From Burkholderia sp. USMB20 (GTDB taxonomy: Bacteria > Pseudomonadota > Gammaproteobacteria > Burkholderiales > Burkholderiaceae), in the NCBI RefSeq assembly GCF_000949135.2, contig NZ_JTAN02000014.1, positions 114,656 to 178,655 on the forward strand: DNA of 64,000 bases, read 5' to 3'. This document shows, one piece after another, positions 1-64,000 of the stretch (positions within the stretch are counted from its first letter, which is position 1; the number at the start of each line of letters is the position of its first letter). Below the pieces are notes generated by a model. The model did not search any database, was not told the origin of the DNA, and was given only the letters and a program-made list of their open reading frames with translations. Made by a program: the position numbers and the translations under genes.

Positions 1-54
1 GAAATCGTGGATCGCGCGCTGACGCTGGCGAAGGCCGGATCGGCGGCGCGGTGA
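1..54 (+). CDS. C-terminal end of an unidentified protein (partial)
   Basis: The window opens inside a reading frame that codes for 17 residues ending TLAKAGSAAR and stops with TGA at 52-54. Too little remains to identify the protein. Its position, left of the packaging genes, suggests it is the last gene of the prophage early region, but that is inference. Confidence 0.4.
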   Translation, partial: EIVDRALTLAKAGSAAR

Positions 55-184
55 GCGCGTAGTCGGGCGTCCGGGTGTCCCAAAACACGAGGGAAACATC
101 CTAGCCAGATGGCTGAAGTGGACGTATCGGGTCGAATCTGCACTATCGGGCGAAGAGCCATGACGAGATCATGTACGTGAGTCA

Positions 185-219
185 AGACCTGATCTGTCAG
201 TCACCGTCAGATCAGGTCT
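185..219. repeat. Perfect 12-bp inverted repeat (hairpin or operator)
   Basis: Arms AGACCTGATCTG (185-196) and CAGATCAGGTCT (208-219) are perfect reverse complements around an 11-nt spacer. No T-run follows, so it is not a classical intrinsic terminator. It could be a regulator binding site or an RNA hairpin. It lies in the stretch 55-342, in which I see no convincing gene. Confidence 0.6.
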
Positions 220-342
220 GAATTGCTTCGCCGTCACTTCATCAAGGGCCGTGATCGACCCGGTTCAGTCTTCGGTTCCACGTGTACGAACGTCAAGACC
301 GAACTCAACAGCAGACAATCCAGGCCTCGTTCATGCCCCGGA

Positions 343-546
343 CTATTCCGGGTTACTGTCGATTATCGAGCTGCGCTGCGCGTATAAGTCGCCGAGCAAG
401 TTGCGCATCGATTGGAGGACTGCCTTTGCCGTAGACTGCGACGCCGCCAACTGGTCGATTCGCCACATCTGAGACGTCATCTGCGTTTCGATATCGACAA
501 TTGCCTGCTCGATGGTGGCAAGCGCTTTGACCCGGGACTCGTCCAT
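343..546 (-). CDS. Small hypothetical prophage protein (67 aa)
   Basis: I chose the start at 546 because AGGAGA lies a good distance upstream on the minus strand; the frame stays open further upstream but without a better start. The product (MDESRVKALATIEQ...) is mostly helical, and about half of it is predicted amphipathic helix of the kind found in small coiled-coil or DNA-associated phage proteins. It is transcribed against the late genes, which is typical of small accessory or regulatory phage genes. I do not recognise the family. Confidence 0.5.
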   Translation of the reverse strand: MDESRVKALATIEQAIVDIETQMTSQMWRIDQLAASQSTAKAVLQSMRNLLGDLYAQRSSIIDSNPE

Positions 547-788
547 GATCGGATTCTCCTGTAGATTTCGACCGGTCAGTCCGGCCATACAGTCGTGAAA
601 GCGGGTCCCGTCCTCACGCGTGGATACTATCGCGGACAGAGAGCCTGAAGTGCAAATGTGCCGCCGCCAGCTCGATTCCGTCTCTATGAAACCCATGTTG
701 GCAGTATGCATCGAATGCGTGTCACCAGGAATGTCGACTGTCCGCATATCAGGAGACGTTTCTCAAGACGATTGCGATGGACCGCTTG

Positions 789-840
789 TGGCCGAACTGA
801 GTCACACGATACGACGCTGTCTGTTTGGTCTAGTGCAGCC
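789..840 (+). repeat. 52-bp imperfect direct repeat, left copy
   Basis: This segment matches 33,561-33,612 at 47 of 52 positions in the same orientation. Both copies begin TGGCCGAACTGAGTCA and contain GACGCTGTCTGTTTGGT. They lie in noncoding DNA near both ends of the visible prophage part. It resembles dispersed intergenic repeats of beta-proteobacteria; that resemblance is from memory and not verified. Confidence 0.7.
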
Positions 841-936
841 TTGCACAGACCATGGCCAGCTACAACGCGGCGTGATTGACCGACAAAAGGAGGGAGATTA
901 GGCAATCTAAACTTTCGGCTCGCCACATAACACAAG

Positions 937-975
937 ACGAAACCCCGTGCGGCGAAGGCTGTGCGGGGTTTTGTC
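937..975 (+). terminator. Rho-independent terminator-like hairpin
   Basis: GACGAAACCCCG (937-948) can pair with CGGGGTTTTGTC downstream with one mismatch, and the 3' arm carries a TTTT stretch. It lies just before the first late gene, so it probably insulates the packaging genes from upstream transcription. Confidence 0.55.
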
Positions 976-994
976 GTTTCCGAAGGGTAATGCG

Positions 995-1249
995 ATGGGT
1001 AATGGACTCAAGGTGGTAGTGCTCGGGGCTTCGGCTCGTATCCGTGCGGCCATGCGTGCGCTGGTGAACCCGGTCTGCGAGTGCGCCAATATCTACCCGG
1101 CGGGCCGCATCCCGCACGCGGCCGCGCCGACTGCCCACACGATTTCGCTCGCGCTCGATACGGCAGAGGCTGAAGCCTCGCTCAAGCGCATCCGCGCACA
1201 GATCGAGGTTGCGATCCGCCGCGCAAGCAAGCTGAAGGGGGCGGCATGA
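995..1249 (+). CDS. Hypothetical phage protein (84 aa)
   Basis: First gene of the late cluster. The ATG at 995 follows AAGGG with suitable spacing; an upstream GTG at 947 is rejected because it falls inside the terminator-like hairpin. The stop codon overlaps the next start as ATGA, showing translational coupling. The C-terminal half (TAEAEASLKRIRAQIEVAIR) is a predicted helix. No known domain is recognised; the position just before the HNH gene suggests a packaging-region accessory protein. Confidence 0.6.
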   Translation: MGNGLKVVVLGASARIRAAMRALVNPVCECANIYPAGRIPHAAAPTAHTISLALDTAEAEASLKRIRAQIEVAIRRASKLKGAA

Positions 1250-1491
1250 GCACCCGTCCTGCCAACGCCCCGGCCGTGCTCGTCCGTGTCGATGGCGAAA
1301 CCTTGACGCATGGCCAGCCTCTGACCGGGCTGCTGCTCATTAGACACGACGGCCACACGTATGGAACGGATATCCGCATCGGTGCAGAGCACAACGGTTC
1401 TCTGTGCTACCCGGCGCTCGATTGGCGTCTGCTCGATGATCGGTGCGACGAAGAGGTGAGCAATGGGTCGACTCAAGACGCTCCCGTCTAA
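1246..1491 (+). CDS. Hypothetical phage protein (81 aa)
   Basis: It starts with ATG inside an ATGA overlap with the upstream gene and overlaps the HNH gene downstream by 29 bases. The predicted product is beta-rich in the middle (VLVRVDGETLTHG, LTGLLLIRHDGHTYG) and acidic at the C-terminus. No family is recognised. The tight spacing makes it part of the same transcription unit as the HNH and terminase genes. Confidence 0.55.
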   Translation: MSTRPANAPAVLVRVDGETLTHGQPLTGLLLIRHDGHTYGTDIRIGAEHNGSLCYPALDWRLLDDRCDEEVSNGSTQDAPV

Positions 1492-1858
1492 GCTGAAGGC
1501 CGCGCCGTCCCGTGTGCAGACGATCACGGGCGGCTCGTGGCGTGGCACACGGACGACAGCAGCGGCACGAGGCTACGGCGCTGACTGGCGCCGCCTGCGT
1601 GCTGCTCACCTGCTGGCGCATCCCCACTGCGTGTTCTGCCTTCGCGACTACGACATGGCGGGTCTGTCGCCTGCCGACGTGATCCTTACCTGTGCAGAGC
1701 GCGGCCTTGTCGAGCCGATCGGCACCATTGGCGATCACATCGTTCCGCACCAGGGCAACGATCGCCTGCGGCTCGACCCGCGAAACGTTCAGACCCTGTG
1801 CAAACCGCATCACGACGGAGAGAAGGCGCAGGCCGAGCGCGCTGCCGGATACCGATAG
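1463..1858 (+). CDS. HNH endonuclease, phage packaging type
   Basis: The 131-aa protein has a basic N-terminus, a zinc-binding HCVFC pair near residues 54-58 and a C-terminal HNH core: DHIVPH, then NVQTLCKPHHD, with the second zinc site formed by C and H. HNH nucleases next to the terminase genes are a hallmark of HK97-like phages, where they help the terminase cut concatemeric DNA at cos or pac sites. The family and location agree well. The start at 1463 overlaps the upstream gene; no better start is visible. Confidence 0.88.
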   Translation: MGRLKTLPSKLKAAPSRVQTITGGSWRGTRTTAAARGYGADWRRLRAAHLLAHPHCVFCLRDYDMAGLSPADVILTCAERGLVEPIGTIGDHIVPHQGNDRLRLDPRNVQTLCKPHHDGEKAQAERAAGYR

Positions 1859-2082
1859 CGCGGTGCCGTGCAGGGTCGGTCGACGGGCCTTAAACCGCAC
1901 CTTAACAGGCCGTGAACACGCGCACGCGCGACCGCGCATATCCATAAAAACCCAATGAAATCAATGGATTGCGATCGCGGGCGATGCTTGGGGGCGGGGG
2001 TATCGAAAGTTTTCGGGGAAAAACCGCGAAGACCGACCGCTCCCGCACGCGGGGATTTTTTACCCCTTTTGAGGATTTGTTA
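1859..2082. other. Gap before terminase genes (possible cos region)
   Basis: These 224 bases hold no gene. They contain G-rich tracts near 1980-2020 and the hairpin-like GGGGATTTTTTACCCC near 2061-2076. In HK97-like phages the cos site usually lies just upstream of the small terminase gene, so this is the best candidate cos region. No cohesive-end sequence can be named from the sequence alone. Confidence 0.35.
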
Positions 2083-2619
2083 ATGGCGTTAACAGCGAAA
2101 AAGCGCCTGTTTGCCGATGCCGTTATCGCCGGAAAGTCCAATAAGGATGCGGCTTTGGCGGCTGGCTACAGCGCTAAAACGGCTGCTCAGTCGGGGTCTC
2201 GCCTTGTTAAAGACCCCGATGTTAAAAGGTACCTCGCCAAGCGACGGGGGGAGGCGAAGGTGACCCCGGGTGATGTCCCTGATACCCCGGAGGCGGCGAA
2301 GGCGAAGGACGCGGCTAAGAGGGCTGCTGCTGCTGCGACTCGGGCGGCGAATGCTGCTGCGGCAGCAGGATTCAATCTCGATTCGCTGCTGACGTTCAAA
2401 GACCCGCGCGATTTTCTGCTGGCGACCATGAACGACGCGGAGACAGAACAGAAGCTACGCGTGCAGGCTGCGTCTGTGCTGATGCCCTACGTGCATGCGA
2501 AGAAGGGTGAGGGCGGGAAGAAGGATGCCCGTGACGAAGCGGCGAAAGCGGCGGCGTCGAAGTTCGGGGGCGCACCGCCAGCGCCGCGACTGGCGGCAAC
2601 TGGAGGGCGAAAGGTTTGA
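2083..2619 (+). CDS. Terminase small subunit
   Basis: The 178-aa product begins MALTAKKRLFADAVIAGKSN, followed by the helix-turn-helix-like DAALAAGYSAKTAAQSGSRL typical of the Terminase_2 family, which recognises the packaging site on phage DNA and recruits the large subunit. The middle is an alanine/lysine-rich coiled segment; the C-terminal part (FKDPRDFLLATMND...) fits the oligomerisation region. The ATG at 2083 follows GAGG by 8 bases; the frame extends upstream to 1969 without a ribosome binding site. The large subunit starts inside its stop codon. Confidence 0.85.
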   Translation: MALTAKKRLFADAVIAGKSNKDAALAAGYSAKTAAQSGSRLVKDPDVKRYLAKRRGEAKVTPGDVPDTPEAAKAKDAAKRAAAAATRAANAAAAAGFNLDSLLTFKDPRDFLLATMNDAETEQKLRVQAASVLMPYVHAKKGEGGKKDARDEAAKAAASKFGGAPPAPRLAATGGRKV

Positions 2620-4367
2620 CCCCGGAGCAACAAGCGACAGTGCTCGAATGGACGACCTCGTGCGTCGATTGGGGCCAGCGCCTGAAGGAAGGCCGGACGA
2701 TCATTCCGCCGCCGATCTTTCCCGAAGAGGCAGAGTACGCGCTGTCGATTTTCAAGGAACTGAAGATCGTTGACGCGCCGGGTTCGCCTACGTTCGGTGA
2801 GGCCAGCGCGGAATGGGTGTTCGACCTCGTGGCGTCGATCTTTGGCGCATACGACCGGGCGAATAACCGACGCCTGATTACCGAATGGTTCGTGTGCCTG
2901 CCGAAGAAGAACAGTAAATCGACGCTGGCCGCCGGGATCATGATGACGGCCATGCTCGTGAACCAACGCCAGTCGGCTGAATTCGTGATCCTGGCGCCGA
3001 CGATCGAAGTCGCGGGCAACAGCTTCGCGCCGTCGCGCGACATGGTGAAGCACGAGCCGGAGCTAGAGCCGATCTTTCAGGTGCAAACGCACCTGAAGAC
3101 GATCACGCACCTAGTGAGCGGGGCAACGCTCAAGGTAGTGGCCGCTGACGCCAACACAGTGTCGGGCAAGAAATCGGTCGGCACGCTCGTTGACGAGCTA
3201 TGGCTGTTCGGCAAGATGGCGGCCGCCGAAGACATGCTACGGGAAGCCACGGGCGGGCTGGCGTCGCGCACGGAAGGCTTCGTCATCTACCTCACAACCA
3301 TGTCCAACGAACCGCCGGCCGGCGTGTTCGCGAAGAAGCTGCGATATGCGCGCGATGTGCGCGACGGGCTGGTGAATGACCCGCAATTCGTCCCCGTGAT
3401 CTACGAGCACCCGGTCGACCTCGTGAAGTCGAAGGCTCACCTTGAAGTCGAGAATCTGGCGATGGTGAACCCGAATTTCGGGTACAGCGTCGACCAGAGC
3501 TTTCTGGAGCGGGAGTATCGGAAGGCGAAGGAAGAGGGCGAAGAATCGTTCCGTGGCTTTCTCGCGAAGCATGCGAACGTGGAAATCGGCCTTGCCCTGC
3601 GTTCCGATCGCTGGATCGGTGCCGACTATTGGGAGGGCAGCGCATGCGCCCGCGCCCTGTCCGTGGACGAACTGATTGAAGTCTGCGAAGTGATTTCTGT
3701 TGGGATCGACGGCGGCGGCCTAGACGACCTGCTCGGGCTGTCTCTGGTCGGCCGCATCAAGGGTACGCGCGATTGGCTCGCGTGGTGCCACGCATGGGCC
3801 GCGCCGTCGGTGCTCGAACGCCGGAAGGAAATCGTGACAGTGCTGCGCGATTTCGAGAAGGACGGAGACCTAACGATGATTAAGCGACCGGGCGCTCAGA
3901 TTGGCGAAGTCGTGGATATCGTGAAGCGTGTCTATGATGCGAACCTGTTGGACAAGGTGGGTCTTGACCCGGCCGGTGTCGGGGCGATTCTCGACGCGCT
4001 GGCCGTGGCGAAGATTCCTGAGGAACAGATTTGCGCGGTCTCGCAGGGATGGAAACTGAGCGGCGCGATTCGGGTAACGCAGGATCGCATCAGCTTCGCA
4101 TGCGGCAACGTAGCGGCGGAAGGTGAGGATCCGGTCGAAGGCTCGCTTATGCACGACGGTTCGCGCCTGATGGCGTGGTGCGTCGGGAACGCCCGGGTCG
4201 TGCCGGTCGGCAATGCCTTCAACGTGACCAAACAGGCGTCAGGCTCGGCCAAGATTGACGCCCTTATGGCGCTGTTCAACGCGGTCTCGCTGATGATGTT
4301 GAACCCTGAAGCGAAGATGAAATCGGTGTACGAGACGCGGGGCGTCCGTCGCCTTGGATGGAGGTAA
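2616..4367 (+). CDS. Terminase large subunit
   Basis: This 583-aa protein is the DNA-packaging motor and nuclease of the Terminase_1 (HK97 type) family. Residues 96-103 (PKKNSKST) form the variant Walker A motif, LVDELWLF around 191-198 (D193, E194) is the Walker B, and the C-terminal half holds the RNase H-like nuclease beginning VGIDGGGLDD near residue 367. Translation starts at a TTG that overlaps the small-subunit stop (TTGA), with GGAGGG about 8 bases upstream. Length is normal for the family and there is no sign of truncation. Confidence 0.95.
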   Translation: MTPEQQATVLEWTTSCVDWGQRLKEGRTIIPPPIFPEEAEYALSIFKELKIVDAPGSPTFGEASAEWVFDLVASIFGAYDRANNRRLITEWFVCLPKKNSKSTLAAGIMMTAMLVNQRQSAEFVILAPTIEVAGNSFAPSRDMVKHEPELEPIFQVQTHLKTITHLVSGATLKVVAADANTVSGKKSVGTLVDELWLFGKMAAAEDMLREATGGLASRTEGFVIYLTTMSNEPPAGVFAKKLRYARDVRDGLVNDPQFVPVIYEHPVDLVKSKAHLEVENLAMVNPNFGYSVDQSFLEREYRKAKEEGEESFRGFLAKHANVEIGLALRSDRWIGADYWEGSACARALSVDELIEVCEVISVGIDGGGLDDLLGLSLVGRIKGTRDWLAWCHAWAAPSVLERRKEIVTVLRDFEKDGDLTMIKRPGAQIGEVVDIVKRVYDANLLDKVGLDPAGVGAILDALAVAKIPEEQICAVSQGWKLSGAIRVTQDRISFACGNVAAEGEDPVEGSLMHDGSRLMAWCVGNARVVPVGNAFNVTKQASGSAKIDALMALFNAVSLMMLNPEAKMKSVYETRGVRRLGWR

Positions 4368-4371
4368 AACG

Positions 4372-5670
4372 ATGGGGATTTTCGACCGCTTCCGCTCTCG
4401 GGCTGCGTCGAGGCCTGCGACGGTGCGCGTTGAGCCGGCTGTGCGGGCTTCAGTGGCACCGGGTGGGGGCGATGCGTTCGACGGCTTGGACGATCCGCGC
4501 CTGCTCGAATACATGCGGCGCGGCGAGTACGACGGCGGCGACCTGTACGGCGAGCGGCGGCTCAAAAATATGGCGCTGCTGCGGTGCGTGACGCTTATCA
4601 GCAACTCGATCGGCATGATGCCGGTGAACCTCATGGCGAGCGACAAAACGCGCGCCGTGCAGGAAAGCAACCCGGCGCACAAACTGCTGCGCGGCAAGCC
4701 GAACACGTGGCAGACGCCGTCCGAATTGAAGACGCTCGTTACTATGCACGCGCTGCTCGATGGGAACGGGTACGCGCGGGTAGTCAGGTCCCCGATAGAT
4801 GATAAGCCGATCGCGATCATCCCGTGCCGGCGACACAGCACGTCACCGCGCATGCTGCCAGGTTTCGAGCTGGTGTATCAGCACGTCGACATGTTCGGAA
4901 AATCGGTGACGCTGCCGGCGCGCGACGTCTTGCACCTGCGTGACGTGACGCTCGACGGCATTCACGGAATCAGCCGTCTGAGGCTCGGTCATCGCGCACT
5001 CGATCTTGCCGAGTCGACAGAGAAGGCTACCGCGAACCTGTTTAAACGTGGCGTGATGGCAGCGGGCGCGATCGAGGTAACTGGCGCCCTGTCCGATCAG
5101 GCATACGAGCGCATGAAGACCTCGATCGAAGAGGATCACGGCGGTGCCGACAACTTCGCATCGTGGTTCGTGCTCGAAGAAGGGGCGAAGGCCAACCCGT
5201 TCTCGACAAAGGCTACGGACGCGCAGCAGATCGACAACCGGAACCATCAGATCGAGGAAATCGCGCGCATGTACGGGGTGCCGCGACCGCTGCTGATGAT
5301 GAGTGACACGTCGTGGGGATCGGGCATCGAGCAGCTTGCAATCTTCTTCATTCAGTACGGTTTGGCGCCCTGGTTCGTCAAGTGGGAAGAGGCACTTTCT
5401 CGTGTCATGCTCACGGACGCACAGGCCAACCGGCTGATGTACAAATTCGATGAGTCGATGCTGTTGCGCGGCACGCTCAACGATCAAGCCGCGTTCTTTA
5501 GCAAGGCGCTCGGCGCTGGTGGTTCCGCTCCTTGGATGAGTCAAAACGAAGTACGTGAGGCGATGGACTATCCGCGATCCGCCGATCCTGTGGCAGACCA
5601 ACTCCGCAACCCCATGACACAGAAGCCGCAAGGCAAGGAAAACACGAATGACGTTGCTCTCGCTGCCTGA
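4372..5670 (+). CDS. Phage portal protein
   Basis: The 432-aa product matches the HK97 gp3-like portal family: after a variable N-terminus come RRLKNMALLRCVTLISNSIG and, later, YGVPRPLLMM and WGSGIEQLA-type segments. Twelve copies form the ring at one vertex through which DNA enters. The start at 4372 has GGAGG (4360-4364) with a 7-base gap; it lies 4 bases after the terminase stop. The C-terminal 23 bases overlap the protease gene, a common coupling of portal and protease. Confidence 0.95.
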   Translation: MGIFDRFRSRAASRPATVRVEPAVRASVAPGGGDAFDGLDDPRLLEYMRRGEYDGGDLYGERRLKNMALLRCVTLISNSIGMMPVNLMASDKTRAVQESNPAHKLLRGKPNTWQTPSELKTLVTMHALLDGNGYARVVRSPIDDKPIAIIPCRRHSTSPRMLPGFELVYQHVDMFGKSVTLPARDVLHLRDVTLDGIHGISRLRLGHRALDLAESTEKATANLFKRGVMAAGAIEVTGALSDQAYERMKTSIEEDHGGADNFASWFVLEEGAKANPFSTKATDAQQIDNRNHQIEEIARMYGVPRPLLMMSDTSWGSGIEQLAIFFIQYGLAPWFVKWEEALSRVMLTDAQANRLMYKFDESMLLRGTLNDQAAFFSKALGAGGSAPWMSQNEVREAMDYPRSADPVADQLRNPMTQKPQGKENTNDVALAA

Positions 5671-6508
5671 AATCCGGGCTGAAGAAATGATGAAGGGTGC
5701 GCGCCCGACGCTGCGTGAAGACGCTGTTGCGCGATGGAACCCCGAAGTGCAGATGGCCGTAAACGCTGCCGATGCGAACGCAACGATCAGCATGTACGGC
5801 CAGATCGGGGAGACGTGGGACGGAACCGGGATCACGAGCAATCGGATCGCAGCCGCGCTGCGAAACGTCGGCGCTGGCAAGGACGTTGTCGTGAATATCA
5901 ACTCTCCCGGCGGAGATTTTTTCGAGGGTGTTGCGATCTACAATTTGCTCCGCCAACACGATGCGCATGTGACGGTCAACATCATGTCTCTCGCGGCGTC
6001 GGCAGCGTCAGTAGTCGCGATGGCCGGCGATGTGATCAACATCGGTGAGGGCGCATTCCTGATGATCCACAACGCTTGGTCCGTGGTCGTCGGGAATCGC
6101 AACGACCTGAAGGACGCGGCAAAGACGCTCGGCCGTTTCGATGATGCGATGGCGAGCCTCTACGCGAAGCGGACGGGTATGAGCAAGTCCGACGCACAGG
6201 TGCTGATGGACAAAGAAAGCTGGATCGGTGCCGACGACGCTGTAAAGCAAGGATTCGCTACCGGGACGCTCGGAACCGTCGTGTCGACCGCGAGCAAGGG
6301 CAACAAGAATGCCCGTGCACTCGCACTGGTCGAGGCATCGCTCACGAACGGAGGTTACTCCGCCGCAGAGCGACGCGAAGTGCTTGCGAAACTGTCGGGG
6401 GCAACCCTCGACGCTGCACCCGCACAGGCGCAGTCGCAGAACGCAGTTGAAGGCGCGTCCGATGTGGCTGCGTCGCTGCAAAACCTGATTAATTTGATGG
6501 GGGGGTAA
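5648..6508 (+). CDS. Prohead (head maturation) protease, ClpP/S14-like
   Basis: The 286-aa protein has the ClpP fold: VVNINSPGGDFFEGVAIYN, then MSLAASAASVVAMAGD with the nucleophilic serine, and MIHNAW with the catalytic histidine. In HK97-like phages this enzyme cleaves the scaffold (delta) domain of the capsid protein during maturation. The C-terminal 80 residues are low-complexity alanine/glutamine-rich and may aid assembly. It is unrelated in role to the host clpP at 43.8 kb. AAGGA precedes the start, which lies inside the portal gene. Confidence 0.93.
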   Translation: MTLLSLPEIRAEEMMKGARPTLREDAVARWNPEVQMAVNAADANATISMYGQIGETWDGTGITSNRIAAALRNVGAGKDVVVNINSPGGDFFEGVAIYNLLRQHDAHVTVNIMSLAASAASVVAMAGDVINIGEGAFLMIHNAWSVVVGNRNDLKDAAKTLGRFDDAMASLYAKRTGMSKSDAQVLMDKESWIGADDAVKQGFATGTLGTVVSTASKGNKNARALALVEASLTNGGYSAAERREVLAKLSGATLDAAPAQAQSQNAVEGASDVAASLQNLINLMGG

Positions 6509-6513
6509 GAAGT

Positions 6514-7812
6514 ATGGCGAAGACGATCACGATCGCAGCTGCACTGGCTGCTGCTGCGGGCATTCTGGCGGCCGGCCCGAGTCACGCGAAGCCGACGCGC
6601 GGTATGGTCGCGGTGCGCGCTGACGCTGCGAGCCTGTCGACCATCAAGGCTCTGATCGAAAGCGTGAACACGACGTTCGCGCAGTACAAGGCGGAGAACG
6701 ATAAGGCGATCGCGGAGATCAAGGCGAAGGGCGGCGCGCACGAGGACACGGTGCGCAAGGTCGAAGAGATGAGCAACGACGTGTCGACCATTCAGGCTGC
6801 AATCGACAAGATGGCGATCCAGATGGCGGGCGGCCTCGGCGGCGGCGAAGGTCGGGTGCGTGACCGCGAGTACAGCGACGCGTTTTCGGCGCACATCAAG
6901 CGCGGCGACGTGTCGGCATCGCTGAACAAGGGCGTCGCGGAAGAAGGCGGTTACCTGTCCCCGATCGAGTGGGATCGCACGATCACGGACAAGCTGGTGC
7001 TGGTCTCGCCCATGCGTCAAATCTGCCGCGTGCAGCCGACGGGAAAGGCTGCGTATTCGAAGCTGTTCAACATGCGTGGCACGGAATCGGGCTGGGTCGG
7101 CGAAGAGGACGAGCGCCCGAACACCGCTACGGCGGGGTTCAAGTCGCTGACGTACAAGACGGGCGAAATCTACGCGAATCCGTCGGCTACCCAGCAAATG
7201 CTGGACGACTCGGAAATCGACCTCGAAGCGTGGCTCGCGGCCGAAGTCGAACTCGAATTCGCGCGTCAGGAAGGCATCGGCTTCCTGTCGGGTACGGGCG
7301 ACAAGAAGCCGACCGGACTGCTCACGTACATCGAGGGCAATGCGAACGCGAACGCGCACCCGCTCGGCGCGATCCCGGCCGTCGTGTCGGGCGATGCGAA
7401 CACGATCACCGCAGACTCGATCTACGACGTGATCTATGACCTTCCGTCGATCTTCACGCAGAACGCTCGATTCACGATGAACCGCACGACGCAGGGCAAG
7501 GTTCGCAAGCTGAAGGACGGCATGGGTCAGTACCTCTGGCAACCGTCGCTCGTCGCTGGTCAGCCGTCGACGCTGGCAGGCTACGCGATCACGGAACTGC
7601 CGGACATGCCGGACGTTGCGGCCGGCGCGACCCCGATCATGTTCGGCGACTTCATGCGCGGCTATCTGATCAACGATCGCGTCGGTGTCCGTGTCCTGCG
7701 TGACCCGTACACCAACAAGCCGAACGTCTCGTTCTACACGACGAAGCGCGTCGGCGGTGGTCTGCTCACGCCGGAAGTGTTCCGCGCGCTGAAGGTCGGC
7801 GCAGCGGGTTAA
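6514..7812 (+). CDS. Major capsid protein (HK97 gp5-like)
   Basis: The 432-aa product has a long helical N-terminal region (about residues 40-110, delta/scaffold domain with ALIESVNTTFAQYKAENDKA) and then the HK97 fold, with markers EEGGYLSPIEWDRTI, SGWVGEEDERP and FLSGTGDKKPTGLL. It follows the protease by 5 bases. Unusually, residues 1-25 (hydrophobic alanine run ending SHA) look like a signal peptide. An internal ATG at 6604 (MVAVRADAAS) would remove this, but neither start has a strong ribosome binding site. The delta domain would be cut off by the upstream protease. Confidence 0.94.
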   Translation: MAKTITIAAALAAAAGILAAGPSHAKPTRGMVAVRADAASLSTIKALIESVNTTFAQYKAENDKAIAEIKAKGGAHEDTVRKVEEMSNDVSTIQAAIDKMAIQMAGGLGGGEGRVRDREYSDAFSAHIKRGDVSASLNKGVAEEGGYLSPIEWDRTITDKLVLVSPMRQICRVQPTGKAAYSKLFNMRGTESGWVGEEDERPNTATAGFKSLTYKTGEIYANPSATQQMLDDSEIDLEAWLAAEVELEFARQEGIGFLSGTGDKKPTGLLTYIEGNANANAHPLGAIPAVVSGDANTITADSIYDVIYDLPSIFTQNARFTMNRTTQGKVRKLKDGMGQYLWQPSLVAGQPSTLAGYAITELPDMPDVAAGATPIMFGDFMRGYLINDRVGVRVLRDPYTNKPNVSFYTTKRVGGGLLTPEVFRALKVGAAG

Positions 7813-7868
7813 TCGTTTAAACGTGGTGGGCGGCTCAGAACATGGCCGTCTATCACTCAGGAATACTA

Positions 7869-8051
7869 ATGGGTAATTTTGCGAAGAAGTGGAGGGGCGT
7901 CCCCAAGGGGGGCATTTACCCCGTGCAGTACGTTCCCGGCGACGAGTGTCCGGATGAGCTGGAAGGTGCGGCGGCAGAGGCCGGCGTGCTGGAAGGCATG
8001 GACAAGCCGGCAATCAGCCAGCCTGCCCCGACGCGCGGCCGCGGGAAGTAG
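7869..8051 (+). CDS. Hypothetical head-region protein (60 aa)
   Basis: Small gene between capsid and connector. The ATG at 7869 is preceded by AGGA with 6 bases spacing; a start at 7842 would add nine residues but has no ribosome binding site. The product (MGNFAKKWRGVPKGGIYPVQ...) is rich in proline, glycine and acidic residues. The position matches small head proteins (decoration or completion) of HK97-like phages, but no family is recognised. Confidence 0.6.
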   Translation: MGNFAKKWRGVPKGGIYPVQYVPGDECPDELEGAAAEAGVLEGMDKPAISQPAPTRGRGK

Positions 8052-8054
8052 TCG

Positions 8055-8399
8055 ATGCCGCTCGTTGACCTGAATTTAGCGATCAAGTTCGTGCGTCAGG
8101 ATGAGGGGATCGAGGACGATGTTATTCAGGTGCTTTTGGACGCGGCAACTCAGTCCGCCGTCGACTACCTCAATCGCGACGTGTACGAGGACGACGATGC
8201 GCTCGCACTGGCTGTCACAGAGAATCGCGCAGGCCCGCATGCGATGGTCATCAACGGCGCGATCCGTGCCGCGATCCTCAAGGCATGCGCGGAGTTGTAT
8301 GCGAATCGCGAAGAGACGTACGCGGCGACGAAAATCGGCAAAGTCCCATTCAATGCGCAAGACCTGTTGCGACCGCACCGAATCGTCCAGGGGGTCTAA
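8055..8399 (+). CDS. Head-tail connector protein (gp6-like)
   Basis: The 114-aa product fits the Phage_connect_1 (HK97 gp6/YqbG) family: LAIKFVRQDEGIEDDVIQVLLDAA, then AVDYLNRDVY and INGAIRAAILKACAELYANREE. Such proteins form a ring below the portal as the first head-completion layer. It starts 3 bases after the preceding stop and ends one base before the next start, so it is tightly coupled with the neighbouring connectors. Confidence 0.88.
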   Translation: MPLVDLNLAIKFVRQDEGIEDDVIQVLLDAATQSAVDYLNRDVYEDDDALALAVTENRAGPHAMVINGAIRAAILKACAELYANREETYAATKIGKVPFNAQDLLRPHRIVQGV

Positions 8400-8741
8400 G
8401 TGACGCTTCGCGCAGGGTCTTTGAACCGTAGGGTCATGATCGAGGCCCGGAACGATAAGCCGGACGTGTACGGCGATCCGGGCAAAAGTTGGGTGCCGGT
8501 CGGGTCGGGCGATGTTTGGGCGTCGATCAAGGTTCTGTCGGGGATTGCGTCGGTGAAGGCCGATGCAGAAATCAGCGAAATTCGTGCCAGTATCAGACTT
8601 CGGTTTCGGGCGGATTTGCGAGCCGGGATGCGCGTCACAGAGCGCGGCACCGGCGCAACGTTCGATGTGAAGGCGGTACTGCCCGATCTTGAGGGACGGG
8701 AATACGTCGATCTCGTCTGTTTAGGGGTACGAAGTGGCTGA
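8400..8741 (+). CDS. Head-tail adaptor/closure protein (SPP1 gp16-like)
   Basis: A GTG start directly abuts the previous stop codon. The 113-aa protein begins RAGSLNRRVMIEARND and has DVWASIKVLSG and the beta strands of the Phage_H_T_join family, which closes the head channel and offers the docking surface for the tail. The final 8 bases overlap the next gene. Size and order match the family. Confidence 0.87.
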   Translation: MTLRAGSLNRRVMIEARNDKPDVYGDPGKSWVPVGSGDVWASIKVLSGIASVKADAEISEIRASIRLRFRADLRAGMRVTERGTGATFDVKAVLPDLEGREYVDLVCLGVRSG

Positions 8742-9081
8742 TGCAGAACAAATTGTTGCGGTAGCGCTCAGAGCGCTTGAATTCACTGTGTACCCGGATG
8801 AGGCCCCGATGGGGGCTGCATTCCCGTACATCGTATATCAGGCGGTAGGCGGGCAGGACGTGACGGATCTAGACAACGATCCGGACACGTTGCAGAACCA
8901 ACGCGTTCAAGTCGCGGTGTGGTCGAAAAGCAAGGCGGAGTCCATCCGCATGATGCAGGACGCACGACGTGTGCTGATGGGTGCAGGAGCAAAGCCGCTC
9001 GGCGCGCCGATCAGCGTGTATGAGACGGATGAGCGTGTTTCCGGCCGCCGACTCGATTTTTCAATCTGGTATCTGGAGTAA
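8734..9081 (+). CDS. Tail completion/terminator-like protein (DUF3168)
   Basis: The 115-aa product starts with GTG and fits DUF3168: VYPDEAPMGAAFPYIVYQ, then TLQNQRVQVAVWSKSKAESIRMMQDARR. DUF3168 proteins of siphophages (related to SPP1 gp17 and lambda gpU) cap the tail tube at the head-proximal end. It lies between the connector and the tail tube genes, as expected. Confidence 0.85.
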   Translation: MADAEQIVAVALRALEFTVYPDEAPMGAAFPYIVYQAVGGQDVTDLDNDPDTLQNQRVQVAVWSKSKAESIRMMQDARRVLMGAGAKPLGAPISVYETDERVSGRRLDFSIWYLE

Positions 9082-9083
9082 AT

Positions 9084-9539
9084 ATGGCAGGCAAGAACGT
9101 CGCGGTGAACGCGCAACATTCGCAGGTGTTCGTGGACACGAGCGATCAGGCGGACGGCGGCGCCCCGGTTTGGACGCAGGTGAAGGGCATGAAGAGTCTT
9201 TCGGGTTTCGACGGCTCGGCCGCCGATATCGACACGACCGACATGGATTCGACGGCGAAGGAAAAAATGCCGGGCCTGATGGACAACGGCACGTTCACGA
9301 TCGAGGTCAACCGCAACCTCACGGACCCGGGCCAAGCCGCGCTGCTCGCGATGCAGAAGTCGCAGGAAATCCGCGCGTTCAAGCTCGTGTACCCGGACAA
9401 GACGGCCGACGGTTTCGACGCCTACGTGTCGACGTTCCCGATCAACGGCGGTGTCGACGCGGTGATGACGGCCCAAATCAAGCTCACGATCACGGGCGAC
9501 GTCGTTCCGCTGGATTCGGCCGGCAACCCGGCCCCGTAA
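9084..9539 (+). CDS. Major tail tube protein
   Basis: The 151-aa protein has the Phage_tail_2/TP901-like tube sequence: GFDGSAADIDTTDMDST, followed by GTFTIEVNRNLTDPGQAALLA. It polymerises around the tape measure protein to make the tail tube. It starts 3 bases after the preceding stop. There is no C-terminal Ig-like extension, which some relatives carry. A gap of 78 bases without a gene separates it from the tail chaperone. Confidence 0.88.
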   Translation: MAGKNVAVNAQHSQVFVDTSDQADGGAPVWTQVKGMKSLSGFDGSAADIDTTDMDSTAKEKMPGLMDNGTFTIEVNRNLTDPGQAALLAMQKSQEIRAFKLVYPDKTADGFDAYVSTFPINGGVDAVMTAQIKLTITGDVVPLDSAGNPAP

Positions 9540-9617
9540 GCGCTGGGCCGCGATCGCTGTACTAAGGAGCGGATCGCCGCTCCCCTGACCTATCAACGAA
9601 CCATAGGGTAAAAAGCA

Positions 9618-10001
9618 ATGCTGACGAAAGAACAAATCCTGTCCGCGATGGACCGTGCCTCGAAGATCACCCCGGTCCCGGAGTGGGGCGGCGACGTGTG
9701 CCTGTCCGTGATCGGGGGCGCCGATCGCGACGAACTGACCTCGACCTTCAGCGAGGGCGTGCCCGTCTCGACCTTCTACGCTCGTATCCTGAGCTACGCG
9801 CTGGTCGATGCGCTGGGCCGTCGCATGTTCAACGCTGACGACGTGGCGGCGCTCGCCCAGAAGAACCCGGATACGGTGGTTCGCCTCGGCCTCGAAGCGC
9901 TGCGCATGAACGGGCTCGCCGCTGCATCGATCGAGGACGCGGAAAAAAACTCCGACGCCTCCCCGAACGCCTCTTCTGGTTCCGACTCGCTCGCGAGCTA
10001 G
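9618..10001 (+). CDS. Tail assembly chaperone G
   Basis: The 127-aa product, located between tube and tape measure genes, is the lambda gpG equivalent: it coats the tape measure protein and controls tail assembly. Near its 3' end the codons GAA-AAA-AAC contain a perfect -1 slippery heptamer A AAA AAC (9944-9950). Ribosomes that slip there continue into the downstream frame and make a longer G-T protein. Without slipping, translation ends at the TAG at 9999-10001 after a serine/alanine-rich tail. Confidence 0.85.
   Translation: MLTKEQILSAMDRASKITPVPEWGGDVCLSVIGGADRDELTSTFSEGVPVSTFYARILSYALVDALGRRMFNADDVAALAQKNPDTVVRLGLEALRMNGLAAASIEDAEKNSDASPNASSGSDSLAS
9944..9950 (+). promoter_or_regulatory. 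Programmed -1 frameshift slippery site (A AAA AAC)
   Basis: The heptamer sits in the zero frame exactly as X XXY YYZ: the last A of GAA, then AAA, then AAC. After a -1 slip the reading continues without a stop through 10,003 and reads LFWFRLARELGMSVKRCQ, a sequence typical of tail-chaperone T domains, directly into the next gene. The frame relation, the canonical heptamer and the sensible protein in the new frame make this a strong call. Confidence 0.9.
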
Positions 10002-10003
10002 GA

Positions 10004-10312
10004 ATGTCCGTCAAACGCTGTCAGGCGGAAGTCGATAGCGCTGAATTCGCGGAGTGGATGGCCTACGCGCAGATCGAGCGCTTCGGCCCTGTAATGGACG
10101 ACCTCCGGCTCGGGTCGATCGCGTCCGCTATCTACAACGTGAACCGGAACACGAAGGAGCGAGGCGACCCGTTTGGGCCGTCCGATGTGTTCGGGTGGAT
10201 GGAGAACGCGGGCAAGGCGGACGAGCCGGTTCTACTGGCCTCAGATGCGGAGCAAACGGCATTGATGAAGGCGACGCTGTTCGGGAATCGCCGGAAGGAA
10301 AGGAAAAAATGA
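10004..10312 (+). CDS. Tail assembly chaperone T domain (made as G-T fusion)
   Basis: This 102-aa frame (MSVKRCQAEVDSAEFAEWMAY...) lies in the -1 frame of gene G. It is most likely translated as the C-terminal part of the G-T fusion, not from its own ATG, because the new frame is open and conserved-looking from 9950 onward (LPERLFWFRLARELG). The T domain binds tail tube subunits and recruits them to the tape measure. Its stop overlaps the next start as ATGA. Confidence 0.85.
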   Translation: MSVKRCQAEVDSAEFAEWMAYAQIERFGPVMDDLRLGSIASAIYNVNRNTKERGDPFGPSDVFGWMENAGKADEPVLLASDAEQTALMKATLFGNRRKERKK

Positions 10313-10746
10313 GCTTGAGCATGCGCGCGAAGAACCCGAACGGGTTCCCCGACATGCTTCGCCAGATGGAGGCCGCTCTCGGCGAATCCGCTATTCGCAA
10401 AGCGGGCGCCGCTGCGGCCTCTGTCGTATTGAAGGAGGCGAAGATCAGGGTTCCGGTGGGTCCGCAACCTCACCATCAGGGTAAAAAGGTGTTCCCCGTC
10501 GGTTTCGGCCGTGACTCCCTGTTGGTGTATTTCAAGCCCGAAAAGTCGAGCCCGGGCCACTACGCAACGTATACGGTCACGTGGTCGAAGGAAGCCTACT
10601 ATCTGCGGTTTTACGAATATGGGACGAGCAAAAAGGCGGCGCGTCCGTGGTTCCGGCCCGCGATCGAGGCCACGCGACAGGAGCAACGCGACGCGGTTCG
10701 CTCCTCGCTGGATCAATCACTGAGTGAGGCTGGAATTGTCCGGTAA
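10309..10746 (+). CDS. HK97 gp10-like putative tail component
   Basis: The 145-aa product has the HK97-gp10 pattern: an N-terminal helix (MLRQMEAALGESAIRKAGAAAASVVLKEAK) and the C-terminal FYEYGTSKKAARPWFRPAIEA. Such proteins act at the head-tail joint or tail completion. It is placed after the chaperones here, whereas HK97 has it before the tail tube gene, so the order is rearranged. The ATG at 10,309 overlaps the previous stop and is preceded by AAGGAAAGG; a second ATG at 10,321 is possible. Confidence 0.85.
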   Translation: MSLSMRAKNPNGFPDMLRQMEAALGESAIRKAGAAAASVVLKEAKIRVPVGPQPHHQGKKVFPVGFGRDSLLVYFKPEKSSPGHYATYTVTWSKEAYYLRFYEYGTSKKAARPWFRPAIEATRQEQRDAVRSSLDQSLSEAGIVR

Positions 10747-13657
10747 TCCGAATCAAACGCAATACGATGTGACAGTGAACGCCGACGGCGTTTATGCGGG
10801 GCTCGCGAAGGCGAGCAGCGCATACGACAAGTTCGCGGTCACAGTGGACGAGAAGGCAAAGCGCGCGAAAATCAGTCAGGACGCGATCAGCGAGGCCCTG
10901 AAGGTGACGGGCGATACCGCGCTCCGGTCGCAACGTGGCGTCAAGGCGTTCATGGACTCGCTTCAGCAGGAGGCGGCGAACGCGGGCAAGACCCGTGCCG
11001 AACTGCTGTCGCTGCGCGCGGCTCAACTCGGGGTCGCGGACAGTGCTCGCCAGTACATCGAACAGATTGAGCGTGCGCGTAAGGTCGGCGCCGGTCCGAT
11101 CGGGTCCGGTGGTATCAGCGACGCGCAGCGGCAGAATGCAATGCGAATGGTCCCGGCCCAGTTCACGGACATCGTTACCCAGCTACAGGGTGGCGCGAAC
11201 CCGCTTACGGTCCTGACGCAGCAGGGCGGGCAGTTGAAAGACATGTTCGGGGGCGTCAAGGAAGCGGCGAAGGGCATGGGAACCTACGTTCTCGGCCTGA
11301 TTAATCCGATGACGGTCGGCATTGGCGCTGTTGTCGCTGTGACCGCCGCACTCGGGATCGCCATGTCTCAAGGGGCGAAGCAGTCGGAGCGGCTGTCGAC
11401 GGCGCTCGCCCTGACCGGGAACTTTGCGGGCAAAACGTCGTATGACATGATCCGCATGGCCGATGCGCTGTCAAACATCAGTGGTAGCGGCGCAGCATTC
11501 GACGCAATGAACGCGGTTGTCTCGTCGGGCAAGGCGAGCGGTGAGGCCGTCGAGGCGGCGACGCGTGCAATCATCGACTACGGCAAGGCCACGGGCAAGA
11601 GCGCGGACGATTCGGCGCAAGCTCTGGTCCCGCTGTTCGATAACCCGGCGACTGGCGCGGCGAAGCTGAATGAGTCCATGCACATGCTGACGCTTGAGCA
11701 ATTCAAGCAGATTCAGGCGATGCAGGACGCGGGCGACAAGGCCGGGGCGATGAAACTGGCCTTCGATGCTGTCGACGCCCAGACTCGGACGCACACAGAG
11801 AACGTGGGCCTGCTTCAGGGCGCGTATCGTGGGCTCGCTGCATCGTTGCGCGAGGCATGGCGCGAACTTCAGGCCGTGGGCCGCGCAGAAACGAATGGCG
11901 AACTGCTGAACGCGGCGAAGCAAGAGCTTGCGAACGCGAACCAATTGAGGAACACGTACGTCCAATCCGCGGGCGGGCGTGAGAAGCTGGCCTCGCTCGA
12001 AAAGAAGGTTGCGGACGCACAGGCGAGGGTCGACGGGGAGGTAGCGCAGCAGAAGAAGAAAAGCCTTCAGGATCAGATCGCGCAGGACGGGATTGCGGCC
12101 GAACAGTCGCGGGTGTCGATCCTGTCGAATGGCGACAAGCGGGCGAAGGCGGCGAAGGACGCGGCCTCGAAGTTCGCGGCCACGGTCAAGGCGATTAATT
12201 CCAACTCGGCAATCAGTCCGGGGGAACGCGCCCAGATGATTAAGGACGCGGAATTCATCCAGAAGCAGACAGTAGCGGCAGCGAACGAGCACTTCAAGGA
12301 CCCCAAGGGCGCGAAGGCGAAGAAGCCGGTAGAGGCAGCGGCAACCGACGCAATGCTCGAATCGATCAAGCGGCAGAACGAGGCGCTTGAGACTCAGGTT
12401 GCGACGCGCGAGAAGCTGACGGCAGCGGAGAAGGTCCAACTCGACGCCCGGATGAAGATCGCGGCAATCGAGGCCACGGACCCGAAGCGGCGAAGCGCCG
12501 AAGATAAGCGGATTCTCGCGGACAAGGACAGGATTCTCGCGACAGCGGCGCGCGGTGTCGAGCTTCAGAAGCAGGCGGACGCGATCGAAGCGCAAAACAA
12601 GCTCCGGGACCGCACGAAATCGATCGAGGCCGATATCCTGACATACCAGAAGCAGCAGAGCGAGCAATACGCGGCGCAGCTTGACGCAGTGGGCCGGGGC
12701 CAGAAGGAGCAGCAGCGCGTGGCCGCTGAACGCGCGATCCGAAACAAGTATTTGCAGGAACAGGCCAAGCTCGACAAGGAAACCCCGAACAACCTTCGGG
12801 GCGGCGACACGTACAAGGATGCGATGCGGCAGATTGCGGAGGCTCAACAGAAAAGCCTCGACATGAGCCGGGACTATTATGCGCAGCTTGACGAGCTCCA
12901 GGGTAACTGGGTGACAGGGTTTAAGCAGGCGTGGGCGGATTACGCGGATTCAGCGGCGAACAACATCCAGAACGCGGGTACGGTGTTCCGTGACGTGACG
13001 AACGGCCTTGAGCAAGGATTCGCCCAGTTCTGCGAAACGGGGAAGCTGAATTTCGCGTCGATGACGAAGTCTATCCTCGCTGACTTGGCGAAGATCGCGA
13101 TGCAAAAGGCGATCATGGGATTCGGCACGGCAATCCTGAATTTCGGCATGGGTGCGCTGGCATCGAATACGGGCGCCGCTGCGTCGATCGCGAACGCGTT
13201 GCCCGGTGATTCGCTGGACAACATGGTCAACGTTACCGGAGGGTTTGGGACGGCACTCGCTCACGCAGCCGGCGGTCACATCACGGGGCCGGGGTCGGGA
13301 ACCAGTGATTCGATCCCCGCATGGCTGTCGAATGGCGAATATGTGCTGACCGCTGAAACGGTACGGCGGATCGGTGTCGGGAACCTCGACAAGCTGAACA
13401 GCGGTGCGGCGGTCCACAATACGGCGCACTTTGCGACCGGCGGTGCCGTGGGGTCGAGTGTGGCCTCGACCGTGGCCCCGTCGACGTCCGGCGCTTCGGT
13501 GAACATCGAATTCCACGGCGACAATGGTGGCCTGGATAAGTCGGATACGGCCTATCTCGGGAAGGCAATCAAGGCCATTGTGGATCAGCGTATCGCGCAG
13601 AAGATGAAAGGGCAGGGCGGGTACGCGTGGCAGATGAATAACGGGGTGCTGAAGTGA
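10724..13657 (+). CDS. Tail tape measure protein
   Basis: The 977-aa protein sets tail length and helps DNA injection. Around residues 150-250 it carries the TMP_2 segment (NPLTVLTQQGGQLKDMFGG, then a hydrophobic stretch GTYVLGLINPMTVGIGAVVA). Residues 400-700 are highly charged, largely coiled-coil. The C-terminal part has the lambda-type conserved block (GPGSGTSDSIPAWLSNGEYV). The GTG at 10,724 overlaps gp10 by 23 bases; a TTG at 10,736 with GAGG upstream is an alternative start. Length predicts a tail of roughly lambda size. Confidence 0.93.
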   Translation: MRLELSGNPNQTQYDVTVNADGVYAGLAKASSAYDKFAVTVDEKAKRAKISQDAISEALKVTGDTALRSQRGVKAFMDSLQQEAANAGKTRAELLSLRAAQLGVADSARQYIEQIERARKVGAGPIGSGGISDAQRQNAMRMVPAQFTDIVTQLQGGANPLTVLTQQGGQLKDMFGGVKEAAKGMGTYVLGLINPMTVGIGAVVAVTAALGIAMSQGAKQSERLSTALALTGNFAGKTSYDMIRMADALSNISGSGAAFDAMNAVVSSGKASGEAVEAATRAIIDYGKATGKSADDSAQALVPLFDNPATGAAKLNESMHMLTLEQFKQIQAMQDAGDKAGAMKLAFDAVDAQTRTHTENVGLLQGAYRGLAASLREAWRELQAVGRAETNGELLNAAKQELANANQLRNTYVQSAGGREKLASLEKKVADAQARVDGEVAQQKKKSLQDQIAQDGIAAEQSRVSILSNGDKRAKAAKDAASKFAATVKAINSNSAISPGERAQMIKDAEFIQKQTVAAANEHFKDPKGAKAKKPVEAAATDAMLESIKRQNEALETQVATREKLTAAEKVQLDARMKIAAIEATDPKRRSAEDKRILADKDRILATAARGVELQKQADAIEAQNKLRDRTKSIEADILTYQKQQSEQYAAQLDAVGRGQKEQQRVAAERAIRNKYLQEQAKLDKETPNNLRGGDTYKDAMRQIAEAQQKSLDMSRDYYAQLDELQGNWVTGFKQAWADYADSAANNIQNAGTVFRDVTNGLEQGFAQFCETGKLNFASMTKSILADLAKIAMQKAIMGFGTAILNFGMGALASNTGAAASIANALPGDSLDNMVNVTGGFGTALAHAAGGHITGPGSGTSDSIPAWLSNGEYVLTAETVRRIGVGNLDKLNSGAAVHNTAHFATGGAVGSSVASTVAPSTSGASVNIEFHGDNGGLDKSDTAYLGKAIKAIVDQRIAQKMKGQGGYAWQMNNGVLK

Positions 13658-13995
13658 CGCCAGTCTTTACATGGGCGCCGACCGTCTCGAACTCGACAGG
13701 AACGGTGACGGCGACGGTTGATTCTGCGAAGTTTGGGGACGGCTATCAGCAGCGTACCGCCCCCGGCCTCAACAACATGGCCTCGTCGTTCTCACTTCAG
13801 TGGGTTGGCGATGAGTCGAAGATCAGGGCAATTCGCTCGTTCCTGCGTGATCGTGGCGGTTGGCAGTCCTTCACATGGACGCCGGTCCTATGGGATGCGC
13901 CCGGCCTCTTCTACTGCGAGACATGGAGCGAGCCGACGAAAGACGGCCGAGTGTTCACGATCACCGCAACTTTTCAACAGACGTTCGCGCCGTAA
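13654..13995 (+). CDS. Minor tail protein M
   Basis: The 113-aa product matches the lambda gpM family (Phage_min_tail): AKFGDGYQQRTAPGLNN, SLQWVGDESKIRAIRSFLRDRGG, FTWTPVLWD and CETWSEPTKDGRVFTITATFQQ. It joins the distal tail tube to the tip complex. Translation starts at GTG within a GTGA overlap of the tape measure stop. In lambda the next gene is L; here two unrelated genes intervene. Confidence 0.92.
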   Translation: MTPVFTWAPTVSNSTGTVTATVDSAKFGDGYQQRTAPGLNNMASSFSLQWVGDESKIRAIRSFLRDRGGWQSFTWTPVLWDAPGLFYCETWSEPTKDGRVFTITATFQQTFAP

Positions 13996-14010
13996 GGCGC
14001 AGGGAAACAG

Positions 14011-15645
14011 ATGGCAAACCTTCAGAAGGTCAACCTTGGGACCGCGCCGACCGGCGTCGGCGGCGACTCGTATCGTGGGAGCAACGTAAAGGCCAATGCA
14101 AACGTAGACGTGCTCAACGCACAGGCGGCTCTCATCACGGGCGGCGCGATCTACACCCCGCGTGCGATCCTTCCGACGGAAGTTGGCCGGCGGTGGGGCG
14201 TCAGCCTCGCTGCGGACGGCACGATCAACTTGCCGGCCGCGAAGTCGTGCCCCGTGGATTCAGTCATCATGTTCCGAAACGCGAGCGCCACGACGAAGGT
14301 CACGCTCGCGGTTGGCGCGGGATCGGGTGACATGTTTCCGGCAACGATCCTGTATCCGGGCGAACTGCTGACCGTGGATACGGACGGCGTGAATGCGTGG
14401 CGCGTGCTGATGCGTGGGCGCTCGTATCTGCCGGATGAAACGGTGCGCGGAATGCTCACGACGGGCGGCATTACGACAACGGGCGTCGCAATGTTCATGG
14501 GCGCGGCAGGCAACGCAGCAGCGTCGACCATGGGTGCAGGCGTGGTGCTCGGCGCAAACACGGGCGGCGACGTTGTATTCAAGTCGCCGACGGCCGCTGC
14601 TGACTGCGGGATGTGGGATATCCAGTCGAATGACACGGCGTTCAGCTTTCGGACGATCGCCGACGGGTGGAAATCGGGTAATCCGTGGATGGTCGCCTAT
14701 CGCGGGGGCGGCTCGCTTGTCGACGCAATCTCGATTGGCCCGAATAGCGGTACGCGCACGCTGATCGGGACGGTCTCCGACGACAAAACGTCGATCGTTC
14801 AGATCGGCGGGGCAACGCGCTTCGCCGGGTCGGCGACATTCACCGGAACGGCCAACACTTTCACGAACGACGTGACGTGCACGCGAACCGGCGGTGGGTT
14901 TTCTGCCGATGACTCGACGGGCGCGAACCATTCGAATTTCTACCTGAAGCGTCAGGGAAATCCGATGTGGGGAGTTCGATCCGCAGCCGCTGCCGGCGAT
15001 GAATTCCAAATCAATGCGTACGATCCGACGAGCGGAACCGTCCAGGCATTTGTGCGCGGGAACCGGACGACTCGCACCATGACCGTCAGCAACCGCCTTC
15101 TGGTTGGCGGTGGCGGGGACGATAGCTCGAACGCGTTGCAGGTCAATGGATCGGCAAAGGTAACGTCGAGCCTGAATATCACCAACGCGAATTCCGGGAT
15201 CGAGATCGGGTCGCTGTCGACTACGGGCACGCCGTTCATTGATTTCCACACGACGGGACAGAACATTGACTACGACGCGCGGATCATCGCGCAGAACGGG
15301 ACGACGACCGGCGGCACGACTGGTACGGCAACGCTCACGTACGTGGCGGGGCAGCATCAGTTTCAGATCCCGGGGCTCGGCTCGCGCCTGACCGTCAACA
15401 ATCGTGGTGCCGTCCTGATGGGGACGACAGATGACGGAACGTCGACGCTTCAGGTAGCTGGCCCCGTCGCAATCACTGGCGCAGTCCGGCTCGGCCGCTT
15501 CGGCAAGGCCGGTCTCCCTTCGGCCGCTGCGGCTGAGAACAAGTACGCGAGTATTATTGTGATGGACGCGACGGGCGGTCCTAAGTTGTGCGTATCGGAT
15601 GGTACGAATTGGTGCGTCGCCAACACGACGACCGTCGTCTCGTAA
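14011..15645 (+). CDS. Tail fibre/adhesin-like protein
   Basis: The 544-aa protein is rich in Gly, Thr, Ser and Asn with short beta repeats, as in trimeric tail fibres. The C-terminus (KYASIIVMDATGGPKLCVSDGTN) resembles the head-binding or tip motifs of Burkholderia and other phage fibres. It probably binds a cell-surface receptor. It sits between M and L, an unusual place, since side fibres are usually after J. No chaperone or lyase motif is recognised. The start at 14,011 follows GCAGGGAAAC. Confidence 0.72.
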   Translation: MANLQKVNLGTAPTGVGGDSYRGSNVKANANVDVLNAQAALITGGAIYTPRAILPTEVGRRWGVSLAADGTINLPAAKSCPVDSVIMFRNASATTKVTLAVGAGSGDMFPATILYPGELLTVDTDGVNAWRVLMRGRSYLPDETVRGMLTTGGITTTGVAMFMGAAGNAAASTMGAGVVLGANTGGDVVFKSPTAAADCGMWDIQSNDTAFSFRTIADGWKSGNPWMVAYRGGGSLVDAISIGPNSGTRTLIGTVSDDKTSIVQIGGATRFAGSATFTGTANTFTNDVTCTRTGGGFSADDSTGANHSNFYLKRQGNPMWGVRSAAAAGDEFQINAYDPTSGTVQAFVRGNRTTRTMTVSNRLLVGGGGDDSSNALQVNGSAKVTSSLNITNANSGIEIGSLSTTGTPFIDFHTTGQNIDYDARIIAQNGTTTGGTTGTATLTYVAGQHQFQIPGLGSRLTVNNRGAVLMGTTDDGTSTLQVAGPVAITGAVRLGRFGKAGLPSAAAAENKYASIIVMDATGGPKLCVSDGTNWCVANTTTVVS

Positions 15646-15689
15646 TTAACCCCGGGGCCGCACAGCGCGACCCGTCTCATAGATCATTT

Positions 15690-16268
15690 ATGGCACTCGA
15701 ACAACGCACTCGCCCCTATGAAATCCTGATTCGCTTTTGGCCCGATGGTCGGATCGGCGGCCAGTATCAGACGATCACGGAAATCCTGAATGACGGCGTC
15801 GTGATTGTGGCTCAGGGCGGCGACGTGGTCTCGCTTTCGACCGCTGACTTTCAAGGCGCCGGCCCGACGATCGAATCGGTAATGGGCGAAGTCAATACGG
15901 CAGTCATGATCGAAAACGAAGGTCTGCATACGCAAATCCAGACGCTCACGGATCAGGCGCTCTCGTTCGATTCGAAGATTCAAGCTGTGAACAACGCGAC
16001 GGCGGCGGTGCAGGCCGAATATATCGACACGTCGATGCAGCTTGCGAGCGTTCAGTCTCAACTCGAGAAGGCGCAATCTGACTATGCGGACGCGCTCGGC
16101 ACGCTTGAAATTGTGCGCCGTCAGATGACCGATCAGGCCGCGTCTTTCAACGGCCAGATCAAAGACCTGAATCAGCAGATCGAGTCGCTGAACGTGCAGA
16201 TCGACGCACTGAAGTATCAGGCTCAGAGTCAGGAGCCGGACCAGGCTGAGACGGCCAATCCGTCGTAA
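15690..16268 (+). CDS. Coiled-coil phage protein, possibly fibre-associated
   Basis: The 192-aa protein has a compact N-terminal domain (TRPYEILIRFWPDGRIGGQY, about 60 residues) and then a long heptad-rich segment (TQIQTLTDQALSF..., QSQLEKAQSDYADALG..., QQIESLNVQIDAL). It ends in an acidic tail. The frame is open upstream of 15,690 but that ATG is the first before family-like sequence; the ribosome binding site is weak. It is paired with the fibre gene and followed by a strong terminator, so it may be its chaperone or a structural partner. No family is recognised. Confidence 0.6.
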   Translation: MALEQRTRPYEILIRFWPDGRIGGQYQTITEILNDGVVIVAQGGDVVSLSTADFQGAGPTIESVMGEVNTAVMIENEGLHTQIQTLTDQALSFDSKIQAVNNATAAVQAEYIDTSMQLASVQSQLEKAQSDYADALGTLEIVRRQMTDQAASFNGQIKDLNQQIESLNVQIDALKYQAQSQEPDQAETANPS

Positions 16269-16295
16269 CGCCGGACCCTATATTCGTGACAGCCG

Positions 16296-16319
16296 ACAGG
16301 CCCGCCACGGGCCTGTTTT
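16296..16319 (+). terminator. Rho-independent terminator after fibre insert
   Basis: A perfect 9-bp stem, ACAGGCCCG and CGGGCCTGT, with the 3-base loop CCA is followed by TTTTC. It lies between the coiled-coil gene and gene L, inside what is normally one long tail operon. Confidence 0.85.
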
Positions 16320-16333
16320 CAATTGGAGCGAGC

Positions 16334-17017
16334 ATGCCTATCACTGGAGAAATTCAGAAGCTGGAGCCGGGGCGCATCCTATCTTTATACGAAATGGATG
16401 CAACTAATATCGGTGGCGATCTACTGCTTTTCCACGGCCATATGCAGTCCACATCTATCTGGTGGCAGGGCCGCGAATACAAGCCTTGGGCAATCGCCGC
16501 AACGGGATTTGAGCGCACGACTGATGCGCAACAGGCATCGCCTACGCTGACGGTGGGCGATCCCGGCGGCACGATCAGCGCCCTGTGCGTGTATCTCGAT
16601 GACTTGGTCGGCGCGACCATGATCCGTCACCGGACGCTTGCGCGGTTCATTGACGCCAGAAATTTCCCGAACGGGAACCCTGATGCAGACCCGACGGCAG
16701 AAATGGCGATCGAGCGATGGCGCATTGAACGGAAGTCCGGCGAAGACCCGGGCGTTTCCGTGTCGTTCGAGCTGTCGTCGCCGCTCGATTTTGGCGGCCA
16801 GCAAATCCCGGCGCGAGAAATCGTCAACGCGTGCCAGTGGCAGTATCGCGATGCAGACTGCGGATGGACCGGCATTCGGTTCTACGACAAAAACGACCAG
16901 CCAACTGACGACCCGGCGCTCGATCGCTGCTCCATGCGCCTTTCAGGGTGCGCCTGCCGATTCGGTGAATACAACCCATTGCCCTACGGAGGTTTCCTCT
17001 CTGATGTTCTCTCGTGA
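16334..17017 (+). CDS. Minor tail protein L (Fe-S protein family)
   Basis: The 227-aa product is the lambda gpL homologue: LEPGRILSLYEMDATNIGG, then FGGQQIPAREIVNACQWQYRD. Cysteines 167, 176, 199 and 206 (plus 208) match the pattern of the four ligands of the [4Fe-4S] cluster known in lambda gpL. It belongs to the tail tip initiator. GGAGCGA precedes the ATG at 16,334. Its last bases overlap gene K (GTGA). Confidence 0.92.
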   Translation: MPITGEIQKLEPGRILSLYEMDATNIGGDLLLFHGHMQSTSIWWQGREYKPWAIAATGFERTTDAQQASPTLTVGDPGGTISALCVYLDDLVGATMIRHRTLARFIDARNFPNGNPDADPTAEMAIERWRIERKSGEDPGVSVSFELSSPLDFGGQQIPAREIVNACQWQYRDADCGWTGIRFYDKNDQPTDDPALDRCSMRLSGCACRFGEYNPLPYGGFLSDVLS

Positions 17018-17778
17018 GCGCTCGTGTGCAACCTGACACCCTTCAGCAGATCAAGGATCACGCGGTGACCGAATACCCGTCGGAGTCCTGTGGTTTCGTC
17101 GTCACCGATCATCGGACGGGTGCAGAGCGTTACCTTCAGGTTCGCAACCGGACGACAAAGATCGGCGAACAGTTCAAGGTCGCGGCCGAAGACTTCGCCG
17201 CAGCGGAGGACGTGGGCGAAATCTCAATGTTCGTCCATTCTCACCCTGGCGGCCGTGCTCGACCGTCTCCGGCTGACCTGACGATGGCGGAAGCAGCAGG
17301 AATCCCCGAGTGGGGGATCGTGAGTCTGGGCGTGCAGGCCGACCACACGATCGGATGCGACGACTGGTACACGTTCAAGCCGTCGGGTTATGTGGCCCCG
17401 CTGCTCGGCCGGCCGTTCGTTCACGGCGTGCACGACTGCTATTCTTTGATTCGCGATTGGTATGCAGTGCAGGGCATCGCTATCCCAGACTTTCCGCGTC
17501 CTGATAAATGGTGGGATGACGGCAAATCCAATCTCTACCTCGATGGCTACACAAAGGCTGGTTTCCTGAATCTAGGCCCCGACGCTGAACCGCAGGAGGG
17601 CGATGTTCTGCTCATGCAGATTTTCAGCAAAAACGGTGTGCCGAATCATGGCGCGGTCTACATCGGCGGCGGGCGGATCATGCATCACATGTATGACCGC
17701 CTGTCCAAAACCGACCTGTGGGGCGGCATGTATCGCAACTGCCTATCGACCGTTCTGCGACACAAGGAAATGCAATGA
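17014..17778 (+). CDS. Tail assembly protein K (JAMM + NlpC/P60)
   Basis: The 254-aa protein joins two enzymatic domains. Residues 1-120 form a JAMM/Mov34 metalloprotease fold with E24, H75, H77, S85 and D88 (FVHSHPGGRARPSPAD). Residues 135-250 form an NlpC/P60 peptidase with C142 (HDCYSL) and H212 (NHGAVYIGGG). The family works in tail-tip assembly and may open the peptidoglycan during DNA entry. All motif residues are present. It starts with GTG overlapping L and ends overlapping gene I. Confidence 0.93.
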   Translation: MSARVQPDTLQQIKDHAVTEYPSESCGFVVTDHRTGAERYLQVRNRTTKIGEQFKVAAEDFAAAEDVGEISMFVHSHPGGRARPSPADLTMAEAAGIPEWGIVSLGVQADHTIGCDDWYTFKPSGYVAPLLGRPFVHGVHDCYSLIRDWYAVQGIAIPDFPRPDKWWDDGKSNLYLDGYTKAGFLNLGPDAEPQEGDVLLMQIFSKNGVPNHGAVYIGGGRIMHHMYDRLSKTDLWGGMYRNCLSTVLRHKEMQ

Positions 17779-18401
17779 CGACGAATGCTGTAGCCCTGCC
17801 GATGGGCGATGAAGAGCTGGTGACGATCCGCCTTTATGGTGTGCTCGGCCAGAAGTTCGGCAGGATCCACCGGTTGGCCGTGAAGTCGGCGGCGGAAGCG
17901 ATCCGCGCCCTGTCCGTGATCGTACCGGGGTTCAAGCAGTATCTGGTGCAGTCCGGGAATCAGGGGCTGACGTATGCCGTCTTCGTGGGTAAGACGAGCC
18001 TCGATAAAGAGGCGCTGCCCTACCCGAGCGGGCGTGCCGATATCCGGATCGCTCCCGTCCTGCACGGCAAGAAGGCGGGTCTTTTTCAAGCGATCCTAGG
18101 CGTCGCCCTGATCGCTGCGTCGTTCTTGGTCCCGGGTGCCGGGTTCTCGGTCGGTACACTCACGATCACGCAGGGCGCGGTGTTCGGCATGGGCGCGGCG
18201 ATGGCTCTGGGAGGGATTATGCAGATGCTTTCCCCGCAGATGGGCGGACTCGCGTCTACCGCCGACAACGGCACTTCCTACTACTTCAATGGGCCGGTGA
18301 ACAGCAGCGCCGAGGGCGAGCCGGTGCCGGTCGTCTATGGTGAAATTCTGGCCGGTTCGAAGGTCGGTAGCTCGGGCATCTACGCAGAAGACCAGAAGTA
18401 G
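17775..18401 (+). CDS. Tail assembly protein I
   Basis: The 208-aa product is the lambda gpI-type protein: an N-terminal ubiquitin-like fold (VTIRLYGVLGQKFGRIHRLAV, AEAIRALSVIVPGFKQYL), two hydrophobic segments around residues 105-155, and GPVNSSAEGEPVPVVYGEILAG at the end. The ATG at 17,775 sits in the K stop codon (ATGA). In lambda the protein is needed for tip assembly but is not in the virion. A 69-base gap separates it from J. Confidence 0.9.
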   Translation: MTTNAVALPMGDEELVTIRLYGVLGQKFGRIHRLAVKSAAEAIRALSVIVPGFKQYLVQSGNQGLTYAVFVGKTSLDKEALPYPSGRADIRIAPVLHGKKAGLFQAILGVALIAASFLVPGAGFSVGTLTITQGAVFGMGAAMALGGIMQMLSPQMGGLASTADNGTSYYFNGPVNSSAEGEPVPVVYGEILAGSKVGSSGIYAEDQK

Positions 18402-18470
18402 CCAAGGCCAACTAGGCGATAAATCTGGCAGCGACTGTCCAGAAGATCATATCAAAATGAGGAATACTAA

Positions 18471-21400
18471 ATGAGGGATCTGGCGGCGACTAGCCTGACG
18501 GAAATCGTAGGTGCGGGTGGTGGCGGCGGCGGCGGCGGCGGTGGCGTGGAAGCGCCTGACACCCTTCATTCGATCGCGACCGCGAAGATTCTCGATATCG
18601 TCAGCGAAGGGCCGATTGTCGGCCCGGTCGACGGCCTCAAGTCGGTGGTGCTCGGCGGCACCCCGATCCAGAACCCGGACGGCTCGACCAACTTCCAAAA
18701 TTTCAGCGTCGATTGGCGACTCGGGACGAGCGATCAAACGTTCTTGCCCGGATTTCAGAGTGTCGAAAACGAGATTGCGGTCGGCGTCGCACTGACGTCG
18801 GATGTGCCGTGGTCGAAGGCCGTGCAAAACACCCAGCTTACGGCCGTCCGCGTCCGCTTCGGCGTCCCCGCGATCGAGACGCAGGACAAGAGCAATGGCA
18901 ATATCAACGGCTACAAGATCGACTATGCGATCGACATTGCAACCGATGGCGGCTCGTTCACGCAAGTCCTGACCAACTCATTCACGGGCAAGGCCGCGTC
19001 GCTGTACGAGCGCACGGAACGGATCAACCTTCCGGCGTCGAAAGCGGGATGGGTCGTGCGTGTGCGCCGGCTGACTCCGAATAAGCACGATTCGTCCATT
19101 CAGGACACGGTGAACATCGAAGCGCTGACGGAAGTGATCGACCGGAAGCTGCGCTACCCGAATACTGCGCTGTTCGGCATGCAGTTCGACGCGAAGTCGT
19201 TCTCTTCGATCCCGACACGTGGATACCTCGTGCGCGGCCGGATCATCGCGATCCCGTCCAACTACGACCCGGAAACCCGCACGTACTTCGGGACGTGGGA
19301 CGGAACGTTTAAACAGGGTTGGACCAACAACCCGGCGTGGATTTTCCGCGACCTCGCGCTGCATCCGCGCTACGGCTGCGGTCGTTCGATCGACGCGTCG
19401 GTGCTCGACAAGTGGTCGCTGTACGAAATCGCGCAGTATTGCGACGTGATGGTTCCCGATGGCCTGGGCGGTATGGAACCGCGCTTCACCTGCAACGCCG
19501 TGATCCAGTCGCAGGCCGACGCTTTCAAGGTACTTCAGGACGTTGCCGGGATTTTCCGTGGTCAGGCGCATTGGGGTGCCGGCGCTGTCGTCGCTACCGC
19601 TGATATGCCGATGGAACCGGCGCGTGTCTACACGCAGGCGAACGTCATTGATGGGAAGTTCAACTACTCGGGGACGAGCCGGAAGTCTCGCTACACGGTT
19701 GCTCAAGTCTCGTACAACGACAAGACGAACCAGTTCAAGCAGGCGGTCGAGTACGTGCAGGACGACGACGGGCTGGCGCGTTACGGCATCATCAAGGCAA
19801 GCATCACCGCGTTCGGCACAACGTCGCAGGGTCAGGCGCACCGTCTCGGCCTGTGGGCGATCCATTCGTCGCGCCTTGAAACGCAAACCGTCTCGTTCTC
19901 GGTCGGCCTCGATGGCACGATGGCGGCCCCGGGCGAAGTGATCGCTGTCGCTGACGCGAAGAAGGCGGGCCGGCGCATCGGTGGCCGCATCCGTGGCATG
20001 TCCGATCTTTCAACCGTCGTTCTCGACAAGGCGCCGGTCGTCAAGGTTGGCGATGACCTCACGGTAATCATGCCCGACGGGTTCGCACAGAAGCGCGCGG
20101 TGTCGAACATCAACGGTGACACGATCAAGGTCAACCCTGCATTCACAGACATGGGCGTGAGCGGCGCCGTGTGGATGGTCGAATCCGACGACCTCGTGTC
20201 GCAACTGTTCCGCGTTATCTCGATCGCAGAAGAGTCGGATAACGGGCAGGTCGTCTACACGATGAACTGCGCGCAGCACGAGCCGGGCAAGTACGCACTG
20301 ATCGACAACGGCGCCCAGATCAAGAAACGCCCGATCACGGTCATTCCGCCATCGGTGCAACCGCCGCCGGCAAACGTGCGGATCACGCAGAACGTGGTGA
20401 TCGACCAAGGCACGGCCAAAACCACGATGACTGTCGCATGGGACGCGGCGGACAAGGCAACGTCGTATCTGGCGAAGTGGCGCAAGGATAACGGCGAATG
20501 GGTCTCGATGCCTGTCACGGGCGCCCTGTCGCTCGACGTGGTTGGCGTGTATGCCGGCATGTACGAGGCGCAGGTGCGGGCGGTCAACGCTATGGGCGTG
20601 ACCTCGATCCCGGGTATGTCGCAGCCGACAGCAATCAAGGGTAAGACCGGTGCGCCGCCGGCCGTGTCGTTGCTCACGGCTTCGCAGAACCAGCTTTTCG
20701 CGATTGAGATCAATTGGGGGTTCCCGGGCAACGGGAGCGCGAACGACACGCAGCGAACGGACATTTGGCAGTCGCGCACGCCCGCGTTCTCCGACGGCGT
20801 GCTGCAAGGCTCGTATGCGTACCCGACGAGCAAGGCCGTGTTGATGGGGCTGGCCGCCGGGCAAGCGATTTACTTCTGGGCGCGCCTCGTTGATACGAGC
20901 GGCAACATTGGCCCCTGGTATCCGGTAGAGACTGGCGCGGGCGTCAAGGGCATGTCGAGCGCTGACGCGTCCCCGGTCCTCGACCTTCTCGCCGGCCAGA
21001 TCACGGACTCGCAGCTTGGTAAAGACCTGCTGTCGAAGGTCGACGCGATCCCGGCGCTGACGGATGAGGTGGCGGCCCTGAATTCGGACGTTGCCGACCT
21101 GAATACGAGCATCGCCCAGATTCCGCAGATCAAGTCCGACGTGTCCGGCCTGCAAAAGAACGTCAGCGGTCTGTCCACGAGCGTATCCAGCCTGTCGACG
21201 GCGGTTACTGCGATCCCGGGCATCCAGACGGACGTGAAGGGGCTGTCGACGGCTGTATCGTCGCTGTCGACCTCGACCGCTGGAATCCCCGGCATGTCCA
21301 AGCAGATTCAGGACAATGCGAACGCGATTGCTCAACTGTCGACCGTCGACCTACCGGCGCTCAATACGAGCGTGGCTGACCTCGATGCGCACGTGTCGGA

Positions 21401-24400
21401 ACTGCACGATCAGGTGTTCCCGTGGATGGCTGGCGATGACGGCGCGCTCGCGGGCAACGACGGTGCGCTGGCTGGTATCGTCACCGAACAGTCGATGCGT
21501 GAGGAAGCCGACTTTGCGCTCGGCCAGCGTATCGAGGGCGTCGGCGCGGCCCTGAATTCGCAGGGCGACGAAATCCGTGCGTCCGTGATGCAAGAAATGC
21601 AGGCGCGCGCCGATGGCGACATGGCGCAGGCAGAGCTTACGACCGCGCTCCGTGCCGACTTCAACGACAACGCGGCGGCGGTCTCGCAACAGCTTCAGGC
21701 GCAGGCAGACGCCACGAGAGCCGTCGCGTCCGACGTGTCAGCGCTCAAGACGAGCGTGGGTGATAACGCGGCGGCGATCAGCAACCTGTCGACGGCCAGC
21801 AGCGACGCTGACGCGGCACTCGCGCGCCAGATCACGAACCTGTCCACGAGCGCGGCGGCAGACATTGCAGCCGCTGTATCGACCGAACAGAAAGCCCGTG
21901 TCGACGGCGACGCCGCGAACGCGCAGGCGATCAGCACGCTTTCGACGTCGTTCAGCTCGAACGCGGCGGCGGTGCAGTCGCAGATTCAGGCGAACGCGGA
22001 CGCCAACAAGGCGACGGCTTCTGACGTGTCGGCGCTCAATACGAGCGTCAAGGACAACGCGGCGTCGATCAGCGCGCTATCGACGGCATCGTCGGAGGGC
22101 GATAAGGCGCTGGCAGCCTCTATTGCGGCCCTGTCGACCTCGACGGCCGACGGCCTTGGCGCGGCCATCAAGACGGAACAGCAGGCCCGTGTGGACGGCG
22201 ATAGTGCGAATGCGACGGCCATCAGCAGCCTTCAGTCGACGGTGAAGGACACGAACGCGGCGATCGCAACGTTGTCTACCGCGAGCGCGGACGCCGACAA
22301 GGCGCTGGCGCAGTCGATCGCGAACCTGTCCACGAGCACGAGCAAGGACATTGCAGCCGCCGTATCGACGGAAACGTCGGCGCGCATCGACGGCGACAAG
22401 GCGAATGCGGATGCAATCACGGCGCTGAACACGACTGTCAAGGACAACACTGCGGGGATCAGTGCGCTGTCGACTGCAAGCGCAGACGCTGACAAGGCGC
22501 TCGCGCAGTCGATCAGCGACCTGAAGACGCAGACCGGCAAGGACATTACTGCTGCTGTCGCCACGGAAGCAACGGCCCGCACGTCTGGAGACGCGGCCAA
22601 TGCGAAGTCGATCACCGACCTTACGACGAAGTTCAACGACAACGCGGCGTCGGTGCAGACCCAGATTCAGGCCGGCGCAGATGCAAACGCAGCGAACGCG
22701 AGCGCTATCTCGAAGCTGGGCGCGACGGTCGACGGCAACACCAGCGCGATCAACAGCCTGCAAAAGACGACCAGCGATGCAGACGCGGCGATGGCGCAGC
22801 AGATCGCGGGGCTGACGGCTCAGGTGAATCCGGCGATGGCCGGCGACGACGGCCCGATGTCGGGCAACGACAGCGCACTGGCCGGCGTCTATACGGAAGC
22901 CGACGCGCGCGCCGAAGCTGACATGGCGCTCGCCCAGAAGATCGAAAGCGTGCAGGCGACGCTGAGCGCTCAGGGCGATACGTTGAACGCTGCGGTGCAG
23001 TCGGAAACGCAGGCACGGACGGATGCTGACGGCGCGCTCGCGCAGTCGATCACGAGCCTGACCGCAAGTTTCAACGATAACGCGGCGTCGGTCGCACAGC
23101 AGCTTCAGGCACAGTCGGACGCAACGAGCGCTGTTGCGTCGTCGGTCACGAGCCTGACGACGGACGTAAAGGGCAACAAGGCCGCGATTTCCGACCTCGC
23201 GGCCGCCACGAGCGACGCTGATTCCGCGCTCGGCCAGCGCATCACCGACCTGTCGGTGTCGACGGCAGCGGACACGAAGGCGCAGATTGCGACGGAACAG
23301 AAGGCCCGCGTCGACGGTGACAGCGCGAACGCGGATGCGATCACGAGCCTGCGAGCCGACTACAACGCCAATAGCGCGTTGGTGCAGGAGCAGATCAATG
23401 TGGTGTCGGATAGCACGAGCGCCAATGCGCTGTCGATCACGAACCTGCAATCTAGCGTCAAGGACGCGAACGCAGCCATCAGCACGGAATCGAAGGCGCG
23501 CTCGGATGGCGACACCGCGAACGCGACGGCGATCACCAATCTGGCGACGAAGACCACAGCAGACATTGGGGCCGCGATCACGACGGAAGCGAAGGCGCGC
23601 AGCGATGCGGACACCGCGCTCACGCAGTCGATCACGAACCTATCGAGTACGGTCGACAAGAACGCGGCGACCGTGACGACGCTGCAAAAAACGGTGACGG
23701 ACGGTGACGCGGCGAACGCACAGGCGATCACCGACCTGCGGGCGCAGACGGCAACGGACATTTCGTCAGCCGTCAACACGGAGGCGACCGCGCGCGTATC
23801 CGGCGACAAGGTGAATGCGGACGCGATCACGACCCTGCAATCGTCGGTCAAGGACACGAGCGCAACGGTGCAGACGCAGGGCAAGACGCTTGCGGCGCTC
23901 GACGGGCAACTGTCGGCGTCCTATACGATCAAGGCGCAGGTCGTGAACGGGCAGACCTACGCTGCGTCGATGGCGCTCGGCGCCGATGGTTCGGGCAACA
24001 CGTCGATCCTGTTCTCTGCCTCTACGTTCGCTGTGATCGACCCGTCGTCGGGTAAGGTGTCGTCGCCGTTCGCGATCCAGAACGGGCAGGTGTTCATCGC
24101 GAACGGCTTCATCTCGAACGGGTACATCACGAATGCGATGCTCGGGGATGCGACTGTCACAACGGCCAAGATTGCGAACGGTTCTATCGACCAAGCACGA
24201 ATCCAGAACGGGGCGATCGGTAGCGCGCAGATTCAAGACGGCGCCATCAACACGGCGAAGATCGGGGACGCACAGATCAGCACTGCAAAAATCGGGGTGG
24301 CTCAGATTGATACGTTGCGGATCGCTGGAGGGGCGGTTACAACGGGCCAGTATTTCGAAGGCAACAGAACCATGTCGGGCAACTTCTGGTGCACTGGTGG

Positions 24401-24611
24401 CCCCGTCATGTTCGTGTATGGGGGATACAACTCATCGACGTTTACGCTGCTTATTGATGGTGGGGTGGTGGCAGTTCATCAGAACACGAATAACCCGGAA
24501 TACAGTATCTATAGCACTACGCTGGGCGCGGGTACGCATTCGTTTCAGTTGTCGATAGCTAACCCGCTCGGCGGGACTGTCCGGCTCACGGTGTACGAGT
24601 TCAAACGGTAA
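18471..24611 (+). CDS. Tail tip/host-specificity protein J, greatly enlarged
   Basis: The 2046-aa protein is the receptor-binding tip protein. After a ten-glycine run near residues 16-25 come conserved J segments (TLHSIATAKILDIVSEGP, NPAWIFRDLALHPRYGCGR). Fibronectin-like domains span about 620-830. Residues 860-1900 are a repetitive Ala/Ser/Asp-rich coiled region with two related modules starting near 978 and 1448 (WMAGDDGALAGND and AMAGDDGPMSGND). Then come GSIDQARIQNGAIGSAQIQ-type repeats and an 80-residue C-terminal domain, likely the receptor tip. It is much longer than lambda J (1132 aa). AGGAATACTAA precedes the start. Confidence 0.93.
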   Translation: MRDLAATSLTEIVGAGGGGGGGGGGVEAPDTLHSIATAKILDIVSEGPIVGPVDGLKSVVLGGTPIQNPDGSTNFQNFSVDWRLGTSDQTFLPGFQSVENEIAVGVALTSDVPWSKAVQNTQLTAVRVRFGVPAIETQDKSNGNINGYKIDYAIDIATDGGSFTQVLTNSFTGKAASLYERTERINLPASKAGWVVRVRRLTPNKHDSSIQDTVNIEALTEVIDRKLRYPNTALFGMQFDAKSFSSIPTRGYLVRGRIIAIPSNYDPETRTYFGTWDGTFKQGWTNNPAWIFRDLALHPRYGCGRSIDASVLDKWSLYEIAQYCDVMVPDGLGGMEPRFTCNAVIQSQADAFKVLQDVAGIFRGQAHWGAGAVVATADMPMEPARVYTQANVIDGKFNYSGTSRKSRYTVAQVSYNDKTNQFKQAVEYVQDDDGLARYGIIKASITAFGTTSQGQAHRLGLWAIHSSRLETQTVSFSVGLDGTMAAPGEVIAVADAKKAGRRIGGRIRGMSDLSTVVLDKAPVVKVGDDLTVIMPDGFAQKRAVSNINGDTIKVNPAFTDMGVSGAVWMVESDDLVSQLFRVISIAEESDNGQVVYTMNCAQHEPGKYALIDNGAQIKKRPITVIPPSVQPPPANVRITQNVVIDQGTAKTTMTVAWDAADKATSYLAKWRKDNGEWVSMPVTGALSLDVVGVYAGMYEAQVRAVNAMGVTSIPGMSQPTAIKGKTGAPPAVSLLTASQNQLFAIEINWGFPGNGSANDTQRTDIWQSRTPAFSDGVLQGSYAYPTSKAVLMGLAAGQAIYFWARLVDTSGNIGPWYPVETGAGVKGMSSADASPVLDLLAGQITDSQLGKDLLSKVDAIPALTDEVAALNSDVADLNTSIAQIPQIKSDVSGLQKNVSGLSTSVSSLSTAVTAIPGIQTDVKGLSTAVSSLSTSTAGIPGMSKQIQDNANAIAQLSTVDLPALNTSVADLDAHVSELHDQVFPWMAGDDGALAGNDGALAGIVTEQSMREEADFALGQRIEGVGAALNSQGDEIRASVMQEMQARADGDMAQAELTTALRADFNDNAAAVSQQLQAQADATRAVASDVSALKTSVGDNAAAISNLSTASSDADAALARQITNLSTSAAADIAAAVSTEQKARVDGDAANAQAISTLSTSFSSNAAAVQSQIQANADANKATASDVSALNTSVKDNAASISALSTASSEGDKALAASIAALSTSTADGLGAAIKTEQQARVDGDSANATAISSLQSTVKDTNAAIATLSTASADADKALAQSIANLSTSTSKDIAAAVSTETSARIDGDKANADAITALNTTVKDNTAGISALSTASADADKALAQSISDLKTQTGKDITAAVATEATARTSGDAANAKSITDLTTKFNDNAASVQTQIQAGADANAANASAISKLGATVDGNTSAINSLQKTTSDADAAMAQQIAGLTAQVNPAMAGDDGPMSGNDSALAGVYTEADARAEADMALAQKIESVQATLSAQGDTLNAAVQSETQARTDADGALAQSITSLTASFNDNAASVAQQLQAQSDATSAVASSVTSLTTDVKGNKAAISDLAAATSDADSALGQRITDLSVSTAADTKAQIATEQKARVDGDSANADAITSLRADYNANSALVQEQINVVSDSTSANALSITNLQSSVKDANAAISTESKARSDGDTANATAITNLATKTTADIGAAITTEAKARSDADTALTQSITNLSSTVDKNAATVTTLQKTVTDGDAANAQAITDLRAQTATDISSAVNTEATARVSGDKVNADAITTLQSSVKDTSATVQTQGKTLAALDGQLSASYTIKAQVVNGQTYAASMALGADGSGNTSILFSASTFAVIDPSSGKVSSPFAIQNGQVFIANGFISNGYITNAMLGDATVTTAKIANGSIDQARIQNGAIGSAQIQDGAINTAKIGDAQISTAKIGVAQIDTLRIAGGAVTTGQYFEGNRTMSGNFWCTGGPVMFVYGGYNSSTFTLLIDGGVVAVHQNTNNPEYSIYSTTLGAGTHSFQLSIANPLGGTVRLTVYEFKR

Positions 24612-24619
24612 AGGAGAGT

Positions 24620-25006
24620 ATGGAAGGAAACGTATATTTTGCGATTTATGAGGTCGAATCGGGCGCTATCTCGATGGTCGGGGGTGGCCCGCCCGGCATC
24701 GCTGGCATTCAATCTGTTCCGGCTGGGTTTGCGCTCATCGAGGTGCAGGCGAGCATCGCGACCGATTACGTGCTCGATGGTGTGGTAACGCCGCGACCGG
24801 CTAATCCGGCGACGATCGACGGCCTGACGCTTTCGAATCTCCCGGTGCCTTGCACGATCACGATTGACGGGCAGGAATACGCGTGCGACGAGGACACTGG
24901 TGAGCTGTCATTTACGCAGCCGGGGACGTATCAGGTGACGGTGCGCGCGTGGCCGCTGCTCGATGTGACATTTGAGGTGAGCGATGAAGATTCAGCACAG
25001 GGCTGA
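24620..25006 (+). CDS. Hypothetical tail-associated protein (128 aa)
   Basis: It begins 8 bases after J with the strong site AAAGGAGAGT before the ATG. The product has an N-terminal beta-rich half (GNVYFAIYEVESGAISM) and an Ig-like second half (CTITIDGQEYACDEDTGEL, GTYQVTVRAWPLLDV). The position after J suggests a tail fibre or fibre-assembly protein. The overlap with the next gene suggests they act together. The precise role is unknown. Confidence 0.65.
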   Translation: MEGNVYFAIYEVESGAISMVGGGPPGIAGIQSVPAGFALIEVQASIATDYVLDGVVTPRPANPATIDGLTLSNLPVPCTITIDGQEYACDEDTGELSFTQPGTYQVTVRAWPLLDVTFEVSDEDSAQG

Positions 25007-25169
25007 CTATCGGGCGCGACGGCGCGACGCTTACCCGGATATTGGCGATCAACTCGACGCCATTGCCAAAGCATTCGCGGCGCTACAGCAGGGTCAACCG
25101 CTTCCGCCTGACACAGTTGAATGGATCGATTCCCTTCAGGCGGTGAAGGAGCGACACAAGAAGGACTAG
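24984..25169 (+). CDS. Small hypothetical phage protein (61 aa)
   Basis: The ATG at 24,984 lies 23 bases before the end of the preceding gene and has GAGG at a good distance. The product (MKIQHRADYRARRRDAYPDI...) has a basic N-terminus, then YPDIGDQLDAIAKAFAALQQG, a pattern seen in small proteins coded after J-like genes or fibre genes in many phages. It may assist tail fibre assembly; no function is established here. Confidence 0.65.
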   Translation: MKIQHRADYRARRRDAYPDIGDQLDAIAKAFAALQQGQPLPPDTVEWIDSLQAVKERHKKD

Positions 25170-25262
25170 TCGTGATTGGCAGGTGCGCGGATTTGCGCCG
25201 CTACCTGCTACTATTTTCGGGCTTTAAGTAAGCATTACTAAGGAGTAAAGGGGCGGGGAAGT

Positions 25263-25490
25263 ATGAGATTAAGCGCGGGGGATGCGGTGAGCTATACGGG
25301 CGCGTTCGCGAGTTTCTGTGCATCGATCACGCTGGAAAAGGTTGGTGTGATGGTCGGCATTGCGACGGCGTTGGTGACTTGCGGCGTCAATTGGTATTTC
25401 AAATGGAGGCGAGCAAAGAGCGACGAGGCAGTAGCGGCGGCGCGCATTCGGGAGGCTCAAGCACACACGGGGGAGGAATATGGCGTCTAA
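25263..25490 (+). CDS. Holin
   Basis: The 75-aa protein has two hydrophobic segments (about residues 7-20 and 26-46), followed by a basic WRRAKSD and a charged C-terminal helix, as in class II phage holins of the HP1 type. It forms lesions in the inner membrane to trigger lysis. It lies directly before the endolysin and overlaps it by 11 bases. AAGGAG and GGGGAAG are upstream of the ATG. Confidence 0.8.
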   Translation: MRLSAGDAVSYTGAFASFCASITLEKVGVMVGIATALVTCGVNWYFKWRRAKSDEAVAAARIREAQAHTGEEYGV

Positions 25491-26016
25491 CGGGCGTAGC
25501 GGGTCGCTGGTGGCCTTGATTGGCGCGGTGGCTGCGGCGGCATGTATTTCGCTGACGGGTGGCTCTGAGGGCGTCAGTTTGACGCCGTACACGGACGCGA
25601 TTGGTTCGCGTGTCGAGACGGTATGTTACGGCGAAACAAATGTGCAGATGCGACGTTACACGCTGCCGGAATGCAAAGAGATGTTGGCGAAGTCGCTGGC
25701 TGGATATGCGGCGGCCGTCCGGGATTCGGTGCCGGGGTTCGATTCGCTCACAGACGGGCAGAAGGTTGCGGCCATCGATTACACATACAACAGAGGCGTT
25801 GGCGCATGGCGGCGCGCACCGCGTCGCGATGACCCCGCGCCTTCGATCCTGTCCGCGTACAAAGCGCGCAACTTTCCGGAAGCCTGCGAGCTGTACGAGA
25901 AGTGGGCTGTCGTGAGGCGAGGCGACAAATGGGTTGACTGCTCGATCCGGCGAAACGGGTGCTTCGGCATCTATACGCGTCGCCAGAAAGAGCGCGCAGC
26001 GTGTGAGGGGCGGTGA
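25480..26016 (+). CDS. SAR endolysin (lysozyme, GH24)
   Basis: The 178-aa muramidase starts with a weakly hydrophobic signal-anchor-release segment (LVALIGAVAAAACISLTGG), typical of P21-type endolysins exported by Sec and activated upon release. Catalytic residues are E30, D39 and T47 (SEGVSLTPYTD, ETVCYGET). The spacing D39-T47 is two residues longer than the usual D-x5-T. Further conserved parts are YTLPECKEML and GIYTRRQKERAAC. GGAGG precedes the ATG; the gene overlaps holin and Rz. Confidence 0.9.
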   Translation: MASNGRSGSLVALIGAVAAAACISLTGGSEGVSLTPYTDAIGSRVETVCYGETNVQMRRYTLPECKEMLAKSLAGYAAAVRDSVPGFDSLTDGQKVAAIDYTYNRGVGAWRRAPRRDDPAPSILSAYKARNFPEACELYEKWAVVRRGDKWVDCSIRRNGCFGIYTRRQKERAACEGR

Positions 26017-26498
26017 GCATGAAGGGATTCATTTTGACGGGCATCGCGGCCTGTCTTGTCGGGGCCTTGCTCGGCGGCTCGTATGTGTACGAGGAGAAGG
26101 CGCGCGAGATCGAGTCCATCAAGGCCGATGCTGCACGGGCGAAGGCCGATGCCGTCGCGGCGGCGCGGAATGAAGAACAGCGGCGCACAGCCGCACAAGC
26201 GGAGAATGCAAAGGATGCTGAGAAGCAAAGAACTGCTGCGGTGGGGGATGCCGTCGCTGCTCGCGCTACTGTTGATGGGTTGCAGCGTACCGTCGATCAA
26301 CTCGTATCCCGCGAGCGCGCCCGCGATTCCGCTGCTACCGGCGACGGCGCGGCAGGAGCCGACCCCGTCGTTTTGCTCGCCGACGTGTTCGGGGAATCTG
26401 TCGAGCGAAATGAAGCGCTGGCAAGCGCGCTTGACCGGGCAAGAATCGCCGGAAACGAGTGCGCAGCAGATTACGACGCGCTGACCGTCAGCCAATGA
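26013..26498 (+). CDS. Rz-like spanin, inner-membrane subunit (DUF2514)
   Basis: The 161-aa product has an N-terminal signal-anchor (GFILTGIAACLVGALLGGSYV) and a long periplasmic helix with DUF2514 features (KADAARAKADAVAAARNEEQRR). With the nested lipoprotein Rz1 it forms the spanin that disrupts the outer membrane. Translation starts at GTG in a GTGA overlap with the endolysin, or at the ATG at 26,019. Gene order holin-endolysin-Rz-Rz1 is canonical. Confidence 0.88.
   Translation: MSMKGFILTGIAACLVGALLGGSYVYEEKAREIESIKADAARAKADAVAAARNEEQRRTAAQAENAKDAEKQRTAAVGDAVAARATVDGLQRTVDQLVSRERARDSAATGDGAAGADPVVLLADVFGESVERNEALASALDRARIAGNECAADYDALTVSQ
26215..26484 (+). CDS. Rz1-like spanin lipoprotein, nested in Rz
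   Basis: This frame lies wholly inside Rz in the +1 frame. The 89-aa product has a short signal peptide with the lipobox LLMGC (C23) followed by a proline-rich stretch (SVPSINSYPASAPAIPLLPA), as expected for Rz1. The ATG at 26,215 has GGAG 10 bases upstream; other in-frame ATGs at 26,206 and 26,248 are possible. The mature lipoprotein would sit in the outer membrane and contact Rz. Confidence 0.82.
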   Translation: MLRSKELLRWGMPSLLALLLMGCSVPSINSYPASAPAIPLLPATARQEPTPSFCSPTCSGNLSSEMKRWQARLTGQESPETSAQQITTR

Positions 26499-26501
26499 AG
26501 C

Positions 26502-26527
26502 GAAGCCCGCATAGAGCGGGCTTCTTT
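26502..26527 (+). terminator. Terminator after lysis cassette
   Basis: The 9-bp perfect stem GAAGCCCGC / GCGGGCTTC with loop ATAGA is followed by TTT. It ends the late operon immediately after Rz and separates it from the accessory genes. Confidence 0.85.
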
Positions 26528-26701
26528 GCGGACTTCGTAGACGTCCTTGGATGCCGGTTTGCCGCCTAAAGCGGCCGGGGGCATGTTCGGGAGGCAATTA
26601 TCGGCACGTCTACGACGCGCCGTGGTTCATAGATTCATCACCTACAGTTTCAGAGTCATGTTTCGCGAGCGTTTACACATCATCGATGTTCCGCGCTCGA
26701 A

Positions 26702-26707
26702 TATAAT
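26702..26707 (+). promoter_or_regulatory. Candidate -10 box of accessory-gene promoter
   Basis: A perfect TATAAT in an otherwise GC-rich genome lies 51 bases upstream of the next start codon and downstream of the lysis terminator. No convincing -35 box is seen at the optimal distance (TTTACA at 26,672 is too far), so the promoter could be weak or activator-dependent. Independent transcription of the accessory region from here would fit expression in the lysogen. Confidence 0.4.
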
Positions 26708-26758
26708 TTCTCCGGACGCAAGTAGTCAGTCAATAATGCATATGAGTGAGACCTACGC

Positions 26759-27487
26759 ATGGAAAGCAAGACCAAGCTAGCGACGTTTGCTGTGGCGTAC
26801 GGCCTGTGTATCGCAACTTGCTACCTGTGGACGTACTGGGGCGCGTTTGGCATCAATGTGTTCGAGTATGCGAGCTTCAGCGACGTGGCGACTAGGGCGA
26901 TTCTTCCGGTGGCGGCCGCGTTTGTGCCTTTGGCTGTCGGCTCTGGTATTGCAGAAATCTCTCCATTAAGGCAAGTATTCCCAGCCGGCGGTGGGCGAGA
27001 CACCCGCGTGGGTGTCTTCGTGAACAATCACACGCGCCTTCTATCCGGACTCAGCATAATCGTGGGGGGCGCCGTCCTCGGGCTATCGAATAGCCCATTG
27101 CGCTGGCTGTTAGCAACGCCATTCTTTTTGCCGTTGGTGATGGCACTCGAATCTCATCCGCTAATGGCCGATCTCCTCCCGGATGGAAAGGTGCGAAGCG
27201 TGCTGATACCGTTGGGGATATTGGCTCTTTTTGCCGCAGCGGCAAGTGGGGCACTAAGCGCCGAGCAAATCCTACGCGGTAAAAGTGATCGCGTGGTCGA
27301 CGAGTCAACCGTAAGAGTTCCCCTCAAGGCAACGGAAGCCCACCCGGTCGAATACATTGGCTACGTGGGGGGCACGTACTTCCTGTACGAAACGCAAACG
27401 CGAAGCGTGGTTATCTTAAAGCAGACCGATCACGACGCTATCGTATTGAAGCCTAAAATCGTATCGGACGCACAAACGTCAGACTGA
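26759..27487 (+). CDS. Multi-pass membrane protein of unknown function
   Basis: The 242-aa product has about five hydrophobic segments (residues 7-27, 47-68, 93-110, 112-130 and 145-168), with YWGAFGINVFEYASFSDV after the first. The C-terminal 70 residues form a soluble beta-rich domain (VEYIGYVGGTYFLYETQ, RSVVILKQTDHDAIVLK). I recall similar uncharacterised membrane proteins but no function. It lies after the lysis terminator and upstream of a HEPN-type gene, 23 bases apart, so both may be one operon. Role as a superinfection-exclusion or effector protein is only inference. Confidence 0.7.
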   Translation: MESKTKLATFAVAYGLCIATCYLWTYWGAFGINVFEYASFSDVATRAILPVAAAFVPLAVGSGIAEISPLRQVFPAGGGRDTRVGVFVNNHTRLLSGLSIIVGGAVLGLSNSPLRWLLATPFFLPLVMALESHPLMADLLPDGKVRSVLIPLGILALFAAAASGALSAEQILRGKSDRVVDESTVRVPLKATEAHPVEYIGYVGGTYFLYETQTRSVVILKQTDHDAIVLKPKIVSDAQTSD

Positions 27488-27510
27488 AAGATTAATCGGG
27501 GGCTACAGAA

Positions 27511-28767
27511 ATGAACGTAATGATGTCGGTCGTCTGCGACACTTGTGAGGTCCAGACCAACCTTCGTGTTGGAATGTCGAATCGAGACGTCCAGCCATTT
27601 CGCTTTTGCTGTCCGTCGTGCGGCTCACCGATTGACTTCACGCTTGGCGAGAGACCCGGCGAGGGTAAGGATCTAGCCGGCGCCCACGAAATTCCAGCGG
27701 ACGGGCCTTTCGATGATGCGACGCACTTTGTCGACCTGCATCTGGATTTTCCAGTTAAGTTTGGCAAGTATATCATGGGCCATACGCCATTCATGATGGC
27801 GCTTCAGCAAATTGGCGCCGAAAGATTTCAGCTTCATAACGAGAGGCTGAACGAGTTGAATTTGGTCTATAAGGTGCAGGCCGAAATACGGAACCTGATA
27901 AGGTTGTACTCCGGCAAGGACAAGCAGCTTTTCACGGGCAAGGTCGAGAAGTTCCTGAAAACGAAACTCAAATCGAGCCGTCCGCAAGATATCAATGCAG
28001 GGTTGTACCTTCTTGTGTCGTTCGCCTTCAAACCGTTCGTGAATATTCACAGCGTGAAGGAGGTGGCTGAGGGCTATCCGAATTTTCTGATGTATCTTTC
28101 CGGCAAGGATAAGGCGAAGATCGACGGCTTTATTGATCACTTGGTCGACACTGGTTTTTTGCGTAACGTTCAGCTTGACGGGCTTGAACTTTACCCGGCG
28201 ATTCTCGACGCAGAGTTGGCTCTGCGCCCCGCGCTGATGCTTGATTTTGACGACACGTACCAACCCGGTGGTTTGTCGCCGGCTCGGGTTTCTACCGATA
28301 AGTTCAACCAGTACAAGGATTTATACAAGGACGTTGCGGAGGTCATCAACCGTCAGTTGGTGATCGTCGCAGGCTTAAACAATCTGCTGCATCGCGGTGG
28401 CTATGATTCATTTCCTGACCTTGGGCCGAAGAGAAGGGCGCCGAAGTCGTTGCACGAGTATGCAGATGTGTCGCTCGGCGCGAAGCCCGAATGGCTAGAC
28501 AATTGTTGGTTCTTCTTCGATAAGGATGCAGTCGACAACCAGTTGCGCAACGCAATAGCACATTACAAGGCGGAGTATGACGAGACAACGCAACTCATCA
28601 CGTATTACCCAAAGCTGGAGGGTATGGAGCAAGAGAAGGCACAGACGATGTACTTTCTCGATTTCATGCGTAAGCTGCTCTGCGCTTTTCGAGAGATGAA
28701 CTACTTGCATCACCTTGTCAAATCAATCTATTTCTACAGAATTTTGATTCAAAAGAAGGGCGATTGA
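27511..28767 (+). CDS. Zinc-ribbon protein with C-terminal HEPN-type motif
   Basis: The 418-aa protein begins with a zinc ribbon (C9-x2-C12, and C34-x2-C37). A central helical part (residues 100-330) follows. Near the C-terminus the motif RNAIAH (R346, H351) in a helical setting fits the Rx4H signature of HEPN RNases, many of which act in toxin-antitoxin and abortive infection systems. I cannot assign a named family. The gene is 23 bases downstream of the membrane protein. The HEPN call rests on one motif and predicted helicity. Confidence 0.65.
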   Translation: MNVMMSVVCDTCEVQTNLRVGMSNRDVQPFRFCCPSCGSPIDFTLGERPGEGKDLAGAHEIPADGPFDDATHFVDLHLDFPVKFGKYIMGHTPFMMALQQIGAERFQLHNERLNELNLVYKVQAEIRNLIRLYSGKDKQLFTGKVEKFLKTKLKSSRPQDINAGLYLLVSFAFKPFVNIHSVKEVAEGYPNFLMYLSGKDKAKIDGFIDHLVDTGFLRNVQLDGLELYPAILDAELALRPALMLDFDDTYQPGGLSPARVSTDKFNQYKDLYKDVAEVINRQLVIVAGLNNLLHRGGYDSFPDLGPKRRAPKSLHEYADVSLGAKPEWLDNCWFFFDKDAVDNQLRNAIAHYKAEYDETTQLITYYPKLEGMEQEKAQTMYFLDFMRKLLCAFREMNYLHHLVKSIYFYRILIQKKGD

Positions 28768-28920
28768 GCTGGATGTGGAAAACAATCAAGTGCCTTGAAT
28801 AAAATGCGATCTAGATAGATACTTGCCAATTTTTACATTATTACGGTAGGGCGTAGGAGCTCGTGTAAGGCAGTCTATCAACCGCTTGGTTTTTGTCTCC
28901 AAAACGCAGGGTTTTAATTC

Positions 28921-29649
28921 ATGCCATTAAGTTCAAATACTCTTACACACTTCACTCGGGAAAAAGAAGCGCTTTTCGGCATTCTTGAAGGGTACTTCAA
29001 GGTTTTTTTCTGCAAGGAAGTTGTTCGTTTGACGCAGGGAAAGCGTTGGAGCTTTTATGCTCCAATGGTTAGCTTTTGCGACATTCCAATGTCTGAAATC
29101 AAAGATCACATCAGAAAGTATGGTTCGTATGGAATCGGGTTAACAAAGGAATGGGCCATGCGAAATGGGTTAAATCCCGTGCTTTACGTTGCTCCTAACT
29201 CGTTGCTCTCTGCGAGTTATAGGAATGCAATGCGCGATTCATTAGATGCGCCGGAGGGTGGCGCGGTGGGGTTGGCATTTCTGGATGTTTTGCGGTATAT
29301 GAAAAACTACGAAGGCCCTTTGGAGCGTAAAGTCGAGACCCTCGAGAATTACAGATTTTCGGACGAGCGGGAGTGGAGGTATTCGCCGCCGCGTTCTGAT
29401 AACAAGCGAGTAATTGTTTCGGTACCTAAATACGAAGAAAAACCGGAAGAATTTTATGGCATGTATAGTGATTGCCGGCTCGAATTTTCGCCCAATGATA
29501 TAAAATATATTATCATAAATGACGACTCTGAAATAAGGGAGGTGATAAATCATTTGCGCGATGCAAACGGGAGAAAGCACTCGCTTGATGAAATTGAGCG
29601 CCTTACGAGTAGAATTTTAACGACCGAGCAGATAAAAGGGGACTTCTGA
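28921..29649 (+). CDS. AbiGi-like (abortive phage resistance) protein
   Basis: The 242-aa product matches my memory of the AbiGi family (formerly a DUF, Pfam AbiGi): NTLTHFTREKEALFGILEGYF, MVSFCDIPMSEIKDHIRKYGSYGIGL, and a late DEREWRY. AbiGi was described as the antitoxin half of the lactococcal AbiG pair; no AbiGii toxin is adjacent here. The HFT...IL..G and DEREWR features also recall ADP-ribosyltransferase-like proteins. It is clearly richer in AT than its surroundings, indicating recent acquisition. It is preceded by 150 AT-rich bases that may hold its promoter. Confidence 0.75.
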   Translation: MPLSSNTLTHFTREKEALFGILEGYFKVFFCKEVVRLTQGKRWSFYAPMVSFCDIPMSEIKDHIRKYGSYGIGLTKEWAMRNGLNPVLYVAPNSLLSASYRNAMRDSLDAPEGGAVGLAFLDVLRYMKNYEGPLERKVETLENYRFSDEREWRYSPPRSDNKRVIVSVPKYEEKPEEFYGMYSDCRLEFSPNDIKYIIINDDSEIREVINHLRDANGRKHSLDEIERLTSRILTTEQIKGDF

Positions 29650-30008
29650 TAGTAACTTGTGCCAGCGCTGTATTTGAAGCAGTGCGGCCTATTACTACGA
29701 TTGAGATGCGGCTTTGCGTGGGGTGCCGTGCCAGCAAAGCCATCCTGTAACCCATGCATCGACGTTCCTAAGCATCCCCTGTTCAAGGCTCGCCACTTCC
29801 GCCTCCGGCTGGCGAGCGACATCCCGGGTGTCTACTCGGAACCGTTCTTGCGGCAGTCGCGGGTAACATCGACCACGCCCGCGTCGAACTCCACCGGACC
29901 GTCGTTCGCTGAACCTATAGCGAGGGTGAAGTGGGATGCTATATGTCGGATAATAAAGTGGATGCGATAGACAAAAGGCGGGGTGCGCGGTCGTGCACGC
30001 GTCGCTGG
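29650..30008. other. Gap with no convincing gene
   Basis: This 359-base stretch between the AbiGi-like gene and the minus-strand gene has open frames on both strands, but none has a ribosome binding site, recognisable domain or plausible codon use. It may be a remnant of a lost gene. GC returns to the phage average here. Confidence 0.45.
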
Positions 30009-30341
30009 TCACCGCGTCTTCGGGCGCGATGCCTTGAGGGCAGCGGCACGCTGACGCCGACGCTCGGCGCGCTTCGTCAACCACTCGACGATCCGGCCGT
30101 GTCGCGCGACGGCGTTTTCGTATCCATAGGTGTTGGCGGTTCGATACACGTGGCCCGGTTCAAACACATAGTGAACGAAAGGCGGCTCCGCGCCATCGCT
30201 TGCATAGCCGAGGAAAATCGTCCAGACGCGCGTGTTCTCTGCAACGGTCGTGTCTCCGATATCTTGATCCTCGTGCTTGCAACGCGTCTCTAGGTCGACC
30301 TCGACGGGTTCGTGCTGGTCGTTCAATATGTAATGGGGCAC
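30009..30341 (-). CDS. Conserved-type hypothetical phage protein (110 aa)
   Basis: The probable start is the GTG at 30,341 (MVPHYILNDQHEPVEVDLET). The product has TRVWTIFLGYASDG and PFVHYVFEPGHVYRTANTYG, then a basic C-terminus (WLTKRAERRRQRAAALKAS). Similar small proteins of the form 'H/YYI.N..HEPV.VD....W' with 'V.T.FLG' occur in many phages, judged from memory, with no known role. It runs opposite to all neighbours, so it has its own promoter, in the gap 30,342-30,508. Confidence 0.65.
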   Translation of the reverse strand: MPHYILNDQHEPVEVDLETRCKHEDQDIGDTTVAENTRVWTIFLGYASDGAEPPFVHYVFEPGHVYRTANTYGYENAVARHGRIVEWLTKRAERRRQRAAALKASRPKTR

Positions 30342-30508
30342 GATACACTCAGAACGCTGTATGGATATACAGTTTATCGCGGGGTACGATGGTGCCGTCA
30401 ACTCGAAAAACTGGGGCACGACTGGCGTCTGCGGAAGGAGGGGCGCAGGCCCCGATGAGCATCAAGTGGTGCGATACAGGCGCTGTGTCAACGGCAGACG
30501 GGGCGAAC

Positions 30509-31033
30509 ATGAAAAGGTCAATTCTTGCCGTGCTGATTGCTACGGTATCAATGTACGCTTCGGCGTTTGACGTCGACGGCTTCCGGACTGGCATGAGCGT
30601 GAACGAAGTGGCTACGATCGTGCGCGGGCAGGGCTGGGAGCTTGGCGCGAACAAGATGATTGCTGGCCTGTATACGGAGGCCCACTATGGCGCGGACGGT
30701 AAGGTAGCCGAGCTTGGTCCTGAGAATTTCTCATTCTGCAATGGCCGGCTTATCGCATACTCCCGGGAACTGGACTTCGATACGGAGTATGTGTCGCAGC
30801 TGCGCGAAATGATCGCAAGATACGGAAGTCAGCCGATGGTTGAAGTTAGGCAACAGACATGGAGTGGCCCGGGTGGTGGCTATATCTCTAGCGTTGCGAC
30901 TAAGTGGTCCGTCGGCCGCGAACGTGTCGAAATATCATTCATACCAGAGGGGCGTACCGGCAATGGGGCGCTGAAGAACTATCGAGGCGCGCACATATCC
31001 TACGTTTTCCCCGGGCAGTGCCCCGCGCATTGA
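30509..31033 (+). CDS. Secreted/periplasmic hypothetical protein
   Basis: The 174-aa product begins with a Sec signal peptide (MKRSILAVLIATVSMYASA, cleavage before FDV). The mature part has FRTGMSVNEVATIVRGQGW, like the SmpA/OmlA-type or DUF-like 'G-M-s--eV---l' pattern of periplasmic proteins, then ELGPENFSFCNGRLIAYSREL. A start at 30,455 would place 18 more residues before the signal peptide and is less likely. Exported phage-encoded proteins may alter the envelope of the lysogen. Function unknown. Confidence 0.65.
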   Translation: MKRSILAVLIATVSMYASAFDVDGFRTGMSVNEVATIVRGQGWELGANKMIAGLYTEAHYGADGKVAELGPENFSFCNGRLIAYSRELDFDTEYVSQLREMIARYGSQPMVEVRQQTWSGPGGGYISSVATKWSVGRERVEISFIPEGRTGNGALKNYRGAHISYVFPGQCPAH

Positions 31034-31062
31034 GTGATGGGACAACGTGGAGGGAGTGGGCC

Positions 31063-31740
31063 GTGTGCACGAATTACGTCGCGCCGGGCGAGGATGCTGG
31101 TCTGAGCGAACTGAAGATCAACAGCTTCATCGACCTGTACCGCTGGACGCCGTGGAAGCCGGAAATATATCAAGACTATGCGGCTCCCATCGTCGCAAGT
31201 GTCGAGGGGCAATTCAAACCGCTGATTGCAGGGTTCGGATTCTGGCCGCGCGCATTGCAGAAAGCCAATTTCGAGAAGGCGAAAGCCCAAGGGCGTAAGC
31301 CGCCGATAATGCGCTCGACAATGAATGTGCGCGACGACAACATCGGGAAGTCGCCGTTATACGCGCCTGCATGGCGCGCGGGGCGTCGCTGCCTGATTCC
31401 TGCCGCCTGGATTTATGAGCCGAATTGGGAGACGGGCAAGCATATCCGCTATCGGATCGGCCTCGCCGGATGGCGGCCGTTGTGCGTCGCCGGCATCTGG
31501 CGAACGCTCGCGTATGAGGACGGCTCCGAGCATCACACGATGGCGATGATTACGGTCAATGCCGATGAGCACCCGATCATGAAACACATGCACCGACCCG
31601 GCGACGAGAAACGCTCGGTCGTAATCCTGCGGCCGGAAGATTGGGAGGAATGGCTGACGACGACGAATGTTGAAGCCGCCCGCGCGATGCTACAGCTATA
31701 TCCGGCGGATGACATGGCTGCTGAGCCTGCAATTTCTTGA
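31063..31740 (+). CDS. SRAP domain protein (YedK/HMCES-like)
   Basis: The 225-aa protein is an SOS-response-associated peptidase-type (SRAP) protein, which forms a covalent link with abasic sites in single-stranded DNA. The catalytic Cys2 follows the start Met; N88 (RSTMNVR), E119 (WIYEPN) and H175 (KHMHRP) match the known active-site set. GTG start at 31,063 with GGAGGGAG upstream is forced by the need for Cys at position 2. Phage copies probably protect replicating DNA or counter base excision. Intact. Confidence 0.92.
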   Translation: MCTNYVAPGEDAGLSELKINSFIDLYRWTPWKPEIYQDYAAPIVASVEGQFKPLIAGFGFWPRALQKANFEKAKAQGRKPPIMRSTMNVRDDNIGKSPLYAPAWRAGRRCLIPAAWIYEPNWETGKHIRYRIGLAGWRPLCVAGIWRTLAYEDGSEHHTMAMITVNADEHPIMKHMHRPGDEKRSVVILRPEDWEEWLTTTNVEAARAMLQLYPADDMAAEPAIS

Positions 31741-31795
31741 TAGCCGGCGATGTTGCTATCCACGCCACCACAATAATTCCGGAGGAGGTCAATGC

Positions 31796-32308
31796 ATGTT
31801 TGAACAGTTGCTGCCGATAGATTCTGATCTGGTGACCGGCTTTATGGGGGTTTTCTCGCGCTACGAATATGCGTTGAAGAATTCCGGTTTCGCAAACGGT
31901 GGCGAAGAGGAGGTAAGGCCGAACTGGGATGCATTCGCCCGAGACATCGCTGACGAATTTGACAGGCTCGACAAGCCCCGTTTTCGCGAGGCTGTCGACT
32001 ATCTCGTGACATCCCCGCCGCGAAAGCAAGTGCTTATCGGTCAGAGGTTGGAGTGGAAAGAATCCCCGCCCAATGGGGCGGCCCGCGTTTCGAGTCAAGC
32101 CTTGCTGATGGTCAGGCGAGTGAGAAATAACCTCTGCCACGGGGGGAAGTACTGGATACCGGACGATGAACGCAGAGGCCGTAACGAAAAGTTGGTGAAG
32201 GCTTCGCTCGCGGTTCTGCTTGCTTGTTTGCCGTTGAATGCTGATGTGCGCGACACATTCGGCCCACTCTTTGACGACGCAGACCGTCTGTGCCGGCTGG
32301 CGGCATAG
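31796..32308 (+). CDS. Small HEPN-type protein (RNNLCH motif)
   Basis: The 170-aa protein contains VRNNLCHGGKYW (R110, H115), a form of the HEPN Rx4H signature in which RNN-L-H-GGK is strongly conserved in a group of HEPN proteins linked to mobile elements. The rest is helical (ALLMVRRV before the motif, ASLAVLLACLPL after). GGAGG precedes the ATG. It may be an RNase toxin or abortive infection effector; no obvious antitoxin (MNT nucleotidyltransferase) gene is adjacent. Lies 55 bases after the SRAP gene. Confidence 0.7.
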   Translation: MFEQLLPIDSDLVTGFMGVFSRYEYALKNSGFANGGEEEVRPNWDAFARDIADEFDRLDKPRFREAVDYLVTSPPRKQVLIGQRLEWKESPPNGAARVSSQALLMVRRVRNNLCHGGKYWIPDDERRGRNEKLVKASLAVLLACLPLNADVRDTFGPLFDDADRLCRLAA

Positions 32309-32542
32309 GCACAGCATGACGTAGTCGTTCGCTGCGCGCTAGCTCCGAAGTGGCGGTGACCGAGGGGCGGCGCACCTACAGGTCGAGCGACTGCTTCTGG
32401 CGGATCGCGGCCGGCTGCTGACCTGCAACGCGCGACCGGCGCAGATTGACCCGAAGCGGCCGGTCACGTTGACCCGTAGCGGACGATCCGGTTTCTCCGG
32501 CAATAATGGTAGATTAGGCTATCGCCTATAAAGGGGGCCTGC
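32309..32542. other. Intergenic region with short repeats
   Basis: No gene is seen. Two near-identical 14-mers, TTGACCCGAAGCGG (32,446-32,459) and TTGACCCGTAGCGG (32,469-32,482), lie 9 bases apart. They resemble fragments of dispersed intergenic repeats. A promoter for the next gene is probably here, but no clear boxes stand out. Confidence 0.45.
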
Positions 32543-33511
32543 ATGGCAGTCCGTCGACTCGAAGATATTCAGCGTGAGGCAATCGGCGCAAGGTCGCGCC
32601 TCTCTATTCAGCGCTGGGAAACAATGCAGTTTGACGTGCAATTGAGGATGGCTTCGCTTAAAAACCTCATTGGCTCTGCTGAAAACGACGAGATTCATCG
32701 TCATGTCGTGGTCGCTTTGATTGCTGCGTTGCAAACCTACTTTCGCGGAACAATTGTTGCCATCACTGACTCTGGTGACGACTATCGCGAGCGAGCAGCG
32801 GAACGCATCACCGAAAAAATTTCGATGAAGGATGCATTGACATGGTTCAGCGGCAAGTCAGTGACGTTCGGGGAGCTTGTAGCGCATGTCGCCTCTTGCA
32901 ATTCGGCGACCGACGTCATGTCGTGGCTAGGCTCGCTGCTGAACTGCAACTTTAGAGACGCCTTAGCGAGTTCGGTCTCCGAGTACGATCAACGTAACGG
33001 GAAGGTGGATCCGCCGCTGATTGTGTCCGACGTTGAGAAGCTGCTCTCTGAACTCAGCGAAACCTTCAGGTTGCGACATATCCTTGCACATGAAGCCGCG
33101 ACTAGTTTGCAAATAGATGCTGACGCCTGCAGAACTATGTGGAATGCAGTGCAGACGTTGCTTCGCGGCACTAACGCTGTGTTGTGGGCGACGGTCTATA
33201 AGAAACTCCCGTTGACGCAGGCTGAAATGACAAAACACGCCTATGCAGACGTTCTAGAGGCGAGGAAGGAGTTAGCCGAAATACTGAGGCACGCGCGAAA
33301 TCTTGCCTGTCGTGATGGTGCGTCCGCATGGCTTCGAGCAACTCACTTTGCTTGGATGAAGGTTATGGCGGATTGGTACAGGAATACATATTGGAAGCTT
33401 CAAGGATCAATGTGGCCGGCAGTCTCCGAGGCAGATCGTGCTGCGGCTATTCGTAGCCGCGTGAAGCAGATTTCGCAATGGGTCCAATGGCAGCAACCAG
33501 AGCGACCCTGA
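32543..33511 (+). CDS. HEPN-type protein (RHILAH motif), 322 aa
   Basis: The middle of this protein has FRLRHILAHEA (R178, H183), a classic HEPN Rx4H motif with His after Arg. The N-terminal 150 residues include a second helical block. The C-terminal part (ACRDGASAWLRATHFAW, GSMWPAVSEADRAAAIRSRVKQ) recalls a LprI/DUF1311-like region, a weak resemblance only. GGGGGCC precedes the ATG. It is the last gene of the prophage, next to attR, a frequent site for defence or virulence genes. HEPN identity is by motif only. Confidence 0.7.
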   Translation: MAVRRLEDIQREAIGARSRLSIQRWETMQFDVQLRMASLKNLIGSAENDEIHRHVVVALIAALQTYFRGTIVAITDSGDDYRERAAERITEKISMKDALTWFSGKSVTFGELVAHVASCNSATDVMSWLGSLLNCNFRDALASSVSEYDQRNGKVDPPLIVSDVEKLLSELSETFRLRHILAHEAATSLQIDADACRTMWNAVQTLLRGTNAVLWATVYKKLPLTQAEMTKHAYADVLEARKELAEILRHARNLACRDGASAWLRATHFAWMKVMADWYRNTYWKLQGSMWPAVSEADRAAAIRSRVKQISQWVQWQQPERP

Positions 33512-33560
33512 CGCTGCATCGATTGTCGACCATTCGAAAGCAATGTCGAACGGCCGCTCC

Positions 33561-33612
33561 TGGCCGAACTGAGTCAGACGATCTGACGCTGTCTGTTTGG
33601 TTTAGTCCAGCC
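33561..33612 (+). repeat. 52-bp imperfect direct repeat, right copy
   Basis: Partner of 789-840 (47 of 52 identical, same orientation). It lies between the last prophage gene and attR. The two copies enclose the late and accessory genes, which could allow recombination, though divergence makes this unlikely. Confidence 0.7.
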
Positions 33613-33674
33613 TCATACGAATTTTCGCCCCCATTTATCTCCCATGATGCTATGAAATCCTTTATTTATAGGGG

Positions 33675-33699
33675 TGTTCGAGTCCGGCCTCACGCACCA
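33675..33699 (+). other. Candidate attR: 3' end of a tRNA gene
   Basis: The sequence TGTTCGAGTCCGGCC begins like a tRNA T-arm: TTCGAGT (33,677-33,683) is a T-loop, CCGGC the T-stem 3' side, CTCACGC the acceptor strand, A the discriminator and CCA the end (33,697-33,699). No complete tRNA precedes it, as the 5' side of the T-stem does not pair. This fits phage integration into a tRNA 3' end, the intact tRNA then lying at attL left of the window. Confidence 0.65.
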
Positions 33700-33732
33700 C
33701 GAAGTCGAACGGGCTCCGCCCAAGGGCCGTTC

Positions 33733-33770
33733 AAAAAAAAGCGCCGCGCGTCGACCGACCGCGGCGCTTT
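33733..33770 (-). terminator. Terminator of the minus-strand membrane protein gene
   Basis: The stem GCGCCGCG / CGCGGCGC (33,741-33,748 and 33,760-33,767) is preceded on the plus strand by eight A, giving a U-run on the minus-strand transcript. It ends transcription from the host gene to the right and protects the prophage end. Confidence 0.8.
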
Positions 33771-33786
33771 GTCGTTCCGCGCGCGC

Positions 33787-34017
33787 CTAGTCCCAGAAAC
33801 TCCGCACCGCGACCGCCACGATCACCGGCACCGAAAACACCAGCGGAATCGCGAAATACTGCGCTTCGCGATCGACGATCCAGCTATAGATCAACCACGC
33901 GACGCCGATCGCGAACGTGACGAGGCCGACCAGCACCGCGGCGATATTCAGGGCGAGCTTCGAAGGCTGGCGGCGCGCTTTGTCGTTGGTGTCGGGTTCG
34001 CGCGGAGACGATTTCAT
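33787..34017 (-). CDS. Small membrane protein, unknown function
   Basis: The 76-aa protein has a basic, polar N-terminus (MKSSPREPDTNDKARRQPS) and two transmembrane segments (about 24-45 and 55-70). The ATG at 34,017 was chosen over an upstream one that would add a cysteine-rich, unlikely N-terminus. It is the first host gene right of the prophage. No family with a known role is recognised. Confidence 0.7.
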   Translation of the reverse strand: MKSSPREPDTNDKARRQPSKLALNIAAVLVGLVTFAIGVAWLIYSWIVDREAQYFAIPLVFSVPVIVAVAVRSFWD

Positions 34018-34114
34018 CTGAAGAAGGGCCCAAGCCTGGCAGGTATAAAAGCACAGGAAACCCCATCCGCACCGATCGCGCAAGGGCCGGCCCCGTCTCG
34101 TTGGTGAGCGCGCG

Positions 34115-35224
34115 TTACAACCCGAACGACACGGCCAGTTCGTCGAGCAGCTCGCGCTGGAACGTGACGAACCGCTCGCCTGGCTGCTGCGCGATCGCGA
34201 GGTCGAGCATCGGATCGGCGACCTCGGTGCGGATACCGGCCAGTTCCTCGACGATCGCGAGTCCGCAGAACGGCACGTAAGCCTCCGAATAGCCGCCTTC
34301 GTGCACGATCACGAGCCGTCCGTCGCAGTGGCGCCGTGCCGCCTCCTTCACCGCTCGCGTCATGTACCGGTAACTGTCGGTATGCAACTGCATGCGCGCG
34401 AGCGGGTCGACCGCGCTTGCATCGAGACCGCTCGCGACGACGATCAGCTCCGGCCGGAACCGTTCCAGCGCCGGCAGCACGATCCGCTCGAACGCATGGC
34501 GATACGCGTCGTCGCCGCTGCCCGCGAGCAGCGGCACGTTCAGGTTCGCGCCGACGCCCGCGCCTTCGCCGCGCTCGTCGCCGCCGCTGTAGCCGGGCGG
34601 AAAGCAGCGGTCCTGGTGCAGCGAGATCGTCAGCGTGTCCGGATCGTCGTAGTAGATCGACTGCGTGCCGTTGCCGTGATGCACGTCCCAGTCGATCACC
34701 GCGACGCGCTCGATCGCATGCTTCGCGCGCGCGGCCTCGATCGCGATCGGGATGTTCGCGAGCAGGCAGAAGCCCATCGGGCGATCGCGCAGGCAGTGAT
34801 GGCCAGGCGGGCGCGACAGCGAGAACGCGTTGGCCGCATGCCCGCCGACGACCGTGTCGACTGCCGCGATCGCGAGGCCGGCGGACAGCGCGGCGATCTC
34901 GTAGCTCCCTTTGCCGAACGGCGCGAGATCGCCGAGGTCGCCGCCGTTCGCATCGCTGAGCGCGCGGAACGCGTCGAGATAGCTCGCCGGATGAATCCGC
35001 AGCAGATCGCCGGTGGTGGCCGGCGCGGCACCGCGCAGGTCGAGGTGAGCGGCAAGGCCCGACGCCTGCACGAGCGACAGGAAGCGCCGCTTCGAATCGG
35101 GCGATTCCGCGTAGCCGGCGCTCGATGGCGGCTGGACCCAGCCGCCGACCGGGAAGAACAGCGCGTGCGTGCCGCCGGTGTGCCAGAACGTGCGTTCGTC
35201 GGTGAAGAAGGCAGTGCGATTCAT
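34115..35224 (-). CDS. Histone deacetylase-family amidohydrolase
   Basis: The 369-aa enzyme has the class II HDAC-like motifs RPPGHH (about 138-143), DWDVHHGNGTQ (zinc ligands D180 and H182) and GLDASAVDPL (D268), plus HEGGYS near the C-terminus. Bacterial members deacetylate small acetylated amines or amides such as acetylpolyamines. It is the last gene of a porin-MFS-deacetylase set, so it may act on an imported acetylated compound. The substrate is unknown. The ATG at 35,224 leaves 16 bases to the MFS gene. Confidence 0.88.
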   Translation of the reverse strand: MNRTAFFTDERTFWHTGGTHALFFPVGGWVQPPSSAGYAESPDSKRRFLSLVQASGLAAHLDLRGAAPATTGDLLRIHPASYLDAFRALSDANGGDLGDLAPFGKGSYEIAALSAGLAIAAVDTVVGGHAANAFSLSRPPGHHCLRDRPMGFCLLANIPIAIEAARAKHAIERVAVIDWDVHHGNGTQSIYYDDPDTLTISLHQDRCFPPGYSGGDERGEGAGVGANLNVPLLAGSGDDAYRHAFERIVLPALERFRPELIVVASGLDASAVDPLARMQLHTDSYRYMTRAVKEAARRHCDGRLVIVHEGGYSEAYVPFCGLAIVEELAGIRTEVADPMLDLAIAQQPGERFVTFQRELLDELAVSFGL

Positions 35225-35240
35225 GGATGTGCTTGACCTG

Positions 35241-36455
35241 TCACGGTTGGGAGGAAACGGCAGCCGCGGCAATCCGCGCGCGGCGATCGATATGGCGCAG
35301 CGCGGCGAACGACGCGATCGCGACGGCAGTGGCGGCCGCGAACAGCGCGTGCATCGTGCCGCCGGCATCGAGCAACAGCCCGGCGAGCAGCGGGCCGGCC
35401 GCGAGGCCCGCACCGATCACGAAATTGAGCGTCGCGACGAGGCGCCCGGACGTATCGATCTGCGCGACGGTCGCGAGAATGAACGGCAGTACGAACGTCC
35501 ACGCGAACTTGAACGCGAAGATCGCGGCGCTGTAGCCGTGCGCATGCGGCAGCGCGGCGAGTGCGACGAGCGACGCCGCGAGCAGCGCGTAACCGGTGGC
35601 CAGCATCGTGCGCCGCGCAAGCCGGCCGCCCGCGCAGGATGCGAGCGCCGCGCCGGCAATCCCCATCACGCTCGCGATCGCGAGCACGTTGCCGGTCGAT
35701 TGCGGATCGAGTCCGGCTTCCGCCGCCGCGCGGCTCGCGAAGGTCCACACGCTGCCGATCGCGAGATAGAACGTCAGCACCGCACCGATCGCGAGCGCGA
35801 CGAAGCGCTGCGGCGTCGCGGCGCCGCGCGCGGCCCGCGCCGACGCGCGCCGCGCACCGAGCGTCGCCGGAAAGCCGCGCGACAGCGGCGCGGCAAGCAG
35901 CGCGAGCACGGCCAGCGCGACGTACAGCGCGCGCAGCCCGAACGCGGCGAACACGTGCGGCAGCACGAACAGGCCGATCGCGCCGGCGATCAACTGGCCG
36001 ACGACCCAGAGGCCGTACACGCGATCGCTGTTCTCGCTGGTGGCCGCACTGGTCATGCAGAGCACCATCAGCGAGCCGCCGCCGAGCGCGGTGACGGCTC
36101 GCAGCGCGAGCAGCGTGACGAAGCCGGGCATCCACAGTGCGGTCAGGAGATTGCCCGCGCCGAACAGCGCGATCGCGCAGGCGGCAACGCGGCGCGCATC
36201 GACGCGGCCGAGCCACAGGTACGACGGCACGGTCGCGAGGCTGAACGCACCGAGTTCGACGAAGAAGTAGGTGCCGATCTGCGACGCGGACAGCCCGAGT
36301 TGCGTCGCCAACTGACCGGCAACGGCCGGCGCGACGAGCAGCAGCAGCGGCGTGATGGCCGCGAACACGACGAGGGCGACGAGCGTCGAGCGCGCGAACG
36401 GCGACGCGCGGCCGTCGGACGGCAGTGCGGCATCGGTGGAGCAAAGGGTTTTCAT
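35241..36455 (-). CDS. MFS transporter
   Basis: The 404-aa protein has 12 predicted membrane segments and the MFS layout, with two six-helix halves separated by a basic loop (ATLGARRASARAARGAATPQR). It lies between porin and deacetylase in the same direction and so may take up their substrate across the inner membrane. The ATG at 36,455 is preceded by GCGAGA. No signature points to a particular substrate. Confidence 0.85.
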   Translation of the reverse strand: MKTLCSTDAALPSDGRASPFARSTLVALVVFAAITPLLLLVAPAVAGQLATQLGLSASQIGTYFFVELGAFSLATVPSYLWLGRVDARRVAACAIALFGAGNLLTALWMPGFVTLLALRAVTALGGGSLMVLCMTSAATSENSDRVYGLWVVGQLIAGAIGLFVLPHVFAAFGLRALYVALAVLALLAAPLSRGFPATLGARRASARAARGAATPQRFVALAIGAVLTFYLAIGSVWTFASRAAAEAGLDPQSTGNVLAIASVMGIAGAALASCAGGRLARRTMLATGYALLAASLVALAALPHAHGYSAAIFAFKFAWTFVLPFILATVAQIDTSGRLVATLNFVIGAGLAAGPLLAGLLLDAGGTMHALFAAATAVAIASFAALRHIDRRARIAAAAVSSQP

Positions 36456-36477
36456 GGCGGGATCTCGCTGGACGGAA

Positions 36478-37521
36478 TCAGAACAGGTGGTACATGCCGA
36501 CCATCGCGCCGAACTGCGATGCGCCGGCGAGCGGCGTCGGGTCGTATTCGTAGACGGTCTGCGAACTCTGGCCGCTGTTGCGCGCATAACCGAGGTTCAG
36601 GTAGGCGACGGTGCGTTTCGACAGCGCGTAGGTGGTGCTCGCGATGAACAGCGTCGGGTGGCCGATCGCCGGCGTATGCGAATCGGTGTGGTAGACGCCC
36701 GCGTTCAGCCCGATTCCGCCCGACGTCAGGTAGCGCGCGCCGCCCCAGACGATCGTGCGCGCCGCATCGAGGTCGCCGGTCAGGCGTTCGACGCCCGCGT
36801 AGACGGTGAGCGGCAGCGTCGCGAACGCATAACGCGCGGCGAGCGTGCCGAGCTCGCGGCGGCGCGCGGACGCGTCGTCAGCCGCCGACGCGTCGCCGTG
36901 CGCCTGATGCAGCACCGCGCTGACCGACAGCCCGTTGCTCGTGTACTGGCCGCCGAGTTCGAGCACGCGCCCGGCGCGCGTATTGCCCGCGACGCCGGCG
37001 GTCGCGGCGAGGGCCTCGACATCGAAGCCGGCGAACGCCGGCGACTGGTACTTGATCGAGTGGTCGATGAAGTTCGCGTTCATCGGCACGAGCACGCCCT
37101 GGCCGCTGTACGACGCGTACCACAGCGGGTCGTAGAACAGCGTCTTGTCGAACAGCACGCTGAACTGCCGGCCGAGCGTGACGGTGCCGACGGGCCCCGC
37201 GATGCCGACGTACGCGCCGCGGAAGAACGCGTAGCCGGGGACGGTCGCGGTGCCGTCGTTGAGGTTGAGACCCTGTTCGAGCTTGAACAGCGCGCGCCAG
37301 CCGCCGCCGAGATCCTCGCTGCCCTTGAGCCCGACCTGCGACGGCAGGATGCCGTAGTTCTGCAACTGCACGGCCGCGTGCCGTCCGTCGGCATGCGTCA
37401 GGTACTGCACGCCGGCGTCGAGCGCGCCGTACAGCGTGAGGGTCGATTGCGCGTGCGCGGCGAGGCTGCACGCGGCGAGCGCAACGGCGGCCGTCGCCGT
37501 GCGGATGAAGCGGGGTGTCAT
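36478..37521 (-). CDS. Outer-membrane porin (Gram-negative OmpC/Porin_4 family)
   Basis: The 347-aa precursor has a Sec signal peptide (TATAAVALAACSLAAHA, cleavage before QSTLTLYG). The mature barrel starts with the Burkholderia/Neisseria porin pattern TLTLYGALDAGV and contains GSEDLGGGWRALFKLEQG and FFRGAYVGI, and ends in the terminal phenylalanine (MYHLF) needed for BAM recognition. It is probably the outer-membrane channel for the substrate of the following MFS and deacetylase genes. The start is the ATG at 37,521. Confidence 0.93.
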   Translation of the reverse strand: MTPRFIRTATAAVALAACSLAAHAQSTLTLYGALDAGVQYLTHADGRHAAVQLQNYGILPSQVGLKGSEDLGGGWRALFKLEQGLNLNDGTATVPGYAFFRGAYVGIAGPVGTVTLGRQFSVLFDKTLFYDPLWYASYSGQGVLVPMNANFIDHSIKYQSPAFAGFDVEALAATAGVAGNTRAGRVLELGGQYTSNGLSVSAVLHQAHGDASAADDASARRRELGTLAARYAFATLPLTVYAGVERLTGDLDAARTIVWGGARYLTSGGIGLNAGVYHTDSHTPAIGHPTLFIASTTYALSKRTVAYLNLGYARNSGQSSQTVYEYDPTPLAGASQFGAMVGMYHLF

Positions 37522-37826
37522 CACGTGGGGTTCTCCATACCGTCCTGCATCGTTTGTCGTTGGTGTTGTCGCGACGCAGTGTCCGCAGCGGGAAAACCGG
37601 CGAACAGTCGTGCAGATGAACGGTATGGAAAACCCGCGGTGCACGGCATGGACGCGCCGCGACGCCGTGGCGCGGCGTGCTGCGCGGCAGCAACGGGCGG
37701 CGTCCCGTTCAAATGGATGGGGCTGTCGTGTACTCCGGCGGCGGCGCCCGCCAAAAATGCCGGTCGCTATAATCGGCCGGTCTGCGTTGCGCGCATCAGC
37801 GGCCCGATCGGGCAGGGGAGCGGAAG
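37522..37826. other. Divergent promoter region between porin and LuxR-type regulator
   Basis: These 305 bases must hold both promoters. No gene is seen. An AT-richer part lies near 37,750-37,785 (CCAAAAATGCCGGTCGCTATAAT; TATAAT about 47 bases upstream of the luxR start), a plausible -10 region. No clear lux-box palindrome stands out. Confidence 0.45.
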
Positions 37827-38972
37827 GTGAGGATCACGACGGATATCGGGCAGGATCTCGACGCGTTGCGCGACGTGCCGGCCGCGATCGTGCTCGACGA
37901 ATCCGCGTGGCCGCCGCTGCCGCCGCGCCGCGCCGATTTCGACGGCGTGACGCGCGGCGACGCGGCGCGGCGCGAACTCGGCCTGATGCTGCTCGATCTG
38001 TACGCGCTCGCCGCGCAGTCGGGCATCGGCGAATTCGAGTGCCGCTTCTTTTCGCTGCTGCAGGGGCTCATCCCGTTCGACGCCGCGTGGACCGGCGTCG
38101 CGACGCACGTGCCGACCGGCCCCGTGATGCACAACAGTTTCCTGTACCGTCTGCCGCATGCGTTCTTCAGCGACTGGAAACGCGTGCGCGACTGCGATCC
38201 GCTCGCGCAGCGCACGCTGCTCGGCGCGCACGGTCGCGCGGTGCGATTGTCGGTCGTCGAGCCCGGGTTCGACGCGCGGTTTCGCGACTGGTGCGTGAAG
38301 TACGGGCTGGCGCAACTGATGTGCGTGTGTACGCTCGACCGCCGCTTCGGGCTGACGACGTTCATGTCGATCTACCGCCAGGGCCTGAACCGTCCGTTCA
38401 GCGACGACGACGCGAGCCGCTTCGAGGAGGTGATCCCGCATCTGGCGGCCGCGCTGACGATCAATCGCGCGGCGCAGCTCACGCGCGAGCGCGGCGACGC
38501 GGTGGCGCCGGCGGCGCGCGCGCTGTGCGACAACTTCGGCGTGCTGCATCACGCCGATCACGGCTTCGACGACGTGCTGCGCACCGAATGGCCGGCGTGG
38601 ACGGGCCCGCGCGTACCGGAGCCGCTGGTCGCGCACGTGCGGCGCCAGTCGGGCCAGCCGTTCATCGGCGATGCGTTGCGCATCCGGTGCGTGCCCGTCG
38701 CGGGACTGTTCCAGATCGAGGCGCGGCCGCGCTCGCTGCTCGACCGGCTGAGTCCGCGCGAGCTGGCGGCGATCCGCTATTACGGTGCCGGCCGTTCGCA
38801 CAAGGAGGTCGCGCAGCAGATGGCGATTTCGCCGACGACCGTGCGTCACTACCTGCGCTGCGCGTACCGCAAGCTCGGCATGCACGACAAGAGCCAGATC
38901 GCCGGCGTGCTCGGCGCGACGGGCGGCCCGACCGACGACGAGCCGGTGGAGGCGGGTGGCGCGGCGCGCTGA
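37827..38972 (+). CDS. LuxR-family transcriptional regulator
   Basis: The 381-aa protein ends in a LuxR/NarL-type helix-turn-helix (LSPRELAAIRYYGAGRSHKE, VAQQMAISPTTVRHYLRCAY). The N-terminal part is a GAF/PAS-like sensor rather than a clear acyl-homoserine-lactone domain. It is encoded divergently from the porin-MFS-deacetylase genes and so is a likely regulator of them. The GTG at 37,827 follows GGGGAGCGGAAG. The ligand is unknown. Confidence 0.85.
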   Translation: MRITTDIGQDLDALRDVPAAIVLDESAWPPLPPRRADFDGVTRGDAARRELGLMLLDLYALAAQSGIGEFECRFFSLLQGLIPFDAAWTGVATHVPTGPVMHNSFLYRLPHAFFSDWKRVRDCDPLAQRTLLGAHGRAVRLSVVEPGFDARFRDWCVKYGLAQLMCVCTLDRRFGLTTFMSIYRQGLNRPFSDDDASRFEEVIPHLAAALTINRAAQLTRERGDAVAPAARALCDNFGVLHHADHGFDDVLRTEWPAWTGPRVPEPLVAHVRRQSGQPFIGDALRIRCVPVAGLFQIEARPRSLLDRLSPRELAAIRYYGAGRSHKEVAQQMAISPTTVRHYLRCAYRKLGMHDKSQIAGVLGATGGPTDDEPVEAGGAAR

Positions 38973-39073
38973 ATCGCTCGTTCCGGCACAGGCATGCGGG
39001 TGCCGGCGCGAATGGTTGTATCCGCAACCATTGAGCGTTATGCTCGTCAGCTCCCGGTAGACGGATTTCCATC

Positions 39074-40072
39074 ATGAACGACACGAATTCAGGGTCGGTG
39101 CGCGCGGCGGTGGTCGGTGTCGGCGCGATCGGCGGGTTGCTCGCGGCCGCGCTGTCGCGGGCCGGCATGACGGTGAGCGCATTCGCGCGCGGTGCGACGC
39201 TCGATGCACTGGACACGCACGGCGTGCGCGTGCTCGACGAGGCGGGCGTCATGTCGTCGGTCCCGGTGCGCGCGAGCGACGACGCGGCCGTGCTCGGCGT
39301 GCAGGACTACGTGGTGATCGCGCTGAAGGCGCAGGCGCTGCCGGCGCTGGCCGCGCGCATCGCGCCGCTGGTCGGGCCCGGCACGGTGATCGTCGCCGCG
39401 ATGAACGGGCTGCCGTGGTGGTTCACGCACGGGCTCGCGGGCCCGCTCGACGGCGTGCCGCTCGACGCGATCGACCCGGCGGGTGCGGTCTCGGCGGCGT
39501 TGCCGCCCGCACAGGCGATCGGCTGCGTCGTGCACCTGTCGTCGAGCACCGATGCGCCGGGGGTCGTGCGCCGCGGCCGCGGCAACCGCCTGATCGTCGG
39601 CTCGCCCGATCACCGGCTCGCCGCGCCGACCGCGCGGTTCGCGGCGGCGCTCGCCGCGGGCGGCTTCGACGTCGAGTCGACGCCGGCGATCCGCACCGAG
39701 ATCTGGGCGAAGCTGTGGGGCAACATGAACATGAATCCGTTGAGCGCGCTGACGGGTTCGACCGCCGAGCAGCTGCTCGACGATCCGTTCACGCGGGATC
39801 TCGCGTTGCGGATGATGGAGGAGGCGGCCGCGATCGGCGCGCAGCTCGGCCTCGATGCGGGGATGAGCGGGCCGGAGCGGATTGCCGTGACGCGCAAGCT
39901 CGGCGCGTTCAAGACATCGATGCTGCAGGATTTCGAGGCCGGGCGGCCGCTGGAAATCGGGCCGATCCTCGGTGTGTTTCCGGAACTGGGGCGCAAGCTC
40001 GGCGTGCCGACGCCGTATTGCGACGCGGTGCTGGGGTTGCTGCGTCAGCGTGCGGCGAACAGCGGGCTGTAG
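39074..40072 (+). CDS. 2-dehydropantoate 2-reductase-like protein
   Basis: The 332-aa enzyme has an N-terminal Rossmann nucleotide site (VVGVGAIGGLLAAALSRAG), the KAQA-type motif (VVIALKAQALP) and the family block IWAKLWGNMNMNPLSALTG, with the K/N/E residues used by ketopantoate reductases. PanE makes pantoate for CoA biosynthesis; genomes of this group often carry several paralogues, so this could be a PanE or a related 2-oxoacid reductase. It is monocistronic, 101 bases after the regulator. Confidence 0.85.
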   Translation: MNDTNSGSVRAAVVGVGAIGGLLAAALSRAGMTVSAFARGATLDALDTHGVRVLDEAGVMSSVPVRASDDAAVLGVQDYVVIALKAQALPALAARIAPLVGPGTVIVAAMNGLPWWFTHGLAGPLDGVPLDAIDPAGAVSAALPPAQAIGCVVHLSSSTDAPGVVRRGRGNRLIVGSPDHRLAAPTARFAAALAAGGFDVESTPAIRTEIWAKLWGNMNMNPLSALTGSTAEQLLDDPFTRDLALRMMEEAAAIGAQLGLDAGMSGPERIAVTRKLGAFKTSMLQDFEAGRPLEIGPILGVFPELGRKLGVPTPYCDAVLGLLRQRAANSGL

Positions 40073-40311
40073 CGGAGCGAGAGCGCGGCGGCGATGGCCG
40101 GCATGCAGGGAAGAATGACGAAACGGCGAGCGGTCGCCCGGGCCGCCGCCCACGCTTGCGCGACTCGGGCGGCCCGCGGGATTCATCCGAATAAATCCGG
40201 GTAAAGCGGCAGGCGCGGGAGCGCGCCTGAAACATGTGCGCGGCCGCAGCGATTGCAGCCCATGCCGCACCTTCGCGATAGGGGCGGCGCCGACTACGCC
40301 CGCCAAGCGGT

Positions 40312-40761
40312 TCAGTCGTCGCGTTCGATCGCGTTCGCGACCACCTTGTCGAGCAGCCGCTCGAACGTCTGGCGCTCGCTGTCGGACAGGCACGCGAGCA
40401 AGCCTTCATTCCACTTGCGCACGATCGGCATGATCTTGCGATGCAGCGCGCGGCCGTCGGTGGTCAGCGCGATCAGCACGATCCGGCCATCCTCCTCGCT
40501 CGCGCTGCGCTCGAGCAGCCCCTGGCGCAGCAGCGCTTCCGCCGCGCGGCTCGCCTGGCTCTTGTCGAGATTGGTGTGGCGCGCGAGATCCATGATCGAA
40601 AACGGACCGAAGGCGCCGACGGCGGCGATCACGCGCGCCTCGGGCAGCGAGATGTCCAGCTTGTGCCGGTACACGTCGGCGATCCCGCGGTCGGATCGCT
40701 TCGCGAGCGCATGGAGGCGATAGGTCAGAAACTGGTCGAGCCCGGCTTGTCGGCCTTTCAT
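40312..40761 (-). CDS. MarR-family transcriptional regulator
   Basis: The 149-aa protein has the MarR winged helix: SLPEARVIAAVGAFG, SIMDLARHTNLDKSQASRAAEALLRQGLLER, and the wing SEEDGRIVLIALT. It lies 62 bases downstream of glycerate kinase in the same direction and may regulate it, or be autoregulated. The ligand is unknown. The gap 40,073-40,311 on its 3' side contains no gene. Confidence 0.9.
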   Translation of the reverse strand: MKGRQAGLDQFLTYRLHALAKRSDRGIADVYRHKLDISLPEARVIAAVGAFGPFSIMDLARHTNLDKSQASRAAEALLRQGLLERSASEEDGRIVLIALTTDGRALHRKIMPIVRKWNEGLLACLSDSERQTFERLLDKVVANAIERDD

Positions 40762-40823
40762 GTCGAATCCTGAAGAAAAAGGGCGGGCCCGATTGTTCCT
40801 GTATCGCGCGCTCGGGTCAACGG

Positions 40824-41969
40824 TCAGTGTGCGCCGTACTTCAGCCGTGTCAACTGTTCCGCTTCGTTCGCGAGCAGGTTCGCCGCGTCGCGGATCGCGA
40901 CGTCGAGCGTGATCGGGCCGGGCGCCGGCGAGAAGCAGCCGGAAAAGTGTTCGGACAGGCGCGGCAGCGCGGCCGGGTCGACCGCGCCCGACAGCAGCGA
41001 CGCGGGCACGCCCGCGACCCGCGCATGGCGGCACGCGATGAACGGCGCCTTGCCGTGCAGCGTCTGCACGTCGGAGCGGCCTTCGCCGGTGATCAGCCAG
41101 TCGGCGCCGGCCAGTGCCGCATCGAGCCCGACCTGCCGCGCGACGACTTCCGCGCCGGCTTCGAACTGCGCGCCGAGCATGTGCAGCGCGAAGCCGAGGC
41201 CGCCCGCGGCGCCGGCACCGGCCAGGTCGCGGCAGCGCCGGTCGAGCGCGGTCTCGAGCAGGTCGGCGAAATGGCCGAGCGCGGCGTCGAGGGTCGCGAC
41301 CTGCGCGGGCGTCACGCCCTTTTGCGGACCGAATACCGCGGTCGCGCCATGCGCGCCCGTCAGCGGGTTGTCGACGTCGGACATGCCGATGAATTCCGCG
41401 TCCTGCAGGCGCGGATCGAGCCCCGCCGCGTCGATCCGCGCGATGTCGGCGAGTCGTGCCGGGACGGGTTCGACCGGCTGGCCGGCCGCGTCGAAGCATT
41501 GCAGGCCGAGGCCCGCGAGCAACCCTGCGCCCGCGTCGTTGGTGCTGCTGCCGCCGAGCGCGACGAAGAAGCGGCGCACGCCCTCGTCGAGCAGCGTGCG
41601 GATCGCTTCGCCCATGCCGCGCGTGCTGCGCGCGTCGACCGGCACGCTCATGCCGACCGCATCGGTAATGCCGACGATCTCGGCCGTCTCGACGATCGCG
41701 GTGCGCGCGTCGATCACGCCGACCGCCGCATCGCGTGCGGCGAGCGACGCGCCGGCCACCTGCAGCGTGCGCCGCGTGCCGCCGCTTGCCAGCATCGCAT
41801 CGAGCGTGCCTTCGCCGCCGTCGGCCATCGGGCAGCAGCGCACGACCGCGTCGGGCCGGGCGCGGCGGATGCCGGTGGCGATCGCGTCCGCGACCTGCTC
41901 GGCGGAAAGCGAGCCTTTGAACGAATCGGGCGCGATGACGACGACAGGCGCGGACGGGTGTTGCGGCAT
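40824..41969 (-). CDS. glxK: Glycerate kinase (GlxK/GarK type)
   Basis: The 381-aa enzyme phosphorylates glycerate to 2-phosphoglycerate, the last step of glyoxylate/glucarate use. Family motifs are IAPDSFKGSLSAEQVADAI, ADGGEGTLDA, ALGGSSTNDAGAG, GVTPAQVATLD and LITGEGRSDVQTLHGKAP. It is likely co-transcribed with the MarR gene. The glyoxylate shunt genes lie 10 kb away, a functional but not operonic link. Confidence 0.92.
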   Translation of the reverse strand: MPQHPSAPVVVIAPDSFKGSLSAEQVADAIATGIRRARPDAVVRCCPMADGGEGTLDAMLASGGTRRTLQVAGASLAARDAAVGVIDARTAIVETAEIVGITDAVGMSVPVDARSTRGMGEAIRTLLDEGVRRFFVALGGSSTNDAGAGLLAGLGLQCFDAAGQPVEPVPARLADIARIDAAGLDPRLQDAEFIGMSDVDNPLTGAHGATAVFGPQKGVTPAQVATLDAALGHFADLLETALDRRCRDLAGAGAAGGLGFALHMLGAQFEAGAEVVARQVGLDAALAGADWLITGEGRSDVQTLHGKAPFIACRHARVAGVPASLLSGAVDPAALPRLSEHFSGCFSPAPGPITLDVAIRDAANLLANEAEQLTRLKYGAH

Positions 41970-42356
41970 GGTGTCTCCGGAAGGCGTGATTGGTGTGAAG
42001 AATGGCGGCCGCGGCCGCGGCGCACCTTCAATCGGAGCTTACAGGATGGTGGGCCCGCGGTGGATACGGCGTTCGGCATAGCGGCGATCCGCGCGCATTG
42101 CCGCGCGCGGGAGCGGGCGGCAATGCGGGTGCGCACGGTTGTCGTGCCGATCTGGCGGTATGAGGAAGATTGTTTGCTAGAATAGTCGATTCTTCCGGCC
42201 AAAGCCGTGCTCCGAGCCGCTTGCGCTAGCCATCCGGCGCGTGCAGGGATGGCGTGGCGCTCCGGCGCGGCGTGTGCGTGAGACGCACCTCACGCCGCAG
42301 GCAGGCACGGCAAGGAAAACCCGATTCGCTCGAATAATTTTAGGACGATTGAAGCC
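41970..42356. other. Region upstream of trigger factor gene
   Basis: These 387 bases hold the promoters of glxK (minus) and tig (plus). No gene is seen. GCGTGAGACGCACCTCACGCC near 42,279-42,299 contains an inverted repeat (GCGTGAG and CTCACGC) that may be a leader hairpin of the tig transcript. No clear -35/-10 pair is assigned. Confidence 0.4.
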
Positions 42357-43703
42357 ATGGCTAACGTTGTTGAGAACCTCGGCAAGCTTGAACGCCGCGT
42401 GACGATTTCCCTGCCGAAGGACACCGTGCAGAAGGAAATCGACGCCCGTATCCAGAAACTCGCGAAGAACGTTCGCATGCCGGGTTTCCGCCCGGGCAAG
42501 GTGCCGCTGAAGATGGTCGCCCAGCAATACTCGGGTCAGGTCGAGGCGGAAGTGCTGAGCGACAAGATCGGCCAGGAATTCTTCACGATCAGCCGCGCGG
42601 AAAACCTGCGCGTCGCCGGCCAGCCGAGCTTCGAGCCGAAGCAGGAACAGGCTGAAGATGCGTACGCGTTCGACGCGACGTTCGAGGTCTACCCGGAAGT
42701 GAAGATCGGCGATCTGGCGACGGCTGAAGTCGAGCGCTCGACGACGTCGATCGGCGACGCCGAAATCGACCGCACGCTGGACATCCTGCGCAAGCAGCGC
42801 GTGCACTACCACGCTCGCGGCGAAGCCGGCGAGCACGGCGACGGCGGTGAGGACACCGCAGCGAAGAACGGCGACCGCGTGACGGTCGACTTCGTCGGCA
42901 AGATCGACGACGTCGCGTTCCAGGGCGGCACGGCCGAAGACTTCCCGTTCGTGCTCGGCGAAGGCCGCATGCTGCCGGAATTCGAAACGGCGGCGCTCGG
43001 CCTGAAGGCCGGCGAACAGCGCACGTTCGAGCTGAAGTTCCCGGACGACTACCACGGCAAGGACGTGGCGGGCAAGACGGCGCAATTCACGGTCACGATG
43101 AAGAAGATCGAATGGCCGCACCTGCCGGAAATCGACGCCGAATTCGCGAAGTCGCTCGGCATCGAAGACGGCGACCTGACGAAGATGCGCGCCGAAATCA
43201 AGGAAAACCTCGAGCGCGAAGCGAAGCGTCGCACGCAAGCCATCGTCAAGAACCAGGTGATGGACGCGCTGCTGAAGATTTCCGAACTCGACGTGCCGAA
43301 GGCGCTGATCGAACAAGACCAGCAACGTCTCGTCGAAATGGCTCGCCAGGATCTGGCGCAGCGCGGCGTGCCGAACGCGAAGGACGCACCGATCCCGGCC
43401 GAGATGTTCGCCGAGCAGGCAGAGCGTCGCGTGAAGCTGGGCCTCGTGCTGGCCGAGCTCGTGAAGTCGAACGGCCTCGAAGCGAAGCCGGAACAGATCC
43501 GCGCGGAAGTCGACGAGTTCGCGAAGAGCTACGAAGACCCGAAGGAAGTGGTCCGCTGGTATTATTCGAACCAGCAGCGCCTCGCCGAGATGGAAGCGTT
43601 CGTCGTTGAAAGCAACGTCGTCGACTTCGTGCTGGGCAAGGCAAAGGTGACGGACAAGGAAGTGAGCTTCGAGGCACTCGCGAGCGCATCGGCGCAAGCG
43701 TAA
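42357..43703 (+). CDS. tig: Trigger factor
   Basis: The 448-aa ribosome-bound chaperone has the ribosome-docking signature GFRPGKVP (residues 43-50), the FKBP-type PPIase domain around 165-245 ([27 protein letters not shown]) and the C-terminal chaperone arms. It binds nascent chains at the exit tunnel. Synteny with clpP-clpX-lon is conserved in many bacteria. The gene has its own terminator downstream. Confidence 0.98.
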
Positions 43704-43714
43704 GTGTTGCTCTA

Positions 43715-43757
43715 GCGGCGTGCCGGCTGTCGGAGCGACGGCCCGCACGCCGTTTTT
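43715..43757 (+). terminator. Terminator after tig
   Basis: CGGCGTGC (43,716-43,723) pairs with GCACGCCG (43,745-43,752), enclosing a second short stem, and is followed by TTTTT. It separates tig from clpP. Confidence 0.75.
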
Positions 43758-43843
43758 ACGTCAAGCGCACGGTTGCCATTAATATGGCGATTGAGCGGGC
43801 GGCTTCCCTCCGTTCAATTTTCCATTCGAACAAGGTTCATTGA

Positions 43844-44497
43844 ATGATCACTCGCGCTGAATTGCTGGACATGCTTGCTTCGAACGCGCCGCAGGGTTTC
43901 GAGGCGCAAGCGCTGGGGCTGGTGCCGATCGTCGTCGAAACGAGCGGCCGCGGCGAGCGTTCGTACGATATCTATTCGCGTCTCCTGAAGGAGCGCCTGG
44001 TGTTCATGGTCGGCGAAGTGAACGACCAGACCGCCAACCTCGTGGTCGCGCAATTGCTGTTCCTCGAGAGCGAGAATCCCGACAAGGACATCAGCCTCTA
44101 CATCAACAGCCCGGGCGGCTCGGTGTCGGCCGGCATGGCGATCTACGACACGATGCAGTTCATCAAGCCGGACGTGTCGACGCTGTGCATGGGTCTCGCG
44201 GCCAGCATGGGCGCGTTCCTGCTCGCGTCGGGCGCGAAGGGCAAGCGCTTCGCGCTGCCGAACTCGCGCGTGATGATTCACCAGCCGCTCGGCGGCGCAC
44301 GCGGCCAGGCGTCCGACATCGAGATCCAGGCACGCGAGATCCTCTACCTGAAGGAACGGCTGAACAACTTGCTCGCGCAGCATACGGGCCAGGACGTGGA
44401 GCGCATCGCGCGCGACACCGACCGTGATAACTTCATGTCGAGCGAGGACGCGAAGGCATACGGGCTGATCGATCAGGTGCTGCTGAAGCGCCCGTGA
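43844..44497 (+). CDS. clpP: ATP-dependent Clp protease proteolytic subunit
   Basis: The 217-aa serine protease subunit forms a double heptamer with ClpX or ClpA. The catalytic triad is S121 (LAASMGAF), H146 (MIHQPLG) and D195 (DTDRDNF), with [17 protein letters not shown] before it. The first about 25 residues are a propeptide-like extension. It lies upstream of clpX with a 164-base gap containing a hairpin. Confidence 0.98.
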
Positions 44498-44505
44498 GCT
44501 TAAGT

Positions 44506-44535
44506 GGGGTGCCGCCCCGATTTGCGCGGCGCCCC
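44506..44535 (+). promoter_or_regulatory. clpP-clpX intergenic hairpin
   Basis: GGGGTGCCGC (44,506-44,515) pairs over ten positions with GCGGCGCCCC (44,526-44,535), one pair being G-U. No T-run follows, so it is more likely an RNA stabiliser or processing site, or partial attenuator, than a full terminator between clpP and clpX. Confidence 0.6.
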
Positions 44536-44661
44536 TGCAACGTCCCGAGTGCCCTGAGCATCTGCGGCAAGCGCATCCAGCCGACTCCGGTCGCGCCCTA
44601 GGCGCGGCGTTCGGAGCATTCGGCGTATCATGTCATCTACCTGTCCGGAGGCTCTACATTC

Positions 44662-45933
44662 ATGGCGGACAAAAAAGGTTCGAACAGCGAGAAGCTGTTG
44701 TATTGCTCGTTTTGCGGGAAGAGCCAGCATGAGGTGAAGAAACTCATCGCGGGCCCGTCGGTATTCATCTGCGATGAGTGCATCGACCTCTGCAACGAGA
44801 TCATTCGCGACGAGGCGGCTGCCGCCGGCGTCGAGGCCAGCCTGTCCCGGTCGGATCTGCCGAGCCCGCAGGAAATTCGCGACATCCTCGATCAGTACGT
44901 GATCGGCCAGGAGCGTGCGAAGAAGATCCTCGCGGTGGCCGTGTACAACCACTACAAGCGCCTGAAGCATCTCGACAAGAAGGACGACGTCGAGCTGTCG
45001 AAGAGCAACATCCTGCTGATCGGCCCGACGGGCTCCGGCAAGACGCTGCTCGCGCAGACGCTCGCGCGGTTGCTGAACGTGCCGTTCGTGATCGCCGACG
45101 CGACGACGCTGACCGAAGCCGGCTACGTCGGCGAGGATGTCGAGAACATCATCCAGAAGCTGTTGCAGAACTGCAACTACGAGGTCGACAAGGCCCAGCG
45201 CGGGATCGTCTACATCGACGAAATCGACAAGATCAGCCGCAAGTCGGACAACCCGTCGATCACGCGCGACGTGTCGGGCGAGGGCGTCCAGCAGGCGCTG
45301 CTGAAGCTCGTCGAGGGCACGATGGCGTCGGTGCCGCCGCAGGGCGGCCGCAAGCATCCGAACCAGGATTTCATCCAGGTCGACACGACCAACATCCTGT
45401 TCATCTGCGGCGGCGCGTTCGACGGCCTCGAGAAGGTGATCACCGATCGCACCGAGAAAACCGGCATCGGCTTCGGCGCGACGGTCAAGAGCAAGCAGGA
45501 ACGCGACGCGGGCGAAGTGCTGCGCGAAACGGAACCGGAAGACCTGATCAAATTCGGTCTGATCCCCGAATTGATCGGCCGCCTGCCGGTGGTCGCGACG
45601 CTCGGCAAGCTCGATGAAGCCGCGCTGATGAAGATCCTCGTCGAGCCGAAGAACGCGCTCGTCAAGCAGTATCACAAGCTGTTCGCGATGGAGCGCGTCG
45701 AGCTGGAAATCCGGCCGGGCGCGCTGCAGGCAGTCGCCCGCAAGGCGATCCGCCGCAAGACCGGCGCGCGCGGCTTGCGTTCGATCATCGAACAGGCATT
45801 GCTCGACGTGATGTACGAGCTGCCGGCGATGAAAGGGGTCAGCAAGGTCATCATCGACGAGAACGTGATCGATGGCGACGGCAAACCCCTGCTGATCTAT
45901 GAGGACACGCCGAAGGTGGCGGGTTCGAACTGA
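44662..45933 (+). CDS. clpX: ATP-dependent Clp protease ATP-binding subunit ClpX
   Basis: The 423-aa unfoldase begins with the zinc-binding domain (C15, C18, C37, C40), then Walker A GPTGSGKT (121-128) and Walker [26 protein letters not shown] and [10 protein letters not shown] are conserved ClpX blocks. It recognises tagged substrates and feeds them to ClpP. A hairpin follows the stop codon. Confidence 0.98.
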
Positions 45934-45956
45934 CCGGCTTGCCGACGATGTTCTGC

Positions 45957-45994
45957 GAAAAAGGCCGTTCATGAGACCGTGGGCGGCTTTTTTT
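45957..45994 (+). terminator. Terminator after clpX
   Basis: AAAGGCCG pairs with CGGCTTTTTT across the sequence TTCATGAGACCGTGGG; the 3' arm merges into a run of seven T. It lies 23 bases after the clpX stop and separates it from lon. Confidence 0.7.
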
Positions 45995-46130
45995 CGTTTA
46001 TCTTGTGGGTAACTCTGACTCGACACGCGGTGGTTACTTTCTTACCGAATATTTCCCGCACTTGAAGGCTTGCAATTCGTTGTGGCGGCCTCAATTACCG
46101 AACAATTGATTCCACTCATGGGGAAATGAA

Positions 46131-48554
46131 ATGTCAGGCACCCAACTTCTCCCGCCGGAACGCATCACGCTCCCGCTGCTGCCGCTGCGGGACGTCGTCG
46201 TTTTCCCGCACATGGTCATTCCGCTCTTCGTGGGCCGGCCGAAATCGATCAAGGCCCTCGAAGCAGCGATGGAAGGCGGCAAGCACATCATGCTCGTCGC
46301 CCAGAAAACCGCGGCCAAGGACGAACCGACCGAAAAGGACATGTACGAGGTCGGCTGTATCGCCAACATCCTGCAGATGCTGAAGCTGCCGGACGGCACC
46401 GTGAAGGTGCTCGTCGAGGGCCTGCAGCGCGCGAAGGCGTTGTCGATCGAAGAACAGGAGACGCAGTTCTCCTGCGAAGTGATGCCGCTCGAGCCCGATC
46501 ACGCCGACAGCGCTGAAACGGAAGCGCTGCGCCGCGCGATCGTGTCGCAGTTCGACCAGTACGTGAAGCTGAACAAGAAGATCCCGCCGGAGATTCTCAC
46601 GTCGCTGTCGGGCATCGACGAAGCCGGCCGTCTCGCGGACATGATCGCCGAGCGTCTGCCGCTGAAGCTCGACCAGAAGCAGCACATCCTCGAGATGTTC
46701 CCGGTCATCGAGCGCCTCGAGCACCTGCTCGCGCAGCTCGAAGCCGAGATCGACATCCTGCAGGTCGAGAAGCGCATCCGCGGACGCGTGAAGCGCCAGA
46801 TGGAAAAGAGCCAGCGCGAGTACTACCTGAACGAACAGGTCAAGGCGATCCAGAAGGAACTGGGCGAAGGCGAAGAGGGTGCGGATCTCGAGGAACTCGA
46901 GAAGCGCATCAACGCCGCGCGCATGCCGAAGGAAGCGAAGAAGAAGGCCGACGCCGAGCTCAAGAAGCTGAAGCTGATGTCGCCGATGTCGGCGGAAGCG
47001 ACCGTCGTGCGCAACTACATCGACACGCTGATCGGCCTGCCGTGGCGCAAGAAGAGCAAGGTCAACAACGATCTGTCGAACGCCGAACAGGTGCTCGACG
47101 AGGATCACTTCGGCCTCGAGAAGGTGAAGGAACGCATTCTCGAGTACCTCGCGGTGCAACAGCGCGTGGACAAGGTCAAGGCGCCGATCCTGTGCCTCGT
47201 CGGGCCTCCGGGCGTCGGCAAGACCTCGCTCGGCCAGTCGATCGCTCGCGCGACGAACCGCAAGTTCGTCCGGATGGCGCTCGGCGGCGTGCGTGACGAA
47301 GCCGAGATCCGCGGTCACCGCCGCACGTACATCGGCTCGATGCCGGGCAAGATCCTGCAAAGCCTCGCGAAGGTCGGCGTGCGCAATCCGCTCTTCCTGC
47401 TCGACGAAGTCGACAAGATGGGCATGGATTTCCGCGGCGATCCGTCGTCGGCGCTGCTCGAAGTGCTCGATCCGGAACAGAACCACACGTTCGCCGACCA
47501 CTACATCGAGGTCGACTTCGACCTGTCGGACGTGATGTTCGTCGCGACGTCGAACTCGCTGAACATCCCGCCGCCGCTGCTCGACCGGATGGAAGTGATT
47601 CGTCTGTCGGGCTACACGGAAGACGAGAAGGTCAGCATCGCGCAGCGTTACCTGCTGCCGAAGCAGAAGAAGAACAACGGTCTGAAGGACGGCGAGATCG
47701 AGGTCACCGAGCAGGCGATCCGCGACATCATCCGCTACTACACGCGCGAAGCCGGTGTGCGTTCGCTCGAGCGGGAAGTGTCGAAGATCTGCCGCAAGGT
47801 CGTGAAGATGCTGCTGCTGAAGAAGGCATCGGGCGCGATCAAGGTCGACGGCGAGAACCTCGATACGTTCCTCGGCGTGCGCAAGTACGACTTCGGCCTC
47901 GCGGCGAAGGAAAACCAGGTCGGTCAGGTGACGGGCCTCGCGTGGACGGAAGTCGGCGGCGACCTGCTGACGATCGAAGCCGCGGTGATGCCGGGCAAGG
48001 GCAACGTGATTCGCACGGGTTCGCTCGGCGACGTGATGAAGGAGTCGGTCGAGGCCGCACGTTCGGTCGTGCGCTCGCGTTCGCGGCGTCTGGGCATCAA
48101 GGACGAAGCATTCGAGAAGCAGGACATCCACATCCACGTGCCGGAAGGCGCGACGCCGAAGGACGGTCCGTCCGCCGGCGGTGCGATGACGACCGCGCTG
48201 GTGTCGGTGCTGACGGGCATTCCCGTGCGTGCCGATGTCGCGATGACGGGCGAGATCACGCTGCGTGGCGAAGTGCTGCCGATCGGCGGGCTGAAGGAAA
48301 AGCTGCTGGCTGCGCATCGCGGCGGCATCAAGCTCGTGCTGATCCCGGAAGAGAACGTGAAGGATCTCGCGGACATTCCGGACAACGTGAAGAACGCGAT
48401 CGAGATCGTGCCGGTCCGCTGGATCGACAAGGTGCTCGAACTCGCGCTCGAACGTACGCCGACCCCGCTGCCGCCGGAAGAAGAGGCGAAGGCTGCGGCA
48501 CCGGTCGGCGAGGCGGCGAAGGATGCCGGCTCGACGGAAGTCGTGAAGCACTGA
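46131..48554 (+). CDS. lon: ATP-dependent protease La (Lon)
   Basis: The 807-aa LonA protease has the N-terminal substrate-binding domain ([21 protein letters not shown]), the AAA+ domain with Walker A GPPGVGKT near residue 358, and the protease domain with the catalytic dyad S681 (KDGPSAGG) and K724 (GLKEKLL). It degrades misfolded and regulatory proteins. CTTGAA at 46,061 resembles the -35 box of a heat-shock promoter, but no matching -10 is clear. The acidic C-terminal tail is slightly longer than in E. coli. Confidence 0.98.
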
Positions 48555-48587
48555 GAACCTGAACGCCGTCGCTGACGGTGGTTCGCG

Positions 48588-48616
48588 AAACCCGCGGCGA
48601 GTCCGCGGGTTTTTTT
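48588..48616 (+). terminator. Terminator after lon
   Basis: A perfect 10-bp stem AAACCCGCGG / CCGCGGGTTT with loop CGAGT runs into a seven-T tract. Confidence 0.88.
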
Positions 48617-48670
48617 ATGCGCGTCGGGATCGTGTGTAGCGTCGTGCGTTAAAAATTTTTGCGCATGGGC

Positions 48671-48700
48671 TTGGCAAAATGATCGGGGATGAATTAAACT
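48671..48700 (+). promoter_or_regulatory. Candidate promoter of the tRNA operon
   Basis: TTGGCA (48,671-48,676) and TAAACT (48,695-48,700) are separated by 18 bases and lie about 60 bases before tRNA-Val, in an AT-richer stretch downstream of the lon terminator. Confidence 0.45.
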
Positions 48701-48759
48701 TGCGGGCTCGCTGGTTGTTGATGCCGAAACGCAGATCGCAGCCAGAACGAATCGGAAAC

Positions 48760-48835
48760 GGGTGCTTAGCTCAGCTGGTAGAGCGGCGCCCTTACAAGGC
48801 GTAGGTCGGGGGTTCGAACCCCTCAGCACCCACCA
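48760..48835 (+). tRNA. tRNA-Val (anticodon UAC)
   Basis: The 76-nt sequence folds into a cloverleaf: acceptor GGGTGCT / AGCACCC, D-arm GCTCAGCTGGTAGAGC, anticodon loop CTTACAA with TAC, T-arm GGGGGTTCGAACCCCT and a coded CCA end. Confidence 0.95.
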
Positions 48836-48858
48836 GTTTCACGATTCAGCCAGACCAA

Positions 48859-48935
48859 GGAGCGGTAGTTCAGTCGGTTAGAATACCGGCCTGTCACGCC
48901 GGGGGTCGCGGGTTCGAGTCCCGTCCGCTCCGCCA
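48859..48935 (+). tRNA. tRNA-Asp (anticodon GUC)
   Basis: The 77-nt cloverleaf has acceptor GGAGCGG / CCGCTCC, anticodon loop CTGTCAC with GTC, T-arm GCGGGTTCGAGTCCCGT and a coded CCA. It lies 23 bases after tRNA-Val, so the two are co-transcribed. Its last 21 bases are repeated 183 bases downstream. Confidence 0.95.
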
Positions 48936-48943
48936 GAAAATGA

Positions 48944-48973
48944 AGAAGCCCGCCTCGTGCGGGCTTTTTCATT
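48944..48973 (+). terminator. Terminator of the tRNA operon
   Basis: AAGCCCGC and GCGGGCTT form the stem around CTCGT, followed by TTTTC. A copy with one base change is found at 49,127-49,156. Confidence 0.85.
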
Positions 48974-49097
48974 TGCGTCGTTGATCGTGCCCGCTCGCGG
49001 GCGCGTGACTGCGGAGCGGAGGAAGCCGCCTGCGCGGCTTCCGGCGGGACGCGAAGGGCTGCGCGTGCACGCGCAGCCGCGGCCTGCAGGATGTAGG

Positions 49098-49163
49098 CGA
49101 GTCCCGTCCGCTCCGCCAGAAAATGAAAAAGCCCGCCTCGTGCGGGCTTTTTCATTTGCGTCG
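49098..49163 (+). repeat. Duplicated tRNA-Asp 3' end plus terminator (tRNA remnant)
   Basis: Bases 48,915-48,980 and 49,098-49,163 are 66 bases long and identical but for one G/A change. The repeat begins at the T-loop of tRNA-Asp (CGAGTCCCGTCCGCTCCGCC) and includes its terminator. The second copy has no 5' tRNA part. It is either a decayed tandem tRNA-Asp or an att-type scar left by a mobile element. Confidence 0.85.
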
Positions 49164-49250
49164 CCGATCCGGCGCCACTACGAGAAATTCGCGATTGCAT
49201 CCGCCCGCGACTGCGCTATCGTGGCGGAATGCGTTTTTGACCCCTGCGCG

Positions 49251-49715
49251 ATGCTCGATCCGACCGACCTGCGATTGCTGTATCAGCTCCGGCCCGCGGA
49301 GCCTGGCGATTTTCCGTTTGCCGAGGCGCTGACGCACGGCAACATGGGCGGGTATTACAAGCGCCATGGGCTCGTCTGGCGCAGCGACCTGTTCTATGCG
49401 AGCTGGCGCGAATCCGAAAACTTCATCCTGGAAGCCGACGGCGAACGTATCGGCGTGCTGCGCGTGACCGAGGAGGGCGATTCGCTGCACATCCGCGACG
49501 TGCAGATCGCGGCCGGCCATCGCGGACAGGGCGCCGGCACCTACATGCTCGACATGTCGCATCGCTGGGCGCGCGCCCGCGGGCTACACGAACTGCAGTT
49601 GCGTGTGTTCGTCGACAATCCGGCCGCGCGCCTCTACCTGCGGATGGGCTACCGCGTCACCGGGCCGAGGCTGGCCCAGCTCGGCTCGATTCGCCACATG
49701 GTGCGTCCGGTTTGA
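49251..49715 (+). CDS. GNAT-family N-acetyltransferase
   Basis: The 154-aa product has the acetyl-CoA site of GNAT enzymes (IRDVQIAAGHRGQGAGTYML) and the following ARGLHELQLRVFVDNPAARLYLRMGYR block. The ATG at 49,251 is chosen because sequence before it is the tRNA remnant; no strong ribosome binding site is visible. The substrate is unknown. Confidence 0.85.
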   Translation: MLDPTDLRLLYQLRPAEPGDFPFAEALTHGNMGGYYKRHGLVWRSDLFYASWRESENFILEADGERIGVLRVTEEGDSLHIRDVQIAAGHRGQGAGTYMLDMSHRWARARGLHELQLRVFVDNPAARLYLRMGYRVTGPRLAQLGSIRHMVRPV

Positions 49716-49755
49716 GCGCGTAACGGTTACCCACGCGGGGGCCACGCGGCGACGG

Positions 49756-50634
49756 TCAGCGGGCGGCGTCGATCGCGTCGTCGTCGGGGGCGTCGTCGAT
49801 TGCGATGCCGTCTTCCGCGCCGCGATGCTCGTAGCCGCGCAGCATGAACGCGCGCGGGCTTTCGCCGAACGCGCGCCGGAACATCGCCGAAAACGCGCTC
49901 TGGCTCTGGTAGCCGAGTTCGCGGGCGATATGCGACAGCGGGCGCCCCTGGTTCAACAGCGGAATCGCGCGCGCAAGCAGCGCCTGCTGCCGCCACTGCG
50001 AAAAACTCACGCCCAGTTCCTGCCTGAACAGCCGCGAGATCGTGCGCGTGCTCGCACCCACCTCGCTCGCCCAGTGTTCGAGCGATTCCGCATGCGCCGG
50101 TTGCGCGAGCACTGCCTCGCACAGCATGCGCAGCCGCTTCTCGTCGGGCATCGGCACCGCGAGCGGCAGCGGTTCGGCGCGGCTCAGCTCGTCGAGCACG
50201 AGCCCGCACAGCAGCCGTTCGCGGGTGCCGCTCAGGTCGCGCGCGTCGAGCGCGACGATCAGTTCGCGCAGCAAGCCCGTCACCTCGACCACCCGGCATG
50301 CGTCGAGCCCGTCCGGCACGACCGACTCGTCGATGTACAGCGTGCGCAAGTACGCTTCCTCGACGATCACGACCTCGTGCGTGACGTGCGGCGGCACCCA
50401 GATCGCGCGGGACGGCGGCACCATCCACGTCGTCCCGGTCGTCGCGACGCGCAGCACGCCGCGCGATGCATACGCAAGTTGCGCCCACGCGTGCGTGTGC
50501 AGCGGGATCCGGCGGCCGGCGTCGACCTGCCGTGCCCGGACACGCATCGGGTGGACGCGGGTCGGCGCGAACTCGGGCGGGATGTCGATGACGTCGTACG
50601 GGTTCGATGCGTCGGCTTGGGCTGGCGGGTTCAT
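49756..50634 (-). CDS. AraC-family transcriptional regulator
   Basis: The 292-aa protein has an N-terminal cupin-like sensor domain (GRRIPLHTHAWAQLAYASRG, VPPSRAIWVPPHVTHEV) and a C-terminal AraC double helix-turn-helix (EVGASTRTISRLFRQELG, ARELGYQSQSAFSAMFRRAF). It is transcribed away from the gamma-glutamylcyclotransferase-like gene. The ligand and targets are unknown. Confidence 0.9.
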   Translation of the reverse strand: MNPPAQADASNPYDVIDIPPEFAPTRVHPMRVRARQVDAGRRIPLHTHAWAQLAYASRGVLRVATTGTTWMVPPSRAIWVPPHVTHEVVIVEEAYLRTLYIDESVVPDGLDACRVVEVTGLLRELIVALDARDLSGTRERLLCGLVLDELSRAEPLPLAVPMPDEKRLRMLCEAVLAQPAHAESLEHWASEVGASTRTISRLFRQELGVSFSQWRQQALLARAIPLLNQGRPLSHIARELGYQSQSAFSAMFRRAFGESPRAFMLRGYEHRGAEDGIAIDDAPDDDAIDAAR

Positions 50635-50936
50635 GGACGATTCGGTCGGCGCGGCGGCGATGCCGTCATTTTAGAAGGCGCCGCGCAGGCGCATGCGGCG
50701 GTTTTTCGGCCGATAATGCACGGTTCAAATGAACTTTGTATGGGGCAGCACGTGTGCCGGCCGGCGCAAGCCCGGGCCAGCGTGATGCGTCGCGCCGAAA
50801 AGAACCATCGTGCCGCCGGCGCGGTCTATCGATGCGGGCGCGTTTTCGCACAAGCAGCGCCCCAACGACGCCGGCGCCCGCGGCACGGCCGCGACGGCCC
50901 GGCACGGCAACACCTGAATCGAAGAGGAGGACCACG
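50635..50936. other. Divergent intergenic region
   Basis: These 302 bases separate the AraC-type and cyclotransferase-like genes. No gene is seen; the open frame across it on the plus strand is basic and low in complexity. GAGGAGG at its end is the ribosome binding site of the next gene. Confidence 0.45.
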
Positions 50937-51362
50937 ATGCGCCATGTATTCGTCTACGGCACGTTGAGAGCGGGAGAAGCCAACGACATCGGCGAGGCGG
51001 CCGCGCGGCACGGGATCGCCGCGCCGACGCTGCTCGGGGCGGTCGCACTGCCGGGCGAACTGTACGATTTCGGCACGTATCCGGGCATGGTGCCCGGGCC
51101 GGCCGGCCGGTCGCTCGTGTGGGGCGACGTCTACGAGGTCGACGAGCGACTGGTGCCCGTGCTCGACGAGATCGAGCGCGTCTATCCGGGTGTCGACACA
51201 CTGTTCCGGCAGGAGCCGGTGACCGTCGAACTCGGCGGTCGTCCGTATGCGTGCGTCTACTATCCGGTCGCCGCGCATGCGGCAGCCGACCGTCCGCGCA
51301 TCGTGTCGGGCGACTGGGTCCAGCACCGGCGCGAGCGGGAAGCCGCCGCCGCATCCGCATAG
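50937..51362 (+). CDS. Gamma-glutamylcyclotransferase-like (AIG2/GGCT) protein
   Basis: The 141-aa protein has the family start FVYGTLRAGEAN, ELYDFGTYPGMV and the catalytic-type glutamate in LDEIERVYPG (E80). Members release 5-oxoproline from gamma-glutamyl compounds; the exact substrate is open. GAGGAGG precedes the ATG. A bidirectional terminator follows. Confidence 0.87.
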   Translation: MRHVFVYGTLRAGEANDIGEAAARHGIAAPTLLGAVALPGELYDFGTYPGMVPGPAGRSLVWGDVYEVDERLVPVLDEIERVYPGVDTLFRQEPVTVELGGRPYACVYYPVAAHAAADRPRIVSGDWVQHRREREAAAASA

Positions 51363-51385
51363 AGAACCCGCTGCCCCGCAAAGGA

Positions 51386-51410
51386 AAAGCGCCCCGCGGG
51401 GCGCTTTTTT
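51386..51410. terminator. Bidirectional terminator
   Basis: AAAGCGCCCCG / CGGGGCGCTTT forms a perfect palindromic stem with A-run on the left and T-run on the right, so it can end both the cyclotransferase-like gene (plus) and aceB (minus). Confidence 0.88.
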
Positions 51411-51468
51411 CATGCCGCCGTGTTGCGCGACCGGCGGCGGGCAGGACCAGGCGACCCGGCCCGCGTCG

Positions 51469-53061
<1,593 letters not shown>

Positions 53062-53128
53062 GAGTCTCATCTCCTTGGTCGGTCAGTTGCGGTTTCGGTG
53101 AAGGGGGAAGGCGGCAGCGCAGCGAACG

Positions 53129-53890
53129 TCATGCGCCCGGGCCGGGGCGCGCGCGGTTCGCGGGTCTGCCGGACGGAGCCGGGGTGGCGAGGAATGCGAG
53201 CAGGTCGGCCATGCCGCTGCCGGTGCCGTCGGGCGGCGCGCCGAGTTCCTCGGCGGGCGCACCCGTGCGGTTGAGCCAGAACGTCGTGTAGCCGAACCAG
53301 GCGGCCCCCGCGACGTCCCAGGCGTTCGACGACACGAACACGATGTCGCGCGGGTTCGCGCCGAACGCGGCGGTGCCGAGTGCGTACGCGACCGGGCTCG
53401 GCTTGTACGCGCGTACCGCGTCGGCCGACAGCACGCGATCGAACAGGCCGGTCATGCCGGCGCTCTTGATCGCGATGTCGAGCATCTCCGGGTTGCCGTT
53501 CGACAGGATCGCGAGCGGCGGGCGCGGGTCGAGCGCGCGCAGCTTGCGCAGCGCGGGCACCGTGTCGGGATAGGTGGACAGGCACGCGTATTCGTCCATC
53601 AGCCGCTTCTCGGCCGCGCTGTTCAGCGCGAGCCCGAGCCTGCGCGCGGCGAACCGCAACGCGTCGAGCGTGATGTCGCGGAACGGGCGATAGCGGGCGC
53701 CGGACGGATCGGCGAGCGTGCGCAATTGCGAGTATTCGATTTGCTTGCGTCGCCACAGCCGCGACAACCGGTCCCCGTGACCGGGAAACATCTGCTCTGC
53801 CGCGGCCACGACCGCATGCACGTCGAACAACGTGCCGAATGCATCGAAGAGGATTGCGTCGGGAGAGGAGAGTGTCGTTGTGGCCGACAT
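53129..53890 (-). CDS. Haloacid dehalogenase, type II (HAD family)
   Basis: The 253-aa protein has the HAD nucleophile motif FDAFGTLFD (D16), LSNGNPEML (motif II), the lysine in AYKPSP (motif III) and FVSSNAWDVAGA (motif IV), matching L-2-haloacid dehalogenases. It hydrolyses 2-haloalkanoates or related small acids. It is in the same direction as aceB with a 67-base gap, and divergent from a LysR gene. A glyoxylate-yielding role would suit its neighbours, but this is inference. Confidence 0.9.
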   Translation of the reverse strand: MSATTTLSSPDAILFDAFGTLFDVHAVVAAAEQMFPGHGDRLSRLWRRKQIEYSQLRTLADPSGARYRPFRDITLDALRFAARRLGLALNSAAEKRLMDEYACLSTYPDTVPALRKLRALDPRPPLAILSNGNPEMLDIAIKSAGMTGLFDRVLSADAVRAYKPSPVAYALGTAAFGANPRDIVFVSSNAWDVAGAAWFGYTTFWLNRTGAPAEELGAPPDGTGSGMADLLAFLATPAPSGRPANRARPGPGA

Positions 53891-54044
53891 AGCCTTGCGC
53901 TCCAGTTTCAGAGGTCGGAAACGATTTTATTCGTGCTCGTCAGTGCTAAAAAAGACGCTAAGCATCACTTGATCTTTTACTTTCATATACCTAATCTTGA
54001 CCGCTCAAGCTATTTGAAGGGCGGGAACGCCGCCCTTGCGAGTC

Positions 54045-54950
54045 ATGGACCGGTTCAAACAGATCGAAACGTTCGCCGCGGTCGCGGCGAAGGGCAGCCT
54101 GTCGGCGGCCGCGCATGCGGAAGGCGTCGCGCCGGCGATTATCGGCCGCCGCCTCGACGCGCTCGAGGAGCGGCTCGGCGTGAAGCTGCTGGTGCGGACC
54201 ACGCGCAAGCTCACGCTGACCTTCGAGGGTTCGGCCTTCCTCGAGGATTGCCAGCGGATCATCAACGACATGCAGAACGCGGAGGCGAGCGTGTCCGCCG
54301 GCGGCGTGAAGGCGAGCGGCCACCTGCGCATTTCCGCGCCGGCCGGCTTCGGGCGGCGCCACGTCGCGCCGCTCGTGCCCGAGTTCAGCGGCGCGCATCC
54401 GGACGTGTCGGTCACGCTCGACCTGTCCGACCGGATGGTCGACCTCGTCAACGAAGGGTTCGATTGCGCGGTGCGGCTCGGCGAGCTGCCCGATTCGTCG
54501 CTGGTGTCGCTGAAGCTCGGCGAGAACCGGCGCGTGTGCGTCGCGTCCCCCGCGTATCTCGCGCGGCGCGGCACGCCGGCCACGCTTGCGGAACTCGCGC
54601 GCCACAACTGCCTCGCGCTTGCCGCGAATGCGAACCAGCAGCGTGGCTGGGCGTTCCAGGAGGGCGACAAGGTGGTGTCGATCCGCGTGAACGGCACGAT
54701 GGAATGCTCGGACGGCGCGGTGCTGCACGAATGGTGCCTCGCCGGCTACGGCCTGGCATGGCGATCGTGGTGGGAGGTCGGCGACGATATCGCGGCCGGC
54801 CGCCTCGTCACCGTGCTCGACGCATTCGCGGCGCCACCGATCGGCATCCACGCGGTGTTTCCGCAGCGCCGTCACCTGCCGCTGCGCGTGCGGCTGTTTC
54901 TCGATTACCTGAAACATACGTACGAACGGCCGGGGTATTGGGGCGAGTAG
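54045..54950 (+). CDS. LysR-family transcriptional regulator
   Basis: The 301-aa protein has the LysR helix-turn-helix at residues 1-65 (FAAVAAKGSLSAAAHAEGVAP, RRLDALEERLGVKLLVRTTR) and the effector domain (VSVTLDLSDRMVDLVNEGFD...). It is divergent from the HAD gene, the classical arrangement for regulating the neighbour. A TTG at 54,036 could extend the frame by three residues. The effector is unknown. Confidence 0.92.
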   Translation: MDRFKQIETFAAVAAKGSLSAAAHAEGVAPAIIGRRLDALEERLGVKLLVRTTRKLTLTFEGSAFLEDCQRIINDMQNAEASVSAGGVKASGHLRISAPAGFGRRHVAPLVPEFSGAHPDVSVTLDLSDRMVDLVNEGFDCAVRLGELPDSSLVSLKLGENRRVCVASPAYLARRGTPATLAELARHNCLALAANANQQRGWAFQEGDKVVSIRVNGTMECSDGAVLHEWCLAGYGLAWRSWWEVGDDIAAGRLVTVLDAFAAPPIGIHAVFPQRRHLPLRVRLFLDYLKHTYERPGYWGE

Positions 54951-55124
54951 GGCGGGGGCGAGCAGGGCGCACCGGCCCGCGCGTTTCCGATATGAGGGCG
55001 AACCCGCTGCCGGCGCCGGTCGCCCGGTTTCGCGCACTACAATCGAAACTGGCATGCGCGACGCGCCGGAGCCGGCCCGCATGGGTTCGCGGTGCGCGCG
55101 GTGCGTCTGACGCAGGAGGGCGCG

Positions 55125-55559
55125 ATGTTCCGGCACATCCTCGTTCCAACCGACGGTTCCGAACTGTCGCAGAAGGCGATCGACGGCGCGATCGACCTGG
55201 CGCGCGCGGTCGGCGCGCGGGTCACGGCCTATGCGTGCCTGCCGCAGTATCCGTACTCGCCGTTTTCCGAAGTGATCATCGAGCCGCCCGCCGATTTCCG
55301 CGCGCGCAGCGAGCGCGAGGCGCGCGCGCACCTGGACGACGTGCAGGCAGCCGCGAAGGCGGCCGGCGTCGATTGCGACAGCTGGACGAGCGTGCATCCG
55401 TCGCCGTACCTCGGCATCATCGAGGCGGCCGAACGTGGCGGCTGCGACGTGATCTTCATGGCGTCCCACGGACGCCGCGGGCTCGGCAGCCTGCTGATCG
55501 GCAGCGAAACGCAGCGCGTGCTGACCCATACGAAAATTCCGGTGATCGTCTATCGATAG
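55125..55559 (+). CDS. Universal stress protein (UspA family)
   Basis: The 144-aa protein begins MFRHILVPTDGSELSQKAI and has the nucleotide-binding ASHGRRGLGSLLIGSETQRVL and TKIPVIVYR end, i.e. the ATP-binding UspA subgroup. GGAGGG lies before the ATG. It stands between LysR and aceA and is probably induced under stress or stationary phase. Confidence 0.92.
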   Translation: MFRHILVPTDGSELSQKAIDGAIDLARAVGARVTAYACLPQYPYSPFSEVIIEPPADFRARSEREARAHLDDVQAAAKAAGVDCDSWTSVHPSPYLGIIEAAERGGCDVIFMASHGRRGLGSLLIGSETQRVLTHTKIPVIVYR

Positions 55560-55612
55560 ACGCGGCGCCCGTCGTTCGTAGCCGCCCGGGCGACAGCACG
55601 GCGGTGCCGCTG

Positions 55613-55644
55613 AAAAAAGGGCGCGCCGGACGAAGCCGGCGCGC
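55613..55644 (-). terminator. Terminator of aceA
   Basis: GCGCGCCGG / CCGGCGCGC with loop ACGAAG is preceded by six A on the plus strand, giving a U-run for minus-strand transcripts. It lies 144 bases after the aceA stop codon. Confidence 0.78.
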
Positions 55645-55788
55645 GTCGTTGCTGGCGGCCACTGGCCGCGCGCGACCGGTCGCGCGACGTCGATCGCGCG
55701 CCAGCCGTCTCCTCCCTGATTGTTGTCCGGTGCCGCCGATGCCGCGCCGTCGCGTGACGGGCCGGCATCGGCGTGACGCTTGCGCGCG

Positions 55789-57096
<1,308 letters not shown>

Positions 57097-57360
57097 GATG
57101 AGCTCCTTGATGCGGTGTGTTGCCAGATCGGTCGAATCGGACGGTGCTGATGCTGTTCTCGAAGCGGGGCGCGGTGCGTGCCGCTTTGAGAAGTCTTGTA
57201 TAAGAGTCTAGGCAAACCGATCCGAGTGAAACAGGGGCTATACCAGGAAGTTTGAAACTTTTTAATCGTTGTTAATCAATAACTTGTGTTTTGTGTTTCG
57301 CAATGAGAAACGATTTTTCCCATCTCGCAATTGTAAGGTTGTGCCGCGCAGCATGATTTT

Positions 57361-59013
57361 TTACGACGCAAAAAAATTTTCCGCATCGTGAAATTTGGCG
57401 CGGGACGAAAAAAAACCGGCGCGGTGCGCCGGTTTGCCGGATGGGCGGGCGGCACGGGGCGCCGGGGCGTGCTTACGACGCCGAATTGCTGCGACGCGGG
57501 CCGCCGCTGCGCTGGCCGTCGCGACGCGGGCCGCCGTCACGGCTGCCGCCGGCTTGCCGCTCCAGCCGCCGCCATTGCCGCCGCCGTAGCTGCGGCCGTT
57601 GCCGCCATGACCGCCGCCCGGCTTGCCGCCGAAACGACGACCGCCGTTACCGCCGCCCGGACGGCCGCGGCCGCCGGTGCCGCGATCGTTGCGCGGGGGT
57701 GCCTTGCGGGGCTCGAAGCCTTCGATCACGTTGACCGGCAGCGGCGAGCGCACGAAGCGCTCGATGCGCTTGAGCGCGCCTTGCTCGGCGTGGTGCACGA
57801 GGCTCACCGCGGTGCCCGAACGGCCGGCACGGCCCGTACGGCCGATACGGTGCACGTAGTCTTCCGCGAACTTTGGCAGGTCGTAGTTGAACACGTGCGT
57901 GATGCCCGGGATGTCGATGCCGCGGGCTGCGACGTCGGTCGCGACCAGCACGCGCACACGGCGCTCGCGCAGCGCACGGATCGTGCGGTTGCGCGCGCCC
58001 TGCGGCAGGTCACCGTGCAGCGCGGCCGATTCGAAGCCGGCGTCGGCGAGACGGCCGGCGAGCTGGTCGGCATCGATCTTGGTCGCCGTGAAGATGATCG
58101 CCTGGTCGAGCGCGTCGTCGCGCAGCAGGTGATCGAGCAGGCGGTCCTTGTGGTCGCGGTCGTCGACGTAATGCACGGTCTGAGCGATGTTCGCGCGCGA
58201 CTCGAGGCGCTGCTGGATCTCGATGCGTTCCGGATCCTTCAGCAGGCGGCTCGTCAGCGAACCGATCTTGCCGTCGAGCGTGGCCGAGAACAGCATCGTC
58301 TGGCGCGACTCGGGCGTCGCGGCGACGATCGTCTCGATGTCTTCGATGAAGCCCATGTCGAGCATGCGGTCGGCTTCGTCGAGCACGAGCATCTTCAGTT
58401 CGGACAGGTCGATGCGGCCGCGCTCGAGGTGATCGAGCAGACGGCCCGGCGTGGCGACCAGGATCTCGGGGTTCTTCGCGAGCAGCATCAGCTGCTGGCC
58501 GTAGGCGACGCCGCCGAGGATGCTGACCGTGCGCAGGCGCTTCAGGTGCTTGCCATAGGTCGACGCGGCCGTGGTGACCTGCATCGCGAGTTCACGGGTC
58601 GGCGTCAGCACGAGCAGGCCCGGGCGGGCGACGGGCTGCGGGCGGCGCGCACGGCGGTCGCCCTGGTTCGGTTCGCGCGGCGCGCGCGGTTGCTGCGCCT
58701 GCGCCTTCTGGAGCTGCGCGAAACGTTCGATCGCGGGCAGCATGAATGCGGCCGTCTTGCCCGAACCGGTCGGGCTCGACACCAGCAGGTCCCGACCGGC
58801 GATGCCGGCCGGAATCGCGCGCTGCTGGACCGGCGTCGGCTTGGCGTAGCCGGCGGCCTGCAGCGCGGAGACGATCTCCGGCGACAACCCGAGCGACGCG
58901 AAAGTCGGCTCGTCCGACGCCGGTTCGACCGCGGCCGGTGCGGCGGCGTTCTCGAGACCGAGCGCCTGGTCGGCGATCGCGTTGAGCGGGCTGGAGTTGA
59001 TGCTCGAAGTCAT
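57361..59013 (-). CDS. rhlE: DEAD-box RNA helicase RhlE, with frameshifted C-terminal tail
   Basis: The 550-aa frame has Q-motif, Walker [19 protein letters not shown] ([14 protein letters not shown]), SAT, and [10 protein letters not shown] motifs. It acts in RNA and ribosome metabolism. After the Gly-rich tail ([12 protein letters not shown]) the frame becomes atypical and runs on to 57,361, through an intrinsic terminator at 57,405-57,437. In the adjacent frame, the tail reads [20 protein letters not shown] and ends SNSAS at the stop 57,473. So the ancestral gene is likely 57,473-59,013 and one base was gained or lost. Confidence 0.93.
57405..57437 (-). terminator. Terminator of rhlE
   Basis: AAACCGGCGC / GCGCCGGTTT (57,413-57,422 and 57,426-57,435) with loop GGT is preceded by a run of eight A (plus strand), giving a strong minus-strand terminator. 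It lies inside the extended rhlE frame. Confidence 0.88.
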
Positions 59014-59381
59014 AACAATCCTTGAAACACAGTGGGTGAAACGTCGGCGCCAATCGCGCATACCCAAGTCGTCGGATTCAGCGAGCAAATCGGGAAACGG
59101 GTGCAATCCGCCGAACCGTCGGCGGATGAGGCATTAGAAGCTGTTTTGGGTGCGGCGCGCTTCTGGAGCGGGGGCCGCCAGCCTAGTTGACGACCGCGAG
59201 GGTCGAAGCAGGAGGGGACAGGTTCTAAACCGGATTGGAGCTTAACGCTACGAGGCGTCGGGCCGGAACGGCTTGCGAGCCGAGCGCGGGAGGTGACGCA
59301 GCCAGCATTATAGAGATATTTGCTGCGCTGCGCCACTGATTTGATTGCCTATTGATTGCCTGTCGCGGCAGGCGGGACAGA
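59014..59381. other. Region upstream of rhlE
   Basis: These 368 bases contain the rhlE promoter and leader on the minus strand. No gene is seen. Long untranslated leaders are common for cold-inducible RNA helicase genes, but no defined motif is visible here. Confidence 0.4.
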
Positions 59382-59651
59382 TCAGGACGCCGTGCCGTTC
59401 TTCAGCGATTCGACGAGTTCGATGTATTGCTGCTTCGCCGCATCCTGGGTCGTGCCTTTCAGCGCTTCCCACGCGTCGTACTTGTACTTGCCGACGATGT
59501 CGGTGAAGCCCGGCTTGTCGCCGTGCGCGTCGCCGTCGGTCGCCTGCTTGAAGAGCGCATACAGGCGCAGCAGCGTCAGGTTGCCCGGTCGCTCGGTCAG
59601 TTGCTTGACGTCGACCTGGGCCTGGTCGAATTGGGCGGTGAGTTCGCTCAT
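59382..59651 (-). CDS. Acyl-CoA-binding protein
   Basis: The 89-aa protein matches ACBP: a four-helix fold with LLRLYALFKQATDGDAHGDKP and KYKYDAWEALKGTTQDAAKQQYIELVESL. It buffers and transports acyl-CoA esters in the cytoplasm. The gene is followed by rhlE in the same direction after a long gap and divergent from tsaB. Confidence 0.95.
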   Translation of the reverse strand: MSELTAQFDQAQVDVKQLTERPGNLTLLRLYALFKQATDGDAHGDKPGFTDIVGKYKYDAWEALKGTTQDAAKQQYIELVESLKNGTAS

Positions 59652-59807
59652 CGTGTGTCTCCGTAAGGGTTTCAGGTCGGGCGATCTTAACAAGCGCCGC
59701 GCCGCGCGGGGTCGAGCGATCCTTCCAAACCGCCGGCCGCGCGGCGCGCGCATCGCGATCGGGTCCGATCGCCCGTGGGAGCGGGGCGCCGCATTACAAT
59801 GTCGGCC

Positions 59808-60566
59808 ATGACGCAAACAGTGCTCCTCGCCATCGATACGTCGACCGAATACTGCTCGGTCGCGCTGCTGCGCTCGGCTTTCGCCGATGACGCCGTTTCC
59901 ACCCCGCAAACCTGGGTCCGCCACGAGCTGACGGGCGCCGTGTCGAGCACGCGCGTGCTGCCGGCCATCCAGGAGCTCTTCGCCGAATCGGGCCTCACGT
60001 TCGCCGATTGCGACGCGATCGCGTTCGGCGCGGGCCCCGGCTCGTTCACCGGGCTGCGCACCGCGACCGGCATTACGCAGGGGCTCGCGTTCGGGCGCGG
60101 GCTGCCGGTCGTGCCGGTCAGCACGCTGCTCGCGTGCGCCGAGCACGCGCGGCTGCGCGCACCCGGCACGACGCGCGTGCTGGCCGCGCTCGACGCGCGG
60201 ATGGACGAAGCGTACTGGGCCGACTTCGCATGGGACGAGCAGGCGGGCGACTGGCGCACGCTGCATCCGGCGTCGCTCGATGCACCGGGCGCCGTCGGCG
60301 TGCCCGACGCGCCGTTTACGCTCGCGGGCAACGCGGCCGCCGCGTTCGGCGCGCAACTGCCGGCCGCGGCGGCCGCGGCCGTGATCGACGGCGATGCGCT
60401 GCCGCATGCGCTGGCGGTCGCGCATGCCGGGCTGCGGGCGTTCCGCGCCGGCCGGACGGTGCCGGCCGACCAGGCCGCACCCGAATACGTGCGCGACAAG
60501 GTCGCGCAGACCACCGCCGAACGCATGGCCGCGCGTGCCGCGCAGACGGACGGAGCAAAAGGATGA
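59808..60566 (+). CDS. tsaB: tRNA threonylcarbamoyladenosine biosynthesis protein TsaB
   Basis: The 252-aa protein has the ASKHA-type start [17 protein letters not shown] and [25 protein letters not shown]. With TsaD and TsaE it makes t6A37 in tRNAs reading ANN codons. An ATG nine bases upstream is a possible start. The stop overlaps the rimI start (ATGA). Confidence 0.95.
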
Positions 60567-61063
60567 CGGGCGTCCTGTTGAGCGACCGCTATTTGTCGCC
60601 GATGACCGACACCGATCTCGACGAGGTCGTCGCGATCGAGCAGGTCGCGTACGAATTCCCGTGGAGCCGCGGCAATTTCCAGGATTCGTTGCGCAACGGC
60701 TATTTCGGCGTGTGCCTGCGGCACGTGACGGGCGCGCTCGTCGGCTATTGCGTGCTGATGCCGGTGATCGACGAAATGCACCTGCTGAACCTGTGCGTCG
60801 CGCCGGCCGCCCAGCAGTCGGGCGCGGGCCTCGCGCTGCTGCGCGAAGCCGTGCGCATCTCGCGCGCGGAGGGGCTCGACGGCGTGCTGCTCGAGGTGCG
60901 GCCGTCCAATCCGCGGGCGATCCATCTGTACGAGCGCTTCGGCTTCGTGACGATCGGCCGGCGCAAAAACTACTATCCGGCGCGGCATCGCAGCCGGGAG
61001 GACGCGATCGTGATGCGTCTGACGCTGAACAAGGACGAAGGGGACGCGCATGGCGTGGGCTGA
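60563..61063 (+). CDS. rimI: Ribosomal protein S18-alanine N-acetyltransferase
   Basis: The 166-aa GNAT enzyme has [20 protein letters not shown] and the RimI block [19 protein letters not shown] followed by GRRKNYYP and EDAIVM. It acetylates the N-terminus of S18. The order tsaB-rimI is widely conserved. The gene overlaps the next by 14 bases. Confidence 0.93.
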
Positions 61064-62159
61064 AGCAGCGCTCGAGGAAATGGGGCTCGCGCAGATCTGG
61101 GTGCGGCGCGGCTCGCGCGCGGAAGGCGCCGAAGCGGGTGGCGCGGGGGCCGGGCCGGTTGGCGTGCCGGGCGCGGCGGACGATGCGTCCGCCGTTGCGG
61201 CCGCAACCGTTGCGCCCGCGTCGCGGCCGACGTCGGAGCAGTCGCGTGACACGCAGGCGCCTGCACGCGTGTTCCCGCGCGGCGATATGCCGCTGGCGGA
61301 TACGCCGCCCGCTGGGGGCGCCGCGCGCTCCGCGCCACCGGCTGCGGAAACGGGTAGCGGCGCGCGTGCCGCGATCGACGAAACGGGCGGCGGCGCGCGT
61401 GCCGCGATCGACGACGATCGCGCGTCCGCCGGGCCGGCGTCGTCCCCGGCCGCCGCCGCCGCGGACGACCTGCCGCCGCTCACCGAAGACGATTTCGCGT
61501 GGTTCGACGCGGCGCCGCCCGGCGATCCGCTGCCGCCGGCCGAAGCGCGTCCTGCTGCAACGCCGGTCGCGATGCTCGACTGGGATGCGCTCGCCGCACG
61601 CGTCGCCGGCTGCACGAGCTGCCGCCTGTGCGAGAAGCGCACCAATACCGTGTTCGGTGTCGGCGATCGGGAAGCGGACTGGATGCTGATCGGCGAAGCG
61701 CCGGGCGAGAACGAGGACAGGCAGGGCGAGCCGTTCGTCGGCCAGGCCGGCAAGCTGCTCGACAACATGCTGCAGTCGCTCGCGCTCAAGCGCGGCGACA
61801 ACGTCTACATCGCCAACGTGATCAAGTGCCGCCCGCCCGGCAACCGCAATCCGGAACCGGACGAGGTCGCGCGCTGCGAGCCGTACCTGCAGCGCCAGGT
61901 CGCGCTCGTGAAGCCGAAGCTGATCGTCGCGCTCGGCCGCTTCGCCGCGCAGACGCTGCTGAAGACGGACGCGAGCATCGCATCGCTGCGCGGCCGCGTG
62001 CACACGTACGAAGGCGTGCCGGTGATCGTCACCTACCACCCGGCGTACCTGCTGCGCAGCCTGCAGGACAAGTCGAAGGCGTGGGCCGACCTGTGCCTGG
62101 CGCGCGATACGTTCAAGCGGGCGGAGGGCGCCGCCGCGCACGGGCCGGCCGGACAATGA
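61050..62159 (+). CDS. Uracil-DNA glycosylase, family 4
   Basis: The 369-aa product has about 185 N-terminal residues of alanine/proline-rich low complexity, including the near-repeat [12 protein letters not shown] / [12 protein letters not shown], and then the family 4 [19 protein letters not shown] with Fe-S cysteines, [20 protein letters not shown] (motif A) and [10 protein letters not shown] (motif B). It removes uracil from DNA. The long N-terminal linker is atypical outside this group of bacteria. Operon with rimI and DUF1853. Confidence 0.93.
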
Positions 62160-63115
62160 CGCGCGGCGCGGCGGTCGCGTTCGTCGATACGCTGCACGAT
62201 GCCGCGGTCCGCGATCTGGGCTGGCTCCTCGCGAGCCCGAGCCTGCTCACTGCCGCGCCCGGCGCGCCGCTCGCGCATCCGTGGGCGGATGCGGTCGAGC
62301 GGGTGGCCGTCGAAGCGTGGCTCGTCGCGCTCGATGCCGCGCCCGAGCCGCTGCACCGCGCGCTCGACGGGCTGCGGCCCGTGCGACTCGGCCGTTATGC
62401 CGAATGCCTGCTCGAGTATTTCCTCACGCACGGGCCGTCGCTGCGGCTCGTCGCCGCCAACCTGCCGCTGCGCAGCAACGGCAAGACGCTCGGCGAGGTC
62501 GATTTCCTCGTCGATGCGCCGGGCGGGCTGCGCCTGCACTGGGAACTCGCGGTCAAGTGCTATCTGTGCGCGCCGGTCGACGGCGACGCGTCGCTCGCGG
62601 ATTTCGTCGGGCCGAATCTCGTCGACCGCCTCGACCGCAAGCGCAGCCGGCTGCTCGAGCATCAGCTGCGGCTGAGCGATCGCCACGGGTTCGCGCTGCT
62701 GGGCTACGGCGCGCCGTCCGATGCGCAGATGTTCATCAAGGGCTGGCTGTTCTATCCGCACGGCGTGCCGCTGCCGCCGGTGGCCGCGGAAATTGCGGCC
62801 GATCATCCGCGCGGGTTCTGGCTCACGCACGCGCAGTGGCCGGCGTGGGCCACCGCGCAGCCCGACGGTGCGGCGTGGAACGTGCTGCCGCGGCTCGCAT
62901 GGCTCGCGCCGCGGCGGGTGGCGGCCGACGCCGCGCCCGAACCGCTGGCGCGTTCGCTCGAGTTGCCGTCCGCTTTGACGGCGCGCCAGGCGCCCGCGCT
63001 GATCGGCGTCCATCGACAGGACGGCAACGGCGTATGGCGGGAGACGGCGCGCGGTTTCATCGTGCCGGACGACTGGCCCGCGCGTGCGCAGGCGTTCGCT
63101 GCCCAGGACCACTGA
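62156..63115 (+). CDS. DUF1853 family protein
   Basis: The 319-aa protein has the DUF1853 sequence: RDLGWLLASPSLL, RLGRYAECLLEYFL, SNGKTLGEVDFLVD and LHWELAVKCYL, a PD-(D/E)xK-like pattern (E...D...E.K) that suggests a nuclease-like fold. The function is unknown. It starts in an ATGA overlap with the glycosylase, so a link to DNA repair is possible. Confidence 0.85.
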   Translation: MTRGAAVAFVDTLHDAAVRDLGWLLASPSLLTAAPGAPLAHPWADAVERVAVEAWLVALDAAPEPLHRALDGLRPVRLGRYAECLLEYFLTHGPSLRLVAANLPLRSNGKTLGEVDFLVDAPGGLRLHWELAVKCYLCAPVDGDASLADFVGPNLVDRLDRKRSRLLEHQLRLSDRHGFALLGYGAPSDAQMFIKGWLFYPHGVPLPPVAAEIAADHPRGFWLTHAQWPAWATAQPDGAAWNVLPRLAWLAPRRVAADAAPEPLARSLELPSALTARQAPALIGVHRQDGNGVWRETARGFIVPDDWPARAQAFAAQDH

Positions 63116-63133
63116 CGCCGCGTCAGCCGGCGC

Positions 63134-63943
63134 TTACCACCAGCGATGGAAGTGATGGACGGGGCCGACGCCGTGGCCGACGTCGAGCTGGCCGCTCGCG
63201 GCGATCGCGCCGGTCAGGTAGACCTTCGCTTCGCGCACCGCGCTGTCGAGATCGGGCCGCTGCGGCAGCAGCGCGGCGATCGCCGACGACAGCGTGCAGC
63301 CCGTGCCGTGCGTGTTGCTGACCGGCACGCGCGTGCCGTCGAACCGCACCGCATGCGCCGCATCGACGAGCCAGTCGGGGCTTGCGGCCGCGTCGGGCAG
63401 GTGGCCGCCCTTCATCAGCACGGCGCGCGCGCCGGTCTTCAGCAGTGCCTGGCCTTGCCGGACCATGTCGTCTTCGGTCATCGCGGGCGTGTCGCCGAGC
63501 AGGGCGGCCGCTTCGGGCAGGTTCGGCGTGACGACGGTCGCGAGCGGCAGCAGCGCGTCGCGCAACGCGTCGACCGCATCGGGCGCGAGCAGCGCGTGCG
63601 AACTCTTCGAAATCATCACCGTATCGAGCACGACGAAGCGCGGCGCATGGCGCCGCAGCGCGTCGGCGACCGCGTGCACGATCGCCGCGTTCGCGAGCAT
63701 GCCGATCTTGACCGCGTCGATGCGGATGTCGTCGAACACCGCGTCGAGCTGCGCGGTCACGAACGCGGCGTCCGGCGCGTGCACGCCGGTCACGCCGCGC
63801 GTGTTCTGCGCGGTCAGCGCGGTGATCACGCTCGCGCCGTACGCGCCGAGCGCGGAGAAGGTCTTGAGATCGGCCTGGATGCCCGCGCCGCCGCCCGAGT
63901 CGGAGCCGGCGATCGTCAGGACGTTGGGTATCGGGTGCGTCAT
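63134..63943 (-). CDS. thiD: Hydroxymethylpyrimidine/phosphomethylpyrimidine kinase
   Basis: The 269-aa ribokinase-fold enzyme phosphorylates HMP and HMP-P in thiamine biosynthesis. Motifs: [23 protein letters not shown] at the start, [24 protein letters not shown], and [17 protein letters not shown] with the catalytic base. It is convergent with the DUF1853 gene. Confidence 0.96.
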
Positions 63944-64000
63944 GATGGCAAGGCGCCGGTTCGAAGACCGGCGCCGACGGACGGAAACAGGAAGTGTAGC

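What the first reader, a model, noticed from the sequence alone, without database searches (positions are those of the whole stretch)
26528..33511. Accessory prophage region with three HEPN-motif proteins, an AbiGi-like protein and SRAP
Between the lysis terminator (26,502-26,527) and attR lie eight non-structural genes. Three unrelated proteins carry HEPN Rx4H motifs (RNAIAH at R346, RNNLCH at R110, RHILAH at R178), one matches AbiGi, one is a SRAP protein and one a multi-pass membrane protein. That is a compact set of likely nucleic-acid-active or abortive-infection proteins. Such moron clusters in prophages often defend the lysogen. The defence role is inferred from motif and position only; the genes may be independent units rather than one system.
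Basis: partly seen in the sequence, partly recalled or inferred. Interest (0 to 1): 0.8.

Follow-up and report, generated by a model that had tools for sequence, protein, structure and literature searches.

The report
Prophage cargo hotspot with HEPN genes
The right end of this dormant bacterial virus carries a swappable set of passenger genes, three of which look like separate RNA-cutting toxins that probably stop rival viruses, sitting at a spot where related viruses carry different passengers.

Summary
A tailed prophage ends in eight genes before an attR made of the 3' end of tRNA-Leu(TAG). The Rx4H motif is invariant in the sequences found for p2 (7 of 7), p7 (8 of 8) and p8 (3 of 3), while a chance Rx4H in AbiGi is kept in 2 of 6. 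Two p8 relatives pass Pfam's HEPN_RiboL-PSP cut-off. p2 has four invariant cysteines plus a HEPN-like part and matches only an unnamed PHROG; a 75% relative lies between a type I restriction/PrrC cluster and Tn7-like genes. The set is not one system: no genome in our searches held two of p1, p2, p3, p7, p8. It is cargo in a hotspot: 50 of 80 SRAP-bearing phage loci have an Rz match, 0.3-6 kb from SRAP, with 41 distinct intervals, and six show the layout without insertion, which places insertions here at about 26,486-30,026 and 30,417-31,063. Most likely the HEPN genes are independent lysogen-protecting RNases.

The parts
26013..26498 (+). Rz-like spanin, left anchor of the hotspot
   Evidence: phrog_312 3.3e-34; Rz matches in 50 of 80 SRAP loci
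26486..30026 (.). insertion 1, between Rz and p4 (approximate limits; carries p1-p2-p3)
   Evidence: Rz abuts p4 in L044, L061, L063, L108, L106 and L053 (Rz match with p4 match)
26759..27487 (+). p1: hydrophobic, probably multi-pass membrane protein (by eye), 242 aa
   Evidence: no convincing family hit; relatives in 5 of 299 family genomes, one after an Rz-like ORF by eye (L032), one overlapping a SRAP-like ORF (L035)
27511..28767 (+). p2: N-terminal CxxC...CxxC (C9 C12 C34 C37) plus C-terminal HEPN-like region (E277xxxR281, R346NAIAH351), 418 aa
   Evidence: phrog_13366 6.7e-155, unknown function; residues invariant in 7 of 7
28921..29649 (+). p3: AbiGi-family protein, 242 aa, 44% G+C
   Evidence: PF10899 3e-29, PADLOC AbiGi 4.9e-43; G+C
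30009..30419 (-). p4: small backbone ORF between Rz and SRAP
   Evidence: 67-75% DNA identity over 376-406 bp, directly upstream of SRAP, in 7 of the 10 loci compared; 17 of 80 loci have a p4 protein match, ten of them short
30417..31063 (.). insertion 2, between p4 and SRAP (carries p5)
   Evidence: p4 and SRAP matches are 7 bp apart in L044, L061, L063, L108, L106 and 2 bp apart in L053
30509..31033 (+). p5: protein of unknown function, signal-peptide-like start (by eye), 174 aa
   Evidence: 80% identical in L118, also directly before SRAP
31063..31740 (+). SRAP protein, 225 aa, GTG start, Cys2
   Evidence: PF02586 5.1e-23; phrog_1599 2.2e-54; PDB 1zn6 8.2e-23, YedK about 5e-4
31796..32308 (+). 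p7: compact HEPN-motif protein, 170 aa (R110NNLCH115)
   Evidence: phrog_19013 4.6e-27; RNNLxHG in 8 of 8; follows SRAP in L118 too
32543..33511 (+). p8: HEPN_RiboL-PSP-related protein, 322 aa (R178HILAH183; Q64 where relatives have E)
   Evidence: relatives in L037 and L038 pass the PF18735 cut-off; motif in 3 of 3
33676..33711 (+). attR: 3' end of tRNA-Leu(TAG) plus downstream bases, 36 bp
   Evidence: exact match to L124, where ARAGORN finds the intact tRNA

Best explanation
The region is the right-end cargo hotspot of a lambda-like tailed prophage (the host looks like Burkholderia, which is my inference). The phage backbone there is Rz - p4 - SRAP - attR. Accessory genes have been inserted between Rz and p4 (p1, p2, AbiGi), between p4 and SRAP (p5) and after SRAP (p7, p8). 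Shown: the insertions before SRAP, the variable contents of the site in relatives, and conservation of the HEPN catalytic motif. Inferred: p2, p7 and p8 are three separate single-gene HEPN RNases made in the lysogen; each is held inactive until a rival phage is sensed, then cuts RNA and stops the cell or the intruder, as the prophage HEPN protein Tha does. p2 would sense through its zinc-ribbon-like and middle parts. AbiGi is a further abortive-infection unit of unknown chemistry. SRAP, by family knowledge (recalled), crosslinks abasic sites in single-stranded DNA and would serve the phage's own DNA care.
For: Hotspot: Rz found in 50 of 80 SRAP loci, gap 294-6065 bp, 41 distinct intervals; uninserted Rz-p4-SRAP layout in six loci. 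Cargo in relatives: D12 methylase (11 of 126 ORFs), HNH (2), type IV-type restriction match (2, perhaps the same ORFs) before SRAP; after SRAP, among 82 of the 107 ORFs found, OLD/Gabija-like AAA (3), HNH_2 (3), SMODS (1), RelA_SpoT (1), PIN (1), DndB (1). HEPN: motif invariant in the p2, p7 and p8 sets; p2 also has invariant E277xxxR281 and p7 ExxxK in 6 of 7 (alignment), a second signature described for many HEPN families (PMC3710099, passages); p8 relatives over the PF18735 cut-off. Context of p2: a 75% relative next to HsdM/PrrC/HsdR, with TnsA, TniB and TniQ proteins about 5-9 kb away; another beside a TIR/SEFIR protein (L008); another near an HNH protein (L007); another in a viral contig (L003). 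Independence: no genome in two hit lists. G+C of p1, p2, p3, p5, p7, p8 is 44-57% against about 63% for the tail and lysis genes.
Against: No structure could be predicted. p2 and p7 match no HEPN model, and profile-profile comparison did not connect them to HEPN sets, though it also failed on the positive control p8. The Ex3[KR] signature is weak: AbiGi, which is no HEPN candidate, also has an invariant ExxxR (149-153), and p2 has a second one (235-239). p8 lacks the acidic residue its relatives have. Only two relatives support p8; two of the seven p7 relatives are a fragment (L136) or come from a match with a stop (L137). No phenotype is known. PADLOC recognises only AbiGi among the eight. 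Two of six p2 relatives (L006, L040) have no defence neighbour visible by eye, and two L003 neighbours had no PADLOC hit. Hotspot contents include non-defence cargo. In one E. coli and one Klebsiella phage viewed, p7 relatives lie among structural-region genes. Promoter-like sites are as frequent as in shuffles (7 against 5.0).
Confidence: 0.6

Rival explanations
1. The HEPN proteins are addiction or toxin-antitoxin modules that keep the prophage in the cell, with no role against other phages.
For: HEPN toxins are described next to nucleotidyltransferase partners and other mobile-element contexts (passages); p7 is a compact 170-aa protein; AbiGi is labelled 'antitoxin' in Pfam.
Against: No nucleotidyltransferase or other antitoxin model hit among the eight proteins; the p2 relatives have varied, not constant, neighbours; p2 is large, with a sensor-like N-terminal part.
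Confidence: 0.15
2. p1 and p2 form one two-gene unit (membrane protein plus HEPN RNase), comparable to the HEPN-transmembrane system named in the Tha paper.
For: p1 and p2 are 23 bp apart on one strand with a GGGGG run before p2; a HEPN-TM system is named in PMC11087260 (passage).
Against: None of six p2 relatives has p1 in its locus, and none of the four p1 relatives recovered has p2 (ORFs of 80 aa or more; a fifth p1 relative lies at a contig end).
Confidence: 0.12
3. The genes are lysogenic-conversion or phage-life-cycle genes unrelated to defence; the Rx4H motifs are structural or coincidental.
For: Hotspot relatives hold PAAR, DUF4123, Tox-REase-5, Imm52, a family 35 glycosidase and a hydrolase; p7 relatives lie among structural-region genes in the two enterobacterial phages viewed; bare Rx4H is frequent by chance.
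Against: Motif conserved at R, polar residue and H in all three sets; a Pfam HEPN hit for p8 relatives; p2 relatives near restriction, PrrC and TIR genes in some loci.
Confidence: 0.2
4. All eight genes act as one defence system.
For: They are contiguous in the window and lie at one prophage end.
Against: No co-occurrence of the cargo genes in the searches made, except p5-SRAP-p7 in L118; p4 and SRAP are backbone; p4 is on the opposite strand.
Confidence: 0.03

Closest known systems
Tha (prophage HEPN anti-phage protein of Staphylococcus aureus, PMC11087260)
   Same: Prophage-borne HEPN protein with RNxxxH (R265NSIMH270) in its C-terminal part, as in p2 (passages).
   Different: No sequence comparison with Tha was made; p2 has an N-terminal zinc-ribbon-like part and lies after the lysis genes; no regulator was identified; no activity shown.
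Ribo L-PSP-HEPN family (PF18735; PMC3710099 Table 1, passages)
   Same: p8's two relatives exceed the Pfam cut-off over the region that aligns to p8; RHxxxH kept.
   Different: p8 itself does not reach the model; Q64 replaces the E of its relatives; no endoRNase L-PSP hit in p8.
AbiG (AbiGi/AbiGii) of Lactococcus
   Same: p3 belongs to the AbiGi protein family.
   Different: No AbiGii among the eight proteins; far below NCBIfam's AbiGI equivalog cut-off (56 of 300 bits); the five relatives have varied neighbours.
P2/P4 antiviral hotspots (PMC9122126) and Burkholderia siphophage moron hotspots (PMC2920897)
   Same: Small high-turnover loci between conserved phage genes holding defence-like genes (passages).
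   Different: Different anchors here (Rz and SRAP); no activity tested.

Membership tests
HEPN superfamily (p2) | Conserved Rx4-6H with a polar residue after R | tested here: met
   R346 N347 H351 in 7 of 7
HEPN superfamily (p2) | Second conserved acidic residue in Ex3[KR] upstream | tested here: met
   E277/R281 in 7 of 7; but AbiGi also has an invariant ExxxR, so the feature is not specific
HEPN superfamily (p2) | Match to a curated HEPN model | tested here: not met
   and three relatives; so it is called HEPN-like, not filed in a named family
HEPN superfamily (p2, p7, p8) | Helical fold with the motif at the end of helix 3 | not testable with these tools
HEPN superfamily (p7) | Conserved Rx4H with polar residue | tested here: met
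   RNNLxH in 8 of 8
HEPN superfamily (p7) | Ex3[KR] upstream | tested here: inconclusive
   E in 7 of 7 and K in 6 of 7 of the sequences with letters there (alignment)
HEPN superfamily (p7) | Match to a curated HEPN model | tested here: not met
HEPN_RiboL-PSP PF18735 (p8) | Score over the Pfam cut-off | tested here: inconclusive
   p8 itself no hit; relatives 39.1 and 28.5 bits against cut-off 28.4
HEPN_RiboL-PSP PF18735 (p8) | Rx4H conserved | tested here: met
   3 of 3
AbiGi PF10899 (p3) | Score over the Pfam cut-off | tested here: met
   102.8 bits against 22.4
AbiG two-gene system | AbiGii partner beside AbiGi | tested here: not met
   no AbiGii among the eight proteins in Pfam or PADLOC
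SRAP PF02586 | Score over the cut-off, and Cys at position 2 | tested here: met
   82.2 bits against 27.1; GTG start before a Cys codon; role of Cys2 recalled
Prophage defence hotspot | Variable cargo between two conserved phage genes, with empty sites | tested here: met
Prophage defence hotspot | Cargo shown to block phages | not testable with these tools
   needs plaque assays

The most novel reading that the evidence does not exclude
p2 founds an undescribed family of single-gene immune RNases, an N-terminal four-cysteine zinc ribbon joined to a C-terminal HEPN domain, moved between prophages and Tn7-like defence-carrying transposons, in which the zinc-ribbon part recognises an intruder and unleashes RNA cutting.
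Probability: 0.3. Interest if true: 0.62.

Novelty: new member of a known kind. Interest (0 to 1): 0.47.

Why it matters
If right, Rz and SRAP become anchors for finding defence candidates in a large group of phages (one scan gave 80 loci on 79 contigs), and p2 gives a rare, well-delimited HEPN-like family that is small enough to test as a single gene.

Tried and rejected
One joint system: rejected for lack of co-occurrence. p1-p2 as a fixed pair: disfavoured. Rx4H in AbiGi (R206) as a fourth HEPN: rejected, kept in 2 of 6 only. AbiGi as an ADP-ribosyltransferase-like enzyme: a guess from its HFT...ExEWR pattern; no support in the literature searches (one paper listed, not opened; no AbiGi in the paper; none) and no PDB relative by sequence.

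Profile-profile comparison of p2, p7 and p8 with small DUF4145 and RiboL-PSP sets gave nothing, but the positive control p8 failed too, so the test had no power. Searches of the phage collection by DNA for the region and by protein for p2, p3 and p8 found nothing (the tool warns that near records may be left out), and 5 records for p7. Viral-contig scans found no relative for p8 or p7, although L118, from the same collection, holds a p7 relative, so that scan misses known cases. Promoter scan: 7 found against 5.0 expected, uninformative; terminator-like sites 15 against 7.5, many inside genes.

Limits of counts: ORFs in the hotspot survey were picked by length without a gene caller, so some are spurious; A2 took all 126 interval ORFs of the 41 representatives, A3 took 82 of 107 post-SRAP ORFs; the tallies give family counts, not which ORF, and only the first 25 of 30 Pfam and of 274 PADLOC families were shown for A3. 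The 80 SRAP loci lie on 79 contigs (L107 and L108 share one). The 30 loci without an Rz match may have diverged Rz genes or be cut. Of 4 genomes with p2 matches, three give only short pieces (54 aa, 59 aa with a stop, and 133 aa at a contig end). p2 was sought in 65 genus and 398 phylum genomes, p1, p3 and p8 in 299 and p7 in 200 family genomes, so absence of overlap is not a full co-occurrence test.

On review I lowered the main confidence from 0.62 to 0.60, because the Ex3[KR] signature also appears in AbiGi.
Full report
What is there. The window's left half is the right part of a tailed prophage: terminase large subunit, portal, major head protein, tape measure, J-like tail fibre, holin, endolysin and Rz-like spanin are recognised. 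A phage record, G002 (by length and content the IMG/VR record UViG_2630968861), is identical to the window over the two stretches I compared (19,511-30,341 and 1-4,342, both 100%) and continues leftward to an integrase. To the right, chromosomal DNA shared with the nearest held genome begins at about 33,738. Just before it, from 33,676, lie 36 bases identical to the 3' end of tRNA-Leu(TAG) and its flank in that genome, where the tRNA is intact. So the finding's attR is real. attL was not seen.

The eight genes. p1 is hydrophobic and unclassified. p2 (418 aa) matches phrog_13366, of unknown function, over its whole length and nothing else convincingly. p3 is AbiGi. p4 is a small reverse-strand ORF. 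p5 has no convincing family. SRAP begins at a GTG at 31,063, which puts Cys at position 2 (the role of Cys2 in SRAP chemistry is recalled). p7 (170 aa) is phrog_19013. p8 (322 aa) has no convincing family hit of its own. G+C is 44-57% for p1, p2, p3, p5, p7 and p8, against about 63% for the tail and lysis genes.

Are the motifs more than chance? The bare Rx4H is not rare: shuffled p2 and p8 show one in 44% and 51% of cases, p7 in 10%. With the polar second residue the rates are 8%, 7% and 1.4%, and 2 of 10 other proteins of the window also have one. The main evidence is conservation. In p2 and six relatives (43-75% identical), R346, N347 and H351 never change, nor do E277 and R281, nor C9, C12, C34 and C37. 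In p7 and seven relatives R, N and H never change; one of the seven is a fragment (L136) and one comes from a match with a stop (L137). In p8 and two relatives R178, H179 and H183 never change. The Rx4H of AbiGi, by contrast, is kept in 2 of 6. The published HEPN description names Rx4-6H with a polar residue after R, and often Ex3[KR] (PMC3710099, passages). p2 meets both, p7 the first and mostly the second, and p8 the first, with Q64 in place of the acidic residue. The second feature is not specific, since AbiGi also has an invariant ExxxR. Both p8 relatives pass Pfam's HEPN_RiboL-PSP cut-off (39.1 and 28.5 bits against 28.4). For p2 and p7 no model matches and no fold could be computed, so HEPN is likely but not proven.

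One system or many? Searches of held genomes found relatives of p2 in 0 of 65 (genus) and 4 of 398 (phylum), p8 in 2 of 299, p3 in 5 of 299, p1 in 5 of 299 and p7 in 4 of 200. No genome appears in two of these lists, though the lists do not cover the same genomes. Among the loci read, the six p2 relatives have no p1 or AbiGi beside them. An exception to independence is L118, a metagenomic phage contig that has p5-SRAP-p7 in the same order as the window (72% over 1,764 bases), followed by a PIN-domain protein. On balance the genes are separate units.

The site. SRAP is the common neighbour. An AbiGi relative lies just before SRAP, and about 0.8 kb after an Rz-like ORF, in L031; a p1 relative overlaps a SRAP-like ORF in L035; a p8 relative lies about 1.9 kb from a short SRAP-like ORF in L037 (the Rz identity in L031 is by eye). 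A scan for SRAP gave 89 related stretches, of which 80 were kept, on 79 contigs. In 50 of the 80 loci an Rz match is present, with a gap to SRAP of 294 to 6,065 bases; by shared 21-letter words these 50 intervals fall into 41 distinct sets. In L044, L061, L063, L108 and L106 Rz abuts p4 and p4 lies 7 bases before SRAP; L053 has the same order, with Rz reaching p4 by the protein match. Against these, the window carries about 3.5 kb (p1-p2-p3) between Rz and p4, and 647 bases (p5) between p4 and SRAP. p7 and p8 follow SRAP. p4 and SRAP therefore belong to the backbone.

What the site holds elsewhere. Of 126 interval ORFs, 11 match D12 adenine methylase, 6 Tox-REase-5, 6 Imm52, 5 DUF4123, 2 PAAR, 2 HNH, and single ones IS66 parts, a family 35 glycosidase and an alpha/beta hydrolase; PADLOC adds two type IV-type restriction matches. 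Of 82 post-SRAP ORFs scanned (of 107), 5 match integrases, 5 recombinases, 3 OLD- or Gabija-like AAA proteins, 3 HNH_2, 2 TsiV, and single ones SMODS, RelA_SpoT, FRG, PIN and DndB. The hotspot thus carries defence-like genes, but also interbacterial effector-type genes and other passengers, and position alone cannot prove defence.

Context of p2. A 75% identical relative in a groundwater Burkholderiales MAG (L005) lies between a metallophosphatase/AAA pair (by eye) and a type I restriction cluster with HsdM, PrrC and HsdR; TnsA-, TniB- and TniQ-type proteins lie about 5 to 9 kb away. Another relative lies beside a TIR/SEFIR protein (L008), one near an HNH protein (L007), one in a viral contig (L003). 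L006 and L040 show no defence neighbour by eye, and two L003 neighbours had no PADLOC hit. This is circumstantial support for a defence role.

How it likely works. By analogy with Tha, a staphylococcal prophage HEPN RNase switched on by tail proteins of incoming phages (PMC11087260, passages), p2, p7 and p8 would each be a dormant RNase in the lysogen that cuts RNA when a rival phage is sensed. RNase activity is inferred from the motif; sensing and protection are inferred by analogy. AbiGi stands without AbiGii; in a screen of cloned lactococcal Abi genes in E. coli, abiGi included, only AbiEii inhibited growth (PMC3985639, passages), so Pfam's label 'antitoxin' is not settled by that test.

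What is known. Moron hotspots in Burkholderia phages, including abortive-infection and restriction morons, were described in 2010 (PMC2920897, passages), and antiviral hotspots in P2 and P4 in 2022 (PMC9122126, passages). I did not see the Rz-SRAP site, or p2 as a zinc-ribbon HEPN, in the listings of searches of an open-access library; only the top papers of each were listed, so that is no proof of absence. The finding is a new member of a known kind, with p2 as its most original part.

Noticed in passing
L027:5323-7934: A close AbiGi relative (79% identical) sits 38 bp downstream of a reverse transcriptase matching PADLOC Drt6 (2.1e-113) and Drt4, a possible RT-AbiGi pair.
   Followed up: partly
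Rz-SRAP intervals of the 41 representative loci: Some phage loci carry Tox-REase-5 (6 ORFs), Imm52 (6), DUF4123 (5) and PAAR (2), that is interbacterial effector and immunity-type genes, in the same hotspot (which locus holds which ORF was not resolved).
   Followed up: no
L028:2443-6128: AbiGi relative downstream, on the same strand, of a 680-aa AAA-type protein matching PADLOC PDC-M36A (2.2e-20).
   Followed up: no
L029:5649-6670: AbiGi relative preceded at 38 bp by an 80-aa HTH protein, a possible regulator pair.
   Followed up: no
L118:8363-9832: After p5-SRAP-p7 comes a 489-aa PIN_8 protein (5.1e-60), another likely RNase in the same hotspot.
   Followed up: partly
L033:1530-6499: A p1 relative lies about 1 kb downstream of a phospholipase-type effector match and a weak TIR-type effector match.
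   Followed up: no
33543-33618: A stretch of about 75 bases between p8 and attR matches many places in genomes of the genus at about 76-95% identity, a dispersed repeat.
   Followed up: no
32543-33511: p8 has Q64 where its two relatives have the glutamate of the HEPN Ex3R motif; activity may be altered.
   Followed up: no
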